Shown in pieces: positions 1 through 64,000 of a stretch of DNA of 64,000 nucleotides; position 1 is the first letter of the stretch, and every line of letters starts with the position of its first letter. The stretch is taken from positions 48,229,169 through 48,293,168 of the forward strand of contig OX485806.1 of the NCBI GenBank assembly GCA_950295325.1, read 5' to 3'. The notes beneath the pieces are model-generated. The model was not told the DNA's origin and made no database searches. It saw nothing but the letters and a program-made list of their open reading frames with translations. The translations under genes and the position numbers were made by a program. Source of the DNA: Polytrichum commune (lineage: Eukaryota > Streptophyta > Polytrichopsida > Polytrichales > Polytrichaceae).

Positions 1-43
1 GTACAAATCTAGGTTTAACAAATTAGTCGAATATTTTCTGGAT

Positions 44-800
44 TTGGTTGACAAATATAAACAAATATTTTTTATTACGGGATTTCAAAATTCAATCAAA
101 TATGATGTCAAAGCTTTGAAACCTTATACGCTTGGAAATGCATATAGCATTGCCTTAACATTTGAGACAAAAATTGTTGAGCTAGCCAAAGAGAAGAAGT
201 TTTCTTTTGATGTCTCCCATAAGGATCATAGTAGTGAAAAAAAGGCCGGAAAGTGGTAGAGGTTCCAAAAGTTCTCACGTCCAGAGGGTTCGAGCAACAT
301 TCGACCGAGCAATAAACTCACCTACAAAAACCAAGCAAAACACCAAAATAAATCATTGTGATACAATTGTCATGAGCCATGACATTTGGCTAAGGAGTGT
401 TTGCGACAAGCGGAAAAACGTCCAAAGCAATCTGCAATTTTGACAATGGAGGTGAAACCGCCAATAGTGTCCAAGGGTAAAGAAATAGTTTGTGTGTCAA
501 CTGCAATTTGTAAGGAGCGGATAGCGAGTGAACCTACGGTGCTCCAAGTTCAAGGGTCAATTGGTAGTCAATTCACTTCTATGCTAATTAATTCAAGATC
601 AACCCATAATTTGATGTCATCTAAATTTGCATCAAATATGGAATTTCTTGTCACGAAGACCGAACCTTGTAAGGCTTTCTGATCCAATGGTGAGTCAAAC
701 CCAATTGATTGTCGATTGTTGGATGTTCCCGTCATATTGCAAGGAATGCAAATTATTACAAATTTTGAAATTTGGATAGGAAGTCAATACGACATCATTT
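44..800 (+). pseudogene. gag-protease remnant of the chromovirus
   Basis: The first frame (44-259) looks like the end of a gypsy gag capsid region. At 355-400 one frame reads YNCHEP, stop, HLAKECLR, a CCHC zinc knuckle in which the first Cys codon and the Gly before His have both become TGA. The following frame (386-682) carries LINSRSTHNLMS, matching the gypsy protease active site (usually L-I-D-S-G-S-T-H-N-F) with Asp-to-Asn and Gly-to-Arg changes that would abolish aspartic protease activity. The frame at 716-800 ends with the usual D-I-I-L-G-M end of the protease domain. Several frameshifts separate the parts. Confidence 0.75.
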
Positions 801-821
801 TGGGAATGTCATGGCCCAATA

Positions 822-1596
822 TTGAAGAGAGATGTGAAATATCATGTCGAGAAATGTTTGTTATGTCAAACAAACAAAGTAGAGCAAGTAAAACATCCAA
901 GGTTGTTGCAACCTAATAGGATGTGGGAGTCTATTTCTATGGATTTCATTGTGGATCTTCCTAGGACTCACAAGGGCTTTGATAGCATTTTGGTGGTCGT
1001 TGATAGACTAACTAACGTGACTCAATTTATACCTACAACCACAACTGTGACAGCTTTGAGAGTAGCTGAGTTGTTTCTTAAAGAGCTATTTGTAAATTAT
1101 GGGTTGCCACGAGAGATAATTTGTGACATAGATAAAATATTTGTGAGCAAATTTTGGAAATCTTTAGTTCAAATTATATGGCACCAAGTTTAGTATGAGT
1201 TTGGCATATCATCTAGAAAAAGATGGACATACTGAGAGAACCAATAGGAGTCTTGAAGATATGTTTCGAATGTACGTTGGTAAAAGACAACAATCTTGGG
1301 ATAAATGGTTGTATTTGATACAATTTGCTTATAATCAACGAGAGCATAGTAGCATACGGATGAGTCCATTTTATGCTTTATATGGTCAAGAATGTAGAAC
1401 TCCGATCTCCTTAGCAACTCCTACCTCTAAAATTAAAAGTTTGAATCACATGATTCAAGAAATGCATAATATATTGGAATGTGCTAAGCAATGTATGCAA
1501 GGTGCACAAGATAAATCTAAATTCTATGCCGATCAGAGAAGGAGTGTAAGAGACTTTAAGGTTGGTCAAAAGGTATTTTTTGAAAGTAACCCCTAA
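822..1596 (+). pseudogene. integrase remnant of the chromovirus
   Basis: The frame begins in the integrase HHCC zinc finger (CLLCQTNK) and enters the core at SMDFIVDLP, containing the first catalytic Asp. The second region reads IICDIDKIF, a degraded form of the usual S-D-R-D-x-x-F-x-S-x-F-W block. A stop at about 1191 breaks the gene. It resumes with AYHLEKDGHTERTNRSLED, matching the conserved H-P-x-T-D-G-Q-T-E-R-x-N-R block with the catalytic Glu region, then the C-terminal GPY-type region around VGQKVFF. The family is certain; the protein is non-functional. Confidence 0.88.
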
Positions 1597-1880
1597 ACGC
1601 TTTGGATTAAAACTTGGAAGGGCCTAAAAATTGCCCCCTAGATTTTGCAATCCATTTTAAATTATTAAAAATAGTTGGGCAAGTGGCGTATATGTTAGAC
1701 TTATCCAAGGACCGTAAAATTTAAAATGTGTTCCACGTAAGTTTGTTAAGGAAGTTCGTGTCCGACCCCAATCATGTGCTTCCAGATTTACATCAAGTAG
1801 TTCTTGAGGGGAGATGTTGGCTGAACTTCAAAGAATTTTGCAGGTTGATTTGCAACACCTCTGAAATAGGTCATTGAGGA

Positions 1881-1945
1881 GATTGCTTATTAAGTGGAAA
1901 GATTATCCTCAAGATGAGGCATCATGGGAGTTAGAAAATAATTTC
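1881..1945 (+). pseudogene. chromodomain remnant (integrase C terminus)
   Basis: One frame reads LLIKWKDYPQDEASWELE, matching the aromatic-cage segment of retrotransposon chromodomains (Y/L-x-V-K-W-x-x-x-x-x-x-x-x-T/S-W-E). It lies where the chromodomain should lie, about 290 bp after the readable integrase, but in a different frame. This places the element among chromoviruses rather than non-chromodomain gypsy lineages. Confidence 0.7.
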
Positions 1946-1960
1946 AAAGTGATCTATGTA

Positions 1961-2869
1961 AAGCAAAAAAAAAATGATCTAAGCATATAGATAAGGAGAC
2001 TTCAGTCTATGTATAAAAGACTTGAGATTTCTAAAAGTGTCTCATAGATACTATGTATAGATATGGCTCGGGGGAAAGAAAACACACATTATGTTTTGTG
2101 GTGTGTCTCTAGATTGGGAGGTGAGTTTTACTCAATAAATGATTGTTTTTATGAATTATTAGCGAGGTACGTTACAATTACTTTTTGGAATACCCCTTTG
2201 GGAATGTAGGTGACTATTGATCAAACACTCTTGAGATAAAAATTACCTATGATCAAGTGGATATGCATTTGGGGATTAAATGTGAGTATTGACCAAATAC
2301 CTCCATCTTGACATTATTCTTTGGGAATGTGGGTGCATATTGATCAAACAACCTTTGAAATTGAATTTATATATGATTGGGTTCGTAGAAAATTGGGAAT
2401 AATGAAATGAAAAGGATTCCATGCTGTCAAATGTTTTCAAACACACCTAAGGGAGTTTGAATTGGTGAGGGAATATGCTTGCTTTTAATTAGGTGTTTAG
2501 ATCTTGATATTTTGAAATTGGATTGAATGGCATAAGAGTGGTTACAAATCATTCAGACCATGAAAGATACAAGAACAATCGTATTTGATGTTGGATATAG
2601 AAATATATTCCATTCCAAAACACTTAACGTTGACATTAGGCTTTAGGAGAACATAAACTTAGAAACCTAAGAAACTTACTCCCTAAGAACTCATGAAAAC
2701 TTACTAAAGAATATTATAGTATTACCAATAATAATATGTACGTGACCAATTTTGTAGGAATAGATAGCAAACTCAATCACACAAAAGTACCGATCTCACA
2801 AGAGACTAAGAGATACAATAAGAGGGTTAGCGGGGAGGAATCGCCAGTTGTGGGGGTAAGAAGAATAAC
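1961..2869. other. no gene seen; probable retroelement flank
   Basis: No credible coding sequence. A short theme, TTTGGGAATGTGGGTG followed by ATTGATCAAACA, recurs imperfectly three times between about 2198 and 2365, as degenerate tandem repeats in an LTR or 3' untranslated region might. The sequence is AT-rich. I cannot define an LTR boundary here. Confidence 0.5.
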
Positions 2870-3870
2870 AATGGCTAACAAAAAGGAGAAAATGAATCCA
2901 CCCTTTGAACCACCCATTAGCCCTTTGGTTAGGCCAAGGGGCATCCCCATTTTAGTGCCTCGGAACTTGGCTGTGTTGGATATGCCAACAAGCCTTCCAA
3001 AGTTCTAGGGCATTAAGGATGAGGACTCCTTTAGATACATGGAGAGGTACATTGAAAAATTAGCCAGCTCCTTGATAACCAATCATGGGTATTGTTTCGT
3101 GTGGTTACCCACCATTTTGTAAAACAAAGCCTGCAAGTGGTACATAGACCATCCCAAAGGTCACTTTATAGAATGGGTACAAATTCAGAGGGAGTTTTTA
3201 AATGATTTGAAACCAGAGGTAGGGTAGAATACAACACTTAGAGCACTAGTTTCATCGAAGCATGGTAGAGAGGAGGCTATTTAAGCCTATATTAGGAGGT
3301 TCGAGTTGTTATGTACAAGGTTTGTAGGCACAACGCTCAATGATGACACTCTAAAACAATTCTTTATACATGCGTTCTTTAAATCTGGAATGATAAGAGG
3401 GGAACTAGAAAGAAATCCGCAAACATTAGTATAGGCTAAAAATACAACAAGACTTATCAAAAACATAGACAAGGACTGTAAAGGACTTTGGAAGAAGAAT
3501 GACGACTCAATCCTACAATTCATTATGATTCGGCCACGAGTGCAAAAAAAAAAATTTAGAGTGCTGCTAGCTCAGGTTTCGCAAATAGTGGTGGATGTAG
3601 GTCCTAAACTTCTAGCTATTTAATAGCCTTACCCGCGACTAATCTTGGACTTATCGTCGAAGAGATCAAATGAAGGTTAGCAGCGAGTCAACTAGGGTTT
3701 CAAAAAGTGGTTATGAAACAAATCAAATGAGTCTAATGGTAAGGAGTCAGCAACCGGAACCTCCTCCTCTGGTTGAGTCATGTAGGTATGCCTTGGGGTT
3801 GTGGTATGTTCAGTGTGGCCAACCGGGCCACACTAAGCAATTTTGTAAGGTTGGATTGAATAAAAAATAG
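2870..3870 (+). pseudogene. second retrotransposon gag remnant
   Basis: Joined fragments read like the plant retrotransposon gag family: a start near PPFEPPISPLVRPRGIPIL, then EDSFRYMERYIEKLASSL, KACKWYIDHP with W-x-x-x-x-R-E-F-L, then AYIRRFELLCTRF. Several in-frame stops are present (for example near 3118, 3223 and 3283). At about 3800-3850 comes WYVQCGQPGHTKQFC, a CCHC knuckle whose first Cys has been lost. It is a different lineage or copy from the chromovirus at 1-1960, because it restarts at gag. No pol follows. Confidence 0.65.
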
Positions 3871-5239
3871 AGAAATATTGGGGCCCTGCCGCCGTCGAAT
3901 TATGGAAGTCAGGGCAGAAGGAGTTCATGCAAGGTAACTTTAAGGGAGGGCAACAACGGCCCGGAAGGCATAGTGGAGTGAGGCAAAAGTTCCATCAATT
4001 TTGCAGTAGGTGGATGTCCCTAGTCATTGTTTATTTGAGGGTCAGTCCTTTGGATGTGATGAACGCCGTGGGTCGTTCCTTTGCAAATTAGCTAAGAAGA
4101 CTCACGATGCACATCATATAAATTTATATTCCCTTGAGAACTACCGTGCCTCATTAATATGTTCGGTCTCGAATTAATAATCCCTCTCTTCTCCTTATGA
4201 TATGAATATAATTATTGGAGTGAACACAATCTCATTATCTTAATTCTTACTCTCAATGTAAGGCATCATTGATAATAAGAACCATTAGATTTAAAGAAAG
4301 CTTCAAGAGGTGTAACAATATCCTCGATAATAATATAGTTTTCAATAAGTTATATGAATCATTAAGGTTCGTAGTTCATAAACATCAATCACACAAATGA
4401 TAGTAATCTTATAATGATGAAGAAGATCTAATATTCTTGAGTCTTCCTTTTTAAGTCCAAGTGTTACTACTTATAATATTGTAACTTGACATGTATGCAT
4501 ATAGTAGTTATAATTTCATGAACACATCATTGATTGTTTTGCAATGTCACGTTTAACTTTAAAGTGGTTTAATGACAAGAATAATTATAACTCTCTTGAG
4601 GTTTATTCAAGAGAAATAATTCCTTTTTTATTGTTAATGACATCCAACAACTCACAAAGTATCTTAAAGAAAAGAGGTTCAATAACAATTGTAGTAAGTA
4701 GATTATTTCATATCAATATTACTTCATTCATATAGATTCAAACTTTGATGTAAATTAATGTCTTCATCATTCTTGTTAATCATAAAATAAGTTCGATATT
4801 CAAACATATGTTATATAATATAATATGCATAATACTTGTAAGTCAATTATGTAGTTTATAATAATAAGTTCCTCCTCTTTGGAAGGAGTTTGTAATCGTT
4901 AAGAAGTTTCACTTTAATCATCCATAACATGCATATAATTCTTCAAACATTCAATCACATATATATTTATAATTCCCTTTTGAGGAGTTCAATGATAAGT
5001 TCCACTTTTGAGAGTTAATTGTAATTCCAACGTTCAAGTTAAATTGACGTTACTACGCATAACAACTTCTCTCAAAGTTCCATTCATACTCCAACTATTC
5101 TTGAGTGCTTTGTTCTCACCCTTGCACTAATACTTTGAGTTCTTTCTCAAAGCACCTACTCTCCTCTCGTTCATCAATCTCTCGAGTCACAAGTACCAAT
5201 TGACAACTCGTAGTTCAATTTGAGAAAGAGAGAGAAAAA
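3871..5239. other. AT-rich interval, no gene seen
   Basis: About 1.37 kb of AT-rich sequence with only short chance ORFs on both strands, none with a recognisable motif. No RNA gene, strong inverted repeat or tandem array was seen. It ends where family T copy 1 begins. Confidence 0.6.
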
Positions 5240-6166
5240 TGTCACCCCGGAGTGACACCCGGGACTTGTGGCGCCGTTGGTGAGAGGGCCCAAGTGACCT
5301 TAGTGTGGGTGAGGGCCCCGGGCGTTGGGAACGCCTCCCACCCACGGAGACTAGGAGGCATGATGGTAAGGCCATGAGCTATGCGTTTCTCATGGCGTGG
5401 TGATTCTAGAATGCTCAAGAACACCTCAATCGGAGGTGTGAGCTAGGAGTTATGGCCATTTGAGTGGGGCGCTGTCCCGGGACAGCGCCCTGGTACAGCA
5501 GTGCCTGGGAGTGATTCCCGGGACTGCCAAGGTTCAAATAGGCATAACTTCCTCAATACTTGCCCGAATGGGGCAAGTGAGGAGTGCATCGGCATCTACA
5601 TGAAGCGTAGATGAAGATGGAGTGGTTGGTTGTTATGATCGGACATCATACAAGGAAGTTATGGTGGTCTGAAGCTGCTGGGGGGTTTCTAGGTCCAGCA
5701 GCTAAGGGAAAATGTCCACTTGGCCCCAACTCTTGGTAGAGAGACAAGACGTTGGTTGACGGTGGGGTAGGGGCCCCGCGTAGAGTCCTAGAGGCTTATA
5801 TGGGTGAGGTGGTGTGGCCTCACCCACCCGAGGCCGAACGGCACGGCCTCCATAGGCATTGACCCATTGTGAGGCCATAGTTGCCTAGTATGCTTCGGGT
5901 TGTTGTAGTGTTGCTCCGGCAATGCGATGATCAACATAGGATTGGACTTCCATGGATGGAAGTCCACATCCAAGAAATGGGTTACCGATTAAGGGATGAG
6001 TCCCGAAAGCAAAGTAGGAGGGTTGGTTCCCCTTCTATAAACTATATGGTCCGGGGTAGGAGGAGCTAACCATTAGCATGGCGGAATGCGAAGGGTTAGC
6101 GCTCGTAACCTTTGCAAAAATTGAAAATTGGCAAGATTGTCAAAGGGGCTTAGCAAGGGTTGCGAC
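5240..6166. mobile_element. family T copy 1 (solo-LTR-like), 5' end damaged
   Basis: This copy ends in GGGTTGCGACA like the others but starts TGTC-ACCCCGG, missing about 70 bp that other copies have after TGTCGCGCACC. Shared blocks include GACACCCGGGACTTGTGGCG, CTGTCCCGGGACAGCGCCC (a perfect inverted repeat) and a segment with GGACTTCCATGGATGGAAGT. No target duplication is visible. ORFs here are short, occur on both strands and are not conserved as proteins. Confidence 0.8.
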
Positions 6167-7193
6167 ATATAGTCTTTTTTATCTATCTCAAAATCCATAA
6201 TAAGAGTGGTTGTTATCTCCACTTTCCGAGATAACTAACTATCTTCAACATATGTAGATGCTATCTATCCCAAACGGTTATGACCGTTTCACTACTCTAA
6301 TGTTCTTAATACCAAGATTTCACTATATCTTTGTTGTATTTACATTATAATTTCTCTTTGGAGAGTCAATCAATTCTTTGTGATTGATTGATTCGATTCC
6401 GATAATTGGTATTTAGAACATCCTCGTAGAATGTACCCTAGCCCTATATTCTTCATAATGTCTTTGTATCATACTAACCCAAAAATTCTCATATAAATCA
6501 TAATCATGCTTCCTCAAAATTCTTCATTCTATATATTCCATAATCATGTTTCTTCGGATGGTCATTCATCCTCAAAATCCTATATTCTAATATATACTCC
6601 CTAATTACCCTTAATATCATAATCTTTGCCTAAATGCTTTAAGTTCCCTTTACTAACTCGGGTGGCCCTAAACCCGTAGCTTACTGGGCCCTATCTCCGC
6701 ACGTAAGGTCATCTAAAGCCGTGACTAACTCGGGTGGCCCTAACCCCGTAGCTACTGGGCCCTATCTCCGCGTGTAAGGTCACCTAAAGCCGCAACAATA
6801 CCCTAAGGCCGTGGCCAAGAGCCTAAGGCCGAGGTCAGCAAGTCCCGAGCCTCACTCCTCTTCGGCGCTCCATTCTCCACTTCGGTGACGATCTGCTTCC
6901 CCTTTGTGATGTTTAATGCCTCTTAGGTGCTTTGTTGTGACACATTTCTCTCTTATAATGTTGTTGCTCAACAGGATGTAGTAATTGCGGAGGGAACCAA
7001 CCTTCGGACAAGTATCAACAACCGGATAAGATGATTAGATTGCCGCATCTTGTAATTTATCTATATCAGTAAGCTAGGGAGAATCTGAGAAGGAAGAAAA
7101 TGCCACATGGAATACACCCAAATGAGCTTAGGCCTCCGAATTTGTATTATGATTATGGGAATGGGAGGTAAATATTCCACCCTCCTGCTAGAT
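6167..7193. other. no gene seen; contains one tandem duplication
   Basis: AT-rich, non-coding sequence apart from a GC-richer block at 6652-6920. Within that block a unit of about 70 bp containing AACTCGGGTGGCCCTAA and GGGCCCTATCTCCGC is repeated twice in tandem (6655-6723 and 6726-6792). Nothing recognisable as an RNA or protein gene. Confidence 0.6.
6655..6792 (+). repeat. two-unit tandem repeat, about 70 bp
   Basis: Two head-to-tail units share TAACTCGGGTGGCCCTAA, CCGTAGC and TGGGCCCTATCTCCGC, then AAGGTCA and CTAAAGCCG. They differ by a few substitutions and one indel. No coding content. Confidence 0.75.
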
Positions 7194-7202
7194 TATAGAC
7201 AA
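7194..7202 (+). repeat. left target-site duplication of M1 (TATAGACAA)
   Basis: The nine bases TATAGACAA directly precede the left end of M1 (TGGACGACATTC). The same nine bases directly follow its right end at 13528-13536. A 9-bp duplication is typical of Mutator-like elements. Confidence 0.9.
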
Positions 7203-7240
7203 TGGACGACATTCCTATGTGAGCGGAGAGCGGAGCGGAA
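7203..7240 (+). repeat. TIR-b of M1 (transposase-side terminus)
   Basis: Begins TGGACGACATTCCTATGTGA and continues into repeated GAGCGGA. It matches the M5 right end read inward (TGGACGACACTTGTATGTGA). Confidence 0.85.
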
Positions 7241-7737
7241 GTAAAAATAATAAACTTTCCAAACTAAATTTAGAAATATTCTTTAAAAGATTCATATATA
7301 ATTAGAATATTCCAGATTCGTCCAAAATAGCAAAAATTTATGACTTATTTCCGTAGAAAGTATAGGTCCTAAATCTTATATAAATGCCCTGAATTTGAAA
7401 TGGTCTCATTAAGTTTGGAAACCGTGAAGTGCTAAAATGATAGAAAAATTATGATATAAAATATAAGTATATGATTAAATCCAATGATGATCTCAAGAAA
7501 TAATAAATGAAAATGATTTTTTTGAGATTGGTATAATTGAAGAATGAATGAATCAAAATACAAAAGGCGACCAACTTGCTTCGTTTTTATTCCATCACTT
7601 TTGTCTTTGTCCTATGTGTGAGTCAACTTTAGAGCTTGGACTGCAACAATTATTTTTTGTGGTCGAAGAGATTATCTTGAGTTGAATATATATGAGGACA
7701 TAATTTAAAGTCATACCCAATATGAATGTAGATACAC

Positions 7738-8273
7738 ATGCACAGAATAGGAGAGGAGAGAGACATGTTTGCTGGCCTAGGATAGGAGAGGACATTAGAA
7801 GTTTAGGAGATCCGTATGTTCCTTTTAATCCATCGCCGGAATATGACACAAGTGTTGGAAATTGATATAGTGATGACTACGAGATGACTCCATTTTCGCA
7901 GTCCACATAAGCCTGGAGGTGGAGGATGTAGGAGGAGCAAAACAATATGCAAAAAATGATAAAAAGGCGAACGGATGTGCTGGAAAATGACGCTACAAGG
8001 TGCATGAATAGTGAGGCAAATGATGCGGTTGATTTGAATGAAGACAAGTCAATCGACACGGAGCAGGAGGTCAAGGTTGTAGGCAAATCTTCAAGGTCTT
8101 TGTCGTTTTGCGACAGGATGAAAGGATTATCGCCGCATCGTCGTCCATTGAAGGATCGAATGAAAGATAAAACGGTTTTGTACGTTGATTTGCTTCGACC
8201 GGGTCCACCTCCATCAAGAAGGGACGATGAAATGAAGTCCGAATCATCTAGGAGGTTGGCAACACAGAAGTAA
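7738..8273 (+). pseudogene. accessory small ORF remnant of M1
   Basis: Homologous to the intact 151-residue accessory ORF of M5 (53174-53629). Shared segments are RDMFAGLGW, then SLGDP, PFNPSPE, TPFSQST, AWRWR, then KSSRSLSF, RMKGLSPH, PLKD and YVDLLRPGPPPS near the C terminus. The M5 start ATG corresponds to ATA here, and stops interrupt the N-terminal half (for example within GLGW-stop and AWRWRM-stop). The C-terminal 108 codons from 7947 remain open. It faces the transposase tail to tail, as in M5. Function unknown; the protein is very acidic and lysine/serine-rich in its middle. Confidence 0.65.
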
Positions 8274-8491
8274 AGTTGATAGACATAGGAAACACCTCCA
8301 AATTGAATATATAGTGCTCAACCGAGAGAGTGACACATGACACAATTGAGTATTATAATACAACATTTTAAAAGGAATAAAAATAATCCATGACATTATA
8401 TTCTATTATAGCAAACAATTATGAGTTCACATGAGTTCCACAAATGGCCACATCTATTAGGGCACAATGTAGTACTAGCCTGAGAGGAATT

Positions 8492-11400
8492 CTAGGAAGT
8501 AAATCGTCTCAAGAGGGCCCCTTCGAGGATGAATTTGACCTCATTGAAGGTAAATTTCGGGGCATGAATGAACAAGTCAACGTCGGGATCCACATTAGAG
8601 ACCTTGACAAAGACGAAGTAGAAGTACTTACAATACATAAACGAATTTTGTTTGCGGCCAATCTTTGATATCATATCCTTGAAGGCCGGGCAATTACACT
8701 CGGGCAGAGAACTCAATATGAGTTGGTAAATTGATTGTGTAGGTGTATGTTTGGAATGCAACATGATCATGCAACCAAATCTAAGGCGTGAAATCATGGT
8801 GACCTTTAAGATGGTCCCCTCCATAGCTCGTGTAGATGCCACCATCTGCATTTGTTTTGTTGATGGTGCGGTGGCAGACCGTCTTGTAGACTTGGACTGC
8901 CTTGAAGAAGAATAAGCGTCAGGGTTGGCTAGAAAATCCACTCCAGAGAGGTCAAGGGGAGGAGAGGATATGTTAGAAAGGCGAGTCGGCGTGATGCGTT
9001 CTTTCTGCGGGAGATCAAAACCGGCATTTTCAAGCTTCAGGATCTCTGGACGAATGAGGTTGGTACCAAGCTTGACAGGCCACACGGGCGGGATTGGAGG
9101 TCGTGCTTGGTCACCAGAGAATTTGTCGATCCATTTGCAATGCGAACCTTTGACACAACGCTCAATGTCGTCTGAGCAAAAAAAAAACTTCTCGAATTTA
9201 GGTGTTGTGAATTTGTAATAGTTCCAAACTCCAAGATATGCCGGGGCATGGGTGCTCTTGGAGTTGGAGACAATTTTGGCTGTGCATTTCTTTTCGGTGA
9301 CCATATGCATGGCCCAACATGCCTTGGATGAATTGTAAGAAACGCGAGCAATATTCCCGAGCTTCTCGTCCACTTTGGATTCTTGTACGGCAGTGATGCG
9401 GTTAAAATCAAGACTAGTAAAAGGGGGTGGTGGAACATCTAGCACTGACAGAGAGGACTCCTTGACGATGGGAGGCAAAGGTGAAGCATAAGATCTTGTG
9501 GTTGTCTGAGCGATACGAGAGAAAGAGAAGTTGATGGTGTCGGAGCGGTGGGTTTCATCGTCGTCTCCAATGGGGGTGCCGGGCTTGCGTTTTTGCGATC
9601 TGAATACCTCGGCACCCTCAAGCTGGGGACTACGGGTGCAGAATTCGCCCCCGCCGGGCATGTCAAGGAGAACCTTCTGTAGAACAACGGGTTCACCAAT
9701 ACGTTGACCACATCGAAGCTTGAGTTCTTCTTTGCTATGGCCATCGCCCCCAACGCCACCCTTTAGAAATTGATGGTACGCCACAACTTGGAGGAACGCT
9801 CGAATATAGTCATCCACAGTGGCCACGTATAGATCATCACCCTTGTTGCCAGACGCTTGAAGCCATTTGTTGTGAATGGATTCGGCAAGGTTGCAATTGG
9901 GCATTTGTGCAAATTTCTTCGTGGACATAATTTTCTCCTGCGCAATGAAATGGCAGTGTAAGAAATAAGCAAACCTTGGGAAAAAGAAAAGCTAAAACAA
10001 AAAACAAGAAGTAATAACAGTAAAGACGCACCAATTCCATGAAGCCACCCCATTGTCGATATCGGAAGTGCCAGAAGGCAAGCCAAAGTTGAAGGTGTTT
10101 CAGTCTATCCTTGGAGGTGCAGTTAGACGAAGCCCACCAAGCCTTGATGGTGAGGTACCTCATCTCAGCCTCCAACATAGAGGATGCATCGTGATACAGA
10201 AGGCAAAGACGCTTGTGTTGGTCTTGCAAGTCGTGCTTGATATAGAGTTTGGTATGTTTATCCAAAGACTGGGTCCAATGGAAATAACAGGTTCTCTCAT
10301 GCCCATCGATGGGAACCTTTGGATCTCCGGACCCGTAGACAATCATGACGGCATTCCAATTGACTTGCGCACTGTCTACCATGAAGCCTTTGAAGTGAGG
10401 TTTGGGAATTCCATGGCGAGCCATGACGTGGTTGAGGTTATGCCAGAAAAACACTTGAGCATCTTTTTCCTCGGATTGGAAGTCGTAGCAAGCGATGGTC
10501 ATGACGCGCTGGTAGGTTCCGTCGTATACGTGGCACGCCATGGTCGTCCACTTGGCAACGCATTTGACTTGGTCGGACATGATCCAAACATGCTTGAGAT
10601 CCCCACCAGGTTGCATGCGCTTAACCAAGTCAACCCCACTATCGGGGCCACCCTCGGACATCTTGAAGACGAAAGCTTTGTTCGTCTCATCACCCTGGCC
10701 TGGGAATTGATTACGCTGGACATAGGCCCAGGTGCTGACACCTCTACGCTTGGCGATGCCATCCATAACTCCTAGCCTACGCAAGTATTTGAAGGTGGTA
10801 ACCTTGTTTCGGAGGTGGGAGAAATTCAACTTCTTGGAACGATAAAAAAACGGGCTCAACTTCTTCTAATGAAAGAAGTTGATGAGGATCACTATCATTG
10901 TGGAGGAGGATCTCGTTGCCTTGGACGTAGAAGATTTTGGCAACACATGGTGCAATGCATTTGGGTGGCTCCTTGCAAATCTTGCACACTAGAGTGGAGA
11001 AGGTAGGTACGGGACCACCAACGGGAAAGGGGTCCTTGGTAAATCCATCGAATTCAGTATCATTGACTGAGGAGGTATGATGAACACGTTGGAGGTAGTC
11101 GCAATGAGGATTGTGGCACTCGAGGTGGCCAACGCAGGTGGACGAGCGAAAAACAATGCCTAAGTCATTGCTAATGTTGATGGTTTGGGTTTTGGTCCAG
11201 ACATGGTCGTTGTAGCGTTTGTCCATGCCGTCCATAGATTTGGCCTTCGTATGAGAGGATGTGACACCAATGGTGGGAAGGACAAACATCCGATTCCCAT
11301 CAAACGAGGCGGGAGGAAATTCACCTCTTCAATTTGCAAGGTGTCATAATCTAGCTTCTTGAGGATGTTTTCCTACCGAGCATGGAAACAAGAGTACATA

Positions 11401-11962
11401 GACATTGAAGAATGGAAATGGATGGTTTGGCAGGGGATGGAGGAAGAGTACATAAAGGTTCAAGGCGTACAAGGGGCGTCAAAAAAGGGGAATTGGGGGA
11501 GGAAGGGGATGGCTTGAGAATGGGAGGGGATAGAGGGGGCTCATCACCATTGGAGGAATCAGAAAGATATATAACAGTGTTTATACCAGGTTCAAACTTA
11601 ACTTTGACCACGGGAGGAATGTTTAAAGAGGAAGAGGAGGAATGGGGAGGGATACGGATTTCCGTCGATACATTTGTGGAAGAATTTAGGAGTCCGTACA
11701 CTCTGTATTTACCAGTGTAAAGTTCCCACACTAATGATCCGTTGTCGACAACCCTAGAATGCTCACGCATAGTCAATGACAACAAAGAAGTAACATTATC
11801 ATAAATCTCGCATTCGACCCATATTGTACCATTTTGGTACAAAAACATGATACTAAGGTGAAGGGAAAAGATAGAAGCAAATCCGTTCGCATCTATGGGG
11901 AAAAAAAGGGATCCCAAAGCCATGGGCACGGAGCTCAACCATTTCTGACACAGAGGGCACAA
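8492..11962 (-). pseudogene. MULE transposase of M1
   Basis: Minus-strand gene with one intron (about 9938-10031, GT...AG). The N-terminal part (11962-11351) carries a Ser/Pro-rich acidic segment. Then comes a zinc-finger region with CVGHLECHNPHCDYLQRVH and CKICKEPPKCIAPCVAKIFY. The D-D-E core shows VYDGTYQRV (first Asp), GFMVDSAQVNWNAV (second Asp), ERTCYFHW (the C-x-x-H of MULEs) and, after the intron, NLAESIHNKW (Glu). A C-terminal SWIM finger reads ECNCPAF...YCKYF, with the last His lost. Lesions: a deletion after FYVQGN removes about 90 codons including the zinc-binding H-x-H, and frameshifts occur near 11340 and 10860. The family call is firm; this copy is dead. Confidence 0.85.
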
Positions 11963-12019
11963 TGGATGAGGAAGTTTTCTTGGTTGAGGACATTAAGACC
12001 ACATTTTGTCTTGAAGGTT

Positions 12020-12425
12020 ATGTATCTTGTATGTTCAGATAGGGTCAAGATGTGTAAACTATTTCGGTTGTTATGTTCAAATAATTGACTATGGACTAGA
12101 ATTTGACCCTCTTGGATCTGAGACAATCTTTGTTGAGGACATGAAGACCACATTTTGACTTTAAGGTTGTAAAGCTTGTATGTTTAGATAGGTTCAAGAT
12201 GTGTGGACTAGTTTGGTTGTTATGTTCAAATAGTTGGGTATGGACTAGAATTCGACCTTCTTGGATCCGAGAGGGTCTGTGTTGAGGACATTAAGACCAG
12301 ATTTTGACTTCAAGGTTGTCAAGCTTTTATGTTTAGATAGCTTCAAGATGTGTGGACTAGTTTCGTTGATATGTTCAAAAAGTTGGATATTGAATGGAAT
12401 TCGACCCTCTCAGATCTGAGTTCTT
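12020..12425. repeat. short palindrome tract of M1
   Basis: A unit of about 125 bp containing AAGATGTGTGGACTAGTTTG and GACCCTCTTGGATCTGAG is repeated about three times. Each holds a degraded form of the palindrome CCCTCTCGGATCCGAGAGGG seen in M3 (12113, 12257-12280, 12407-12420). It sits between the transposase 5' end and the methyltransferase tail, the same place as the large arrays of M2, M3 and M5. Confidence 0.75.
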
Positions 12426-13120
12426 CTCCATCATTTTCTCCGCCCTCACGGTCAAGGCAATATTATCATGGATTGGCAACGAGACGTTGGTTGGTTTTTC
12501 ATCTCTTATTTTTTCATGTCTCTGTTTTTTAATGTTTTACTTTCTTTTATACTTGTTCCATTTCTCGCATTTCGTTGTTCTAGGAGGTTCCGTCATTGCA
12601 TGCCGCTCCATTCAATGTCATATTGTGGCGCTTGAGTCGGACATCGACATCTTCAAGTCCATCCTCCTCCCTATATGTGAGCCTAAGCATGAACACCCTT
12701 CTCAACATGTTGCCCCATAACGGGGGTCGGTTTTTGCTCCTCCTCCCCGGAAGATGGCAAATTGCAATTTCGATTTGTTGTGTACGTAAGTTTGTTTTCT
12801 ACTTCTTATTTGCTTGCTTGTATTTCTATCTTCTCGGATCGGAATTTTTGGCATGTGCTAATTTTTTTATTTTCTTGTCCTATATGTTCAGAGTTGAAAT
12901 TGAGAGCTCGATTCGTGTCCTTAATGCAGACATGTTTGCAACCCCTTCGACGACGTTCGAGCTCCCTTCGTATGCTGCTGACCTTGCCCATCTTTTGGCG
13001 GAAGCACCATTTCCACCTCCTGGTTGCACCCGTCTTTTCAACAAACTAGTACTAGATTTCCTATATATAAAGGCCGAGAAGGGCGAGGATAGTGATAGAC
13101 ATGGTAGTCCAAGTTTTTGA
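12421..13120 (+). pseudogene. methyltransferase-like gene, C-terminal tail only (M1)
   Basis: Three exons of the gene described at 40743-44909. Exon 9 tail: FFSIIFSALT then ILSWIGNETL, a degraded motif I start. An intron ends in TTCTAG before exon 10, GGSVIACRSIQCHIVALESD, which continues KSILLP. After a stop codon (CCATAA) and another intron, exon 11 reads FELPSYAADLAHLLAEA and ends EDSDRHGSPSF-stop. All upstream exons, including the ParB-like domain and motif IV, are absent: the palindrome tract joins directly to exon 9 at about 12421. It reads toward TIR-a, as in the other copies. Confidence 0.75.
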
Positions 13121-13267
13121 CTACGCCTCGTGTGTTTGGAACCTCCATCTCAAATGTATTGTTTATGTTTAAGTTTTTTATAAATTCATTTGTTGATTTT
13201 CCATGTACCTTTTACGAACCCCATTCAACTCCATCTTCATCTTATGTTATTGTTTGATTTCAATTGT

Positions 13268-13275
13268 TGACGTCA
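13268..13275. promoter_or_regulatory. conserved TGACGTCA palindrome (M1)
   Basis: TGACGTCA next to CCCTAATTTAA lies about 250 bp inside TIR-a. The same 8-mer in the same context is found in M2 (16416-16423), M3 (26286-26293) and M5 (40020-40027). TGACGTCA is the classical bZIP/CRE core. It lies between the end of the methyltransferase-like gene and the terminus. A role in expression or transposase action is inference. Confidence 0.6.
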
Positions 13276-13489
13276 GCCCTAATTTAACCTTTAACCTTTT
13301 GAAAACTACACTACAATACCTTTGATAACAAATACATTCTTCCACTCCTTCACGTTCTATTTGTATATCGAATTAGACTGTATTATAAAATCCACGGGAA
13401 TGGGGTATCTTTTCAACAAATTGAATTTAAAGTATCTCCAAAATCCACGGTCATAGGCACTCATTCTATTAAAATCGCCCATTATAATT

Positions 13490-13527
13490 TGATTTTTCCG
13501 CTTTCCGCTCACACTAGTAAGTTTCCC
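13490..13527 (-). repeat. TIR-a of M1 (methyltransferase-side terminus)
   Basis: Read inward from 13527 it is GGGAAACTTACTAGTGTGAG followed by CGGAAAGCGG. M5 left end has GGGAAACTCAAGTATGTGAG, M2 left end GTGAAACTTAGTAGTGTGAG. Confidence 0.85.
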
Positions 13528-13536
13528 TATAGACAA
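13528..13536 (+). repeat. right target-site duplication of M1 (TATAGACAA)
   Basis: Exact copy of 7194-7202, directly after the final CCC of M1. Confidence 0.9.
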
Positions 13537-13626
13537 CCAATGGATACATTCCGCTAAACCCTAGACCTCACGACCCTCACACAAATGAGAATAAAATGCT
13601 AGAGTTAGGAGGTTGCACAACAGACA

Positions 13627-14581
13627 TGTCGCACCTTTCTATGAGGAGTGCCCGAAACACCATGGGCACAAGGGGGACCCCAGAGTGACACCCGGGACTT
13701 GTGGCGCCATTGGTGAGAGGGCCCAATTGATCTTAGTGTGGGTGAGGGCCCCGGGAGTTGGGAACGCCTCCCAGCCAAAGAAACTAGGAGGCACGAGGTT
13801 AAGGCCATAAGCTATGCATAGCTTATGGTATGTAGATTCTAGAATGCTCTAGAACACCTCAATCGGAGGTGTGAGCTAGGAGTTATGGCAATTTGAGTGG
13901 GGCGCTATCCCGGGACAGCGCCCTGGTAGGGCACTGCCTGGGAGTGATTCACGGGACTGCCAAGGTTTGAATAGGCATAAATTCCTTAGGTTTGGGGTTA
14001 AGGGTTTGAGGGTTTGAATCGGCATCTACGTGAAGCGCAGATAAGGATAGAGTGGTTTCTTGTTAGCATCAGACATCATACAAGGAAGTGATGATGGTCT
14101 GAAGCTGCTGGGGGTTTCTAGGCCTAGCGGCTAATGGAAAATATCTACTTGGCCCCAACTCTTGGTAGAGAGACAAAGGCCTCTTGACGGTGGGGTAGGG
14201 GCCCCGCGTAGAGTGCTAGAGGCTTATATGGGTGAGGTGGTTTGGCCTCACCCACCCGAGGCCAAACGACACGGCCTGCATGGGCTTTGGCCCAATGTGA
14301 GGCCATAGTTGCCTAGTATGGTTCGGGTTGTTGTAGTGTTGCTCCAGAAATGTGATGATCAACATAAGATTGGACTTCCATGGATGGAAGTCCACATCTA
14401 AGGATTGGTTACCGATTATGGGGTGAGTCCCAAAAGCAAAGTAGTAGGGTTGGTTCCCCTCTTATGAATTACAAGGTCCGGGGTAGGAGGAGCTAACCAT
14501 TAGCATGGCGGAATGCAAAGGGTAACCTTTGCTAGAAAAAAATTGGCAAGATTGCTAAGGGAGCTAGCAAGGGCTGCGACA
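13627..14581. mobile_element. family T copy 2 (solo-LTR-like)
   Basis: Starts TGTCGCACCTTTC and ends GGGCTGCGACA, 955 bp, same orientation as T1 and T3. It carries the shared inverted repeat around CCCGGGACAGCGCC and the CTTCCATGGATGGAAG segment. No 5-bp duplication is visible at its edges. No protein-coding content. Confidence 0.8.
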
Positions 14582-14860
14582 TGAAAAGTGAGGGAAGGGC
14601 TGAAGTTGTGGGACAAGGGTGCTACTCAATGACTAGACTTAAATGGCACAAACCAAATTAAGGAGCTCATAGAAAGGGGTGGGACTACAGGGGTTGAGAG
14701 GAGAATGTAATGAGGCATAGGGTTCTAATGGCATTATAAAGAATTTAAGTACGTTGTGAGTACCTCAAGCATTTATAAGTGCTTGCATGTTCTTAATAAA
14801 AAATGTGTCATGTACATCATTCCACCTCCAATTGCATGCAACAAAAATATGTGAGATAGT
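14582..14860. other. short interval between T2 and T3, no gene seen
   Basis: 279 bp of unique-looking sequence. Neither end matches a known terminus except the GATAG duplication of T3 at 14856-14860. Confidence 0.5.
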
Positions 14861-15797
14861 GTCGCGCACCTCTCCATGAGGAGTGCCCGCAACACTATGG
14901 GCACAGGGGGGACCCCGGAGTGACACCCGGGACTTGTGGCGCCATTGGTGAGAGGGCCCAAGTACTCTTAGTGTGGGGGAGGGCCCCGGGCGTTGAGAAC
15001 GCCTCTCACCCACGGGGACTAAGAGTCATGAGGGTAAGGCCATAAGTTATGAGTAGCTTATGGCGGTGGAATTCTAGAATGCTAAGGAACACCTCAATCG
15101 GAGGTGCTAGCTAGGAGATATGGCCATTTGAGTGGGGCGCTGTCCCGGGACAGCACCTTGGGACATCAGTGACCTGGGAGTGGTGCCCGGGACTGCCAAG
15201 GTTTGAAGAGCCATAACTTCCTCAATACTTGCCCAAATGAGGCAAGTGAGGAGTCCATCGGCATCTACGCAAAGAGTAGGTGGCAATAAAGTGGTTGCTT
15301 AATAGCATCAGACATCATATGTAGAAGTTATGGTGGTCTGAAGCTGCTGGGGGGGTTCTAGCCCCAGCGGCTAAGGGAAAATGTCCACTTGGCCCCAACC
15401 CTTGTAGAGAGACAAAAGGATACTTGATGGTGGGGTAGAGGCCCCGCCCAAAGTCCTAGAGGCTTATATGGGTGAGGCGGCTTAGCCGACCGACCGCCCC
15501 GGAGCATACTTGGCAATGTGCTCCGGGTAGTTGTAGTGTTGTTTTGGCAACACGATGATCAACTTAAGAGTGGACTTCCATGGATGGAAGTCCACCTTAG
15601 CCATTGGCTACCGACTAAGGGGAGAGTCTTGAATGCATGTGTAGGAGGGTTTGGTAACCAAGCCATGAGCATGAAGGTCCGCGGTTTTGGAAGCTAACCA
15701 TGCATGTGCGTGGGATGTGCAGGTTAGCGCGTGTGACACTTGCTAGGTTGGAAAGGCGGTCAAGCTAAGTGAAGGAAAACTAGCAAGGGTTGCGACA
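14861..15797. mobile_element. family T copy 3, with 5-bp duplication GATAG
   Basis: Starts TGTCGCGCACC, ends GGGTTGCGACA, 937 bp. GATAG lies immediately before (14856-14860) and after (15798-15802). TG...CA ends with a 5-bp duplication are the signature of LTR retrotransposon integration, so this is most likely a solo LTR. Three more copies in the window also lack any gag-pol interior. Confidence 0.85.
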
Positions 15798-16143
15798 GAT
15801 AGGTTAGCTAGCAATGGTAAGAAGAGGATTCACACCCGGATTAGGATGCATTAAAGGGTTCAAAAAATTCTTGCTTACATTTTCCTTCCATTTCGAGTCA
15901 TCCGGTTTTTTCCCCACTTTTTTTTATTTGTTTTTACGTCCCTTGTTTGGTTCATTCTCATTTTTACTTTGTTCTTTGCCATCTTTGTTCGATATTCCTA
16001 TAATACCTTGTTTATCATCTTTATCATTGTTGTTGTCACTATCATTTGAGTATTTAATACCTTGTTTTCTTTTCGTTTTTTTATTTTTTATTTTTTTCTT
16101 CTTTAAAATTTTATTTTTTTATTGCTCTCTAGGTTGTTGTTAT
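15798..16143. other. T-rich interval, no gene seen
   Basis: The plus strand from about 15870 is strongly T-rich with long T runs, giving a chance hydrophobic ORF (15814-16203) that crosses into the M2 terminus. Nothing recognisable. It may be the target sequence of M2. Confidence 0.5.
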
Positions 16144-16415
16144 GTGAAACTTAGTAGTGTGAGCATAGAGCGGAGAGCGGAGATTGGAAACTGGAAAATT
16201 TGAATTATGGTGGGTGATTTTCATACAGAGAGTGCCTATGACCGTGGAATTTGGAGATATTTTGAATTCAATTTGTTGAAAAGGTATCCCATTCCCGTGG
16301 AGATTATAACCCAACCTAGTTCAAGAAACAAATAGAACGTGAAGGCGTGGAAGAATGTATTTGTTCTCAAAGATCTTGTATTGTAGGTTTCAAATGGTTT
16401 CATATTAAATTAGGC

Positions 16416-16423
16416 TGACGTCA
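16416..16423. promoter_or_regulatory. conserved TGACGTCA palindrome (M2)
   Basis: TGACGTCA preceded by ATTAAATTAGGC, about 270 bp inside TIR-a; the counterpart of the sites in M1, M3 and M5. Confidence 0.6.
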
Positions 16424-19400
16424 ACTACCCGGATTCAAACAGCAACAAAAAATAAGAAGGAGTCAAATGGGAATTTGCAAAATGCACATGGAAATACAAC
16501 AAACAAACTTAGAAAAAACTTAAACAAAATCAATATATATGAGATAGAGTTTCCAAATGCACAAGGCGTAGTCAACTACTTGGACTACCATGTCTATCCC
16601 TATCCTCGACCTGCTCGATTTCTATATCTAGGAAATCCAATACTAGTTTGTTGAAAGGGCGCGTGCGACTAAGAGGTGGGGACGGTGCTTCTGCTAAAAG
16701 ATTGGCAAGCTCAACAGCATACGAATAGAGCTCGAACATCGTCGAAGGCGTTACAAACATGTCTGCAGTAAGGACACGAATCAGGCTCTCATTTTGAACT
16801 GTGAACACATAGGACGATAATGATATTATATTAACGCATGCCAGAAACTCCGAACGGAGAAGATGGATATGCAAGCAAGCAAGTTTATCGAACTTATGCA
16901 CACAAAAAAATCGAAATTACGCTTCACTATCTTCCGGGAAGGAGGAGCAAAAACCAACCCCCGTCATGGGGCAACGTGCTGAGAAGGGTGTTCTTGCTCG
17001 TGCTCACGCATGGAGAGGAGGACGGACTTGTAGATGTCTATGTCCGACTTCAATGCTAGATTATGGGGCTGAATGGAGCGGCATGCAATGACAGAACTTC
17101 CTAAAACAACGAAATATGAAAAGGTGAGGATACGGGAATGAATGGGAAACGGAACAAGTACAAAAGAAAGTAAAACGTTAGAAAACAAAGAAATGAAGAA
17201 CAAATCAACATCACATTGCCAATCCATGATAATGTCGTCATTGTCCGTGAGGGCGGAGAAAATGATGGAGAAGAACTCGGGGCGTTTTTAACGAGCACCT
17301 CTCCAGGGCACCCCGTCTTCCCTCATCGACTGGTTTTTCGCATCGCTGAAGCTGTTGAACGAACCATCTCTCTTGAGATTGTAACCCATGTCTTCAAAGT
17401 CCGAGGTCCGGACATTCAAAACGGATTCATTACACACGAGCACCTTGATGAAGAACCTGCGAGTCTGTACAAAATCTAAATGCTAGAATTAGGAATACAA
17501 AAAAAACAATGTAAAATTACAAAAGGATGAGGGTCCAAAGGATTTACCAACTCAGAAGGATTAGTGGGCGATTGGAGATCGAGGTCATTCATGCCAAACC
17601 AGTCTTCGGCAACGTAGAATTCCTCAGTGTGTGTCCAATTGTGAATTGATCTGGATACATCAAGATCAGCGGCGTGTGCAAAGACGATGACACCATCGTT
17701 ATGGAGTTTGGCATTTGCGAAGGCAAACAAAACCTCAAAGTATGTGGAAGATCGTTTGTTCTACTGAGGAACATCCAAAGACGAGGCCGAGATGCTCAAC
17801 ACACGCAGGTTCTCAGGCACATCAGCAAAGAGTAGATTAATACATGGGTGAACCTTAGGCTTGGTATTTAGATGAGTACGGCCCGCTCCAACTTGAAAAA
17901 CAAAAATCCAAAAAAAACAAAAGATCAATTACATGGAATGAATGGAAAACACAAAAGAATGTGACACATACCTTGGTAAGGAATTCTTGAATGCGGCGGT
18001 AGGCCAAGGGGGGAACCTTGGTCCTCATGAGATCCTCTATGAGCTCCCCCATATCAACATTCTCAATCAAAGGGAGAGATTACGACTTCTTCGAAGAACT
18101 TGCGGATGTATCCGGTGCGACGGCCTTCTTTTTGCGCGGCACGGAGTAGATGGTGACACCGCTATGGGAAGGAGCAGGAACATGGTCCGGGGCAAGGGCA
18201 GAAGGAGTTGTGGTTGGACTTCTGACAACGGTGGTGGCTGGAGCGGCAGTGCGCTAAACTGAGGCCTTGGTGAAAGAATGAGTGGACACTTGACTAGAGG
18301 CCACCCTCTTGCCTTTGCCCTTACCCTTTACCGACGCAACTTCTTGCACAATGGTGGGAGGAGCTGGAATCTCGTTTTCTTCCGGCTCCTCCTCCAGTTC
18401 AATAACCTTAGGGGCAGAGCAAAGGAGGTTGTTGTACAGGGGATCTTCGACGTTGGGTACGAATCCTCAAGAACAATCCAAGTACCAGCCACCTGCCACC
18501 AAGTGCATGCGTGGAAATTTTGCAAGTTGCATATGCGTGTACACACAAAGATTGGAGATGTCATTGATCCAATCTTCAAGGAATGACGGCAAGGACGAAG
18601 GAGCAAAAACATTCTTCACGACAAGCTCACGGTGAATGTACCTGCAAATGAAAAAACATGAGAAAAAAAAATGGAATGGAAAAATGAAAACAAATGAACA
18701 TATTAAGAACAAAAGGAAAAAAAATTACCGATAAGCGACGCGCTTGATAGCTATGGGGCCTTCTTTGAACTCCATGAGGTCGAGCACTTTGGTAAACTTC
18801 AAGTCTCCCTTGTCGTCAAAATACACCCGAAAAACCTTGTCCCACAAAATGAGCCTCCAATGCTCGACAAAATGAGCAGGTTGCAAAACATCCTCCGTAT
18901 AACCCCAGTCGATGTCGATGGAGCATTCATTTTCAAAGGAGGCAATCTCAGCCTCAACACCTTTCTCCAACTAAAACAAGACAAACATAAAGTAAGGAAT
19001 GACAAAGATTGAAAGGGAGAAAAAAAAAATTAAAAAAAAAATTGGAATACCTGTGCCCAGAAAAAAACTTTGTGAAGCTAGACATCGAGGACTTTCTCGT
19101 GAAGAGGAAGAGAAAAAGAGAACTTGTTCTTGGTTTTGACATCTGCGGGTGAGTTCCACCACCAAAGCCACCTAGCATTGAAGGAGGCATCCACATGTGT
19201 AGTTGCCACCTTTTGGAGTTTCTCGATAGTCATATCTGTCACAAGGAAGGTAGAAAAATGGCAGTCAATCTGCAAAGTAGAGGCGTGTAATGTAAGAAAA
19301 TAGACATAAAACACAAAGAGGACAAGGCGAAGGTGAAAGCAAATAAATTTTTAAAAAGCGGGTGAAGCACCTCAGGGAAGAAATCTTCGCCATTATCATT

Positions 19401-20281
19401 GTAAGCAACAGAGATGAATTTCTCAAAGTTCCGAGATCGAATGTTTTTGATCAATCTATCCTGGGCTTTTATCATAGTGTCCCAAATTTGAGGAGCCAAC
19501 CAGCGATCCTCGGGAGTAGCCTCACGGTACAACGTTGTTACAATATTGACCGCATTTGATATTTCTCTATGAAAAACCCAGATATGAGTATAAGGAAGGG
19601 CATCAAATGAAAGGAAGAAAATGAAAAAGGAATGAAAAAGAAAATTACTTTGTACAAGAATTTGACAAAAACAACCAACGTGAGGGGATACCAAGTAGGA
19701 TTTTTGTCCATCTTAGACTCGCATATCTTGTAGTCCGCAACACAAATGAGATCTTTGAAATCTTCGAGCTTCATTTTTCCAAAAGTCCGAATGCGAAGCA
19801 ATTTGATAGGGAGGTTGTCCTTAACATGGTCGTGCTTAGTGGACATAAAAAAAAAGTAAGATGGAAATAATGAAAGAAAAACCAAAACTTATCAATTGAT
19901 GTTATTCATGGCATTCAAGAAGATTGCAGCGCAATTTCTTGGATCCACGACAAGGCAGTCAACGGAGATATGCCAATTTTTGTCTACCGAATGATGCTTA
20001 TGAATGTGCCTCCACCAAGCCGTCAAACGATGGTACTCCTCCCACACATAGAACATATTGCCAGCAAGGTGAGCAAGGTCGGAGTCATTTTGGAGCATGG
20101 CATCGAAATCCTCATTGGCCTCTTGCGAGAATAAACTCCAAAAGGCCATAATGTTGTCAGAAACATGTAGGACCTCATCAAGGTTGTTATAGGGAGACAC
20201 GTACAAGGCACGATCACCGTCACAGTAACCCATGATGAACTCATTTTCCAACCGGAAGACATCTGTGGGAGTCCAAATTCG

Positions 20282-20308
20282 ACGGAAATACGGAAATACG
20301 GAAATACG
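20282..20308 (+). repeat. GGAAATAC microrepeat at the start of G1
   Basis: About three tandem 8-bp GGAAATAC units; the matching place in G2 (38137-38191) has about seven, so the tract differs in copy number between copies. Confidence 0.75.
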
Positions 20309-20646
20309 GATTCCATTTCCGTATTTTACCTTGCTTATCTGAAGATAATAGGGTCTCTTAGGATAAAATTACTTGTACTAGGAAATAGGGTATTCTAACT
20401 CCGCCTTGTGCGATAAAACGACTTAAAATAAGTACTATGACCGGTCCGTCAATTTGGATGGGCGGACCGTGTAATCATGGTCCGAACCATTGGTCCGGAC
20501 CAAGTAACGGACGCGCCAAGATTACCCAACGGACCGGAAGTAGCAGTTACAACGGGTTTATGACGGTTGGGGGAGGACCGTCGGAAAACGGTTATAACCG
20601 TTTTCCGTTAAGCCAAACGGTAACAGGGGAAGGAAGAGGGAGGAGG

Positions 20647-20657
20647 GATATTTAAGG
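20647..20657 (+). promoter_or_regulatory. TATA-like box of G1
   Basis: GATATTTAAGG about 240 bp upstream of the ATG of the G1 ORF; conserved in G2 (38578-38588) together with flanking GGGTCCCTTCCTTCTCC. Spacing and conservation suggest the core promoter of the G transcript. Confidence 0.55.
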
Positions 20658-20892
20658 GTCCCTTCCTTCTCCTTCCCACTTTTTTCTGATTCACGAAAGA
20701 CAAAATTGCTGAGAGAACGAGTGGTGAGGTTGTTGTCATTTCGAGCCGCTAGCAGTTGGATTGCTGGGACTTAGCACTTTTCAGTCACCGGCAGTTGGCT
20801 TGCTGAGACTCTGTAGCAGTTAGACGGAAGAGAGGGAATCCGGAAGAGAAAGAGAGGGAGTGTGCAAGCCGGAAAGTTAGAAAGGGAGGAAA

Positions 20893-22953
20893 ATGCCGGA
20901 AACGCGGGAAGAGGATCAGAGGGAACCCATCCCGATTCCGCTCAAAGCCTTCACCCCTGCAATTCCGAGGGATGATAGGGAGCTGCAGGAGCTCGCGGAA
21001 GATCTCCGGGTCATGGGCTGCGCAGGGCTGCTCTCTAAACCCTGGAACCTCAGAGCGGAAGATACCCTCTGTGAGTTTAAGTTCAAGAGAGGCAATCAGT
21101 GGCTAGGCACAAAGAGAAGGGATCCGGAAAATTGGACTCCGGATACCTGGAACAGGGTCTACGGGTTTCCCAGGGGGATTTCAGAAGGGTGGGCCGGCCG
21201 CCGCGACGGCCTGTTCGCCGGAAAGTTCAGAGGGGACGCGGATCCAAAGGACAGATTCCACCCTGGGAACTGCCGGAATCTTAGGGAGCGGAGAGTGTTA
21301 GAGTTTCTCCTGCCCATTCTCAATCCGGACAAGCCAAAGCGGATTAGCCTCACTATGGCTAACACACTGTTTGGTGCAATGTCCGGAGTCCGGCCGGTGA
21401 ACTGGGGCCTGATCATCCAGGAGATAATCGGACGGGCCCTCCCCCACATCGGCCAGAAACCCTCCTTTCTCTCCCCCTTCATTTTGCACCTCTACCAGCA
21501 TTTCGACTGCATCTTAGCGGAGGAGGAGGACCTACTTACGATAGCGGCGGACGAGGTCACCTACAAGCTATTCCCGGAACCCGGAGACCTCGAGACGGAG
21601 ACTTCCAGCGACCCAATCATTCCGGAAGCACCTCCCTCCTCACCCGGGAGCCCGCCGCCCACCATCTCGAGGCCATTCTCTCCTCCTCTTCCTCATCATC
21701 ATCCGGAACCCGGACCCAGCCGAGAGACCACATGGCAGAATGTGGATCTATCCGCTAGGGACTTTCCGGAGAATCCCTTCAAACGGGACCAGGAAGGGAT
21801 GGAGGACATGCAGAACCAGTACTACCGGATGGAACACATCGTCCGAGGGGCGAACCAGGCTCTGGACGACTGCGGGCCCGGAAACATTCTTCGAGAGTTG
21901 GCAAAGAGGGCGGACAGGAAGGAGCTGGAGGAGGCCAAGACGGAGAACGCCCATCTCACCGCGCAGGTAGCGGCCATGACTCAGGAGCTGAGTCAGAAGA
22001 GCGAAGAGATCCGGAAGTACCACGCAGAGTAGGCAGTGCTCTTCAGTCGGATCCGGGAACTGGTGGGGCATCCGGCAGAGATCGTCAACAAGGCGCACCT
22101 CTACGACCGGATGATGGAGTCCGGAGAGCCCGCTTCCGCCAGGCAGATCCTTCCCATCCTCGTGAAGTACTCACGGACAATGAAGGACCTCCTGGCGGAA
22201 ATCCAGAGGGTGGTTCCACCAAGCGGAACACCCCGGCGGGTACTCTATCCGGATCCGCCTGGGTCACCAACCGGAACCCTCTATGAGGTAGTTGGTGAAA
22301 TGGCCCTGGTGCAGAATCCGCCGACGTCTGCAGGACCCAGCCAGTTGGGAGGCGGCTCGCAGCCGACTAGTTCCGAAACAGGTCCGGTCTCCCCAGGTGA
22401 GGAGGAAGAGTACCGGGTCGGTTCGATCCGGGAGAGGCCAGTCCCCGGTTCCGCGAAACTCAGATCGATCCCGGACTCTGGACAGGGCTAGGACGCCCAT
22501 CCGGCACCAGACTTTTGATCGGGAGGCAACTCCGAGTAGGGGCAAGGCCCCTATGACCCAAGCCTCGCCATCGTCTCCTCCGGACTGCCAAATGGTCAAT
22601 CCCTTTCCTCCGCCACCCTCAAGGCGGCCTCCAACAAGGATCCGCGGACGGCTTCGATCTCGTGCGGACGGAATCCGGAGCAGGGCACTGGAAGCGATCC
22701 TTCTCCGGTCCGGAGCCTTCGGATGGGGACAGTTTCCGGAACCCCAGGGACAGTCTTCGGAACACCAGGGACCGGGACACCGCGGACCGAGAGAGCAGCG
22801 GATTCGGAGGACGAGGTTGCCCCGTCTCCGAACATGAGGAGGATGCTCACGCGGCTGCAGAAGGCATCACCGGGAGGGGGTTCATCCGCCGTCAGCGGAT
22901 TAGGCAGTCACTCAAAGGAGGGATCGGCTCCGAAGAAGCACCGCTCTTCTTAG
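20893..22953 (+). pseudogene. family G ORF, about 690 codons, copy 1 (gag-like or plant-transposon domain)
   Basis: The ATG sits after GAAAGGGAGGAAA. The N-terminal 240 residues form a globular domain (GNQWLGTKRRDPENWTPD, NTLFGAMSGV, PVNWGLIIQEI, FLSPFILHLYQHFD). It resembles the helical domain of unclassified plant retrotransposon/transposon proteins, from memory only. A Pro-rich stretch follows, then a coiled coil (ELAKRADRKELEEAKTENA and on), then a long Ser/Pro/Arg-rich tail ending APKKHRSS. A TAG at 22030-22032 replaces the CAG found in G2, and frameshifts follow near 22470 and 22650; the C terminus is open from 22723. G2 keeps the second half intact, so together they define the ancestral frame. 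No enzymatic motif is visible. Confidence 0.7.
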
Positions 22954-23235
22954 TTGAGGAGAGTAACTAGTTTAGTTAGGCAGAATAGAGGTAGGCAGGT
23001 AGGACTTAGGAGTTTTTGAAAATGAGTAATTAAATTTTCCCTTGGGTTTGTCAGCGGAAAATCCGGATCTTGATCCGGGAAATCCGGGAGACCGGGTGTA
23101 GTTAGGGTTTTCCTTAGCGGCGGCCGCTTGGGCCGCCGCCCTCAGTTTAGGGATTTTAGGGCCTCTACTTAAGGCTGAATAAGGAGTTGGGGAAGGGTTC
23201 CTTCTCCATTGTTGTATTTTGATTACTCCTACTCT

Positions 23236-23241
23236 AATAAA
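23236..23241 (+). terminator. poly(A) signal AATAAA of G1
   Basis: AATAAATGCCTT lies about 280 bp after the ORF stop; the same AATAAATGCCTT is in G2 at 55552. It follows a TTGTATTTTGATTACTCC stretch. Confidence 0.5.
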
Positions 23242-23299
23242 TGCCTTAGCTTCTCACTCCTTGACTTTCCTTGGTTAATGTTTGTGTGAATGATCCGGA

Positions 23300-24215
23300 G
23301 AGTGTTAGAGGAGGAAGAGAGCATGAGGGGTAGGAGTTCCGGACAGGACATGAGAGAGGAGACCCGGATCAGATCCGGCTATCGCCTTGTAGATCATCTC
23401 TGGGTCTAGTGGGAGGGAAACCTCACTAATCCGGTGGGTTGAGTAACGTCTAGGTGGGATAGCCGCTGGGAAGATTGGGTGAAATCCCGAAGGGATCCGG
23501 ACTTACGCCGATCTGATCTTCTGAAGAGGTCCCACCGCCCTTAGGCGGACCCATCCGGATGGTGGTACGGGTCACCCAGTTAGCTCAGATTGAGTAGAAT
23601 CCAAGGTAGAGGTAGCCGGACGGATCCGTCGGGAGGTGAAAGGAAGGACCGGATCAGTAAGGGTTCCGGGTTGGAGGCCACCTCCGGAGTGTAGTAGGTA
23701 GAGATCCTCATTGTTCCGGACGTTAGGGTAACGTCCCGGTGACACAACCGCGGGGAAGATTAGGCAAAGGTTCGGAAGGGATCCGGACTTATCCAATCTT
23801 CCGAAAAGGCCTCATCACCAGTGGACGGGACAATCCGGAGAGTGGTACGGGTCATCCACTCATCCCGTCGAGTCAGATCTCCGGTCGGAATCCGGACTCC
23901 TCTGGTCACCATGGTCCCAAGAAACAATACGGATCTCTCTGTGTGATCTGCCAAGACGGATATGATCAATCCGGATTAGTTGTGAGGGAGTTTCCGGATT
24001 CCAATCTTATCAAGGACGTCTTCACCGGAAGAAACCACCTATTCTAGAGGGTCGACGTAGAGGGGTGAGTAAGCATTATAATTAATATCTAGAGGTACAA
24101 TCCGGAAAGGCAGACTCCGGAAAAAGGTTAAGAGTGTCCCCAAAGACCAAAAGTCCGGGAACTAGGGTTTCCGGAAATTTGGCTAAGGAAGAGGAAATAA
24201 GCAGGTACGGAAAGT
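23300..24215. other. G1 segment missing from G2
   Basis: G1 has about 0.9 kb here (CCGGA-rich, no ORF of note) that is absent from G2, where CCGGAGAGTTCTAGACCTCC is continuous. The junction lies at short direct repeats (GAGAG/GGAAAG), consistent with a deletion in G2. The segment contains two imperfect repeats of a block with GGTACGGGTCA (about 23390-23600 and 23690-23870). Confidence 0.6.
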
Positions 24216-24529
24216 TCTAGACCTCCTACACTTCACAGAATCCCTGGACGATACTAGGGTCATCCGGACAGACCGGATTAGGCACTTAAAACCGCCAATC
24301 CGGATATGTTGGTGTTCGCGTGTTCCCACAACATCAACCTCGTTGATGGGCCGAACTAGAGGAAGACAACGCAAACGACACAATGGAATAGAGAAACGGA
24401 ACTTATGAAGAGGTTTGAGTCGGACTCGGTGGATCACAGCATTGGAGTCTTCTTTTTGAGCTCTCCGAATCAAAAGCTCAATCTCAACCGGATTGGACTC
24501 AGCAAGAGGTCAAACGGAATCCGGTGCTA

Positions 24530-24859
24530 CGTGCACATCAATCTATAAAGGAAAACATAACAATGTCCAACATGAATTTTAATAACAAAAATCCATACAA
24601 ATTTTTTTTGTATCAATCACCTCTCTTTCTAAGCCATCAACTAATCCCGAAACTCCTTATACGGGAAGCAACATGTGAGCATTATGGTCCTCTGACGAAG
24701 GCACATGTGATTGACTGATATCCAAAGATTTTGAAGCCTCAAAACATATCAGCCACGCCAATCCACTCACCTCCATGAGAGGTTTCATGAACTCACCACT
24801 TCTACATCCCTCACCCACCAGAAATTTCAATTCGAGAACACTCAAACACCTAAACAAAC
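24530..24859. other. M2 gene 5' flank, no exon assigned
   Basis: AT-rich; this is where exon 1 and intron 1 of the M2 methyltransferase-like gene should lie. I could not match exon 1 of M5 (MDSSQVAQSQ...) here. Confidence 0.4.
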
Positions 24860-26000
24860 CCACCCTTTGACCCTCTCGGTTCCGAAAGGGTCCAGAAATG
24901 TACCCCCCCCTACTTCAGAAAATATTCAACACAAACACACCAATGTAATGAAACATTAACATGCCACCATACCCTACCCCTACCACCTTCTCGGTTTCGA
25001 GAGGGTGTCCACTTCCACCCCCACCCCCAACTTGAGAAAATATTCAACACATACACACCTATGTAATGAAACATTAACATGCCACTATACCATACCCCTA
25101 CCACCCTCTCGGTTCCGAGAAGGTGTCCACTTCCACCCCCACCCCCAACTTGAGAAAATATTCAACACATACACACCTATGTAATGAAGCATTAACATGC
25201 CACTATACCATACCCCGACCACCCTCTCGGTTCCGAGAGGGTGTCCACTTCCAACCCCCCCCCCAACTTCATAAAATATTCAATACATACACACCGCTGT
25301 GATGAAACGTTAACATGCCACCATACTCTACTTCCTATCTCCCTCTCGGGTGTGTACTACCCGCCCCGACCACTTCAGAATATGTTCAACACATACACAC
25401 CTCTGAAATGAAACATTAATATGCCACCATACCCTACCCCTAACACCCTCTCGGGTGTGAACGACCTACCCCGACCATTTCAAAATATATTCAACACATA
25501 CACACCTATGTAATGAAACATTAACATGCCACCATACCCTACCCCTACCACCCTCTCGGTTCTGAGAGGATTTCCACTTCCAACCCCACCCCCAACTTGA
25601 GGAATTATTCAACACATAGACACCTATGTAATGACACATTAACATGCCACCATACCCTACCCCTTACCTCTCTCTTGGGTGTGAACTACCAGCCTCCCCC
25701 CCACTTGAGAATATATTCAACACATACACACCTATGTAATGAAACATTAACATGCCACCATACCCTACCCCTACCACCCTCTCGCTTGTGAACCACCTGC
25801 CCCGACCACTTCAGAAAATTTTCCACACATACACACCTATGTAATGAAACATTAACATGCCACCATACCCTACTCCCCACCTCCCTCTCGGGTGTGAACA
25901 ACCTGCCCCGACCACTTCAGAAAATTTTCCACACATACACACCTATGTAATGAAACATTTACATGCCACCATAGCCTACCCCCTAACTCCCTCTCGGGTG
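24860..26000. repeat. palindrome array of M2, about 117-bp units
   Basis: About ten tandem units with ATTCAACACATACACACCTA, GTAATGAAACATTAACATGC and CACCATACCCTACCCC. The first units carry the palindrome CCCTCTCGGTTCCGAGAGGG or near forms (24872, 24986, 25104, 25222, 25552). Others keep only the left arm (CCCTCTCGGGTGTGAAC). ORFs across the array are by-products of the unit length. Confidence 0.85.
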
Positions 26001-26285
26001 TAAACGACAAACGTAGTAGTGTGAGCGTAGAGCGAAGAGCGGAGAACGGAGATTGGAGAGCGGAAATTTTTGACTTCGTTGGATAATTTTAGGACAAGCA
26101 GTGCCTATTTCCGTGGAATTTATAGATAGTTTGAATTCAATTTGTTGGAAAGGCACCCCATTCCCATGGAGATAATAACCCAACCTAGTTCGAGGAACAA
26201 CCCGAACCTAAAGGCATGGAAGAATGTATTTGATATCAAAGATCTTATATTCTAGGTTTCAAATGGTCTCATATTAAATTAGGGT

Positions 26286-26293
26286 TGACGTCA
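26286..26293. promoter_or_regulatory. conserved TGACGTCA palindrome (M3)
   Basis: TGACGTCA after ATTAAATTAGGGT, about 280 bp inside the M3 terminus, as in the other copies. Confidence 0.6.
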
Positions 26294-26729
26294 TCAATTG
26301 AAATCCAACAACAACATAAAAATCGACCTTTGGGAGGTAGGCCTAACACAAAATCAAAAGACCCTGGCATTCCAAATATTCACAACCGTTGATTTATTTT
26401 GTTTTTATCATGTGTGAACACTCGCATGAATAGAAATCCATTGAAATAGCATTTGATTGAGGGCCTGGTCACATATGGCTTCACACTACACTTGAGGATC
26501 CCTGACCACACTACATATTTTTGGAGGTGTCTTGGGACGGCCTTTGGACACCTTCTCGTGCGCTCTCACAGTGTCTTACAAAATATTTGATTGGCCGAGA
26601 AAATGTAGGTGAAGTTAGGTGCCAAACTCAAAAGTTACAAAAATAAATATCCAGTTCAAAATGTGAATCCAGATAAATGTGGATTCCACATGTATGTAGG
26701 TTGTGTGTGTTAGATGAAATGCAAATTCC

Positions 26730-27266
26730 ATCTACACCCTATCGGCCGGGCATGTCCAATACGGTGCAACTGGATGGAAGCTCGTGCCATAGAACTCCAC
26801 TGCACAGCATGACATCTCCAATTCATCCCTAAGCGCAGCCAATTTCCGCAATGACAAATCCCCCAAGTCCGACATAAGAATCCTCCGCAAAATCCGTGAG
26901 CTGACGTGGCGGTTATGTGAGAACTACATCAAGTTTTGTTGAAATTGAGTGATGAGGTTATATTCGCGTGTCAAACACACCCTTCTGAGAGCATTGGGAC
27001 CCATCGCGTATTCATATTGAGCCAAACGAAGAGCATTGAACTCCGCACTTTTATCCACAATCGTTTTCCATGCTTTGCAAGATAGCCTCAAACTGTGGAT
27101 TAGCAACAAATGCAGTTGGGTGTCCAATGCCGTTTCTGCACCCATATCCACCTTTGCGGCACCCACCAACAAGTTTGGAACCAAGACTGTCAATTGTACA
27201 TCTTTGTCCAGATACAATACAAGTGGCTCCATTACGTGGGATTGGCGCGATCCTCCCCACCCTGAT
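26730..27266 (-). pseudogene. ORF X of M3 (unrecognised), truncated by T4
   Basis: Minus-strand coding remnant reading SCKAWKTIVDKSAEFNALR, then LAQYEYAMG, LTREYNLITQFQQNL, stop, then RILMSDLGDLSLRKLAALR. The segment REYNL...NL...RIL..DLGDLSLR.LA.LR is also found in M5 (40140-40458) at the same place, between the subterminal region and the methyltransferase-like gene. This suggests a third conserved coding region of the element or an extra domain. I do not recognise the family. T4 inserted at 27267 removes the upstream context. An antisense ORF (27036-27284) is judged a shadow. Confidence 0.45.
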
Positions 27267-28210
27267 TGTCGCAACCCTTGCTAGTTTTTCTTCACTTAGC
27301 TTGACCGCCTTTCCAACCTAGCAAGTGCCACGAGCGCTAACCTGCACATCCCACGCACATGCATGGTTAGCTCCCAAAACCGCGGACCTTCAAGCTCATG
27401 GCTAGGTCACCTAACCCTCCTACACATGCATTCGGGACTCTCCCCTTCGTAGGTAGCCAATGGCTAAGGTAGACTTCCATCCATGGAAGTCCACTCTTAA
27501 GTTGATCATCGTGTTGCCAAAACAACACTACAACTACCCGGAGCACATTGCCAAGTGTGCTCCGGGGGGGTCGGTCGGCTAAGCCGCCTCACCCATATAA
27601 GCCTCTAGGACTTTGGGCGGGGCCCCTACCCCACCATCAAGTATCCTTTTGTCTCTCTACAAGGGTTGGGGCCAAGTGGACATTTTCCCTTAGCCGCTGG
27701 GGCTAGAACCCCCCCCCCCCCAGCAGCTTCAGACCACAATAACTTCTACATATGATGTCTGATGCTCTCAAGCGACCACTCTATCGTCACCTACTCTTTG
27801 CGTACATGCGGATGGACTCCTCACTTGCCTCATTTGGGCAAGTATTGAGGAAGTTATGGCTCTTCAAACCTTGGCAGTCCCGGGCACCACTCCCAGGTCA
27901 CTGCTGTCCCAGGGTGCTGTCCCGGGACAGCGCCCCACTCAAATGGCCATATCTCCTAGCTAGCACCTCCGATTGAGGTGTTCCTTAGCATTCTAGAATT
28001 CCACCGCCATAAGCTACTCATAACTTATGGCCTTACCCTCATGACTCTTAATCCCCGTGGGTGAGAGGCGTTCTCAACGCCCGGGGCCCTCACCCACACT
28101 AAGAATACTTGGGCCCTCTCACCAATGGCGCCACAAGTCCCGGGTGTCACTCCGGGGTTCCCCTTGTGCCCATAGTGTTGCGGGCACTCCTCATGGAGAG
28201 GTGCGCGACA
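27267..28210 (-). mobile_element. family T copy 4, inverted, duplication CTGAT
   Basis: Starts TGTCGCAACCCTTGCTAG, ends GTGCGCGACA, 944 bp: the reverse complement of T3. CTGAT lies directly before (27262-27266) and after (28211-28215). It is highly similar to T3, so it is probably a recent insertion. A run of 12 C at 27711-27722 is specific to this copy. Confidence 0.88.
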
Positions 28211-28219
28211 CTGATGCAT

Positions 28220-30780
28220 CATCCAAACATACACATTCATCCTATGAACGAAGCCCAAAAATCCGGCCTACCCTCTACCCTCTCATAATGAAGAGACTAA
28301 TCCAAAACAAACATATTCATCCAATAAATCATACCCAAGAATGTGGCCTACCCCCCTAGTATCACTTCCGAAAAGTGAGCATCCAAAAAAACACAACCAT
28401 TCAAACATGAATCAAAATTGAGAATGTGGCCTACCCATCTAGGCTCTCGGAAGATAGAGCATCCAAAAAATCAAAAAGATTCATCATATGAATCAAAGTT
28501 GAGAATCAAGTCCAACATCTAGTCTCTCGGAAGTGAGAGCCAACAAAGAAACACAAACATTCATAATATGAATCAAAGTTGAGAATCAGGCCTACCCACC
28601 TAGTCTCACTTCCGAAGTGAGAGCATTTATAAAATCAAAAAGATTCATCACTTGAATCAAAGTTGAGAATCTGGCCTACTCATCTAGTCTCACTTCCGAA
28701 TTGAGAGCCAACAAAAAACACAAACATTCATCATGTGAATCAAAGTTGAGGATTTGGCCTACCCATCTAATCTCACATCCGAAGTGAAAGCCAACAAAAA
28801 AACAAAAACATTCATCACGTGAATCAAAGTTGAAAATATGGCCTACCTATCTAGTTTCACTTCCGAGGTGAGAGCCAACAACAAAACACAAACATTCATC
28901 ATGTGAATCAAAGTTGAGCATCCCGCCTACCCATCTAGTCTTACTTCCGAGTGAGATCCAACAAAAAAATCACAAACATTCATCATGTGAATCAAAGTTG
29001 AGGATCTGGCCTACCCATCTAGTATCACTTCCGAAGTGAGAGCCAACACAAAAAAACATTAACATTCATCATGTGAATCAAAGTAGAGGATCTGGCCTAC
29101 CCATCTAGTCTCACTTCCGAAGTGAGAGCATCCATAAAATCAAAAAGATTCATCACCAGAATCAAAGTTGAGAATGTGGCCTACCCATGTAGTCTCACTT
29201 CCGAAGTGAGAGCCAACAAAAAAAAACACAAACATTCATCATGTGAATCAAAGTTGAGCATCTCGCCTACCCATCTAGTCTCACTTCCGAAGTGAGAGCC
29301 AACAAAAAAAATCACAAACATTCATCATGTGAATCAAAGTTGAGAATCAGGCCTACCCATCTAGTCTCACTTCCCAAGTGAGAGCCAACAAAAAAACACA
29401 AACATTCATGATGTAAATCAAAGTTGAGGATCTGACCTACCCATCTAGTCTCCCTTCCGAAGTGAGAGCCAACAAAAACTTACAATTATTCATTATGTGA
29501 ATCAAAGTTGAGCATCTCGCCTACCCATCTAGTCTCACTTCCGAAGTGAGAGCCAACAAAAAAAATCACAAACATTCATCATGTGAATCAAAGTTGAGAA
29601 TCAGGCCTACCCATCTAGTCTCACTTCCCAAGTGAGAACCAACAAAAAAACACAAACATTCATGATGTAAATCAAAGTTGAGGATCTGACCTACCCATCT
29701 AGTCTCCCTTCCGAAGTGAGAGCCAACAAAAACTTACAATTATTCATTATGTGAATCAAAGTTGAGCATCTCGCCTACCCATCTAGTCTCACTTCCGAAG
29801 TGAGAGCCAACAAAAAAAATCACAAACATTCATCATGTGAATCAAAGTTGAGAATCAGGCCTACCCATCTAGTCTCACTTCCCAAGTGAGAGCCAACAAA
29901 AAAACACAAACATTCATGATGTAAATCAAAGTTGAGGATCTGACCTACCCATCTAGTCTCCCTTCCGAAGTGAGAGCCAACAAAAAACACAAACATTCAT
30001 CATGCGAATCAAAGTTGAGCATCTCGCGTACCCATCTAGTCTCACTTCCGAAGTGAGAGCATCCATAAAATCAAAAAGATTCATCACCAGAATCAAAGTT
30101 GAGAATGTGGCCTACCCATGTAGTCTCACTTCCGAAGTGAGAGCCAACAAAAAAATACAAACATTCATCATGTGAATCAAAGTTGAGAATGTGGCCTACC
30201 CATCTAGTCTCACTTCCGAAGTGAGAGCCAACAAAAAAACACAAACATTCATCATGTGAATCAAAGTTGAGAATCAGGCCTACCCATCTAGTCTCACTTC
30301 CGAAGTGAGAGCCAACAAAAAAACACAAACATTCATCATGTGAATCAAAGTTGAGAATCAGGCCTACCCATCTAGTTTCACTTCCGAAGTGAGAACCAAC
30401 AAAAAAACACAAACATTCATCATGTGAATCAAAGTTGAGAATCAGGCCTACCCATCTAGTTTCACTTCCGAAGTGAGAACCAACAACAAAACACAAACAT
30501 TCATCATGTGAATGAAAGTTGAAAATCAAGCCTACCCATCTAGTTTCACTTCCGAAGTGAGAGCCAACAACAAAACACAAACATTCATGATGTAAATCAA
30601 AGTTGAGAATTTGGACTCCCCATGTAGTCTCACTTCCGAAGTGAGAGCCAACAAAAAAATTCAAACATTCATCATGCGAATCAAAGTTGAGAATCAGGCC
30701 TACCCATCTAGTCTCACTTCCGAAGTGAGAGCCTACAAAAAACACAAACATTCATCTTATGATTCAATTATGAGAATGTG
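28220..30780. repeat. palindrome array of M3, about 85-bp units, about 30 copies
   Basis: Units contain CTCACTTCCGAAGTGAG (a perfect palindrome), AGCCAACAAAAAAACACAAA, CATTCATCATGTGAATCAAA and GTTGAGAATCAGGCCTACCC. At 29220-29990 a block of about 240 bp (three units) is itself repeated about three times almost without change, showing higher-order amplification. The unit length is often a multiple of three, which creates a spurious 226-codon ORF on the minus strand (30071-30751). Confidence 0.92.
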
Positions 30781-31084
30781 GCCAAAAAAAAAAACCAAAA
30801 ATCACTATGGGGAAGAGTCCGAACATTCACTAGGATGGAGTAGCATAATGTTTGTGCTTAGAAGTCTTCCATTGTGCTTGGAGTGCTCACATGTGAAAAA
30901 GGTGCGCAGGGATGTGACCATAATTGGTAGGATATATGCTTTGAATGCATTAGATTAATGGGCTCAATCTTAACTTGATTAGGGGATCCTAGCTAGTACA
31001 CCACATAATGACCAAGGATGCAATATATAACATTATGGATATAATGCCACATGCAAGAATTTGGATCAAACCCCCAACCCGTGG

Positions 31085-31380
31085 ACCCTCTCGGAACCGA
31101 GAGGGTCCCTACATAGTCCAACCCCTTAACTTGACAAATATCAATCCAACAAAAAAATATTCAACCCGTCAACCCCAACTTGTTTAGACACCCAAAAATA
31201 TGGTGTAAACCCCCAACCCCTGGACCCTCTCAGAACCGAGAGGGTCCCTACATTGCCCAACACCTTAACATGAGAAATATGAACCCAACCAAAAAATATA
31301 CAACCGCATCCACCCGAACCTATCTTAAATCTCGTTCTTGATTCCTACATTAAGACCCTCTCGGTTCCGAGAGGGTCAAA
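31085..31380. repeat. three CCCTCTCGG..CCGAGAGGG palindromes before the M3 gene end
   Basis: Palindromes at about 31087, 31226 and 31353 (centres AA, AA and TT). They carry the arms of the other M2/M3 arrays, but lie on the TIR-a side of the gene rather than upstream of it. The stretch 30781-31084 before them has no gene. Confidence 0.75.
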
Positions 31381-31606
31381 TTCCAGCCAAAAAACAAACT
31401 AGTTGAACCTATCAACCAACTAGTTGAACATATGTACAAATACAAGATGTCAACCTTCAAGAGCAATTGAAATCAAACAACAACATAAAATGAAGGAGGA
31501 GTTGAATGTGCTTTGCAAAAGGGACATGGAAATTCAACAAATGAAATTATAAAAAACTTAAACATAAACAATACATAGGAGATGGAGGTTCCAAACACAC
31601 AAGGCG

Positions 31607-34600
31607 TAGTCAACAACTTGGACTATCATGTCTATCACTATCCTCGCCTTGGTCGGCCTCTATGTCTAGGAAATCCAAAACTAGTTTGTTGAAAGGGCGG
31701 GTGCGACTAGGAGGTGGGAACCGTGCTTCCGCCAAAAGATGGGCAAGGTCAGTTGCAAACATGTCCGCATTAAGGACACAAATCAGACTCTCAATATGAA
31801 CTCTGAAATTATAGAACGAGAAAAAAAAATTAGCACATACCAAAAATCCGGAATCGAGAAAATAGAAATGCAAGCAAGCAAGTTAGAAGCCAAGAACGAA
31901 CTTACGCACAGAGCAAATCAAAATTGCGCTTCGCCATCTTCCGGGGAGGAGGAGCAAAAACTGACCCTCGTTGTGGGGCAGCATGTTGAGAAATGTGTTC
32001 TTGCTCAGTCTCACGCACGGGGAGGAGGATGGACTTGAAGATGTCGATATCCAACTCAAGCGCCACAATATGGCGTTGAATGGATCGACATGCAATGACG
32101 GAACCTCTTAGAGGAACGAAATGCGAGAACGTGAGCATAAGGGAATGAATGGAAAATAGAACAAATAAAAAACAAAGAAAAATAATAAAAAACAAAGACA
32201 TGAAAAACAAGGAGAAGAAAAACCAACCAAGGCCACATTGCCAACCCATGATAATGTCGTCCTCGTCAGTGAAGGCGGAGAAAATGATGGAGAAAAACTC
32301 GGGGCGCTTTTCACGAGTACCTCTCCAAGGCACCCCGTCTTCCTTCCTCGACTAGTTTTTCAAATCGGCGAAGCTATTGAGCCAACCATCTCTCTTGAGA
32401 TTGTAACCCATGTTTTCAAAGGCCGAGATCAAGACATTCTAAATAGATTCATTACGCACGAGCACCTTGATAAAGAACTTGCGAGTTTGCAAGAAATGAA
32501 AAATGTAGAATTAGGAATACAAAAATGCAAGGGGAAAAAATACAAGAATACAAAAAGATGAGGCTAGAAAGGACTTACCAACTTGGATGGATTAGTGGGC
32601 GATTGGAGATCGAGGTCATTCATGCCAAACTAATATTCGGCAACGTAGAAGTCCTCTGTATGTGCCCAGTTATGTATGGATCTAGACACATCAGGATCAG
32701 CGGCGTGTGCAAAAACAAGATTGCCGTCGTCATGGAGGTTGGCGTTTGCAAAGGCAAACAAAACCTCAAACTAAGTCCAAGAACGCTTGTTCCACTGAGG
32801 AACATCGGACGATGATGACGAGATGCCCGGCACACGCAGGTTCTCAGACACATCTGTAAAGAGTAGATCAAGCCTTGTGTGCACCTTAGGCTTGGTATTA
32901 CGACGAGTACAACCCGCTCCAACCTGGAAATCAAAAATCCATAGAAAATATAAGAAAACAAGTGTTGAATTAGAATGAATGAACTGGAATACAAAAGAAT
33001 GTCGCACAGACCTTAGTAAGGAATTCTTGGATGCGGCGGTAAGCCGGAGGGGGAACCTTGGACCGCATGAGATCCTCTATGAGGTCCCCCATGTCGACAA
33101 TGTCAATCAAAAAAAGAGAAGACGATTTCTCCGATGAAGTTGCGGAGGTATCTGGAGCAATGGCCTTCCTTTTGCGCGGCACGGAGGGAATGGTGACACC
33201 TATATGGGAAGGAGCGGGAACATGGTCCTGAGAAGGGGCAGAAGGAGTTGCCGTTGGACTTCCGACAACCGTGGTGCAGGAGCTGCAATGCGCTGAACGG
33301 TGGCCTTGGTGAAAGAACGGGTGGACACTTGACTGGAGGCCACCCTCTTGCCTTTGTCTTTGGCCTTCACCGGTGCAACCTCTCTGTCATTGGTGGGAGG
33401 AGCCGGATTCTCATCTTCTTCCGGATCTTCCTCCAATTCAATTACCTCAGGGGCAGAGGAAGCGAGGTTGTCGTAGAGGGGTTCTTCTACATCGAGAACG
33501 ACTCCACGAGAACAATCCAAGTACCAACCACCGGCCACCAACTGCACGCGTGGAAATTTTGCAAATTACATGGGCGTGTACACACAAAGATTTGATTTGT
33601 CATTGATCCAATCGTTAAGAAATGACGGCAAGGACAAAGAAGAAAAAACAATCTTCACGACAAGCTCACGGTGAATGTACCTACACATCGGAGAACATGA
33701 TAACAAAGAAATGTAGTTGAAAAAATGAAAACAAACGAAGATATAAAGGACAAAAGAAAAACAAATATGATTACCGGTAAGCAACGCGCTTGATAGCTAT
33801 GGGACCTTCCTCGAACTCCATGAGATCGAGCCCTTTGATGAACTTCAAGACTCCCTTGTCATCAAAATACACCCGAAAAACCTTGTCCCACAAAATGAAC
33901 CTCCAATGGCCGACAAAATGAAAAGGTTGCAAAAGATCTTCCGTAGAAACCTAGTCGATGTCGATGGAGCATTCATTTTCAAATTAGGCGATCTCACTCT
34001 CAACCCCTTTCTCCAACTAAGATGAGACAAACACGAAGTTAGAAATATGGTTAAAATCTGGTCGTAATGCCTAACTACACACACAAAGTATCCAACATTG
34101 AAGGCAAAATCTAGTCCTTATGCCCTCAACAAAAGACCCTCTCAGATCCGAGAGGGTCTTCTCCTCGTGCACACCAAACTAGTTCAACATGACAACCCAC
34201 CTAGTCCCCTCAAAATGACCCTAACTACACATACCTATTACCCAACCTTGAAGACAAATCTGGTCTGAAATCTCTCAACTAAAGACCTTTTCGGGTCTCC
34301 TCCTAGTGCACACCCAACTAATTCAACATCACAACTCAACAAGTCCACACAAAATGACCCTAACTACACATACAAATTACCCAACCTTTGACAACCCGAC
34401 TAGTCCCCACTAAATGACCCTAATTACGGTTACAAATTACCCAACCTTGAAGACAAATTTGGTCCAAAATCCCTCAACTAAACACCCTCTCGGATCCGAG
34501 AGGGTCTCTTCCTAGTGCACACCCAACTAGTTCAACATGACAACCCAACTTGTCCCTACTAAATGACCCTAACTACACTTACAAATTACCCAACCTTGAA

Positions 34601-36780
34601 GACAAATCTGGTGCAAAATCCCTCAACTAAAGACCCTCTCGGATCCGAGAGGGTCTCCTCCTAGAGCACACCAAACTAGTTCAACATGACAACCCAACTA
34701 GTCCACACAAAATGACCTTAACTACACATACAAATTACCCAACCTTCAAGACAAATTTGGTCTAAAAAAATCTCAACTTAAGAACCTCTCGGATCCGAGA
34801 AGGTCTCCTCCTAGTGCACACCCAACTAGTTCAACATGGCACCCCAAGTAGTCCACACAAAATGACCCTAACAACACATTCAAATTACCCAACCTTGAAG
34901 TCAAATCTGGTCTAAAAACTCTCAAGCAAAGAGCCTCTCGGATCCAAGAGGGTTTTTTCCAACATGACAACCCAACTAGTCCACCCAAGTTGAGCCTATA
35001 TACAAACTAAATGTACCCAACCATGAAGTCAAAATCTAGTCTAAATACTTTAAACTAAATACCGTCTCGGATCCGAGAGGGTCGTTCTCTAGTGCACACC
35101 AAACTATTTCAACATCACAACCCAACAAGGCCATCCGAGTTGAGCCTATATACACACTTAATGTAACAAACCTTGAAGTCAAAATCTGGTCTAAATACTT
35201 TCAACTAAAGGCCCTCTCGGATCCGAGAGGGTCGTTCTCTAGTCCACACCAAAGTATTTCAACATCACAACCCAACAAGGCCACCCAAGTTGAATCTATA
35301 TAGACACTTAATGTACCAAACCTTGAAGTCAAAATCTCGTCTAAATATTCTCAACTAAAGATCCTCTCGGATCCGAGAGGGTCGTTCTCTAGTCCATACC
35401 TGTGCCCAAAAAAAAACTTTGTGAAGCCAGTCATCGAGGATTTTCTTGCGAAGAAGAAGAGAAGGGGGGAACTTGTTTTTGTTTTTGACCTCGGCGGGGG
35501 AATTCCACCACCGAAGCCATCTAGCCTTAAAGGAAGCATCCACATGTGTAGTTGCCACCTTTTGCAGTTTCTCAATAGTCATATCCGGGACAAGGAAGGT
35601 GGAGAAATGACGGTCAATCTGCAAAAATGAATAGTGTAATGTAAGCGAATATACATAAAGCACAAGTAGAAAAAAACGAAGGTGGAAGCAAACAAAAATT
35701 GAAGAGTTGTAGGGAGTACCTCTTGAAAGAAGTCATCACAATTATCCTTGTGGGCAACGGAGATGAAGTTTTCAAAGCTCTGAGATCGAATACTTTTGAT
35801 CAATCTATCCTAGGCTTTTGTCATAGCATCCCAAATCCCAAGAGCAGATCTAAGAACCTCAGGAGTGGCCTCACGGTATAACCGTGCAGCAGTATCCGCC
35901 GAATTGGAGATCTCTCTCTAAAACAAACAAAAATGTCTGTAAGGATAAATGCATGAAACATGAGAAAGGAAAAAACTAGAGCGAGGAGAAATATTACCTT
36001 GTATAAGAACTTGACAAAGACGTCCAATGTGAGGGGATACCAAGTAGGATTTTTCTCCATCTTAGCCTCGCACATCTTGTAGTCGTCAACAGAAATGAGG
36101 TCCTTGAAATCCTTAAGCTTCATTTTTCCAAATGTACGAATGCGAAGCAATTTGGCAGGGAGGTTGTCTTTAACATGATCGTGCTCCATGGACCTAAAAA
36201 ACAAAGTAATGACAATCAAAAGAACAATGAAACAAAAACTAAAACTAAAAAAACTAAAAAACTAAAAAACTTGAACTTACCAATTGATGTCATTCATGGC
36301 ATTCAAGAAGACGGCGGTGGAATTTCTTGGATCACGACAATACAGTCAATAGAGATATGCCAATCTTTATCCAGCAAATGATGCTTATTAATGTGCCTCC
36401 ACCAAGCCGACAAACGGTGGTTACCCTCCCACACGTAGAACATCTTGCCAGATGGGTGTTCAAGGTCAGGGTCATTTTGGAGCATGGCGTCGAATTCCTC
36501 ATTGGCCTCTTGCCATAATGAACTCCAAGAATTGTGGATGTCATCGGAGACATTGAGTACCTCATTGAGGTTGTTGTAGGGAGAGACATACAAGGCTCGG
36601 TCACCATCACGGTAACCCATGACGAACTCATTTTCCAACCGAGCGACATCAACCTCGTTGATGGGACGAACAAGTGGAACACATCGCAAGCGACACAATG
36701 GGATAGAGAAACGCGACTTAAGAAGAGGTTTTATTCAAACCCGATGAATCACAACATTAGAGTCTTCTATGGGTTGGACT
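31607..36780 (-). pseudogene. ParB/methyltransferase-like gene of M3
   Basis: Same exon plan as M5. Approximate exons (minus): 36281-36780 (ParB-like), 35998-36193, 35720-35918, 35400-35618, 33775-34016, 33012-33680, 32579-32923, 32228-32485, 31906-32106, 31607-31802. The ParB-type motif is intact (VWEGNHRLSAWW). The motif IV-like segment is degraded (DLLFTDVSENL), and YVAEDWFG has Trp changed to TAG. Motif I region: IIMGWQCGLG, then GSVIACRSIQRHIVALELD. Unlike M1, M2 and M5, exon 10 stays open through AAPQRGSVFAPPP. Lesions: a 1-base deletion at the end of the ParB exon, and a lost exon 9 acceptor (AG to AA). The intron between the fourth and fifth of these exons (34017-35399) has been expanded by a palindrome array. 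Confidence 0.78.
34075..35395. repeat. palindrome array inside an intron of the M3 gene
   Basis: About ten units of 110-155 bp with GACCCTAACTACACATACAA, TTACCCAACCTTGAAGACAA, TCTCAACTAAAGACCCTCTC and the palindrome CCCTCTCGGATCCGAGAGGG (for example 34136, 34489, 34632, 35211, 35362). The array ends a few bases before the exon at 35400 and starts just after the 34016 splice acceptor. M2 and M5 have introns of only about 80 bp here. The same unit makes up the array at 37090-37969 and 61145-62030. Confidence 0.88.
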
Positions 36781-37089
36781 CATCGAGAGGATGCAAAGAG
36801 TTGCAACCGGTGCATCAGTCTACAAGGGTAACCACCAAAACATTAGGCAGCGGCCAAACTTATTTAAAACAAAAAGAACCGGAGGCGATGTTTCAAGAAC
36901 AACGAAAAAAAAAACTCCAATAAATGAATCATCTATTGACAAAATAGATGAAGCAATGCCGCATTTCATACCATAGGAACCTCCAATGGAACATTATGGT
37001 CCTCCATTGAGGGTTCCTCCGATAGAATGAGATCCATGGATTGTGATCCTTGCAAAAATTCAACACATACAAGCTTTAAAACCTTGCAG
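36781..37089. other. 5' flank of the M3 gene, no exon assigned
   Basis: About 310 bp upstream of the ParB-like exon, where exon 1 should lie. It contains a symmetrical stretch, GGAACCTCCAATGGAACATT followed by ATGGTCCTCCATTGAGGGTTCC (about 36979-37018). No match to M5 exon 1 seen. Confidence 0.4.
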
Positions 37090-37969
37090 TCAAAATGTGG
37101 TGAGCATGCCCTCAAGCAAAGACCCTAACTACACATACAAAGTACCCAACCATGACGACAAATCTGGTCTAAAATCTCTCAACTAAAGACCCTCTCGGGT
37201 CTACTCCTAGTGCACACCCAACTACTTCAACATCAGAACTCAACAAGTCCACACAAAATGACCCTAACTACACATACAAAGTACCCAACCTTGAAGAGAA
37301 ATCTGGTCTAAAATCTCTCAACTAAAGACCCTCTCGGGTCTCCTCCTAGTGCACATCCAACTAGTTCAACATCACAACTCAACAAGTCCACACAAAATGA
37401 CCCTAACTACACATACAAAGTACCCAACCTTGAAGAGAAATCTGGTCTAAAATCTCTCAACTAAAGACCCTCTCGGGTCTCCTCCTAGTGCACATCCAAC
37501 TAGTTCAACATCACAACTCAACAAGTCCACACAAAATGACCCTAACTACACATACAAAGTACCCAACCTTGAAGAGAAATCTGGTCTAAAATCTCTCAAC
37601 TAAAGACCCTCTCGGGTCTCCTCCTAGTGCACATCCAACTAGTTCAACATCACAACTCAACAAGTCCACACAAAATGACCCTAACTACACATACAAAGTA
37701 CCCAACCTTGAAGAGAAATCTGGTCTAAAATCTCTCAACTAAAGACCCTCTCGGGTCTCCTCCTAGCGCACACCCAACTAGTTCAACATCACAACCCAAT
37801 AAGTTCATACAAAATGACCCTTACTACACATTCAAATCACCCAACCTTGAAGACAAAATGTGGTCTAAAATCTCTCAACTAAAGAGCCTCTCGGATCCGA
37901 GAGGGTCTCTTCCTAATGCACACCCAACTAGGTCAACATGACAACCCAACTAATCCCCACAAAATGACC
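37090..37969. repeat. palindrome array of M3, left of S; recent 139-bp amplification
   Basis: Same unit as the intronic array. From about 37189 to 37760, four to five units repeat every 139-140 bp and are almost identical. They keep only the left palindrome arm (CCCTCTCGGGTCTCCTCCTA). The last unit before S has the full palindrome (37890). The array resumes at 61145 after S. Confidence 0.88.
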
Positions 37970-38577
37970 TGTCAGCCACAAACCCCCACCCTTGTGTGTC
38001 GTAGTCCGGGTGAGAGCGTGTGGCTCACATGTAATTATTCAACCCCTCAGAACTTAGGGACACAATTCCCGTACTCCAGTAGGATTTACAAAACATATAA
38101 CTATTTATTCAACCTGTGGGAGTCCAAATTCGACGGAAATACGGAAATACGGAAATACGGAAATACGGAAATACGGAAATACGGAAATACGGATTCCCTT
38201 TCCGTATTTTACCTTGCTTATCTGAAGATAATAGGGTCTTTTAGGACAAAATTACTTGTACTAGGAAATAGGGAATTCTAACTCCGCCTTGTGCTATAAA
38301 ACAACTTAAAATAAGTACTATGACCGGCCCGTCAATTTGGATGGGCGGACCGTGTAATCATGGTCTGAACCATTGGTCCGGACCCTGTAACGGTTATGCC
38401 ACGTTCAACCACCAGCCCGGAAGTAGAGAGGCAGTTACAACGGCCTTATGACGGTTGGGGGAAAAGAAAGCCGTTGGTAAAAATGTTAGTAAAACCGTTG
38501 GTGAGAACCGCCGGAAAACAGTTGGTAACCGTTTTCCGTTAAACCAAACGGTAACAGGGGAAGGAAGAGGGAGGAAG

Positions 38578-38588
38578 GATATTTAAGG
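38578..38588 (+). promoter_or_regulatory. TATA-like box of G2
   Basis: GATATTTAAGG, the counterpart of G1 20647, with the same downstream pyrimidine-rich GGGTCCCTTCCTTCTCC. Confidence 0.5.
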
Positions 38589-38816
38589 GTCCCTTCCTTC
38601 TCCCTCCCACTTTTTTCTGAAAAAAACAACCTGTTGAGAGAACGAGTGGTGAGGTGTTAATTCTTTCGAGCCGCCAGCAGTGGGATTGCTGGGACTCTGC
38701 ACTTTTCAGTCACCGGCAGTGGGCTTGCCGGGACTCTGTGGCAATTAGACGGAAAGGAAGGAATCCGGAAGAGAGGGAGTTTCCGTGGTCGAGCCGGAAA
38801 CTGAGAGAAGAGGAAA

Positions 38817-39754
38817 ATGCCGGAAGCACGGGAAGACGATAAGAGGGAACCTATCCCGGTTCTGCTCAAAGCCCTCATCCCTGCAATTCCGAGGGAGGAT
38901 AGGGAGCTACAGGAGCTCGCGGAGGATCTCCGGGTTATGGGCTGCGTGGGGTTGCTAGCCAAACCCTGGAACCTCTGAGCCGAAGATACCCTCCGAGAGT
39001 TTAAGTTTGAGAGAGGAAATCAGTGGCTAGGGACAAAGAGGAGAGATCCGGAACATTGGACTCCGGACATTTGGAACAGGGTCTACGGGTTTCCTCGGGG
39101 GATTACAGAAGGATGGGCCGGCCGCTGCGACGGCTTGTTCGCCGGAAAATTTAGAGGGGACACGGATCCGAAGGACGGCTTCCACCCCGGAAACTGCCGG
39201 AACCTGAGAGAGAGGAGGGTGTTGGAATTCCTCCTGCCTATCCTTAACCCGGACAAGCCAAAGCGGATTAGCCTTACCATGGCTAACACGCTGTTTGGTG
39301 CCATGTCCGGAGTCCAGCCTGTGAACTGGGGGTTGATTATCCAGGAAATAGTGGGGCGGGCCCTCCCCCATATTGGCCGGAAACCCTCCTTCCTCTCCCC
39401 CTTCATTTTGCATCTCTACCAGCATTTTGACTGCATCACGGCCGAGGAGGAGGACCTGCTCACGATAGCGGCGGACGAGGTCACCTACAAGCTGCTTCCG
39501 GAAGCCGGAGACGTCGAGACGGAGACCTCCTGCGACCCTCTGCTTCCGGAAGCACCTCCCTCGTCACCCGGAAGCCCGCCGCCAACCGTCTCGAGGCCAC
39601 TCTCTCCTCCTCCCCCTCACCAACATCCGGAAGCCGGACCCAGCCGGGAGACCCCATGGCGAAATGTGGATCTATCCGCTTGGGAATTTCCGGAGAATCC
39701 GTTCAAACGGTTCCAGGAGGGGATGGAGGACCTCAAGACCCAGTATTACCGGCT
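38817..39754 (+). pseudogene. family G ORF, copy 2, 5' half
   Basis: Starts MPEAREDDKREPIPV as G1 does. A TGA after PWNL (about 38976) replaces the Arg codon of G1. From 39135 the frame is open and nearly identical to G1 over the domain with NTLFGAMSGVQPVNWGLI and FLSPFILHLYQHFDCI, up to EGMEDLKTQYYRL, where M5 interrupts it. The 3' half continues at 54126. Confidence 0.75.
39746..39754 (+). repeat. left target-site duplication of M5 (TTACCGGCT)
   Basis: TTACCGGCT directly precedes GGGAAACTCAAG; the same nine bases follow the right end at 54126-54134. Splicing the flanks at this point restores QYYRL...EHIV of the G ORF. Confidence 0.92.
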
Positions 39755-39800
39755 GGGAAACTCAAGTATGTGAGCGGAGAGCGGAGATTGGAGAGCGGAA
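39755..39800 (+). repeat. TIR-a of M5
   Basis: GGGAAACTCAAGTATGTGAG followed by the GAGCGGA repeats. The subterminal block (CCGTGGAATTAGAGATAGTT, then GACATAATAACCCA) continues inward and is shared with M1-M3. Confidence 0.88.
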
Positions 39801-40019
39801 AATTTAGATTTTGTTGGGTAATTTTAGGAGAAGCAGTGCCTATTTCCGTGGAATTAGAGATAGTTTGAATTCTATATTTGGAAAGGTACCCCCATTCCCG
39901 TGGACATAATAACCCAGAATTGTTTGAGAAACCAACGGATCCTATAGGCGTGGAAGATTGCATTTGTTATTAAACATCTTATAGTATATGTTCTCAAATG
40001 TATCATATTAAATTAGGGC

Positions 40020-40027
40020 TGACGTCA
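40020..40027. promoter_or_regulatory. conserved TGACGTCA palindrome (M5)
   Basis: TGACGTCA after ATTAAATTAGGGC, 265 bp inside TIR-a. Confidence 0.6.
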
Positions 40028-40139
40028 CCAAATTGAAATCAAAATACCATACACAAAATATTTTGTTGGTCAACAAAATGTAGCCAACCTCAAGACTTAC
40101 AAAAATGGGTAGTTAGTTAAAATAGCTATATACTCTAGT

Positions 40140-40458
40140 TTAGGGCCATCTACACCCTATCTGCCGGGCATGTCCAATATGGGTAAAATGATCCAAAGAA
40201 CATGCCATAAAACTATGTCGCACCATAACAGCCTTCCAATTCAGTCCTTAGCTTAGCCAAAGACCTCAAAGACAAATCCCCCAAGTCCAACCTTAGAATC
40301 CTCTTGGAAATTTTTGAGATGACGTGCCGGCTCTTTGAGAACAACATGAAGTTCAATTTAAAAAGTTTGACGAGGTTATGTTCGCGTGCCAAACAAAACT
40401 TCCAATTGCTATATAGCAATTGGGATTGGAAGACAGCCAATGTGATTAGTGTGCACAA
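40140..40458 (-). pseudogene. ORF X remnant of M5
   Basis: The minus strand reads LAREHNLVKLFKLNFML, then KRILRLDLGDLSLRSLAKLR and TELEGC, matching M3 26730-27266 (REYNLITQFQQNL...RRILMSDLGDLSLRKLAALR). The N-terminal half present in M3 is missing. Downstream nucleotides (CACCCTATCTGCCGGGCATG) are also shared with M3. The two copies prove a conserved segment; the protein family is not recognised. Confidence 0.45.
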
Positions 40459-41062
40459 CCATTAAATAAACCATCCACACTAATAGAAAGTATGGTCTCC
40501 CTATAACTAAGATCTCACACTAAGAGCCGAGAGCTAGATTGTTTTGTGACTAGAAGTTAAGAGATCCGAACGATGAAGAAAAAATAAAGAATGCAATGCG
40601 GGTTGACATTATGAATATGAAATAATGGAGAGAAAGAATGAAACTTGCGCCGGATATCAAAAATAAAACCAACACACAACTCTTATTAAAGCCGGATAAC
40701 AACAACAAACGGAGTTATAATTTCCAAAACCAAAATGATAAACTAAGGGCTTGGAGAACATTCCCTATCACTCTCCTCACCCTCATTTGCTTCTAACAAG
40801 AAAAGATTTCGTGTTCCACGCGAGAAATGACGAACGCGAGGAGGAGATGGGGACTCCGCCTTCGCAAAACAAACCGCCATTGCACTAGCATACGGGGGAA
40901 GCTCAAACGGCTTTGGAGGACTTGAAAACATGTCTCGACGAATGACTGCGACCTCCGCTGGCTCTCTAAACACCCAAGCAAAAGGATTAGAAACATGATG
41001 ACACTAGAAAATGAGAATTTGAAATAAAGGCAAACATGGCAAAATATAGAAAGCAAACTTAC

Positions 41063-41400
41063 GCACAAAGGAATCCGAATGCCCTCTTGGTCATCTTTTG
41101 AGGAGGATCAAAGATAGATGTAGACGGTGCGGCAACTGAGCGAGATATACGCGCAGGCTAAGGATCGCGCATGGAGAGTAGGAGTGAATTGAAAATGACG
41201 GGGTCACTCTCAAGGGCCACAATATGCCGCTCAAGGGAGCGACATGCTGTAATCGAACCACCTAAAGCAACGAGAGGTAAAATGTTAGTATGGAAACTAG
41301 TCAATGAAAAATAATGGAAAATTCAAAGTAAGGATGAAGTTGAAAAAGAAGGCGTACCTACACCACACTGCCAGTCCATAATAACATCATTCTTGTCGGT
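41063..41400 (-). other. SAM-binding motif I-like segment (M5 exons 9-10)
   Basis: Joining exons 9 and 10 gives DVIMDWQCGVGGSITACRS, then LERHIVALESD. This fits motif I of beta-class amino-DNA methyltransferases: hydrophobic-D-x-x-x-G-x-G-S, then A-C/A, then R-x-x-x-x-x-E-x-D. The other copies agree (IIMDWQC; GSVIACRSIQRHIVALELD). It lies after motif IV, as in the permuted beta order. The splice site falls inside the glycine loop, so no single ORF shows the motif. Confidence 0.6.
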
Positions 41401-41859
41401 GAGAGTAGCGAGAAGGATGGAAAAAAAACAAGATGCTTCTCACGGGCACCTCGCCAAGGTACCCCATCACTGCGCATCGCCTGGCTCTTCTCATCGGTGA
41501 AGGTATTCAACCATCCATCTCGTTTTAGGTTGTAACCATACTGTTGTATGGCCTCCTCCCGCACTCTAAGAACGGAGTTAACACGAACAAGAACTTTGAT
41601 GTTGAACTTCCGAATCTGCAACAATGAAAATGAAATTGAAATTGAAATGATAAGCAATACGGAGGGGAAAGAGAGGGAGACTTGTTTACCACTCCAGAGG
41701 GAACAACGGGAGATTGGAGGTCCAAATCATTCATTCCAAACCAATCTTCCGCGACGTAGAAGTCATAAGTGTGAGCCCAATCGAAAATACTCCTAGAAAC
41801 ACTGGCACTCGCACAATGGGCAAGAACAAGGACACCATGATCATAGAGGTTAGATTTCG

Positions 41860-42025
41860 CAAATGCAAAAATACACTCATAGTATGATTCATGGAGCTTG
41901 TTCCAAGCAGGAACATCAGTGGAGATGTTCGGCACCGGCAAATTCTCAGGAATATCGGCGAAGAGCAAATCGAGGCCCTTGTGAGTTGTAGTCGAGGTGT
42001 TCACACGGGAACGACCTGCCCCAAC
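41860..42025 (-). other. motif IV-like segment of the methyltransferase domain (M5 exon 8)
   Basis: GLDLLFADIPENLPVP is followed by ESYYECIFAFAKSNL, YDHGVLVLAH and YDFYVAEDWFGMNDLDL. It resembles strand beta4 with the catalytic (D/N/S)-P-P-(Y/F/W), then helix, then beta5 (L-x-x-x-G-x-L-V-L). The catalytic tetrad, however, reads A-D-I-P or A-D-V-P in M2 and M5 and T-D-V-S in M3. No copy has the double proline and aromatic residue. Either the protein uses a variant active site or it binds without methylating. Confidence 0.5.
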
Positions 42026-44156
42026 CTGCAATTGAAACTTCATGAGAAAACAAAAAGGAAAAAAATAAACAAAGCAAAGGAAAAAAAATTGAGAATTGAC
42101 GAAGGCAAGTATACAAACCTTGGCAATGAACTCTTGGATGCGGGTATATGCGGGGAGGGGACCTCCGGCAACCTCGGAATCCAGCATTAGTTGAACCATG
42201 TCCACATTTTCGATGAGGGAAAGCGTGTTAGGGGCATCCGAAGAGGTGGCACTGGTATCCAAGAGAGCGGCCTTCCTCTTGCGAGGCAAAGAGAGGAGAG
42301 AAGTGCCACTGTGAGATGGAGTGGCAAGAGATTGTGGATGAAATGCAGATGGAGTAACAGAGGGGGCCAGAGAGGGAGCAACGGAGGGAGCGATAGATGG
42401 ACTGTGTGGGAGGGTGGGTGGCTCAACCGGGGTCTTAGAAGCAGACCGAGTGAGAACTTGGAAAATGCTTGAGTGGCGGTCTTCTTTGCTTTGCCCTTTC
42501 TCCTTGGTGCCTTAGAAGGAGGAGGGGGAAGCTCAACGATGTCAGGCTCCTCCAAGGTAACAATGTTATCATCTGGAGCATTACCCACAAGGCTAGCAAA
42601 CAAAGCCTTCTCTTCCCCGGGGACAAATCCTGCAGCACAATCCAAGTACCATCCACCACCTTACAAGTGCAATTCGGAGAACTTGTTTGTTAGCACGGTC
42701 GTGTACACGCAGAGGCTAGAAAAAATATTCACCCAGTCCAAGAGGTAGTCCGGCAAGGAAGATGAGGCCAATCCATTTTTCACAACCAATTCTCTCATGA
42801 TATACCTACATGACAAAACAAGAATGTAAGAAAACCAAGAAAACGAGCAAGAAATGAAATTAAGGAGAGGTGCAAAGTGGAGGATAGATGTATTACCGAT
42901 AGGCCACACGCTTGATAGCGAGAGCCCCCTCCTCGAACTCCAAGAGATTATCACCTTTGGCAAAGGCGATGTCAGGCTTATCGCCGAGGTAAGGCTTGAA
43001 GGCCTTGTCCCAAAGGACAATCCGCCAATGATCAACGTACTCACGAGGGCGCAAGATAGTTTCTGATGCGTCCCAATCAATGTCGACGGAGAGGCTCTCC
43101 TCTAAGGTCTCAATTTCAACCGCGACTTCCTTCTCCAACTGTAGAGAGGGAGATAATTAGATATGAGATAAATGGAATAGAGGAAAATGAAAATGAAGAA
43201 GGCCGAGGAATGGATTTACATGAGCCCAGAAGGACGCCTTGTGTAGCCAGTTGTCCAAAGCCCTCTCCCTCATAGGTTTGTCGACGGGGAACTTGTTATT
43301 TAATCTTTCACGAAGGGGGGCGTTCCACCAGTGAAGCCACTTAGCTTTGAACGAAGCTTCGACCGGGCATGTGACAATTTTTTGCAATTTTTCAATTGTC
43401 ATGTCCGTCAAAGAGAACTCATTAAAATGACGGTCAAACTGTGCACAAAATAAAAATGATTTGAGTTCAAAAGAGTAATAGACTTGAAGAGTGATTTGGA
43501 TGAATTGCGTTCAAGAGTGATTTGAGTTCAAAAGAGTACCTCATGAAAGAAATCCTCTCCATTGTCAAGGTGTGCAACGGATATGTACTTCTCAAAAGAA
43601 CGGGCCCGAATATTTTTTATTGTCCTCTCCTGGGTCTTGGTCATAACAATCCAAATCTTAGTGGCCGACCTCTCCGCAACGGGTGTGGTCTCACGGTAAT
43701 GCCTCACTGCAAGGTCTGCTTGAGCCGAAATGTCTCTTTGCAAGAAATGACCTTGTGAGTTCATATAATCGGCATGGAAATTATCTATGTTGGAAGCTCT
43801 AAATGATTGAATGCACAAAACCATACCTTGTAAAGAAACTTAACGAACACATCCGCGGTCAAGGTGTACCAAATTGGACGACTATCCTTTATCTTCTCGC
43901 ATGCTTTGTAGTCAGATGGCGATATGAGATCCTTGAAGGTGGGCAACTCTAACCTTCCAAAAGTGCGGATTCGAAGGAGCTTGGCCGGAATGTTTGCCTT
44001 GACATAATCATGCTCGGTTGACCTGAGAGAAAATATGTGAGGAACGTGAGGTGAAAAGAATGAAAAAGAATTGAAACAAAAATGAAAAATGAATGAAAAA
44101 AATGAATGAGCTTACCAATTAATGTCGCTCATGGCATTGAGGAATGCACCGATCTA

Positions 44157-44620
44157 TCCTCTAGGGTCAACAACAATGCAATCCACCGAGATATGCCAAC
44201 TCTTGTCATCGGCGTGGTGGTTATTGATGTGTCTCCACCAAGCGGTGAGACGATGATTGCCTTCCCAGACGAAGAACATCTTCCCGGCGAAATGTGCAAG
44301 ATCCAGATCCTCCTTGAGTTTGGCGTCAAATTCTGCAGAGGCCTCTTGCCAGAGAGGGCTCCAAGAGGCCATAATGCCAGGGGGAATGGGGAGGTCCACG
44401 GGAGCGTCGTTGAAAGCAGACACGTAAAGAACCCTATCACCCTCTCGGTATCCCATTACAAATTCACATTCCAAGCACTGCACCTCAATCTCACTCATAG
44501 GACGGACAAGAGGAAGGGCTCTCAAGCGACACAAAGGAATGGATAAGTGGGACTTACAGGTTGGCTTAATCCGGAGGCGTTGGATAACACCAATGGAGTC
44601 CTCCTTTTGTGATTTCTGAA
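44157..44620 (-). other. ParB/sulfiredoxin-like domain (M5 exon 2)
   Basis: CRLRALPLVRPMSEIEV resembles the first strand of ParB N-terminal domains (L-x-P-x-x-x-R-x-x). It is followed by CEFVMGYREGDRVLYVSAFN, and about 60 residues later by FFVWEGNHRLTAWWRHI. The last fits the ParB/sulfiredoxin signature G-x-H-R-x-x-A, which binds nucleotide. Then WHISVDCIVVDP gives the closing strand. M3 keeps GNHRLSAWW; M2 has decayed. Conservation of G-N-H-R in two copies beside weaker flanks supports a real site. The distance between strands is longer than in typical ParB. Confidence 0.5.
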
Positions 44621-45916
44621 GCTCAAGCTTACACACCACGGGATCCGTGTCGGCAACTGCTTGAACGGCATCTTCGCTCATTGCGAGAGCCTAACAAAAA
44701 CACAAACAATAAAACCATGCTTAGAAAGCTAGAACTCAAAAAACTTGCTCAACAAATTACTCAACAACTATCCAACTCACCTCTACTTGTAATGGGCCCT
44801 GCGAATTGAGACTCTCAACCTGCACAGCTTCAACTTCAGCCGCGGGGGCCGCAAGAACAACATCCTCTCCAGATTGGGGTTGCGATTGCGCAACCTGTGA
44901 AGAGTCCATATCCTAAGAACATGAAGAAAATGAGAATTTCACAAAGAAAAGTCAATAACTTCGTAACTATAAAGAAAAAAATCCTCACAAAAACAATACA
45001 AGGCCGAGAGCAAACTACAAATGGAAATGGCCGAATGCTAAGTCAAGTGGTCAACTCTAGCACTAACCTACCTACGAATGAGAGGCCTCGGATCCGAGGC
45101 CTCTTTTCCTACCTCCTCCTTATGCACTACCCAAAAGAAAAAGGCCGAGAGAAATCTTATGTGAACATAGCAGTTTGACTTTTCAAGCCCATACATTGTC
45201 TCCAAAATGAGGCCTCGGATCCGAGGCCTCTTCACAAACCTCCTACTCATGTAGTACCCAAAACAAGAAGGCTGAGAGCAATCTTACATGAACATAACAT
45301 TTTGATTTTTCTAGCATAAAATTGACACAAACATGAGGCCTCGGATCCGAGGCCTCTTCCCAAAACACATACTTATTCACTACCCAAAACAAGAAGGCCG
45401 AGAGCATTTGAAAATGAACATAAGATTTTCATTTTTCAAGCACATACCTTGACACAAAAATGAGGCCTCGGATCTGAGGCCTCTTCACAAAGTACCTACT
45501 TATGCACTACCCAAAACAAGAAGGCCAAGAGCATTCCAAAATGAACATAAGATTTTCATTTTTCAAGCACATACCTTGACACAAAAATGAGGCCTCGGAT
45601 CCGAGGCCTCTTCACAAAGTACCTACTTATGCACTACCCAAAACAAGAGGGCCAAGCGCATTAAAAAATGAACATAACATTTTAACTCTTCATGCACATA
45701 CCTTAACACAAAAATGAGGCCTCGGATCCGAGGCCTCTTCCGAATGCCCCTCCTTATGAAATACATACTACAGAAAATGGCCGAGAGAATTCAAAAATGA
45801 ACCTAACATTTTCATTTTTCAAGCACACAACCTCACTCAAAAATGAGGCCTCGGATCCGAGGCCTCTTCCAAATGCCCCTCCTTGATGATTTTAAAACCT
45901 AACCAATTTACTTGTT

Positions 45917-48223
45917 ACATGGCTCACGGGTGTTCACCCGTGAGGTTCACATTTGATGATGTTCCAGGGGAGGTCACTCCATTGCCAAGTTGCATCACCA
46001 AAATGGGTCAAAATTTTCTCAATTGTTTTTGGGAGGTAGATATACATGATATCTATTACGGAGTAAAATATCATGACCAAATTTGATGACCATATTTTTC
46101 TAGAAAACATACAATTTCTACCTAGAATGACGCAGAATTCAACTAAAACAATTACTAGGAAAAATGAAGATGACAAAAAATTTCAAAAAAATATACAAAA
46201 GATATAATAAATGGTTGTGAATATAGAGAAAAAAAATCATAATTTTTAAAAATATTTGACATGGAGACATCTCCTCGTGATAATGCTAAATCCTTTCCAA
46301 GTTACCTGTTACATGGCCCACGGGCGTTCGCCCGTGGGGCACACATTTGATGATGTTAAAACCTAACCAAGTTACTTGTTACATGGCCCACGGGTGTTCG
46401 CCCGTGGGGCACAAGGCAGAGAGCAAGGAACCAAAAAAGCAAGAAAGTTGACATTCTATTAGTTTGAGAAATCAAGAACCTCACCTCTCTCAAAACCCTA
46501 CCTTTCACATACTCAAACTTACACAAATATGAGGCCTCGGATCCGAGGCCTCTTCCTATGGCTCCCACTTATGCACTACCCAATAGAAGAAATGGCCGAG
46601 AGCAAGGAATCAAGAAAGCAAGAAAGTTGACATTCCATTAGTTTGAGAAATCAAGAACCTCGCCTCTCTCAAAACCCTACCTTTCACATACTCAAACTTA
46701 CACAAATATGAGGCCTCGGATCCGAGGCCTCTTCCCCTAGCTCCTTCTTATGCACTACACAAAACAAGACAAGGCCGACAACAATTGATGTGCACATAAC
46801 ATTTTGATTTTTCAAGCACAAACCTACCCACAAATAAGAGGCCTCGGATCCGAGGCCTCTTCCTATGGCTCCCACTTATGCACTACCCAATAGAAGAAAT
46901 GGCCGAGAGCAAAGAATCAAGAAAGCAAGAAAGTTGACATTCCATTAGTTTGAGAAATCAAGAACCTCGCCCCTCTCAAAACCCTACCTTTCACATATTC
47001 AAACTTACACAAATAAGAGGCCTCGGATCCGAGGCCTCTTCACAAACCTCCTACTCATGTAGTACCCAAAACAAGAAGGCCGAGAGCAATCTTACACGAA
47101 CATAACATTTTGATTTTTCTTAAATAAAATTGACTCAAACATGAGGCCTCGGATCCAAGGCCTCTTCACAAAGTACCTACTTACGCACTACCCAAAACAA
47201 GAAGGCCAAGAGCATTCAAAAATGAACATAAGATTTTCATTTTTCAAGCACATACCTTCACACAAAAATGAGCCCTCGGATCCGAGGCCTCTTCACAAAG
47301 TACCTACTTATGCACTACCAAAAACAAGAGGGCCAAGAGCATTCAAAAATGAACATAAATTTTTAATTTTTCAAGCACAAACCTTGATACAAAAAAGAGG
47401 CCTCGGATCCGAGGCCTCTTCCCAAAGCTCCTACTTATGCACTTAACAAAATACAATCCCCCCCCCCCCGCAGCTTCAGACCTCCATATCTTCCACGTGT
47501 GGTCTCCGAATCTAACAATCAACCACTGTATCGTCATCTACGTGAAATGTAGATGCCGATGGACACCTCACTTGCCCCATTTGGGCAAAAATCAAGGAAG
47601 TTATGCCTGTTTAAACATTCGCAGTCCCGGGAGCCACTCCCTGGAGACTGCTGATCGAGGGCACTAAAAGGAGGCCTCGGATCCGAGGCCTCATTTTCAA
47701 ACTAGTTTACATACTCAAAAACAAGCAAAGTGCCTCATTCATACAAGCTATACGTTGAATCAAAAAACCTCAAGTGGCCTCGGCCGAGAGGCCTTGGATC
47801 CGAGGCCTTACACACAAACTAGTTTACATACTCAAAACCAACCAAAGTGCCTCTTCCGTACACTTGTTTTGGAACACATAAAAGAGGCCTCGGATCCGAG
47901 GCCTCATTCACAAACTAGTTTACATACTCAAAACAAACCAAAGTGCCTCATCCGTACACTTGTTTTGGAACACATAAAAGAGGCCTCGGATCCGAGGCCT
48001 CATTCACAAACTAGTTTACATCCTCAAAAACAAGCAAAGTGCCTCATTCATACAAGGTATACTTTGAATCAAAAAACCTCAAGTGGCCTTGGCCGAGAGG
48101 CCTCGGATCCGAGGCCTTACACACAAACTAGTTTACATACTCAGAACCAACCAAAGTGCCTCATAAAAACATGCCTAACCAAGTTACTTGTTACATGGCC
48201 CACGGGCGTTCGCCCGTGGGGCA
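45917..48223. repeat. second palindrome class in the M5 array
   Basis: CCCACGGGCGTTCGCCCGTG (GG) occurs at about 46318 and 48199, with TGTTCG variant at 46385 and a diverged CACGGGTGTTCACCCGTG at 45926. Each follows AGTTACTTGTTACATGGC. The arms pair over 10 bp, so single strands would form a stable hairpin. It is unrelated to the AGGCCTCGG palindrome. Confidence 0.85.
47455..47668 (-). mobile_element. fragment of family T inside the M5 array
   Basis: About 215 bp matching the middle of T4 (CAGCTTCAGACC, then GATGCCGATGGACACCTCAC, CAGTCCCGGGAGCCACTCCC) is embedded in the array. It starts after a run of about 13 C and has no family T ends and no duplication. A palindrome follows directly at 47672. 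Confidence 0.8.
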
Positions 48224-49783
48224 CAAGGGAGAGAGCAAGGAATCAAAAATGGAAGAAAGTTGACATTCCATTAGTTTGAGAAATCAAGAACCTCACCTCT
48301 CTCAAAACCCTACCTCTCACATATTCAAACTTACACAAATATGAGGCCTCGGATCCGAGGCCTCTTCCCCTAGCTCCTTCTTATGCACTACACAAAACAA
48401 GACAAGGCCGAGAGCAATCGATGTGGACATAACATTTTGATTTTTCAAGCACAAACCTACCCACAAATAAGAGGCCTCGGATCTGAGGCCTCTTACTATG
48501 GCTCCCACTTATGCACTACACAATAGAAGAAACGGCCGAGAGCAAGGAATCAAGAAAGCAAGAAAGTTGACATTCCATTAGGTTGAGAAATCAAGAACCT
48601 CGCCTCTCTCAAAACCCTACCTTTCACATACTCAAACTTACACAAATATGAGGCCTCGGATCCGAGGCCTCTTCCCCTAGCTCGTTCTTGTGCACTACAC
48701 AAAACGAGACAAGGCCGAGAGCAACATGATGTGCACATAACCTTTTGATTTTTCAAGGACAAACCTACCCACAAATAAGAGGCCTCGGATCCGAGGCCTC
48801 TTCCTATGGCTCCCACTTATGCACTACACAATAGAAGAAATGGCCGAGAGCAATGAATCAAGAAAGCAAGAAAGTTGACATTCCATTAGTTTGAGAAATC
48901 AAGAACCTCACCTCTCTCAAAACCCTACCTCTCACATATTCAAACTTACACAAATATGAGGCCTCGGATCCGAGGCCTCTTCCCCTAGCTCTTTCTTATG
49001 CACTACACAAAACAAGACAAGGCCGAGAGCAATAGATGTGCACATAACATTTTGATTTTTCAAGGACAAACCTACCCACAAATAAAAGGCCTCGGATCCG
49101 AGGCCTCTTCCTATGGCTCCCACTTATGCACTACACAATAGAAGAAACGGCCGAGAGCAAGGCATCAAGAAAGCAAGAAAGTTGACATTCCATTAGGTTG
49201 AGAAATCAAGAACCTCACCTCTCTCAAAACCCTACCTTTCACATACTCAAACTTACACAAATATGAGGCCTCGGATCCGAGGCCTCTTGCCCTAGCTCGT
49301 TCTTGTGCACTACACAAAACGAGCCAAGGCCAAGAGCAATTGATGTGCACATAACATTTTGATTTTTCAAGCACAAACCTACCCACAAATAAGAGGCCTC
49401 GGATCCGAGGCCTCTTCCTATGGCTCCCACTTATGCACTACACAATAGAAGAAATGGCCGAGAGCAAGGAATCAAGAAAGCAAGAAAGTCGACATTCCAT
49501 TTGTTTGAGAAATCAAGAACCTCGCCTCTCTCAAAACCCTACCTTTCACATACTCAAACTTACACAAATATGAGGCCTCGGATCCGAGGCCTCTTCCCCT
49601 AGCTCGTTCTTGTGCACTACACAAAATGAGCCAAGGCCGAGAGCAATTGATGTGCACATAACATTTTGATTCTTCAAGCACAAACATACCTTTCCTGACA
49701 TGTTCCTAAACCCAAATCAGGACAAGGCCGAAAGCAAGTCAAGCTGATATTCCAAATACTATGAGAAATCAAGGTGATAGAAA

Positions 49784-50187
49784 TTAAGCAAAAACGTTGG
49801 CGAACATAGCTTGGCCGAGATCCCGACACCTTACCAGAATTTGGAGTATGCCCTCCACTGAAGCCCCTATATTGGCGCCACTATCTTCCGAGGTCCCGTC
49901 CTCTGTCGGCGTTATTGGAGTGCTTCTCGAATCTCCGAGGTTTACTTGCGCCATTCCTCTCCCGCGGCCACGCCCTCGCCTTGATGTTTGTTGTGTTCCG
50001 ACGCCTTGCTTCGCAGAAATCTTGAAGCAGGGGTCACAACATCCACACTTAGGGTTTCTGCGCATGGGTCTCCTCCTTCAGCTCTTTCGCGGCCTCCCAA
50101 CAAATTTGATTTCAGATCTTCCTTTGCCGCTTTCCTCTTAGACGCCTTCATTTTTTCTCTTGCTTGAATCGTTGGTTGTCCCGACAT
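49784..50187 (-). pseudogene. possible 5' exon on the minus strand beside the M5 transposase
   Basis: From ATG at 50187 the frame reads MSGQPTIQAREKMKASKRKA. After a frame change (a stop intervenes) it continues MRRNPKCGCCDPCFKISAKQ, then RRGRGRGRGMAQVNLGDS and GASVEGILQIL, ending at a good donor (CTG|GTAAGG, about 49830). Cys-rich CGCCDPC and the RGRGRGRG run look protein-like. It could be a far-upstream first exon of the methyltransferase-like gene, with the array in its intron, or a captured host fragment. It replaces the transposase N terminus in this copy. Not recognised. Confidence 0.3.
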
Positions 50188-50216
50188 CGGTTCTCGCTCT
50201 TCTAACGCCTTCTCGA

Positions 50217-53012
50217 GTTGTGATTACCTTCAACGCACCCATCGTACCTCTAAGGTCAATGACACAGAATTTGAAGGTTTCACTAAAGATCCTTTCCCTC
50301 TCTCTGGCATTGTGCCATCCGGATCTACTCTTGTCTGCAGGATCTGTAAAGAGCCTCGCAAATGCATTGCACTATGCGAGGCCAAAATCTTCTACGTCCA
50401 TGGGAAGGAGTCATCCCAAAGAGCCTGCATTCATCTCGGTTCTCATCAACATCCAGTGAAGGTTGGAGACTGTAGAGACAGTTGGAAGCGTATCAATGCA
50501 CTTCTTGAGGAGCACGTTGAACGTACGCCTCAAGCCACCCACAGCAAGATCGTCCTTGAAGCTAGCAAGGACATTGTTGGTGAGTTTCTCCTTTCTGGCG
50601 ATAATGACACACACCGTCTTTTCTCTTTAAACAAGCTTGAACTTGTTTTTGAGAGCTGTAGAGAGTTGAATTCCCCAAACCTTCGCTCTAAGGTTACCTC
50701 TTTCAAATATTTGCGGAGGTTTGGTGTTATGGATGGCATCGCAAAGCTCCGAGGCGTTAGCAATTGGGCCTACGTCCAACGGAACCAATTCCCATGACAA
50801 GGTGACGACACAGACAAGGTGTTCGTCTTCAAGATGTCGGAGGTTGGTCCTGGAAGTGGAGTGGATTTGGTTCGTCGGATGCAACCGGGTGGGGACCTGG
50901 AGAACGCGTGGATGATGTCCGATCACGTGAAGCGGGTCAAAGGGTGGACCACCATGGCCGCTCATGTGTACGATGGGACTTATCAACGGGTCATGACCAT
51001 TTCATGTTGTGATTTCCAATCGGAGGATAAGGATGCCCAAGTTCTCTTCTGGCAGAACCTCAACCACGTCATGGCCCGACACGGTATCCCACATCCAAAC
51101 TTTATAGGCTTCATGGCGGACAGTGCCCAAGCCAATTGGAACGCTGTTCGCATTGTGTATGGTTCAGGGGATCCCAAAGTTCCAATGGAGGGTCGTGAAC
51201 GCACTTGTTTTTTCCATTGGAAACAATCGCTCGAAAAACATACGAAATCGTATATAAAGCATGAGTTACAAGACCAACATAGACATCTTTGCCTTCAATA
51301 TCGAAATGCGTCATCTATGGAAGAGGCTGAGACTAGGTACCTAGCTATCAAGGCTTGGTGGGCGTCATCGAATTGTACAAGTGAGGACGGTCTCAAGCAT
51401 CTTCAGCTCTGGCTTGCTTTTTGGCACTTCCGCTACCTTCAATGGGGTGGTTTCATGGAACTGGTACATCTCCTTTATAATTCATTATTGGTTTTTCTTG
51501 GATTCGATTTCCTCTCTCTGTACATTTATATTAATACTTGATTTCTCCAATCAGGAAAAGGTTTTAACCCAAGACCAATTGGCCGAGATGCCGTCGTGCA
51601 ATCTTGCGGAGTCCATCCACAACAAGTGGCTTCAAGCCTCCGGCAACAAGGGTGGAGATCTATACGTGGCTACGGTTGACGACTACATTCGCGCCTTCTT
51701 ACAAGTTGTTGCATACTACCAGTTCCTTAAAGGTGGAATTGGCGGAGATGGTCCAAGCAAAGAAGAACTAAAGCTCAGGGGTGCTCAACGTCGAGCTCAG
51801 CGTACTGGCGACCCCACAGTGTTGCAGAAGGTCTTGCTTGACATGTCCGGTGGGGAAGAATTTTGCACTCGCGATCCACACCTTGAGGGCGCCGAGGTGT
51901 TTGGATCGCAGAAGCGAAGACCAGACACTCCAATTGGTGATGATGGCGAGACCCACCGCCCCGATACCGTGAACTTCTCTCGCCCTCCCCCCGGTAAGCG
52001 TGTCACTCGATCTCAACCAGAAACACTACCCACTATCATTGAGGAGTCTTCCCCCTCTGTACAAGAGGTTCAAGTACCTTCACCTGCAGGACTTGGTTTC
52101 CAGCGTGTCACTGCCGTGCAAGAAACCAAAGTAGATGTCTCTCTTTGGCATATTGCCCGCATACCCTATACGTCTGGGAAATCTTGTTGGGCTAATCATG
52201 CGGGCACGAAGAAGAAGTGCACCGCAAGAATCGTCACTAATAATAAGAGCGTCCCTACGCCGACCTACACCGGTATGTGGCATCATTACAAGCTCCAATC
52301 TATGAAGCGCACGGACTTTGTCTTTTGCCCATACGACATTGAGCGTTGCGTGAAGAGCCCTCGTCGGAAATGGATCATGCCGTTCTTTGCTGATGACCAG
52401 AAGCCTCTTATTCCCCCAATCTGGCCCGTGAAGATTGGTACCAACCTCATCCGCTCGGAGATCTTCGCCCTTGAGAACGCAAGTTTTCAACTCCCACCAA
52501 AGGAGCGCATCACACCGACTCAACTCTTCACCAACTCTGCTCCCCCGTTGGATATGTCTGGAATCCGTGTTCCAGAAAACCCCGACATGATCCCTCCGAC
52601 AAGATTGTCCAAGCTTGTTCGGCGATCCAGCAGCGCACCTTCGGCAAAGCAGAGGCAGATGATGGCCTCTGCTGAAGCTATGCATGGTACCGTTCTGAAG
52701 TTAACTATGATCCCTCAACCGGGATTTGGTTGCATTATCACACTGCAGTCCAAATCAGAACCCCAACCACCAATCTACCAAGTGACAGTGAGTTCTCTTC
52801 CAGAGTGCAACTACGCATACTTCTTGGATATGATTTCCAAGTTCAGCCGCAAACGAAATTCTTATCTGAATTGTAAGCATTTGTATTACATTTTCATCAA
52901 GGTTTCTAATTTGGATGCGGAAGTGAATTTGTTCATTCACGCCCCGACATTTAGCTTCAACGAAGTCAAACTCATCCTCGAAGGGGGTCTTTTGACAAAG
53001 TCTACTTCTTAG
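50217..53012 (+). pseudogene. MULE transposase of M5 (N terminus lost, one stop)
   Basis: Two exons, about 50217-51463 and 51555-53012, with a 91-bp GT...AG intron at the same place as in M1. Homology starts abruptly at CDYLQRTHRTSKVNDTEF. Zinc finger of GCM/WRKY type: CRICKEPRKCIALCEAKIFY, then ACIHLGSHQH. Catalytic core: HVYDGTYQRV (Asp), GFMADSAQANWNAV (Asp), ERTCFFHWKQS (C-x-x-H), NLAESIHNKWLQASG (Glu). A long spacer with CTARIVTNNK and CVKSPRRKWI follows, then a SWIM finger ECNYAYF...LNCKHLYYIF, where M1 supplies the missing Cys (CNC). One TGA at 50797 interrupts exon 1 (FP-stop-QGD); exon 2 is fully open to KSTS-stop. MULE transposases cut at TIRs and give 8-11 bp duplications, as seen here. 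Confidence 0.87.
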
Positions 53013-53173
53013 GATTTATCTCAACCTAGCAGTACTTTGGGCTATGATATATGTGTCCATTTCTGGACCTCTTGTGAAGCAATAATTGATTGATATAATA
53101 AAGGTATAATCTCAATGATTATTTTTATTTGCTTCAAAATTTTGTATTACAATGCTTCCTATGTCTATCAATT

Positions 53174-53629
53174 CTATTTCCGTTTTGCATACTTCTTAGA
53201 TGATTGCGAGGGAGGTGGACCCGGTCGAAGCAAATCCATATAAGAAATTGTCTTATCCTTCAGCGGAAGATGATGCGGCGTCATTCCTCTCATCCGCTCG
53301 CGAAATGAAAGAGACTTCGAAGATTCCCCTTCCACCTTCACCTCCTCCTCCGTTTCGTTCGATTTGTCTTCATCCAAATCAGCATCCTTCTCCGGGACAT
53401 CATCCTGCCTTTTTTCTTTTTTCTCATATTGTTTTTGCTCCTCCCGCACCCTCCACCTCCATGCTTGTGTAGACTGCGAAAATGGAGTCAGCTCGTAGTC
53501 ATCACTACTTCGATTTCCAGCAGCAAACTCAAATTCCGGCGATGGATTAAAGGGAATATGAGGATCTCCTAGACTTCTAATTTCCTTCTCCCATCCTAAT
53601 CCAGCAAACATGTCTCTCTCATCTCCCAT
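53174..53629 (-). CDS. accessory protein of the MULE, 151 residues, function unknown
   Basis: Open from ATG (MGDERDMFAGLGWEKEIRS) to stop after KKYAKRK. The N-terminal third has SLGDPHIPFNPSPEFEF and YELTPFSQST. The middle is a charged helix (EEQKQYEKKEKRQDD) and acidic stretch (DADLDEDKSNETEEEVK); the C terminus has SSKSLSFRERMRGM, then ISYMDLLRPGPPPS and a basic end. No signal peptide or membrane segment. M1 carries a decayed homologue in the same place (7738-8273), so it belongs to the element. It faces the transposase tail to tail, with 161 bp between the stops. The M5 copy alone is open throughout. It might bind DNA or the transposase; that is only a guess from its charge pattern. Confidence 0.6.
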   Translation of the reverse strand: MGDERDMFAGLGWEKEIRSLGDPHIPFNPSPEFEFAAGNRSSDDYELTPFSQSTQAWRWRVREEQKQYEKKEKRQDDVPEKDADLDEDKSNETEEEVKVEGESSKSLSFRERMRGMTPHHLPLKDKTISYMDLLRPGPPPSQSSKKYAKRK

Positions 53630-53650
53630 TGTGTGCAACTGTATATACAA

Positions 53651-54125
53651 TCATGTTGGGTATGAGTCCAATTTATAATCTATTCGGCCACAAACGATAA
53701 TTGCTAAAGTCCAAGCTATAGAATAGACTCACATATAAGACAAAGAGAAAAGTGATGAATAAAAACCAAACAAGTTTATTATTTTGATTCCTTTGTATTT
53801 TGATTGACTCATTCTTCAATTATACCAATCTCAAAAAATCCATTTTCATTGATTTTTTCTTGTAGTCATCATTGGTTTTAATAATTCAACCACCTCATGG
53901 TTTCCAAACTTAATGAGACCATTTCAAATTCAGGGTTTTTATTTTATTTTATAACCTATACATCCCACGGAAATAGGTCCAATTTTTTTACTATTATTGT
54001 CAGATTCTGGAATATTCTTGGTATATTCTTGGCTATTTTGAAATATCCTAATTTTAGTCTGACAAGTTTTTTATTTTTATTTCCTCTACGCTCTCCGCTC
54101 TCCGCTCACATACAAGTGTCGTCCA
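53651..54125. other. TIR-b side subterminal region and TIR-b of M5
   Basis: AT-rich, no gene. It matches M1 7203-7680 in reverse (CCAAACTTAATGAGACCATT, TTTCTTGTAGTCATCATTGG). The last 40 bp are TIR-b (GCTCTCCGCTCTCCGCTCAC then ATACAAGTGTCGTCCA). Confidence 0.75.
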
Positions 54126-54134
54126 TTACCGGCT
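54126..54134 (+). repeat. right target-site duplication of M5 (TTACCGGCT)
   Basis: Exact copy of 39746-39754; the G2 ORF resumes from it. Confidence 0.92.
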
Positions 54135-55269
54135 GGAGCACATCGTCAGGGTGGCGAACCATGCTCTGGACGACTGCGGACCCGGAAACATTCTCCGGGA
54201 GTTGGCAAAGAGGGCGGACCGGAAGGAGCTGGAGCAGGCCAAGACGGAGAACGCCCACCTCACCGCACAGGTAACGGCCATGACTCAGGAGTTGAGTCAG
54301 AAGAGCGAGGAGATCCGGAAGTACCATGCGGAGCAGGTAGTGCTCTTCAGCCAGATCCGGGAGCTGGTGGGTCATCCGGCGGAGATCGTCAACAGGGCGC
54401 ATCTCTATGACCGGATGATGGAGTCCGGAGAACCCGCTTCCGCCAGGCAGACCCTCCCCATCCTCGTGAAGTATTCACGGACGATGAAAGATCTCCTGGC
54501 GGAAATCCAGAGGGTGGTCCCGCCAAGCGGAACACCCCGGAGGGTGCTCTATCCGGGTCCGCCAGGGTCACCAACCGGAACCCTCTACGAGGTGGTTGGT
54601 GAAGTAGCCCTGGTTCAGAATCCGCCGTCCTCTGCAGGACCCAGCCAGCAGGGAGGCGGCTCTCGGCCTGGTAGTTCCGGAGGGGCTCCGGAAAGGGTCC
54701 GTTCTCCCCAGGTGAGGCGGAAGAGCACCGGGTCGGTCCGATCCGGAAGGGGCCAGTCCCCTGTTCCGCGGAACTCGGATAGGTCCCGGACTCCGGATAA
54801 GGCTAGGACGCCGATCTGGCACCAGACTTGTGATCGGGAGGCAACTCCGAGTAGGGGCAAGGCCCCTATGACCCACGCCTCGCCATCGTCTCCGCGGGAC
54901 TGCCAAATGATGAGTCCCTTTCCTCCGCCACCCTCAAGGGCGACCTCCAACAGGGATCCGCGGACGGCTTCGATCTCGGGCGGACGGAATCCGAAGCAGG
55001 GCACCGGAAGCGATCCTTCTCCAGTCCGAAGCATCCGGATGGGGACAGCTTCCGGAACCCCAGGGACAGTCTCCGGAACACCAGGGACCGCTACCCCACG
55101 GACCAAAAAGGCAGCAGATTCGGAGGACGAGGTTGCTCCGTCTCCGAACATGAGGAGGATGCTCACGCGGCTGCAGAAGGCATCGCCGGCAGGGGGCTCA
55201 TCCGCCGTCAGCGGGTTAGGGAGTCACTCAAAGGAGGGATTGGCTCCGAAGAAGCACCGGTCTTCTTAG
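54126..55269 (+). pseudogene. family G ORF, copy 2, 3' half (open)
   Basis: Continues the G2 ORF after M5: EHIVRVANHALDDCGPGN, coiled coil ILRELAKRADRKELEQAKT and TAMTQELSQKSEEIRKYHAE, then QVVLFSQIRELVGHPAE (CAG where G1 has TAG). A Ser/Pro/Arg-rich tail with RRKSTGSVRSGRGQSP and TPGTVSGTPGTATPRTKKA ends APKKHRSS-stop at 55267-55269. The frame is unbroken for over 370 codons. The tail resembles a basic nucleic-acid-binding C terminus, but no zinc knuckle is present. Confidence 0.75.
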
Positions 55270-55551
55270 TTAGGAGAGTAGCTAGATTAGTTAGGCAGAA
55301 TAGAGGTAGGCAGGGAGGACTTAGGAGTTTTTGAAAACGAGTAATAATATTTTCCCTTGGAAGTGTCAGCGGAAAACCCGGATCTGGATCCGGGAAATCC
55401 GGGAGACCAGGTGTGGTTAGGGTTTTTCTTAAGCGGCGGCCACTTGGGCCGCCGTCCTCAGTTTAGGGATTTTGAGCCTCTACTTAAGGCTGAATAAGGA
55501 GCTTGAGAAGGGTTCATTCTCCATTGTTGTATTGTGATTATTCCTACTCCG

Positions 55552-55557
55552 AATAAA
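55552..55557 (+). terminator. poly(A) signal AATAAA of G2
   Basis: AATAAATGCCTTTGC, about 285 bp after the ORF stop; conserved with G1. Confidence 0.5.
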
Positions 55558-55739
55558 TGCCTTTGCTTCCCACTCCTTGACTTCTTTTGATTGATGTTTG
55601 TGTGAATGATCCGGAGAGTTCTAGACCTCCTACACTTCACAGAATCCCTGGACGATACTAGGGTCATCCGGACAACCCGGATTAGGCACTTAAAACCGCC
55701 AATCCGGATATTTTGGTGTTCGCGTGCTCCCACACAACC

Positions 55740-56756
55740 GACCAAGGCGGTGAGTATTGACAAATACTCCGCGTCCCCGGTGCTCAAGCCACACTTAATC
55801 ACCTCCTAACTATCAACTCAATACCCAAAATCAACACGCTACTTAGCCTAATTTATCCCTACCTTACTAATATTACTAAGCCACATACATCAGAGGCTTA
55901 ACCGTACTAGGCTCCAACGGATCAGCTCCCCTCAAGCCACCCCCTGTTTAGTCCTAACTTCGAGTCCTAACCCTGGGACTTCACTGTACTCCCCAGTAGT
56001 GTTAGTGCAAATCCAGCTACCGCTTCTGACCATCCACATAGTCCTTCGTAGTCTGGAATCAGGCCCAGCTGAAGGCCTCCCCCTTAGCCCAACAGCCCTC
56101 TCCCCTTCAGCTCGATTTGGCTACCGCGAGTACGTCCCATGTGTAGCCACCTGCTGAGGTCTGCAAGTGTTGGTCCTCCTTCTCCTTAGACCTAGCAGTC
56201 TCCATTTTCCCCGCAGCCACAGTCCCCGAAGTTCGACTGCCTTTGAGCACCCTGATTCCGCTTCCCCTGATTTCCTTTTGACTACGCAATTCCTCAGTGC
56301 AACACGCCTCGCTCTCGAGAGCTCTGACCTCTGTTTCGAAACCCCCCTTTGTAGTCTCCTAAACCTCCCTGGTCACATTGAATCTATAATTGCATTCACC
56401 ATACTAACAAGGGACTGAGCAGTCTTTCTTGAGACAATGTGCGTAATGTGGAGGGTTGATGTCCCTCCCGTAGCCTTCGGCCACCCTCTTCACAGGGATC
56501 TCCCCACTGCTCACATTGCTTCGACACCTTATCTAACTAATGGTTGACGCCAGCTACTAGTAGCCTTACTTCGAGCTGAAATCAACCATTCAATAGTTGC
56601 CTACGTGGAATTGTAGTGTCCGCCCCGCACCCATGTTGCGCATCCTCCTTGTATGCTGAATGGCCGGTCCTGGGCCCAGGGTGTGGCCGAATGCCGACCA
56701 GCGGCGGCAGGATTGTTACCTTGAGATTTCGGCACCCCAGCTCCGAGTTTCCCAGC
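55740..56756. other. interior of unit S, no gene seen
   Basis: About 1.0 kb between G2 and T5 with only short, unrecognised ORFs on both strands. No PBS, polypurine tract or gag-pol motif is visible, which supports a solo LTR. CCAGC at 56752-56756 is the left duplication of T5. Confidence 0.5.
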
Positions 56757-59700
56757 TGTCGCAACCCTTGCTAGCCCCCCTTGATAATCTTGCCAATTTT
56801 CAATTCTAGCAAAGGTTACGAGCGCTAACCATTCACATTCCGCCATGCTAATGGTTAGCTCCTCCTACCCAGGACCATATAGTTCATAGGAGGGGACCAA
56901 CCTTCCTACTTTGCTTTCGGGACTCACCCCTTAATCGGTAACCCATTCCTAGATGTGGACTTCCATCCATGGAAGTCCAATCCCATGTTGATCATCGCGT
57001 TGCCGGAGCAACACTACAACAACCCGAACCATACTAGGCAACTATGGCCTCACATTGGGCCAATGCCCATGGAGGCCGTGCCATTCGGCCTCGGGTGGGT
57101 GAGGCCACACCACCTCACCCATATAAGCCTCTAGGACTCTACACGGAGCCCCTACCCCACCGCCAACCAACCTCTTGTCTCTCTACCAAGAGTTGGGGCC
57201 AAGTGGACATTTTCCTTTAGCTGTTGGGCATAGAACCCCCCCAGCAGCTTCAGACCATCATAACTTCCTTGTATGATGTCTGATTGTGGTACTTTTGGGC
57301 CACCCCCTTTCGAAGGAGCCTAAAAGTATCACACAAGCCCTTCGGTGAAGGTGGCCTGCATTTGCAGACGCCCAAGCCGAACCCGGATGATAGGTGTATA
57401 ACGTGAGTAGTTAGATTTTTAAGGGAGATTAAATATGCGTCGTAGTACCTCCGGAGGTTAGGCCTTAGTTTTTTACTAGTGTGGCTTTAAACTCCACTAA
57501 CCAATTTCATATCTAGTTCTAACCTTAACCTACAACCTATTCTACGCGCAGACGCACCAGCCTTGAAACCAAGGCAATCCTAATTTGTGAATTGGGATGG
57601 TTCTGATACACCCAACCGGGTGTGACTCATACCACCCTAACTCAACGAACGGAATAACGACAATTTGATGGACCATTCAATTCTTCCTATTTCTTTATTT
57701 AGTTCTATTTAGTTTTCTAAGCGGGGGAACTTGGCCTAAGTCCCACCCTTCACACAAATTCCTTCTTAATTACTTACTTTTGTTTGCACGTCCTAACTTA
57801 CTACATTAACATATTAGGCATCACCCCTTACCTCGGGTCTCTTGCCAACAAGGGTTTACGATTTATTTGGTATGTTTTGATTGTTAAATGTGTTTACACT
57901 GGATAGACCACGAAATGCAACTCAATGGGACCAGGGTGACGGGCGACCTGTAGGTTCAACCTGTTGCGCAATCTTCATAAATTGGGGCCATTACTCCCAA
58001 TCTATGGGGCCAACAACATAATAGTGGATTCGCGGGTCATTAACCCCACCTTTCCACCAACAACATTCAGAGTGGTCGTGTCGGTGATTAATCCGACTTA
58101 CCACACACGAAACTTGCTAATAAATGAAGGTACTACCACAAAACATACCAAGGGCCCCGAAAACAATGGAATTGGGTACTCCCTTGGCGGTCAAGTGGTC
58201 AAGCCACTTGACCTTACGAGATAGGTGAGTGGGTTTAGAGATGCGTACCTTAGCCGTGCTCCCTCCAATCCTAAATGGAAGGCTTAAGGTTAGTTAATTT
58301 ACCTCAATTTTCCTCGGTTGATTTGGGCTTGATGTAGGCCGAGCCGCTACCTCCTTCCTTGCTCCACTTTCCGAGCGTCGACCTTGCCTCCTTCTTTGTA
58401 ACTAGTTTGGTAGTAAGCGTACCTTAGTTAACAATTAAAATATAAAGTGTTATTCTGCCCTGTAATTTAATCCTAAGCATAATATTTATACTTAGTGCAC
58501 CAAATTATCTTTCCAATGATCTAAAAATCACTCTAATCGGATAAGAAATGCAAAAGTTATGAGGGTTGGAAGTGTGAGGTCGATTCAACCGACCCTTCCA
58601 ACCCACCTATCTACCTTCTAACTTCAAAAATTCATAGCACATTCCTTACTACTTGGATCTAGGCTTTCCTTATACCATTGGAAAGCTATGAACAAGCTCT
58701 AACTAGAAAAATTATGACATCAGCAGGTTAAGCTAATAGAAATTCAGCGGACTCCTTGTAACACAGCAGTCAATCAAGAAGGCTTGAACTATGTATCTCG
58801 CCTTCAACAATTCATATCTAATTCAAATCTTAGTCAAATCAAACGTTCTATATGACCCTGGAGAGATATTAAAAAGATGTATTTGATAAAAATATGTGAT
58901 TAGAAAGGTAAGCCGAAGTGAACCCAGCAGGTCCTCTGTAATGCAGCAGTCAACCAAAAGTTCTCAAACTATGTGTCCCATCTTGCACAATTCATATCTA
59001 ATTCAAATCATGCTCAAATCAAATGTTCTAAGCCATTTTGGAAAGCTACACAAAAGTTCTACTTGGGAAAAATATAATTTCTTGGAATTAAAATTCCTAT
59101 TGGGCTCGCAGGTCTGATCCAGCAGCCGCTACCCACAAGACCACCCAGTTTTTCTACTCCATCTTTGAAAATCCATAACTAATTGTCATCTCAACCAAAT
59201 CACAAATGGGAAACGGCTATGGATAGCTATATGAAATCTCTCTAAGAGAAAAATGATAAGTATCTTGTTCTAGCTTTTGAACTAAGCCTTCAGGGCATTG
59301 GCAGATGAGGTCTATAATGCCTCTACTCAAAACTCTACCATCCAACCTACCTCTACAAAAGAAGGAATAATTTTGTTGGTGTGTTAATAAACACACAACC
59401 TAACTAGGAGAGAGGGAGTAGAGGAGGTTCTCAAGCCTTTCTTTTAGACCATTGAGAATACATGCTAAAGGATTTTTTCCTAACTACATTGAAGCAGGGC
59501 TTCGCCCAAAAACTAGAGAAAGAGAGAGAGCTACAAGGTGGAAGGAGGGGTTTTTAAACCCTCTCACAAAAGGGTTGGACCCCTCCTCCACCGGATCCAT
59601 TTTTCAAACCCTTTCCCGAAATTTTGGCTCGGGGGTTTTCCCGGTTGAGGTTGCCATCCTCTCGCCGAGGTGGCTCCGACAGAAAACCTTTAGAAATCTT

Positions 59701-60574
59701 TCTAATTTTTCCGCCATCGAGTTGGCAAGGGGGCAAGTGGGCAAGTATCCCCCTTGCTCTCTTTCTTTTTTGTCTTCAAAATTCTTCACGCCGATTTTAT
59801 CTTCTTACCTAAAACACCTCCAATAGTCTTGTGTGCCTCACACTAACTAATAAACTAACACTTGCTTAGCTAGCATCTACTAACATTTGCTTAATAACTA
59901 GCATCTACTAATATTTGCTTAGCTAGTTGTTTTTACTAGCTAGCATATTTTTTCTACTTTGCTATCTTCTAGCACTACTTAGTTTCATTTTGACCTTCCT
60001 TCTTCTAGGCTAAATGCTAAATGAACTAATTTTTCCTAAATTCCCTATCAATTCTAACTTTTAATGCTAACATTCTAACTAAAAGTGATCCCGCAGAGTG
60101 GTGGACCACTCAAAGGGTTCACACTGATCATAACAACCAACCACTTTATCTTCATGTACGCTTCACGTAGATGCCGATGGATTCCTCACTTGCCCCATTC
60201 AGGCAAGTATTGAGGAAGTTATGCTTGTTTGAATCTTGGCAGTCCCGGGAATCACTCCCAGGCACTGCTGTACCAGGGCGCTGTCCCGGGACAGCGCCCC
60301 ACTCAAATGGCCATAACTCCTAGCTCACACCTCCGCTTGAGGTGATCTTAAGCATTCTACAATCACCACGCCATGAGCTACGCATAGCCCATGGCCTTAC
60401 CCTCATGCCTCCTAGTCTCCGTGGGTGGGAGGCGTTCACAACGCCCGGGGCCCTCACCCACACTAGGATCACTCGGGCCCTCTCACCAACGGCGCCACAA
60501 GTCCCGGGTGTCACTCCGGGGTCCCCCTTGTGCCCATGGTGTTTTGGGCACTCCTCATGGAGAGGTGCGCGACA
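56757..60574 (-). mobile_element. family T copy 5, inverted, duplication CCAGC, split by U
   Basis: Starts TGTCGCAACCCTTGCTAG, ends GTGCGCGACA. CCAGC lies before (56752-56756) and after (60575-60579). Without U and its duplication the copy is about 974 bp. It most resembles T1 (shared ACCAAGAGTTGGGGCCAAGT and CGATCATAACAACC). Confidence 0.88.
57285..60123 (+). mobile_element. unit U, 2.84 kb, TG...CA ends, duplication CTGAT
   Basis: Starts TGTGGTACTTTTGGGCC, ends AAAGGGTTCACA. CTGAT lies before (57280-57284) and after (60124-60128); removing U restores the T sequence GATGTCTGATCATAACAACC. No ORF over 130 codons and no recognised protein. An inner block at 58780-59040 contains two imperfect 120-bp repeats (AATTCATATCTAATTCAAAT with GCAGCAGTCAA). 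Probably a solo LTR or non-autonomous retroelement. Confidence 0.8.
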
Positions 60575-60579
60575 CCAGC

Positions 60580-61144
60580 CCCCCTTGATCCCATGTTTCC
60601 AGCTGGCCGCATCTACTCACACCTGGAGCCCTTTTCTGCAACATCTATTTCTCCTCAGACCAACAATTTTTCGCTATCCTCCTCGATCTCTTGGTCTTCT
60701 GACCGAGCGCTCCTCCTCCTTCCCCCTCCCTTGAGTGCCCTCTGTCTACCAGTCAAATCAAACCGAAACAGGGGACTTCCCCTCCTATCCCTGATCCGGG
60801 AAAACACGATTCTCCAACGGTGGTAACTACCTGCCCCCCCCCCCCTTTAATTGAACCTCATGTATCCCTAAACAAACACAGTTTTGGTCCTAATTTGGCC
60901 TAAGCCCCAGCTCTTAAGTACTAATGCCCGGCTCTTCGTGAAACTTCTCGTAACCAATCCCTAATTAATTTACTCTAATGCTAACCAAGCCCAAAAACAA
61001 ACACCCAAGCTCAAGGTTTCACCTTGCAATTCAATTCCAAGTCCACATTTTTTATGGTTTCATATAATGAAAAAAAATTCAAAGACTAAGTTTTAATAAA
61101 CCGTTATGCCAAAACATATGTGAGCACATAAATTGGGGCTCACA
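60580..61144. other. right part of unit S, no gene seen
   Basis: Unique-looking sequence with a run of about 12 C at 60835. A chance 130-codon ORF (60342-60734) spans the T5/S border and is not credible. Confidence 0.5.
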
Positions 61145-62030
61145 TGACCCTAACTACACATACAAAATACCCAACCATGACGACAAATCTGGTCTAAAAT
61201 CTCTCAACTAAAGACCCTCTCGGGTCTCCTTCTAGTGCACACCAAACTACTTCAACATGACAACCCAACTAGTCCACACAAAATGACCTTAATTACACAT
61301 TGAAATTACCCAACCTTGAAGACAAATTTTCCAAAATCCCTCAACTAAAGACCCTCTCGGATCTGAGAGGGTCTCCTCCTAGAGCACACCAAACTAGTTC
61401 AACATGACAACCCACCTAGTCCCCACAAAATGACCCTAACTACACATACCTATTACGCAACCTTGAAGACAAATCTGGTCTAAAATCTCTCAACTAAAGA
61501 CCCTCTCGGGTCTCTTCCTAGTGCACACCAAACTAGTTCACCATGACACCCCCACCAGTCCACACAAAATGACCCTAATTACACATACAAATTACCCAAC
61601 CTTGAAGACAAAATCTGGTCTAGAATCTCTCAAGCAAACAACCTTTCGGATCCGAGAGGGTCATTTTGTAGTCCACACAAAACTATTTCAACATGACAAC
61701 CCAACTAGTCCACACAAAATGACCCTAACTACACATACAACATACATAACATTCAAGTCAAATTATGGTCCTCATATCCTACCCTAAACTATCAACCAAA
61801 CTAGTCCACACAAGTTGACCCTATCTACGCATACAAGGTACCCAACCTTGTAGTGAAAATCTGGTCTTCATGCTCTTGATTAAAGACCCTCTCGGACCCA
61901 CTATTTGAACCTACCACCCCTTCTAGTCCACACAAGTCCAACCTATCTACACTTACAACATATACAACATTGAAGTCAAAATCTTTTCCTCTTGTTCTAC
62001 CCCAAGACCCTCTCGGATCCAAGACGGTCA
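61145..62030. repeat. palindrome array of M3, right of S
   Basis: Direct continuation of the 37090-37969 array, with the same units and palindromes at 61356, 61644 and 62007 (the last with a mismatch); some units keep only the left arm. The array fades out at about 62030. Confidence 0.85.
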
Positions 62031-62608
62031 CATGCTAGCTACCTCGTCAAAATTGCGGAAAATGGTGTGAACATCCGTCTTAATTTTGAAACCTCAGTGG
62101 GTTCTTCTTGTTGGGTATGTGCAAGTGCCGGTACCGATTCATATACAAGAACTATGGATTTTTACAATAATGCAAGCAAGTGGGTGTCAATCCCACCCAG
62201 ACGCATGTATCCCACTCAAGGTTCCTTTTTGTTTCCTTAGCCCTATCCATATATTGTTTGTCCTATTCTTCTTGTTTATCCTTCTTCTTTAGTTCTCTCC
62301 GTCTCCTCTGTTTCGAAGTGCTGAAACTCGTCCCTCCCTTTCTCTTCTTACGCTTCTTTCCTGGGTCGATTGTGGAGACTGTATTTTGGTATGATTCCTT
62401 CATGTGTGCGTTGCAGTTCCTCTTTCTTCCTCTCTTTCGTGCTCTCTACTCTCTGGGCATCCCTTTACTTCACTCACAAAATGACCCTTCACCGTCCTTC
62501 TCTTACCTTTATAGTACCATTGTTCAACATTTAGGGTTTGCAATTCTTTGGTAGCCGTGCCTCGTTTTTTTTTTTGGATTTTTTTATTATCCGTCCCTCT
62601 CTTTGTCC
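62031..62608. other. region upstream of the M3 transposase
   Basis: No gene assigned. The plus strand becomes pyrimidine-rich from 62230 (repeated CTTCTT and TCTCTC), ending with a run of T before the ATG at 62609, as in a 5' untranslated leader. No clear TATA box chosen. Confidence 0.4.
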
Positions 62609-64000
62609 ATGGCTTCCTCGTCCACAATTCCATGTGTATCAAAAATGGTCGAACGCGAGATTTATGATAATGCTACTTCTTTGTTGTCATTGACCATGCG
62701 TGAGCATTCTAGGGTTGCTGACAACGGTTCTTCAGTGTGGGAACTTTGCGCTGGTAAATACATAGTGTACAAACTCCCAGATTCTTGCTCAAATGTATCC
62801 ACGGAAATCCGTACCCCTCCCCATTCCTCCTCTTCCACTTTACACACTCCTCCCGTGGTTACAGTCAAGATTGAACATGGTATACAAACTGTCATACATC
62901 TTTCAGATTCCTCCGATGGTGATGAGCCCCCCCTATCCAGTCTCATTCTCAAGCCATCCCTCCCTCAATTCCCCCTTTCTGACCCCCTTTGTAGGCCTTG
63001 AACCTTTATGTCCTCTTCCTTCATCCCCTGCCAAACCATCCATTTCCATTTTTCAATGCCTACGTGCTCTTGCTGCCATGCCCTGTAGGAAAAACATCCT
63101 CAAGAAGCTAGATTATGACACCTTGCAAATTGAAGAGGTGAATTTCCTCCCTCCTCGCTTTGATGGGAATCGGATGTTTGTCCTCCCCCCCGTTGGTGTC
63201 CCATCCTCTCATACCAAGGCCAAATCTATGGACGGCATGGACAAACGCTACAACGGCCATGTCTAGACCAAAACCCAAACCACCAACATTACCAATAACT
63301 TAGGCTTTGTTTTTTGCTCCTCCACTTGCGTTGGCCAACTCGAGTGCCACAATCCTCATTGCGACCACCTCCAACGTGTTCATCGTGCCTCCTCAGTTAA
63401 TGATACTGAATTCAACGGATTTACCAAGGATCCTTTTCCAGTGGGTGGTCCGGTGCCTACCTCTTCCACTCTAGTGTGGAAGATCTGCAAGGAGCCACCC
63501 AAATGCATTCCACCCTGCGTTGCCAAAATCTTCTACGTCCACGGCAACGATACCACTCAGCGGGCGTGCATTCATCTTGGCAATCATCGTCATCGCGTCA
63601 CAGTCGGCAATTGCAGGGATAGCTGCCAGCGCATCGACGCCCTCATCGAGGAGCACGTCGAGCGAACGCCCCAAGCCACTCATAGCAAAATCGTTCTTGA
63701 GGCCAGCAAGGACCTTGTGGGTGAGTTCCTCCTCCACAATGATAGTGATCCTCATCAATTTCTTTCGTTAGAAGAATTTGAGCCCGTTTTTTTATTGTTG
63801 CAAGGAGTTGAATTCCCCCCACCTCCAAAACAAGGTTACCACCTTCAAATACTTGCATAGGCTTGGACTTATGGATGGCATCACCAAGCTCAGAGGTGTT
63901 AGCACCTAGGCGGAATCATTTCCCAGGCCAGGGTGACAAGACGAACAAAGTTTTCGTATTCAAGATGTCCGAGGTTGGCCCCGGTAGTGGGGTCGACACG
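62609..64000 (+). pseudogene. MULE transposase of M3, N-terminal part (runs off the window)
   Basis: Starts MASSSTIPCVSKMVEREIYD, the most credible family start. The first segment (SLLSLTMREHSRVADNGSS; KIEHGIQTVIHLSDSSDGD) matches M1. After a frameshift near 62960 it continues with FLTPFVGLEPLCPL and KKLDYDTLQIEEVNFLPPR, GVPSSHTKAKSMDGMDK, a stop, then CVGQLECHNPHCD. The GCM/WRKY-like finger is complete here: CKEPPKCIPPCVAKIFY, then ACIHLGNHRH. A second frameshift follows near 63830 before KVTTFKYL. The catalytic core lies beyond the window. This copy supplies the N-terminal region missing from M5 and the finger missing from M1. Confidence 0.8.

Follow-up and report, generated by a model that had tools for sequence, protein, structure and literature searches.

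The window, a stretch of 64,000 nucleotides of Polytrichum commune DNA (contig OX485806.1), contains at 39755–54125 one inserted element, M5, with an accessory gene and a transposase gene in divergent orientation and a palindrome array between them (Table 1). Its status as a single mobile unit, claimed in an earlier note on this DNA, is confirmed by the 9-bp target-site duplication TTACCGGCT, by inverted ends, and by an empty paralogous site in the same window: 38494–39756 is similar to 20563–21832, and 54127–55619 to 21823–23303, and these two matches overlap by the duplicated bases, so that the paralogue is uninterrupted. The terminal inverted repeats (TIRs) are imperfect, about 46 bp long with a 22-bp shared core, and GTATGTGAGCGGAGAGCGGAGA is common to both ends in inverted orientation. 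The proposed search for the family via the M5 left end succeeded: most of the matching copies start at the same first base (40 of 257 candidates scored).

Table 1. Features of M5 and its flanks; positions are those of the window.
Feature	Position	Strand	Remark
Left target-site duplication TTACCGGCT	39746..39754	.	flank comparison and paralogous site
Left terminal inverted repeat	39755..39801	+	same start in most other copies scored
Accessory gene, 11 exons	40743..44909	-	pseudogene in M5; open throughout in sister copy
Accessory exon 11	40965-40743	-	
Accessory exon 10	41261-41063	-	carries rest of motif I
Accessory exon 9	41615-41358	-	motif I spans exons 9 and 10
Accessory exon 8	42025-41690	-	motif IV position, DIPEN in M5
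Accessory exon 7	42805-42119	-	
Accessory exon 6	43138-42897	-	
Accessory exon 5	43438-43220	-	
Accessory exon 4	43737-43540	-	
Accessory exon 3	44022-43827	-	
Accessory exon 2	44690-44116	-	ParB-like
Accessory exon 1	44909-44781	-	
Palindrome array, unit GAGGCCTCGGATCCGAGGCCTC	45081..49593	.	between two divergent genes
~200-bp segment within array	47463..47665	+	72-81% identical to five other window places
Transposase exon A	50216..51466	+	catalytic-region match; M5 without N-terminal part; stop 50795-50797
Transposase exon B	51555..53012	+	C-terminal SWIM-like CxC..CxH pattern
Small conserved ORF	53177..53629	-	
Right terminal inverted repeat	54080..54125	-	compared with left end
Right target-site duplication TTACCGGCT	54126..54134	.	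flank comparison and paralogous site

MULE target-site duplications are 8–11 bp long, usually 9, in agreement with the M5 insertion, and comparison of the two M5 ends provides the TIRs. The order of transposase motifs identified by eye (YDGTY, DSA, CxxH, CxC..CxH) also fits a MULE, the SWIM-like CxC..CxH being seen in another copy, L085, and in part in M1, a copy in the window. As neither the transposase pieces nor the spliced 1059-aa L085 protein match the Pfam MULE or SWIM models, the putative assignment to MULEs is limited to duplication length, ends and motif order. A profile search of the transposase core against PDB yielded an unrelated protein as the best match (E 0.24), and its AlphaFold2 model has too low pLDDT (39.5) for use. 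Residues 1–158 of the transposase fragment from L085 have no counterpart in M5 at E 1e-3, and the M5 transposase, previously described simply as a MULE transposase, is broken.

The predicted 11-exon structure of the accessory gene turned out to be right, but the copy in M5 is broken as well: exons 2, 7 and 10 contain in-frame stops, the frame is broken in exons 7 and 9, and exon 4 has an altered acceptor. Together with the transposase stop, this rules out a functional M5. The whole gene is open in a sister copy. The full accessory protein has 1087 residues. The small ORF was located, but it is weakly constrained, with dN/dS of 0.44 compared to M1 (137 codons) and three stops in M1.

The C-terminal half of the accessory protein is methyltransferase-like by profile: it matches DpnA in PDB (E 0.0023) and a methyltransferase PHROG (E 1.3e-4), while the best Pfam match, N6_N4_Mtase, falls short of the cut-off (E 0.053). 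Among phage matches, all 20 records listed of 23 fall on an annotated methylase or methyltransferase, many of them near-duplicates. Motif I, for S-adenosylmethionine (SAM), lies C-terminally, after motif IV, in the order of N6/N4 methyltransferases. The N-terminal ParB-like label, in turn, is suggested by motifs, IPLCRL and GNHRL, which we take to be ParB marks and which do not vary among the 14 aligned copies. Profile support for this part of the earlier claim was not found: the exon has no match in Pfam, PHROGs or NCBIfam profiles, tblastn against plasmids and phages gave best E-values of 7 and 3 with annotations other than ParB, and the AlphaFold2 model of exon 2 (pLDDT 37.9) is too poor for fold comparison. 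Scans of viral contigs with both alignments produced 8 and 47 pattern matches and no confirmed relative.

The family is very large: in the genome, the ParB-like exon has 1255 candidate places and the transposase has 1744 (best 150 scored in each case). A divergent transposase is observed within 20 kb of 85 of the 150 scored ParB exons; when 149 ParB exons were placed at random on the seven large contigs, 200 rounds yielded 0.68 pairings on average and at most 3. Within the window, the other copies are too partial to show the full gene order, so that the claim of the same order in M1, M2 and M3 is upheld there only in part: M1 retains the transposase and one accessory exon, and in the pieces at 16–20 kb and 31–37 kb accessory exons are present and no transposase match was found. 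The genome-wide pairing supports this order.

The accessory gene is under purifying selection across much divergence. Between subfamilies dN/dS is 0.10–0.20 with the M5 pseudogene excluded (0.16–0.22 with M5), namely 0.17–0.20 between three A-clade subfamilies, 0.15–0.16 for those compared to L084, and 0.10–0.14 among three B-clade copies (551–561 codons), as estimated by the Nei–Gojobori method on tblastn-aligned codons with stop codons omitted; saturation is reached in 6 of 21 pairs and approached in some others. By region, dN/dS is 0.09–0.11 in the ParB exon and 0.16–0.23 in the methyltransferase exons. Neutral evolution, suggested earlier as a possible sign of a chance passenger, is hence not seen, and the view of the gene as part of the family design holds. 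A captured gene with no function for the element would be consistent with the M5 pseudogene and with stops in 33 of the 150 best ParB exons (the match is stop-free in 117), but purifying selection and the fixed linkage and orientation largely refute this reading, making it extremely improbable.

The M5 array comprises 24 perfect palindromes of at least 14 bp, with spacing of 96–307 bp and one gap of 686 bp; the count of about 28, initially given as perfect, is reached with about four imperfect ones identified by reading. A search of the window against Rfam gave no match. In the genome, CTCGGNNCCGAG sites number 7400, compared to 154 for the reversed control pattern. At least two strict CTCGGNNCCGAG sites are present in 58 of 67 loci around the ParB exon, upstream of the accessory gene towards the divergent transposase, although these loci are not independent, since they were mostly picked by likeness to two window copies (M5 and another), and 30 of them belong to the M5 subfamily. 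Arrays belong to the element design, as the earlier note held. Of the nine loci with fewer strict sites, two (L043, L044) contain relaxed palindromes, two (L047, L061) contain none, and five have a single site. Palindromy is not obligatory, as the L086–L088 subfamily carries single half-sites in one direction, which rules out perfect palindromy as a rule.

Units and spacers differ between the arrays of subfamilies, while the site retained in them is built on CTCGG as its half-site. This half-site recurs in units of about 75, 127 and 139 bp, hence the palindrome is not a by-product of one ancestral repeat unit. Array similarity is observed in 24 of 55 pairs compared, and in 11 of these 24 it disappears completely once the sites are masked; for example, M5 and L041 arrays have at least 400 matches, none longer than 34 bp, and 0 after masking. 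In 13 pairs similarity partly survives, with many long matches in close relatives (L041/L042/L089, L045/L050) and few short ones elsewhere. At the same threshold, 31 pairs, nearly all between clades, have no similarity even without masking, owing to the shortness of the shared core. In the 30 loci of the M5 subfamily, the non-consensus fraction is 0.0058 in palindrome columns compared to 0.0235 in spacers; the margin to the shifted-mask control (0.0064–0.0189, mean 0.0129) is small.

In clade A (34 of 34 loci), C precedes CTCGG in 442 of 446 half-sites, and in clade B (24 of 24 loci) T does so in 326 of 328, so that the sites are of GAGGCCTCGG and ACCCTCTCGG type, respectively. This base follows the clade of the ParB gene, not transposase similarity: A arrays are paired with transposases 100, 96, 94, 90 and 81% like that of M5, and B arrays, with those 95, 95, 95, 93, 90, 89, 89, 84, 80, 80, 80 and 79% like it. 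Linkage in recombination between elements would have the same effect, as the array lies next to where the accessory gene starts.

These data bear on the identity of the binder. In other superfamilies, transposase products bind motif arrays, as with the TNPA motif arrays of CACTA elements, and the array is also upstream of the transposase, so the element's own transposase or its cofactor might bind it with the ParB gene uninvolved; but the array is internal rather than subterminal, and the half-site class does not follow transposase likeness (A, 81–100%; B, 79–95%), which ParB linkage could also yield, and we consider this version unlikely. In our opinion, it is quite unlikely that the palindromes are an ordinary promoter or enhancer repeat recognized by a host transcription factor: such a repeat agrees with the position between two divergent genes and with the site outlasting its surroundings in 11 of the 24 pairs with similarity, but leaves unexplained, unless by linkage, the switch of the flanking base with the accessory gene in all loci of both clades.

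Alternatively, the accessory protein might mark its own palindromes as an active N6-adenine or N4-cytosine methyltransferase, as proposed for the protein of Ectocarpus Sola-1. Its domain order and size (1087 residues compared to 1104 aa) are like those of the published protein, the region of the SAM motif is conserved, with purifying selection acting on it, and the A-type palindrome contains GATC and GGCC. At the same time, active enzymes have the catalytic motif (D/N/S)PP(Y/F/W), while of the seven copies read here, six have D[IMV]PEN as motif IV and one has DVSEN, so that none of the seven has the second proline or the aromatic residue of DPPY; GATC is not kept either, as the centre is AA/TT in many arrays of the B clade. 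Given this motif IV, methylation is predicted to be probably lost, SAM binding may persist, and marking by methylation seems improbable.

About half of our confidence goes to sequence-specific self-recognition, with anti-silencing or auto-regulation, by a probably non-methylating ParB-methyltransferase, similar in action to the unrelated VANC of Arabidopsis VANDAL elements. On this reading, M5 is an inactive member of a large MULE-like family whose two divergent genes flank a long candidate target array. Dimers or multimers of the accessory protein would bind the arrays of their own element and of similar copies, and clustered binding over the shared promoter region would keep the element open and transcribed. 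A more specific and doubtful version is that a non-catalytic reader with ParB-like and methyltransferase-fold parts binds parS-like arrays and spreads over the element, as a second independent invention of sequence-specific anti-silencing, with protein and half-site co-evolving; if so, one transposon family would be split into mutually blind clans.

The most interesting part is the possible relation of palindromes and gene as target and binder, a link absent from the earlier note. It would provide a candidate cis target for the reported, unexplained ParB-methyltransferase genes of transposons, and the natural variants of protein and half-site form a direct test set for binding, methylation and anti-silencing. 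If the VANC-like reading holds, sequence-specific self-recognition arose in plant transposons on at least two occasions, from unrelated proteins, and such proteins would be candidate tools for locus-specific epigenome editing.

GxxR is a ParB motif, and the family resembles ParB–parS systems in having a GxxR-containing segment and palindromic sites, but its sites are many and dispersed. With DpnA and CcrM the accessory protein shares the motif order (IV before I) and a recognisable SAM region; it differs from these and from prokaryotic ParB-methylases (one of which, Bce_0392, is mentioned in PMC5512222) in the altered motif IV, in the ParB segment beyond profile detection, and in being encoded by an 11-exon gene of a plant transposon.

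The accessory genes of VANDAL elements offer a parallel within MULEs: VANC, studied by ChIP-seq and EMSA, recognizes tandem motifs (PMC5735166), and in both cases short motifs form tandem arrays in non-coding parts, array turnover is fast, and motif variants differ between related elements (PMC5735166, PMC10398659). However, VANC contains DUF1985/DUF287 and no ParB or methyltransferase (PMC5735166), whereas the 1087-aa protein has no Pfam family at E≤10, and the VANC motif YAGTATTAY is arrayed in one orientation, unlike the M5 palindromes.

The earlier note knew of no MULE with a ParB-methyltransferase gene. In the open-licence literature we found no printed report joining ParB and Mutator-like elements, nor, among the matches listed by titles and abstract starts, one on ParB, moss and transposons; the accessible text of a survey of Mutator elements (PMC6446971) has no ParB, methyltransferase or moss. 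Such genes are nevertheless in print for other superfamilies. The closest is the 1104-aa product of Sola1-1_Ec32 from Ectocarpus, which similarly combines ParB-like and N4/N6 methyltransferase parts in one protein of about 1100 aa, and whose gene is transcribed against the direction of the transposase gene within a large DNA transposon; the same paper also cites ParB-methyltransferase genes in transposons of green and red algae (PMC12477816). In the M5 family, a product with the same two parts (ParB by motif) is likewise encoded opposite to the transposase inside the element. The published elements belong to other superfamilies and to algae, and palindromes are not mentioned in the accessible text of that paper (PMC12477816). 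Hence, ParB-methyltransferase accessory genes themselves have already been reported, and the new parts are the target array and its co-variation.

The ends of M5, its 9-bp duplication and the reading frame that it interrupts are confirmed as described in an earlier note; the target has an uninterrupted paralogue in the window, against which its halves overlap by the duplicated bases. These target copies belong to a repeated family of gag-like ORFs (see table).

The genome is that of a land plant: 28 NAC-domain matches were found (14 to the first and 14 to the second part of the domain, hence about 14 genes), against none in 14 control genomes, and so small a number would be in keeping with a bryophyte. 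In this 407.8 Mb genome (64 contigs, the seven largest, C1–C7, summing to about 406 Mb), 1255 candidate places have been identified for the ParB-like exon of the accessory gene, 1218 with the window copy at 36 kb as the query, and 1744 for the transposase exon; in each case the best 150 were scored. Of the best 150 of the 1255 ParB-like exons, 117 are stop-free within the match (counted by hand from the table of matches), and many transposase copies of the top-scoring group have a 766-aa open frame. A divergent transposase lies within 35 kb of at least 47, and within 20 kb of at least 43, of the 55 ParB exons closest to that of M5; the respective values are at least 6 and 5 of 14 for exons 70–83% like it, and at least 45 and 37 of 81 for those at 54–69%. 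Overall, at least 85 of the 150 are paired within 20 kb, whereas 200 rounds of random placement average 0.68 pairs and never exceed 3, and the proposed family design of gene plus transposase is thus upheld. Conversely, for at least 100 of the 150 scored transposases one of the scored ParB exons lies within 35 kb; the remaining 50 may have no ParB gene, or a partner outside the best 150 scored ParB exons. The region of C4 at about 41–59 Mb, which includes the window, is richer in stop-bearing copies: the 33 ParB exons with stops include 15 on C4, 14 of them in this region, compared to 48 of all 150 scored exons on C4 (best 150 of 1255, stops counted by hand). It may be a low-recombination compartment accumulating old copies.

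The 11-exon structure of the accessory gene (exons 7 and 8 of the first tentative model are a single exon) stands, and in the sister copy of M5 at C2:56500342 the gene is open throughout, with 0 stops over 1083 compared codons and a spliced protein of 1087 residues, while M5's own copy is broken: three of its exons contain stops, the frame is interrupted twice and one acceptor is altered. In five other copies exon matches follow the same order, with no stops in L080, two in L081, none in L082, one in L083 and three in L084, the counts for L082 and L083 covering the part of the gene before the methyltransferase exons. In these two loci about 1.8 kb, possibly a nested insertion, separates exons five and six.

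Comparison of copies by dN/dS, suggested in the earlier note, yields 0.10–0.20 for the accessory gene between subfamilies with M5 excluded and 0.16–0.22 with M5 included (6 of 21 pairs are saturated); the value of 0.44 for M5 against its sister copy is as expected for a recent pseudogene. By region, dN/dS is 0.09–0.11 in the ParB exon, 0.07–0.11 in exons 3–6, 0.25–0.31 in the long low-complexity exon 7, 0.16–0.23 in the methyltransferase exons and 0.52–0.58 in the last exon. Transposase exon B, compared to that of M1, a partial family copy in the window, has dN/dS of 0.18; the transposase is under constraint as well as the accessory gene.

The C-terminal part of the accessory protein matches DpnA in PDB searches (E 0.0023 and, in another search, 0.006), followed in the latter by an N4-cytosine methyltransferase and CcrM (E 0.23–0.32), and methyltransferase families in PHROG, the best at E 1.3e-4. 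Moreover, of 23 matching phage records, each of the 20 listed overlaps a methylase or methyltransferase annotation, with many near-duplicates among them; Pfam N6_N4_Mtase yields at best E 0.053, under the model's cut-off. Judging from these similarities, it is related to DNA methyltransferases, and its motif IV precedes motif I. WQCGVGxS and HIVxLES are retained in all four aligned copies. The catalytic position reads D[IMV]PEN in six of the seven copies read and DVSEN in the seventh, decayed one; as DPPY has here lost its second proline and its aromatic residue, we infer that catalysis has been lost, while SAM binding may be retained.

In the N-terminal segment IPLCRL and GNHRL, which are typical of ParB/sulfiredoxin domains, do not vary among the 14 aligned copies, while all profile and fold tests of this segment for ParB are negative. 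The claimed ParB identity is suggested by these motifs, as MULE membership of the transposase is by its own, and gains indirect support from the Ectocarpus ParB-methyltransferase of Sola-1 transposons, which has the same size, domain order and orientation (PMC12477816). The full-length protein matches no Pfam family at E≤10, including those of VANC, the anti-silencing protein of Arabidopsis VANDAL MULEs.

Instead of about 28 perfect palindromes claimed for M5, we observe 24 of at least 14 bp, with the unit GAGGCCTCGGATCCGAGGCCTC, on the upstream side of the accessory gene, towards the transposase. At least two strict sites are present in all 30 loci read in the M5 subfamily, M5 included, and in 58 of the 67 distinct loci read; of the other nine, five have a single site, two (L043 and L044) relaxed palindromes and two (L047 and L061) none. 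The array unit is about 127 bp in L041, 139 bp in L045 and L050, and 75 bp in L086–L088, the half-site CTCGG being common to arrays of differing unit length. CTCGGNNCCGAG occurs 7400 times in the genome and the reversed pattern 154 times; the approximately 100 listed places are clustered, some adjoining known ParB loci (C1:49705, C1:2258155), and the site center varies from cluster to cluster.

Several other repeats are observed. L047 carries a diverged ParB gene whose exon is open, with no CTCGG array upstream; the far end of its flank begins with tandem repeats of the CCCCGGTACCT type, which may represent a different target motif. The M5 array contains a second inverted repeat and a stretch related to a separate repeat family, whose palindrome GGGCGCTGTCCCGGGACAGCGCCC is also present in L051, L070, L077 and L078.

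Coordinates of features in the window
Feature	Window coordinates	Remark
gag-like ORF, uninterrupted copy	20881–22032	
gag-like ORF, target of M5	38979–39754 with 54135–55269	
M5 palindrome array	45081–49593	
Second inverted repeat of the M5 array	45923–45944, 46317–46338, 46387–46408, 48199–48220	CCCACGGGCG-TT-CGCCCGTGGG or variants of it; stem length about 10 bp; by reading
Separate GGGCGCTGTCCCGGGACAGCGCCC repeat family	5244–6168, 13630–15803, 27261–28212, 56757–57284, 60124–60575	palindrome or 16-bp core at four places
Stretch related to the GGGCGCTGTCCCGGGACAGCGCCC family	47463–47665	about 200 bp, inside the M5 array
Tandem array	28338–30783	open minus-strand frame of 226 aa for a repeat protein (VGSHFGSETRWVGLILNFDSHDECL...)

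Eleven arrays were compared by blastn in all 55 pairs, with and without masking of sites. Similarity is found in 24 pairs, 11 of which lose all of it upon masking; e.g., M5 and L041 have at least 400 matches, each of at most 34 bp, and none after masking. The other 13 keep some: many long matches survive between close relatives (L041/L042/L089 and L045/L050), M5 retains 8, 8 and 2 short matches with L039, L040 and L042, respectively, L045 and L046 retain 9, and the remaining pairs a few short ones. The other 31 pairs, nearly all between clades, have no similarity even unmasked, as the common core is too short for the blastn threshold. Within the M5 subfamily, the fraction of non-consensus bases is 0.0058 in palindrome columns vs. 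0.0235 in spacers, and the same mask shifted by 25–99 bp yields 0.0064–0.0189 (mean 0.0129), so that the margin of conservation is modest.

The half-site co-varies with the ParB gene. In 34 loci with the ParB exon at least 70% like that of the sister copy (clade A) 442 of 446 half-sites are preceded by C, and in 24 loci below this threshold (clade B) 326 of 328 are preceded by T. Transposase similarity fails to separate these types: among loci with a divergent transposase within 20 kb, transposases paired with A-type arrays are 100 (M5, as representative of its subfamily), 96, 94, 90 and 81% like that of M5, and those paired with B-type arrays, 95, 95, 95, 93, 90, 89, 89, 84, 80, 80, 80 and 79%, the latter including L086–L088, with single half-sites in one direction, and L043, with a relaxed palindrome (L067 and L072, with one site each, T, and transposases at 82 and 87%, were excluded, as was L049, to which the transposase of M5 is the nearest). 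Hence elements have exchanged the accessory gene together with its array against nearly the same transposase. Linkage alone could explain the co-variation, as the array adjoins the start of the accessory gene; the pattern also fits a binder and its site moving together.

Most likely, the accessory protein would bind clustered half-sites in arrays of its own clan, at the shared promoter region, and bound elements would stay transcribed despite host silencing, or both genes would be tuned. The element, its family, the selection, the arrays and the co-variation are shown by the data, while this binding and anti-silencing are what we infer. The gene type is already known, as ParB-methyltransferase genes have been published for transposons (PMC12477816). 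Relative to the openly licensed literature searched, what is new is that such a gene occurs in so large a MULE-like family of plants, that the arrays are its candidate targets, that the half-site differs by clade and that the catalytic motif is altered. For the family considered here, this altered motif argues against one half of the published proposal ("modifies its own sequence"). A functional precedent is provided by VANC, likewise an accessory protein of a MULE, which binds arrays of short motifs in non-coding regions (PMC5735166) and causes methylation loss through the element, the motif arrays diverging fast between relatives (PMC5735166; PMC10398659).
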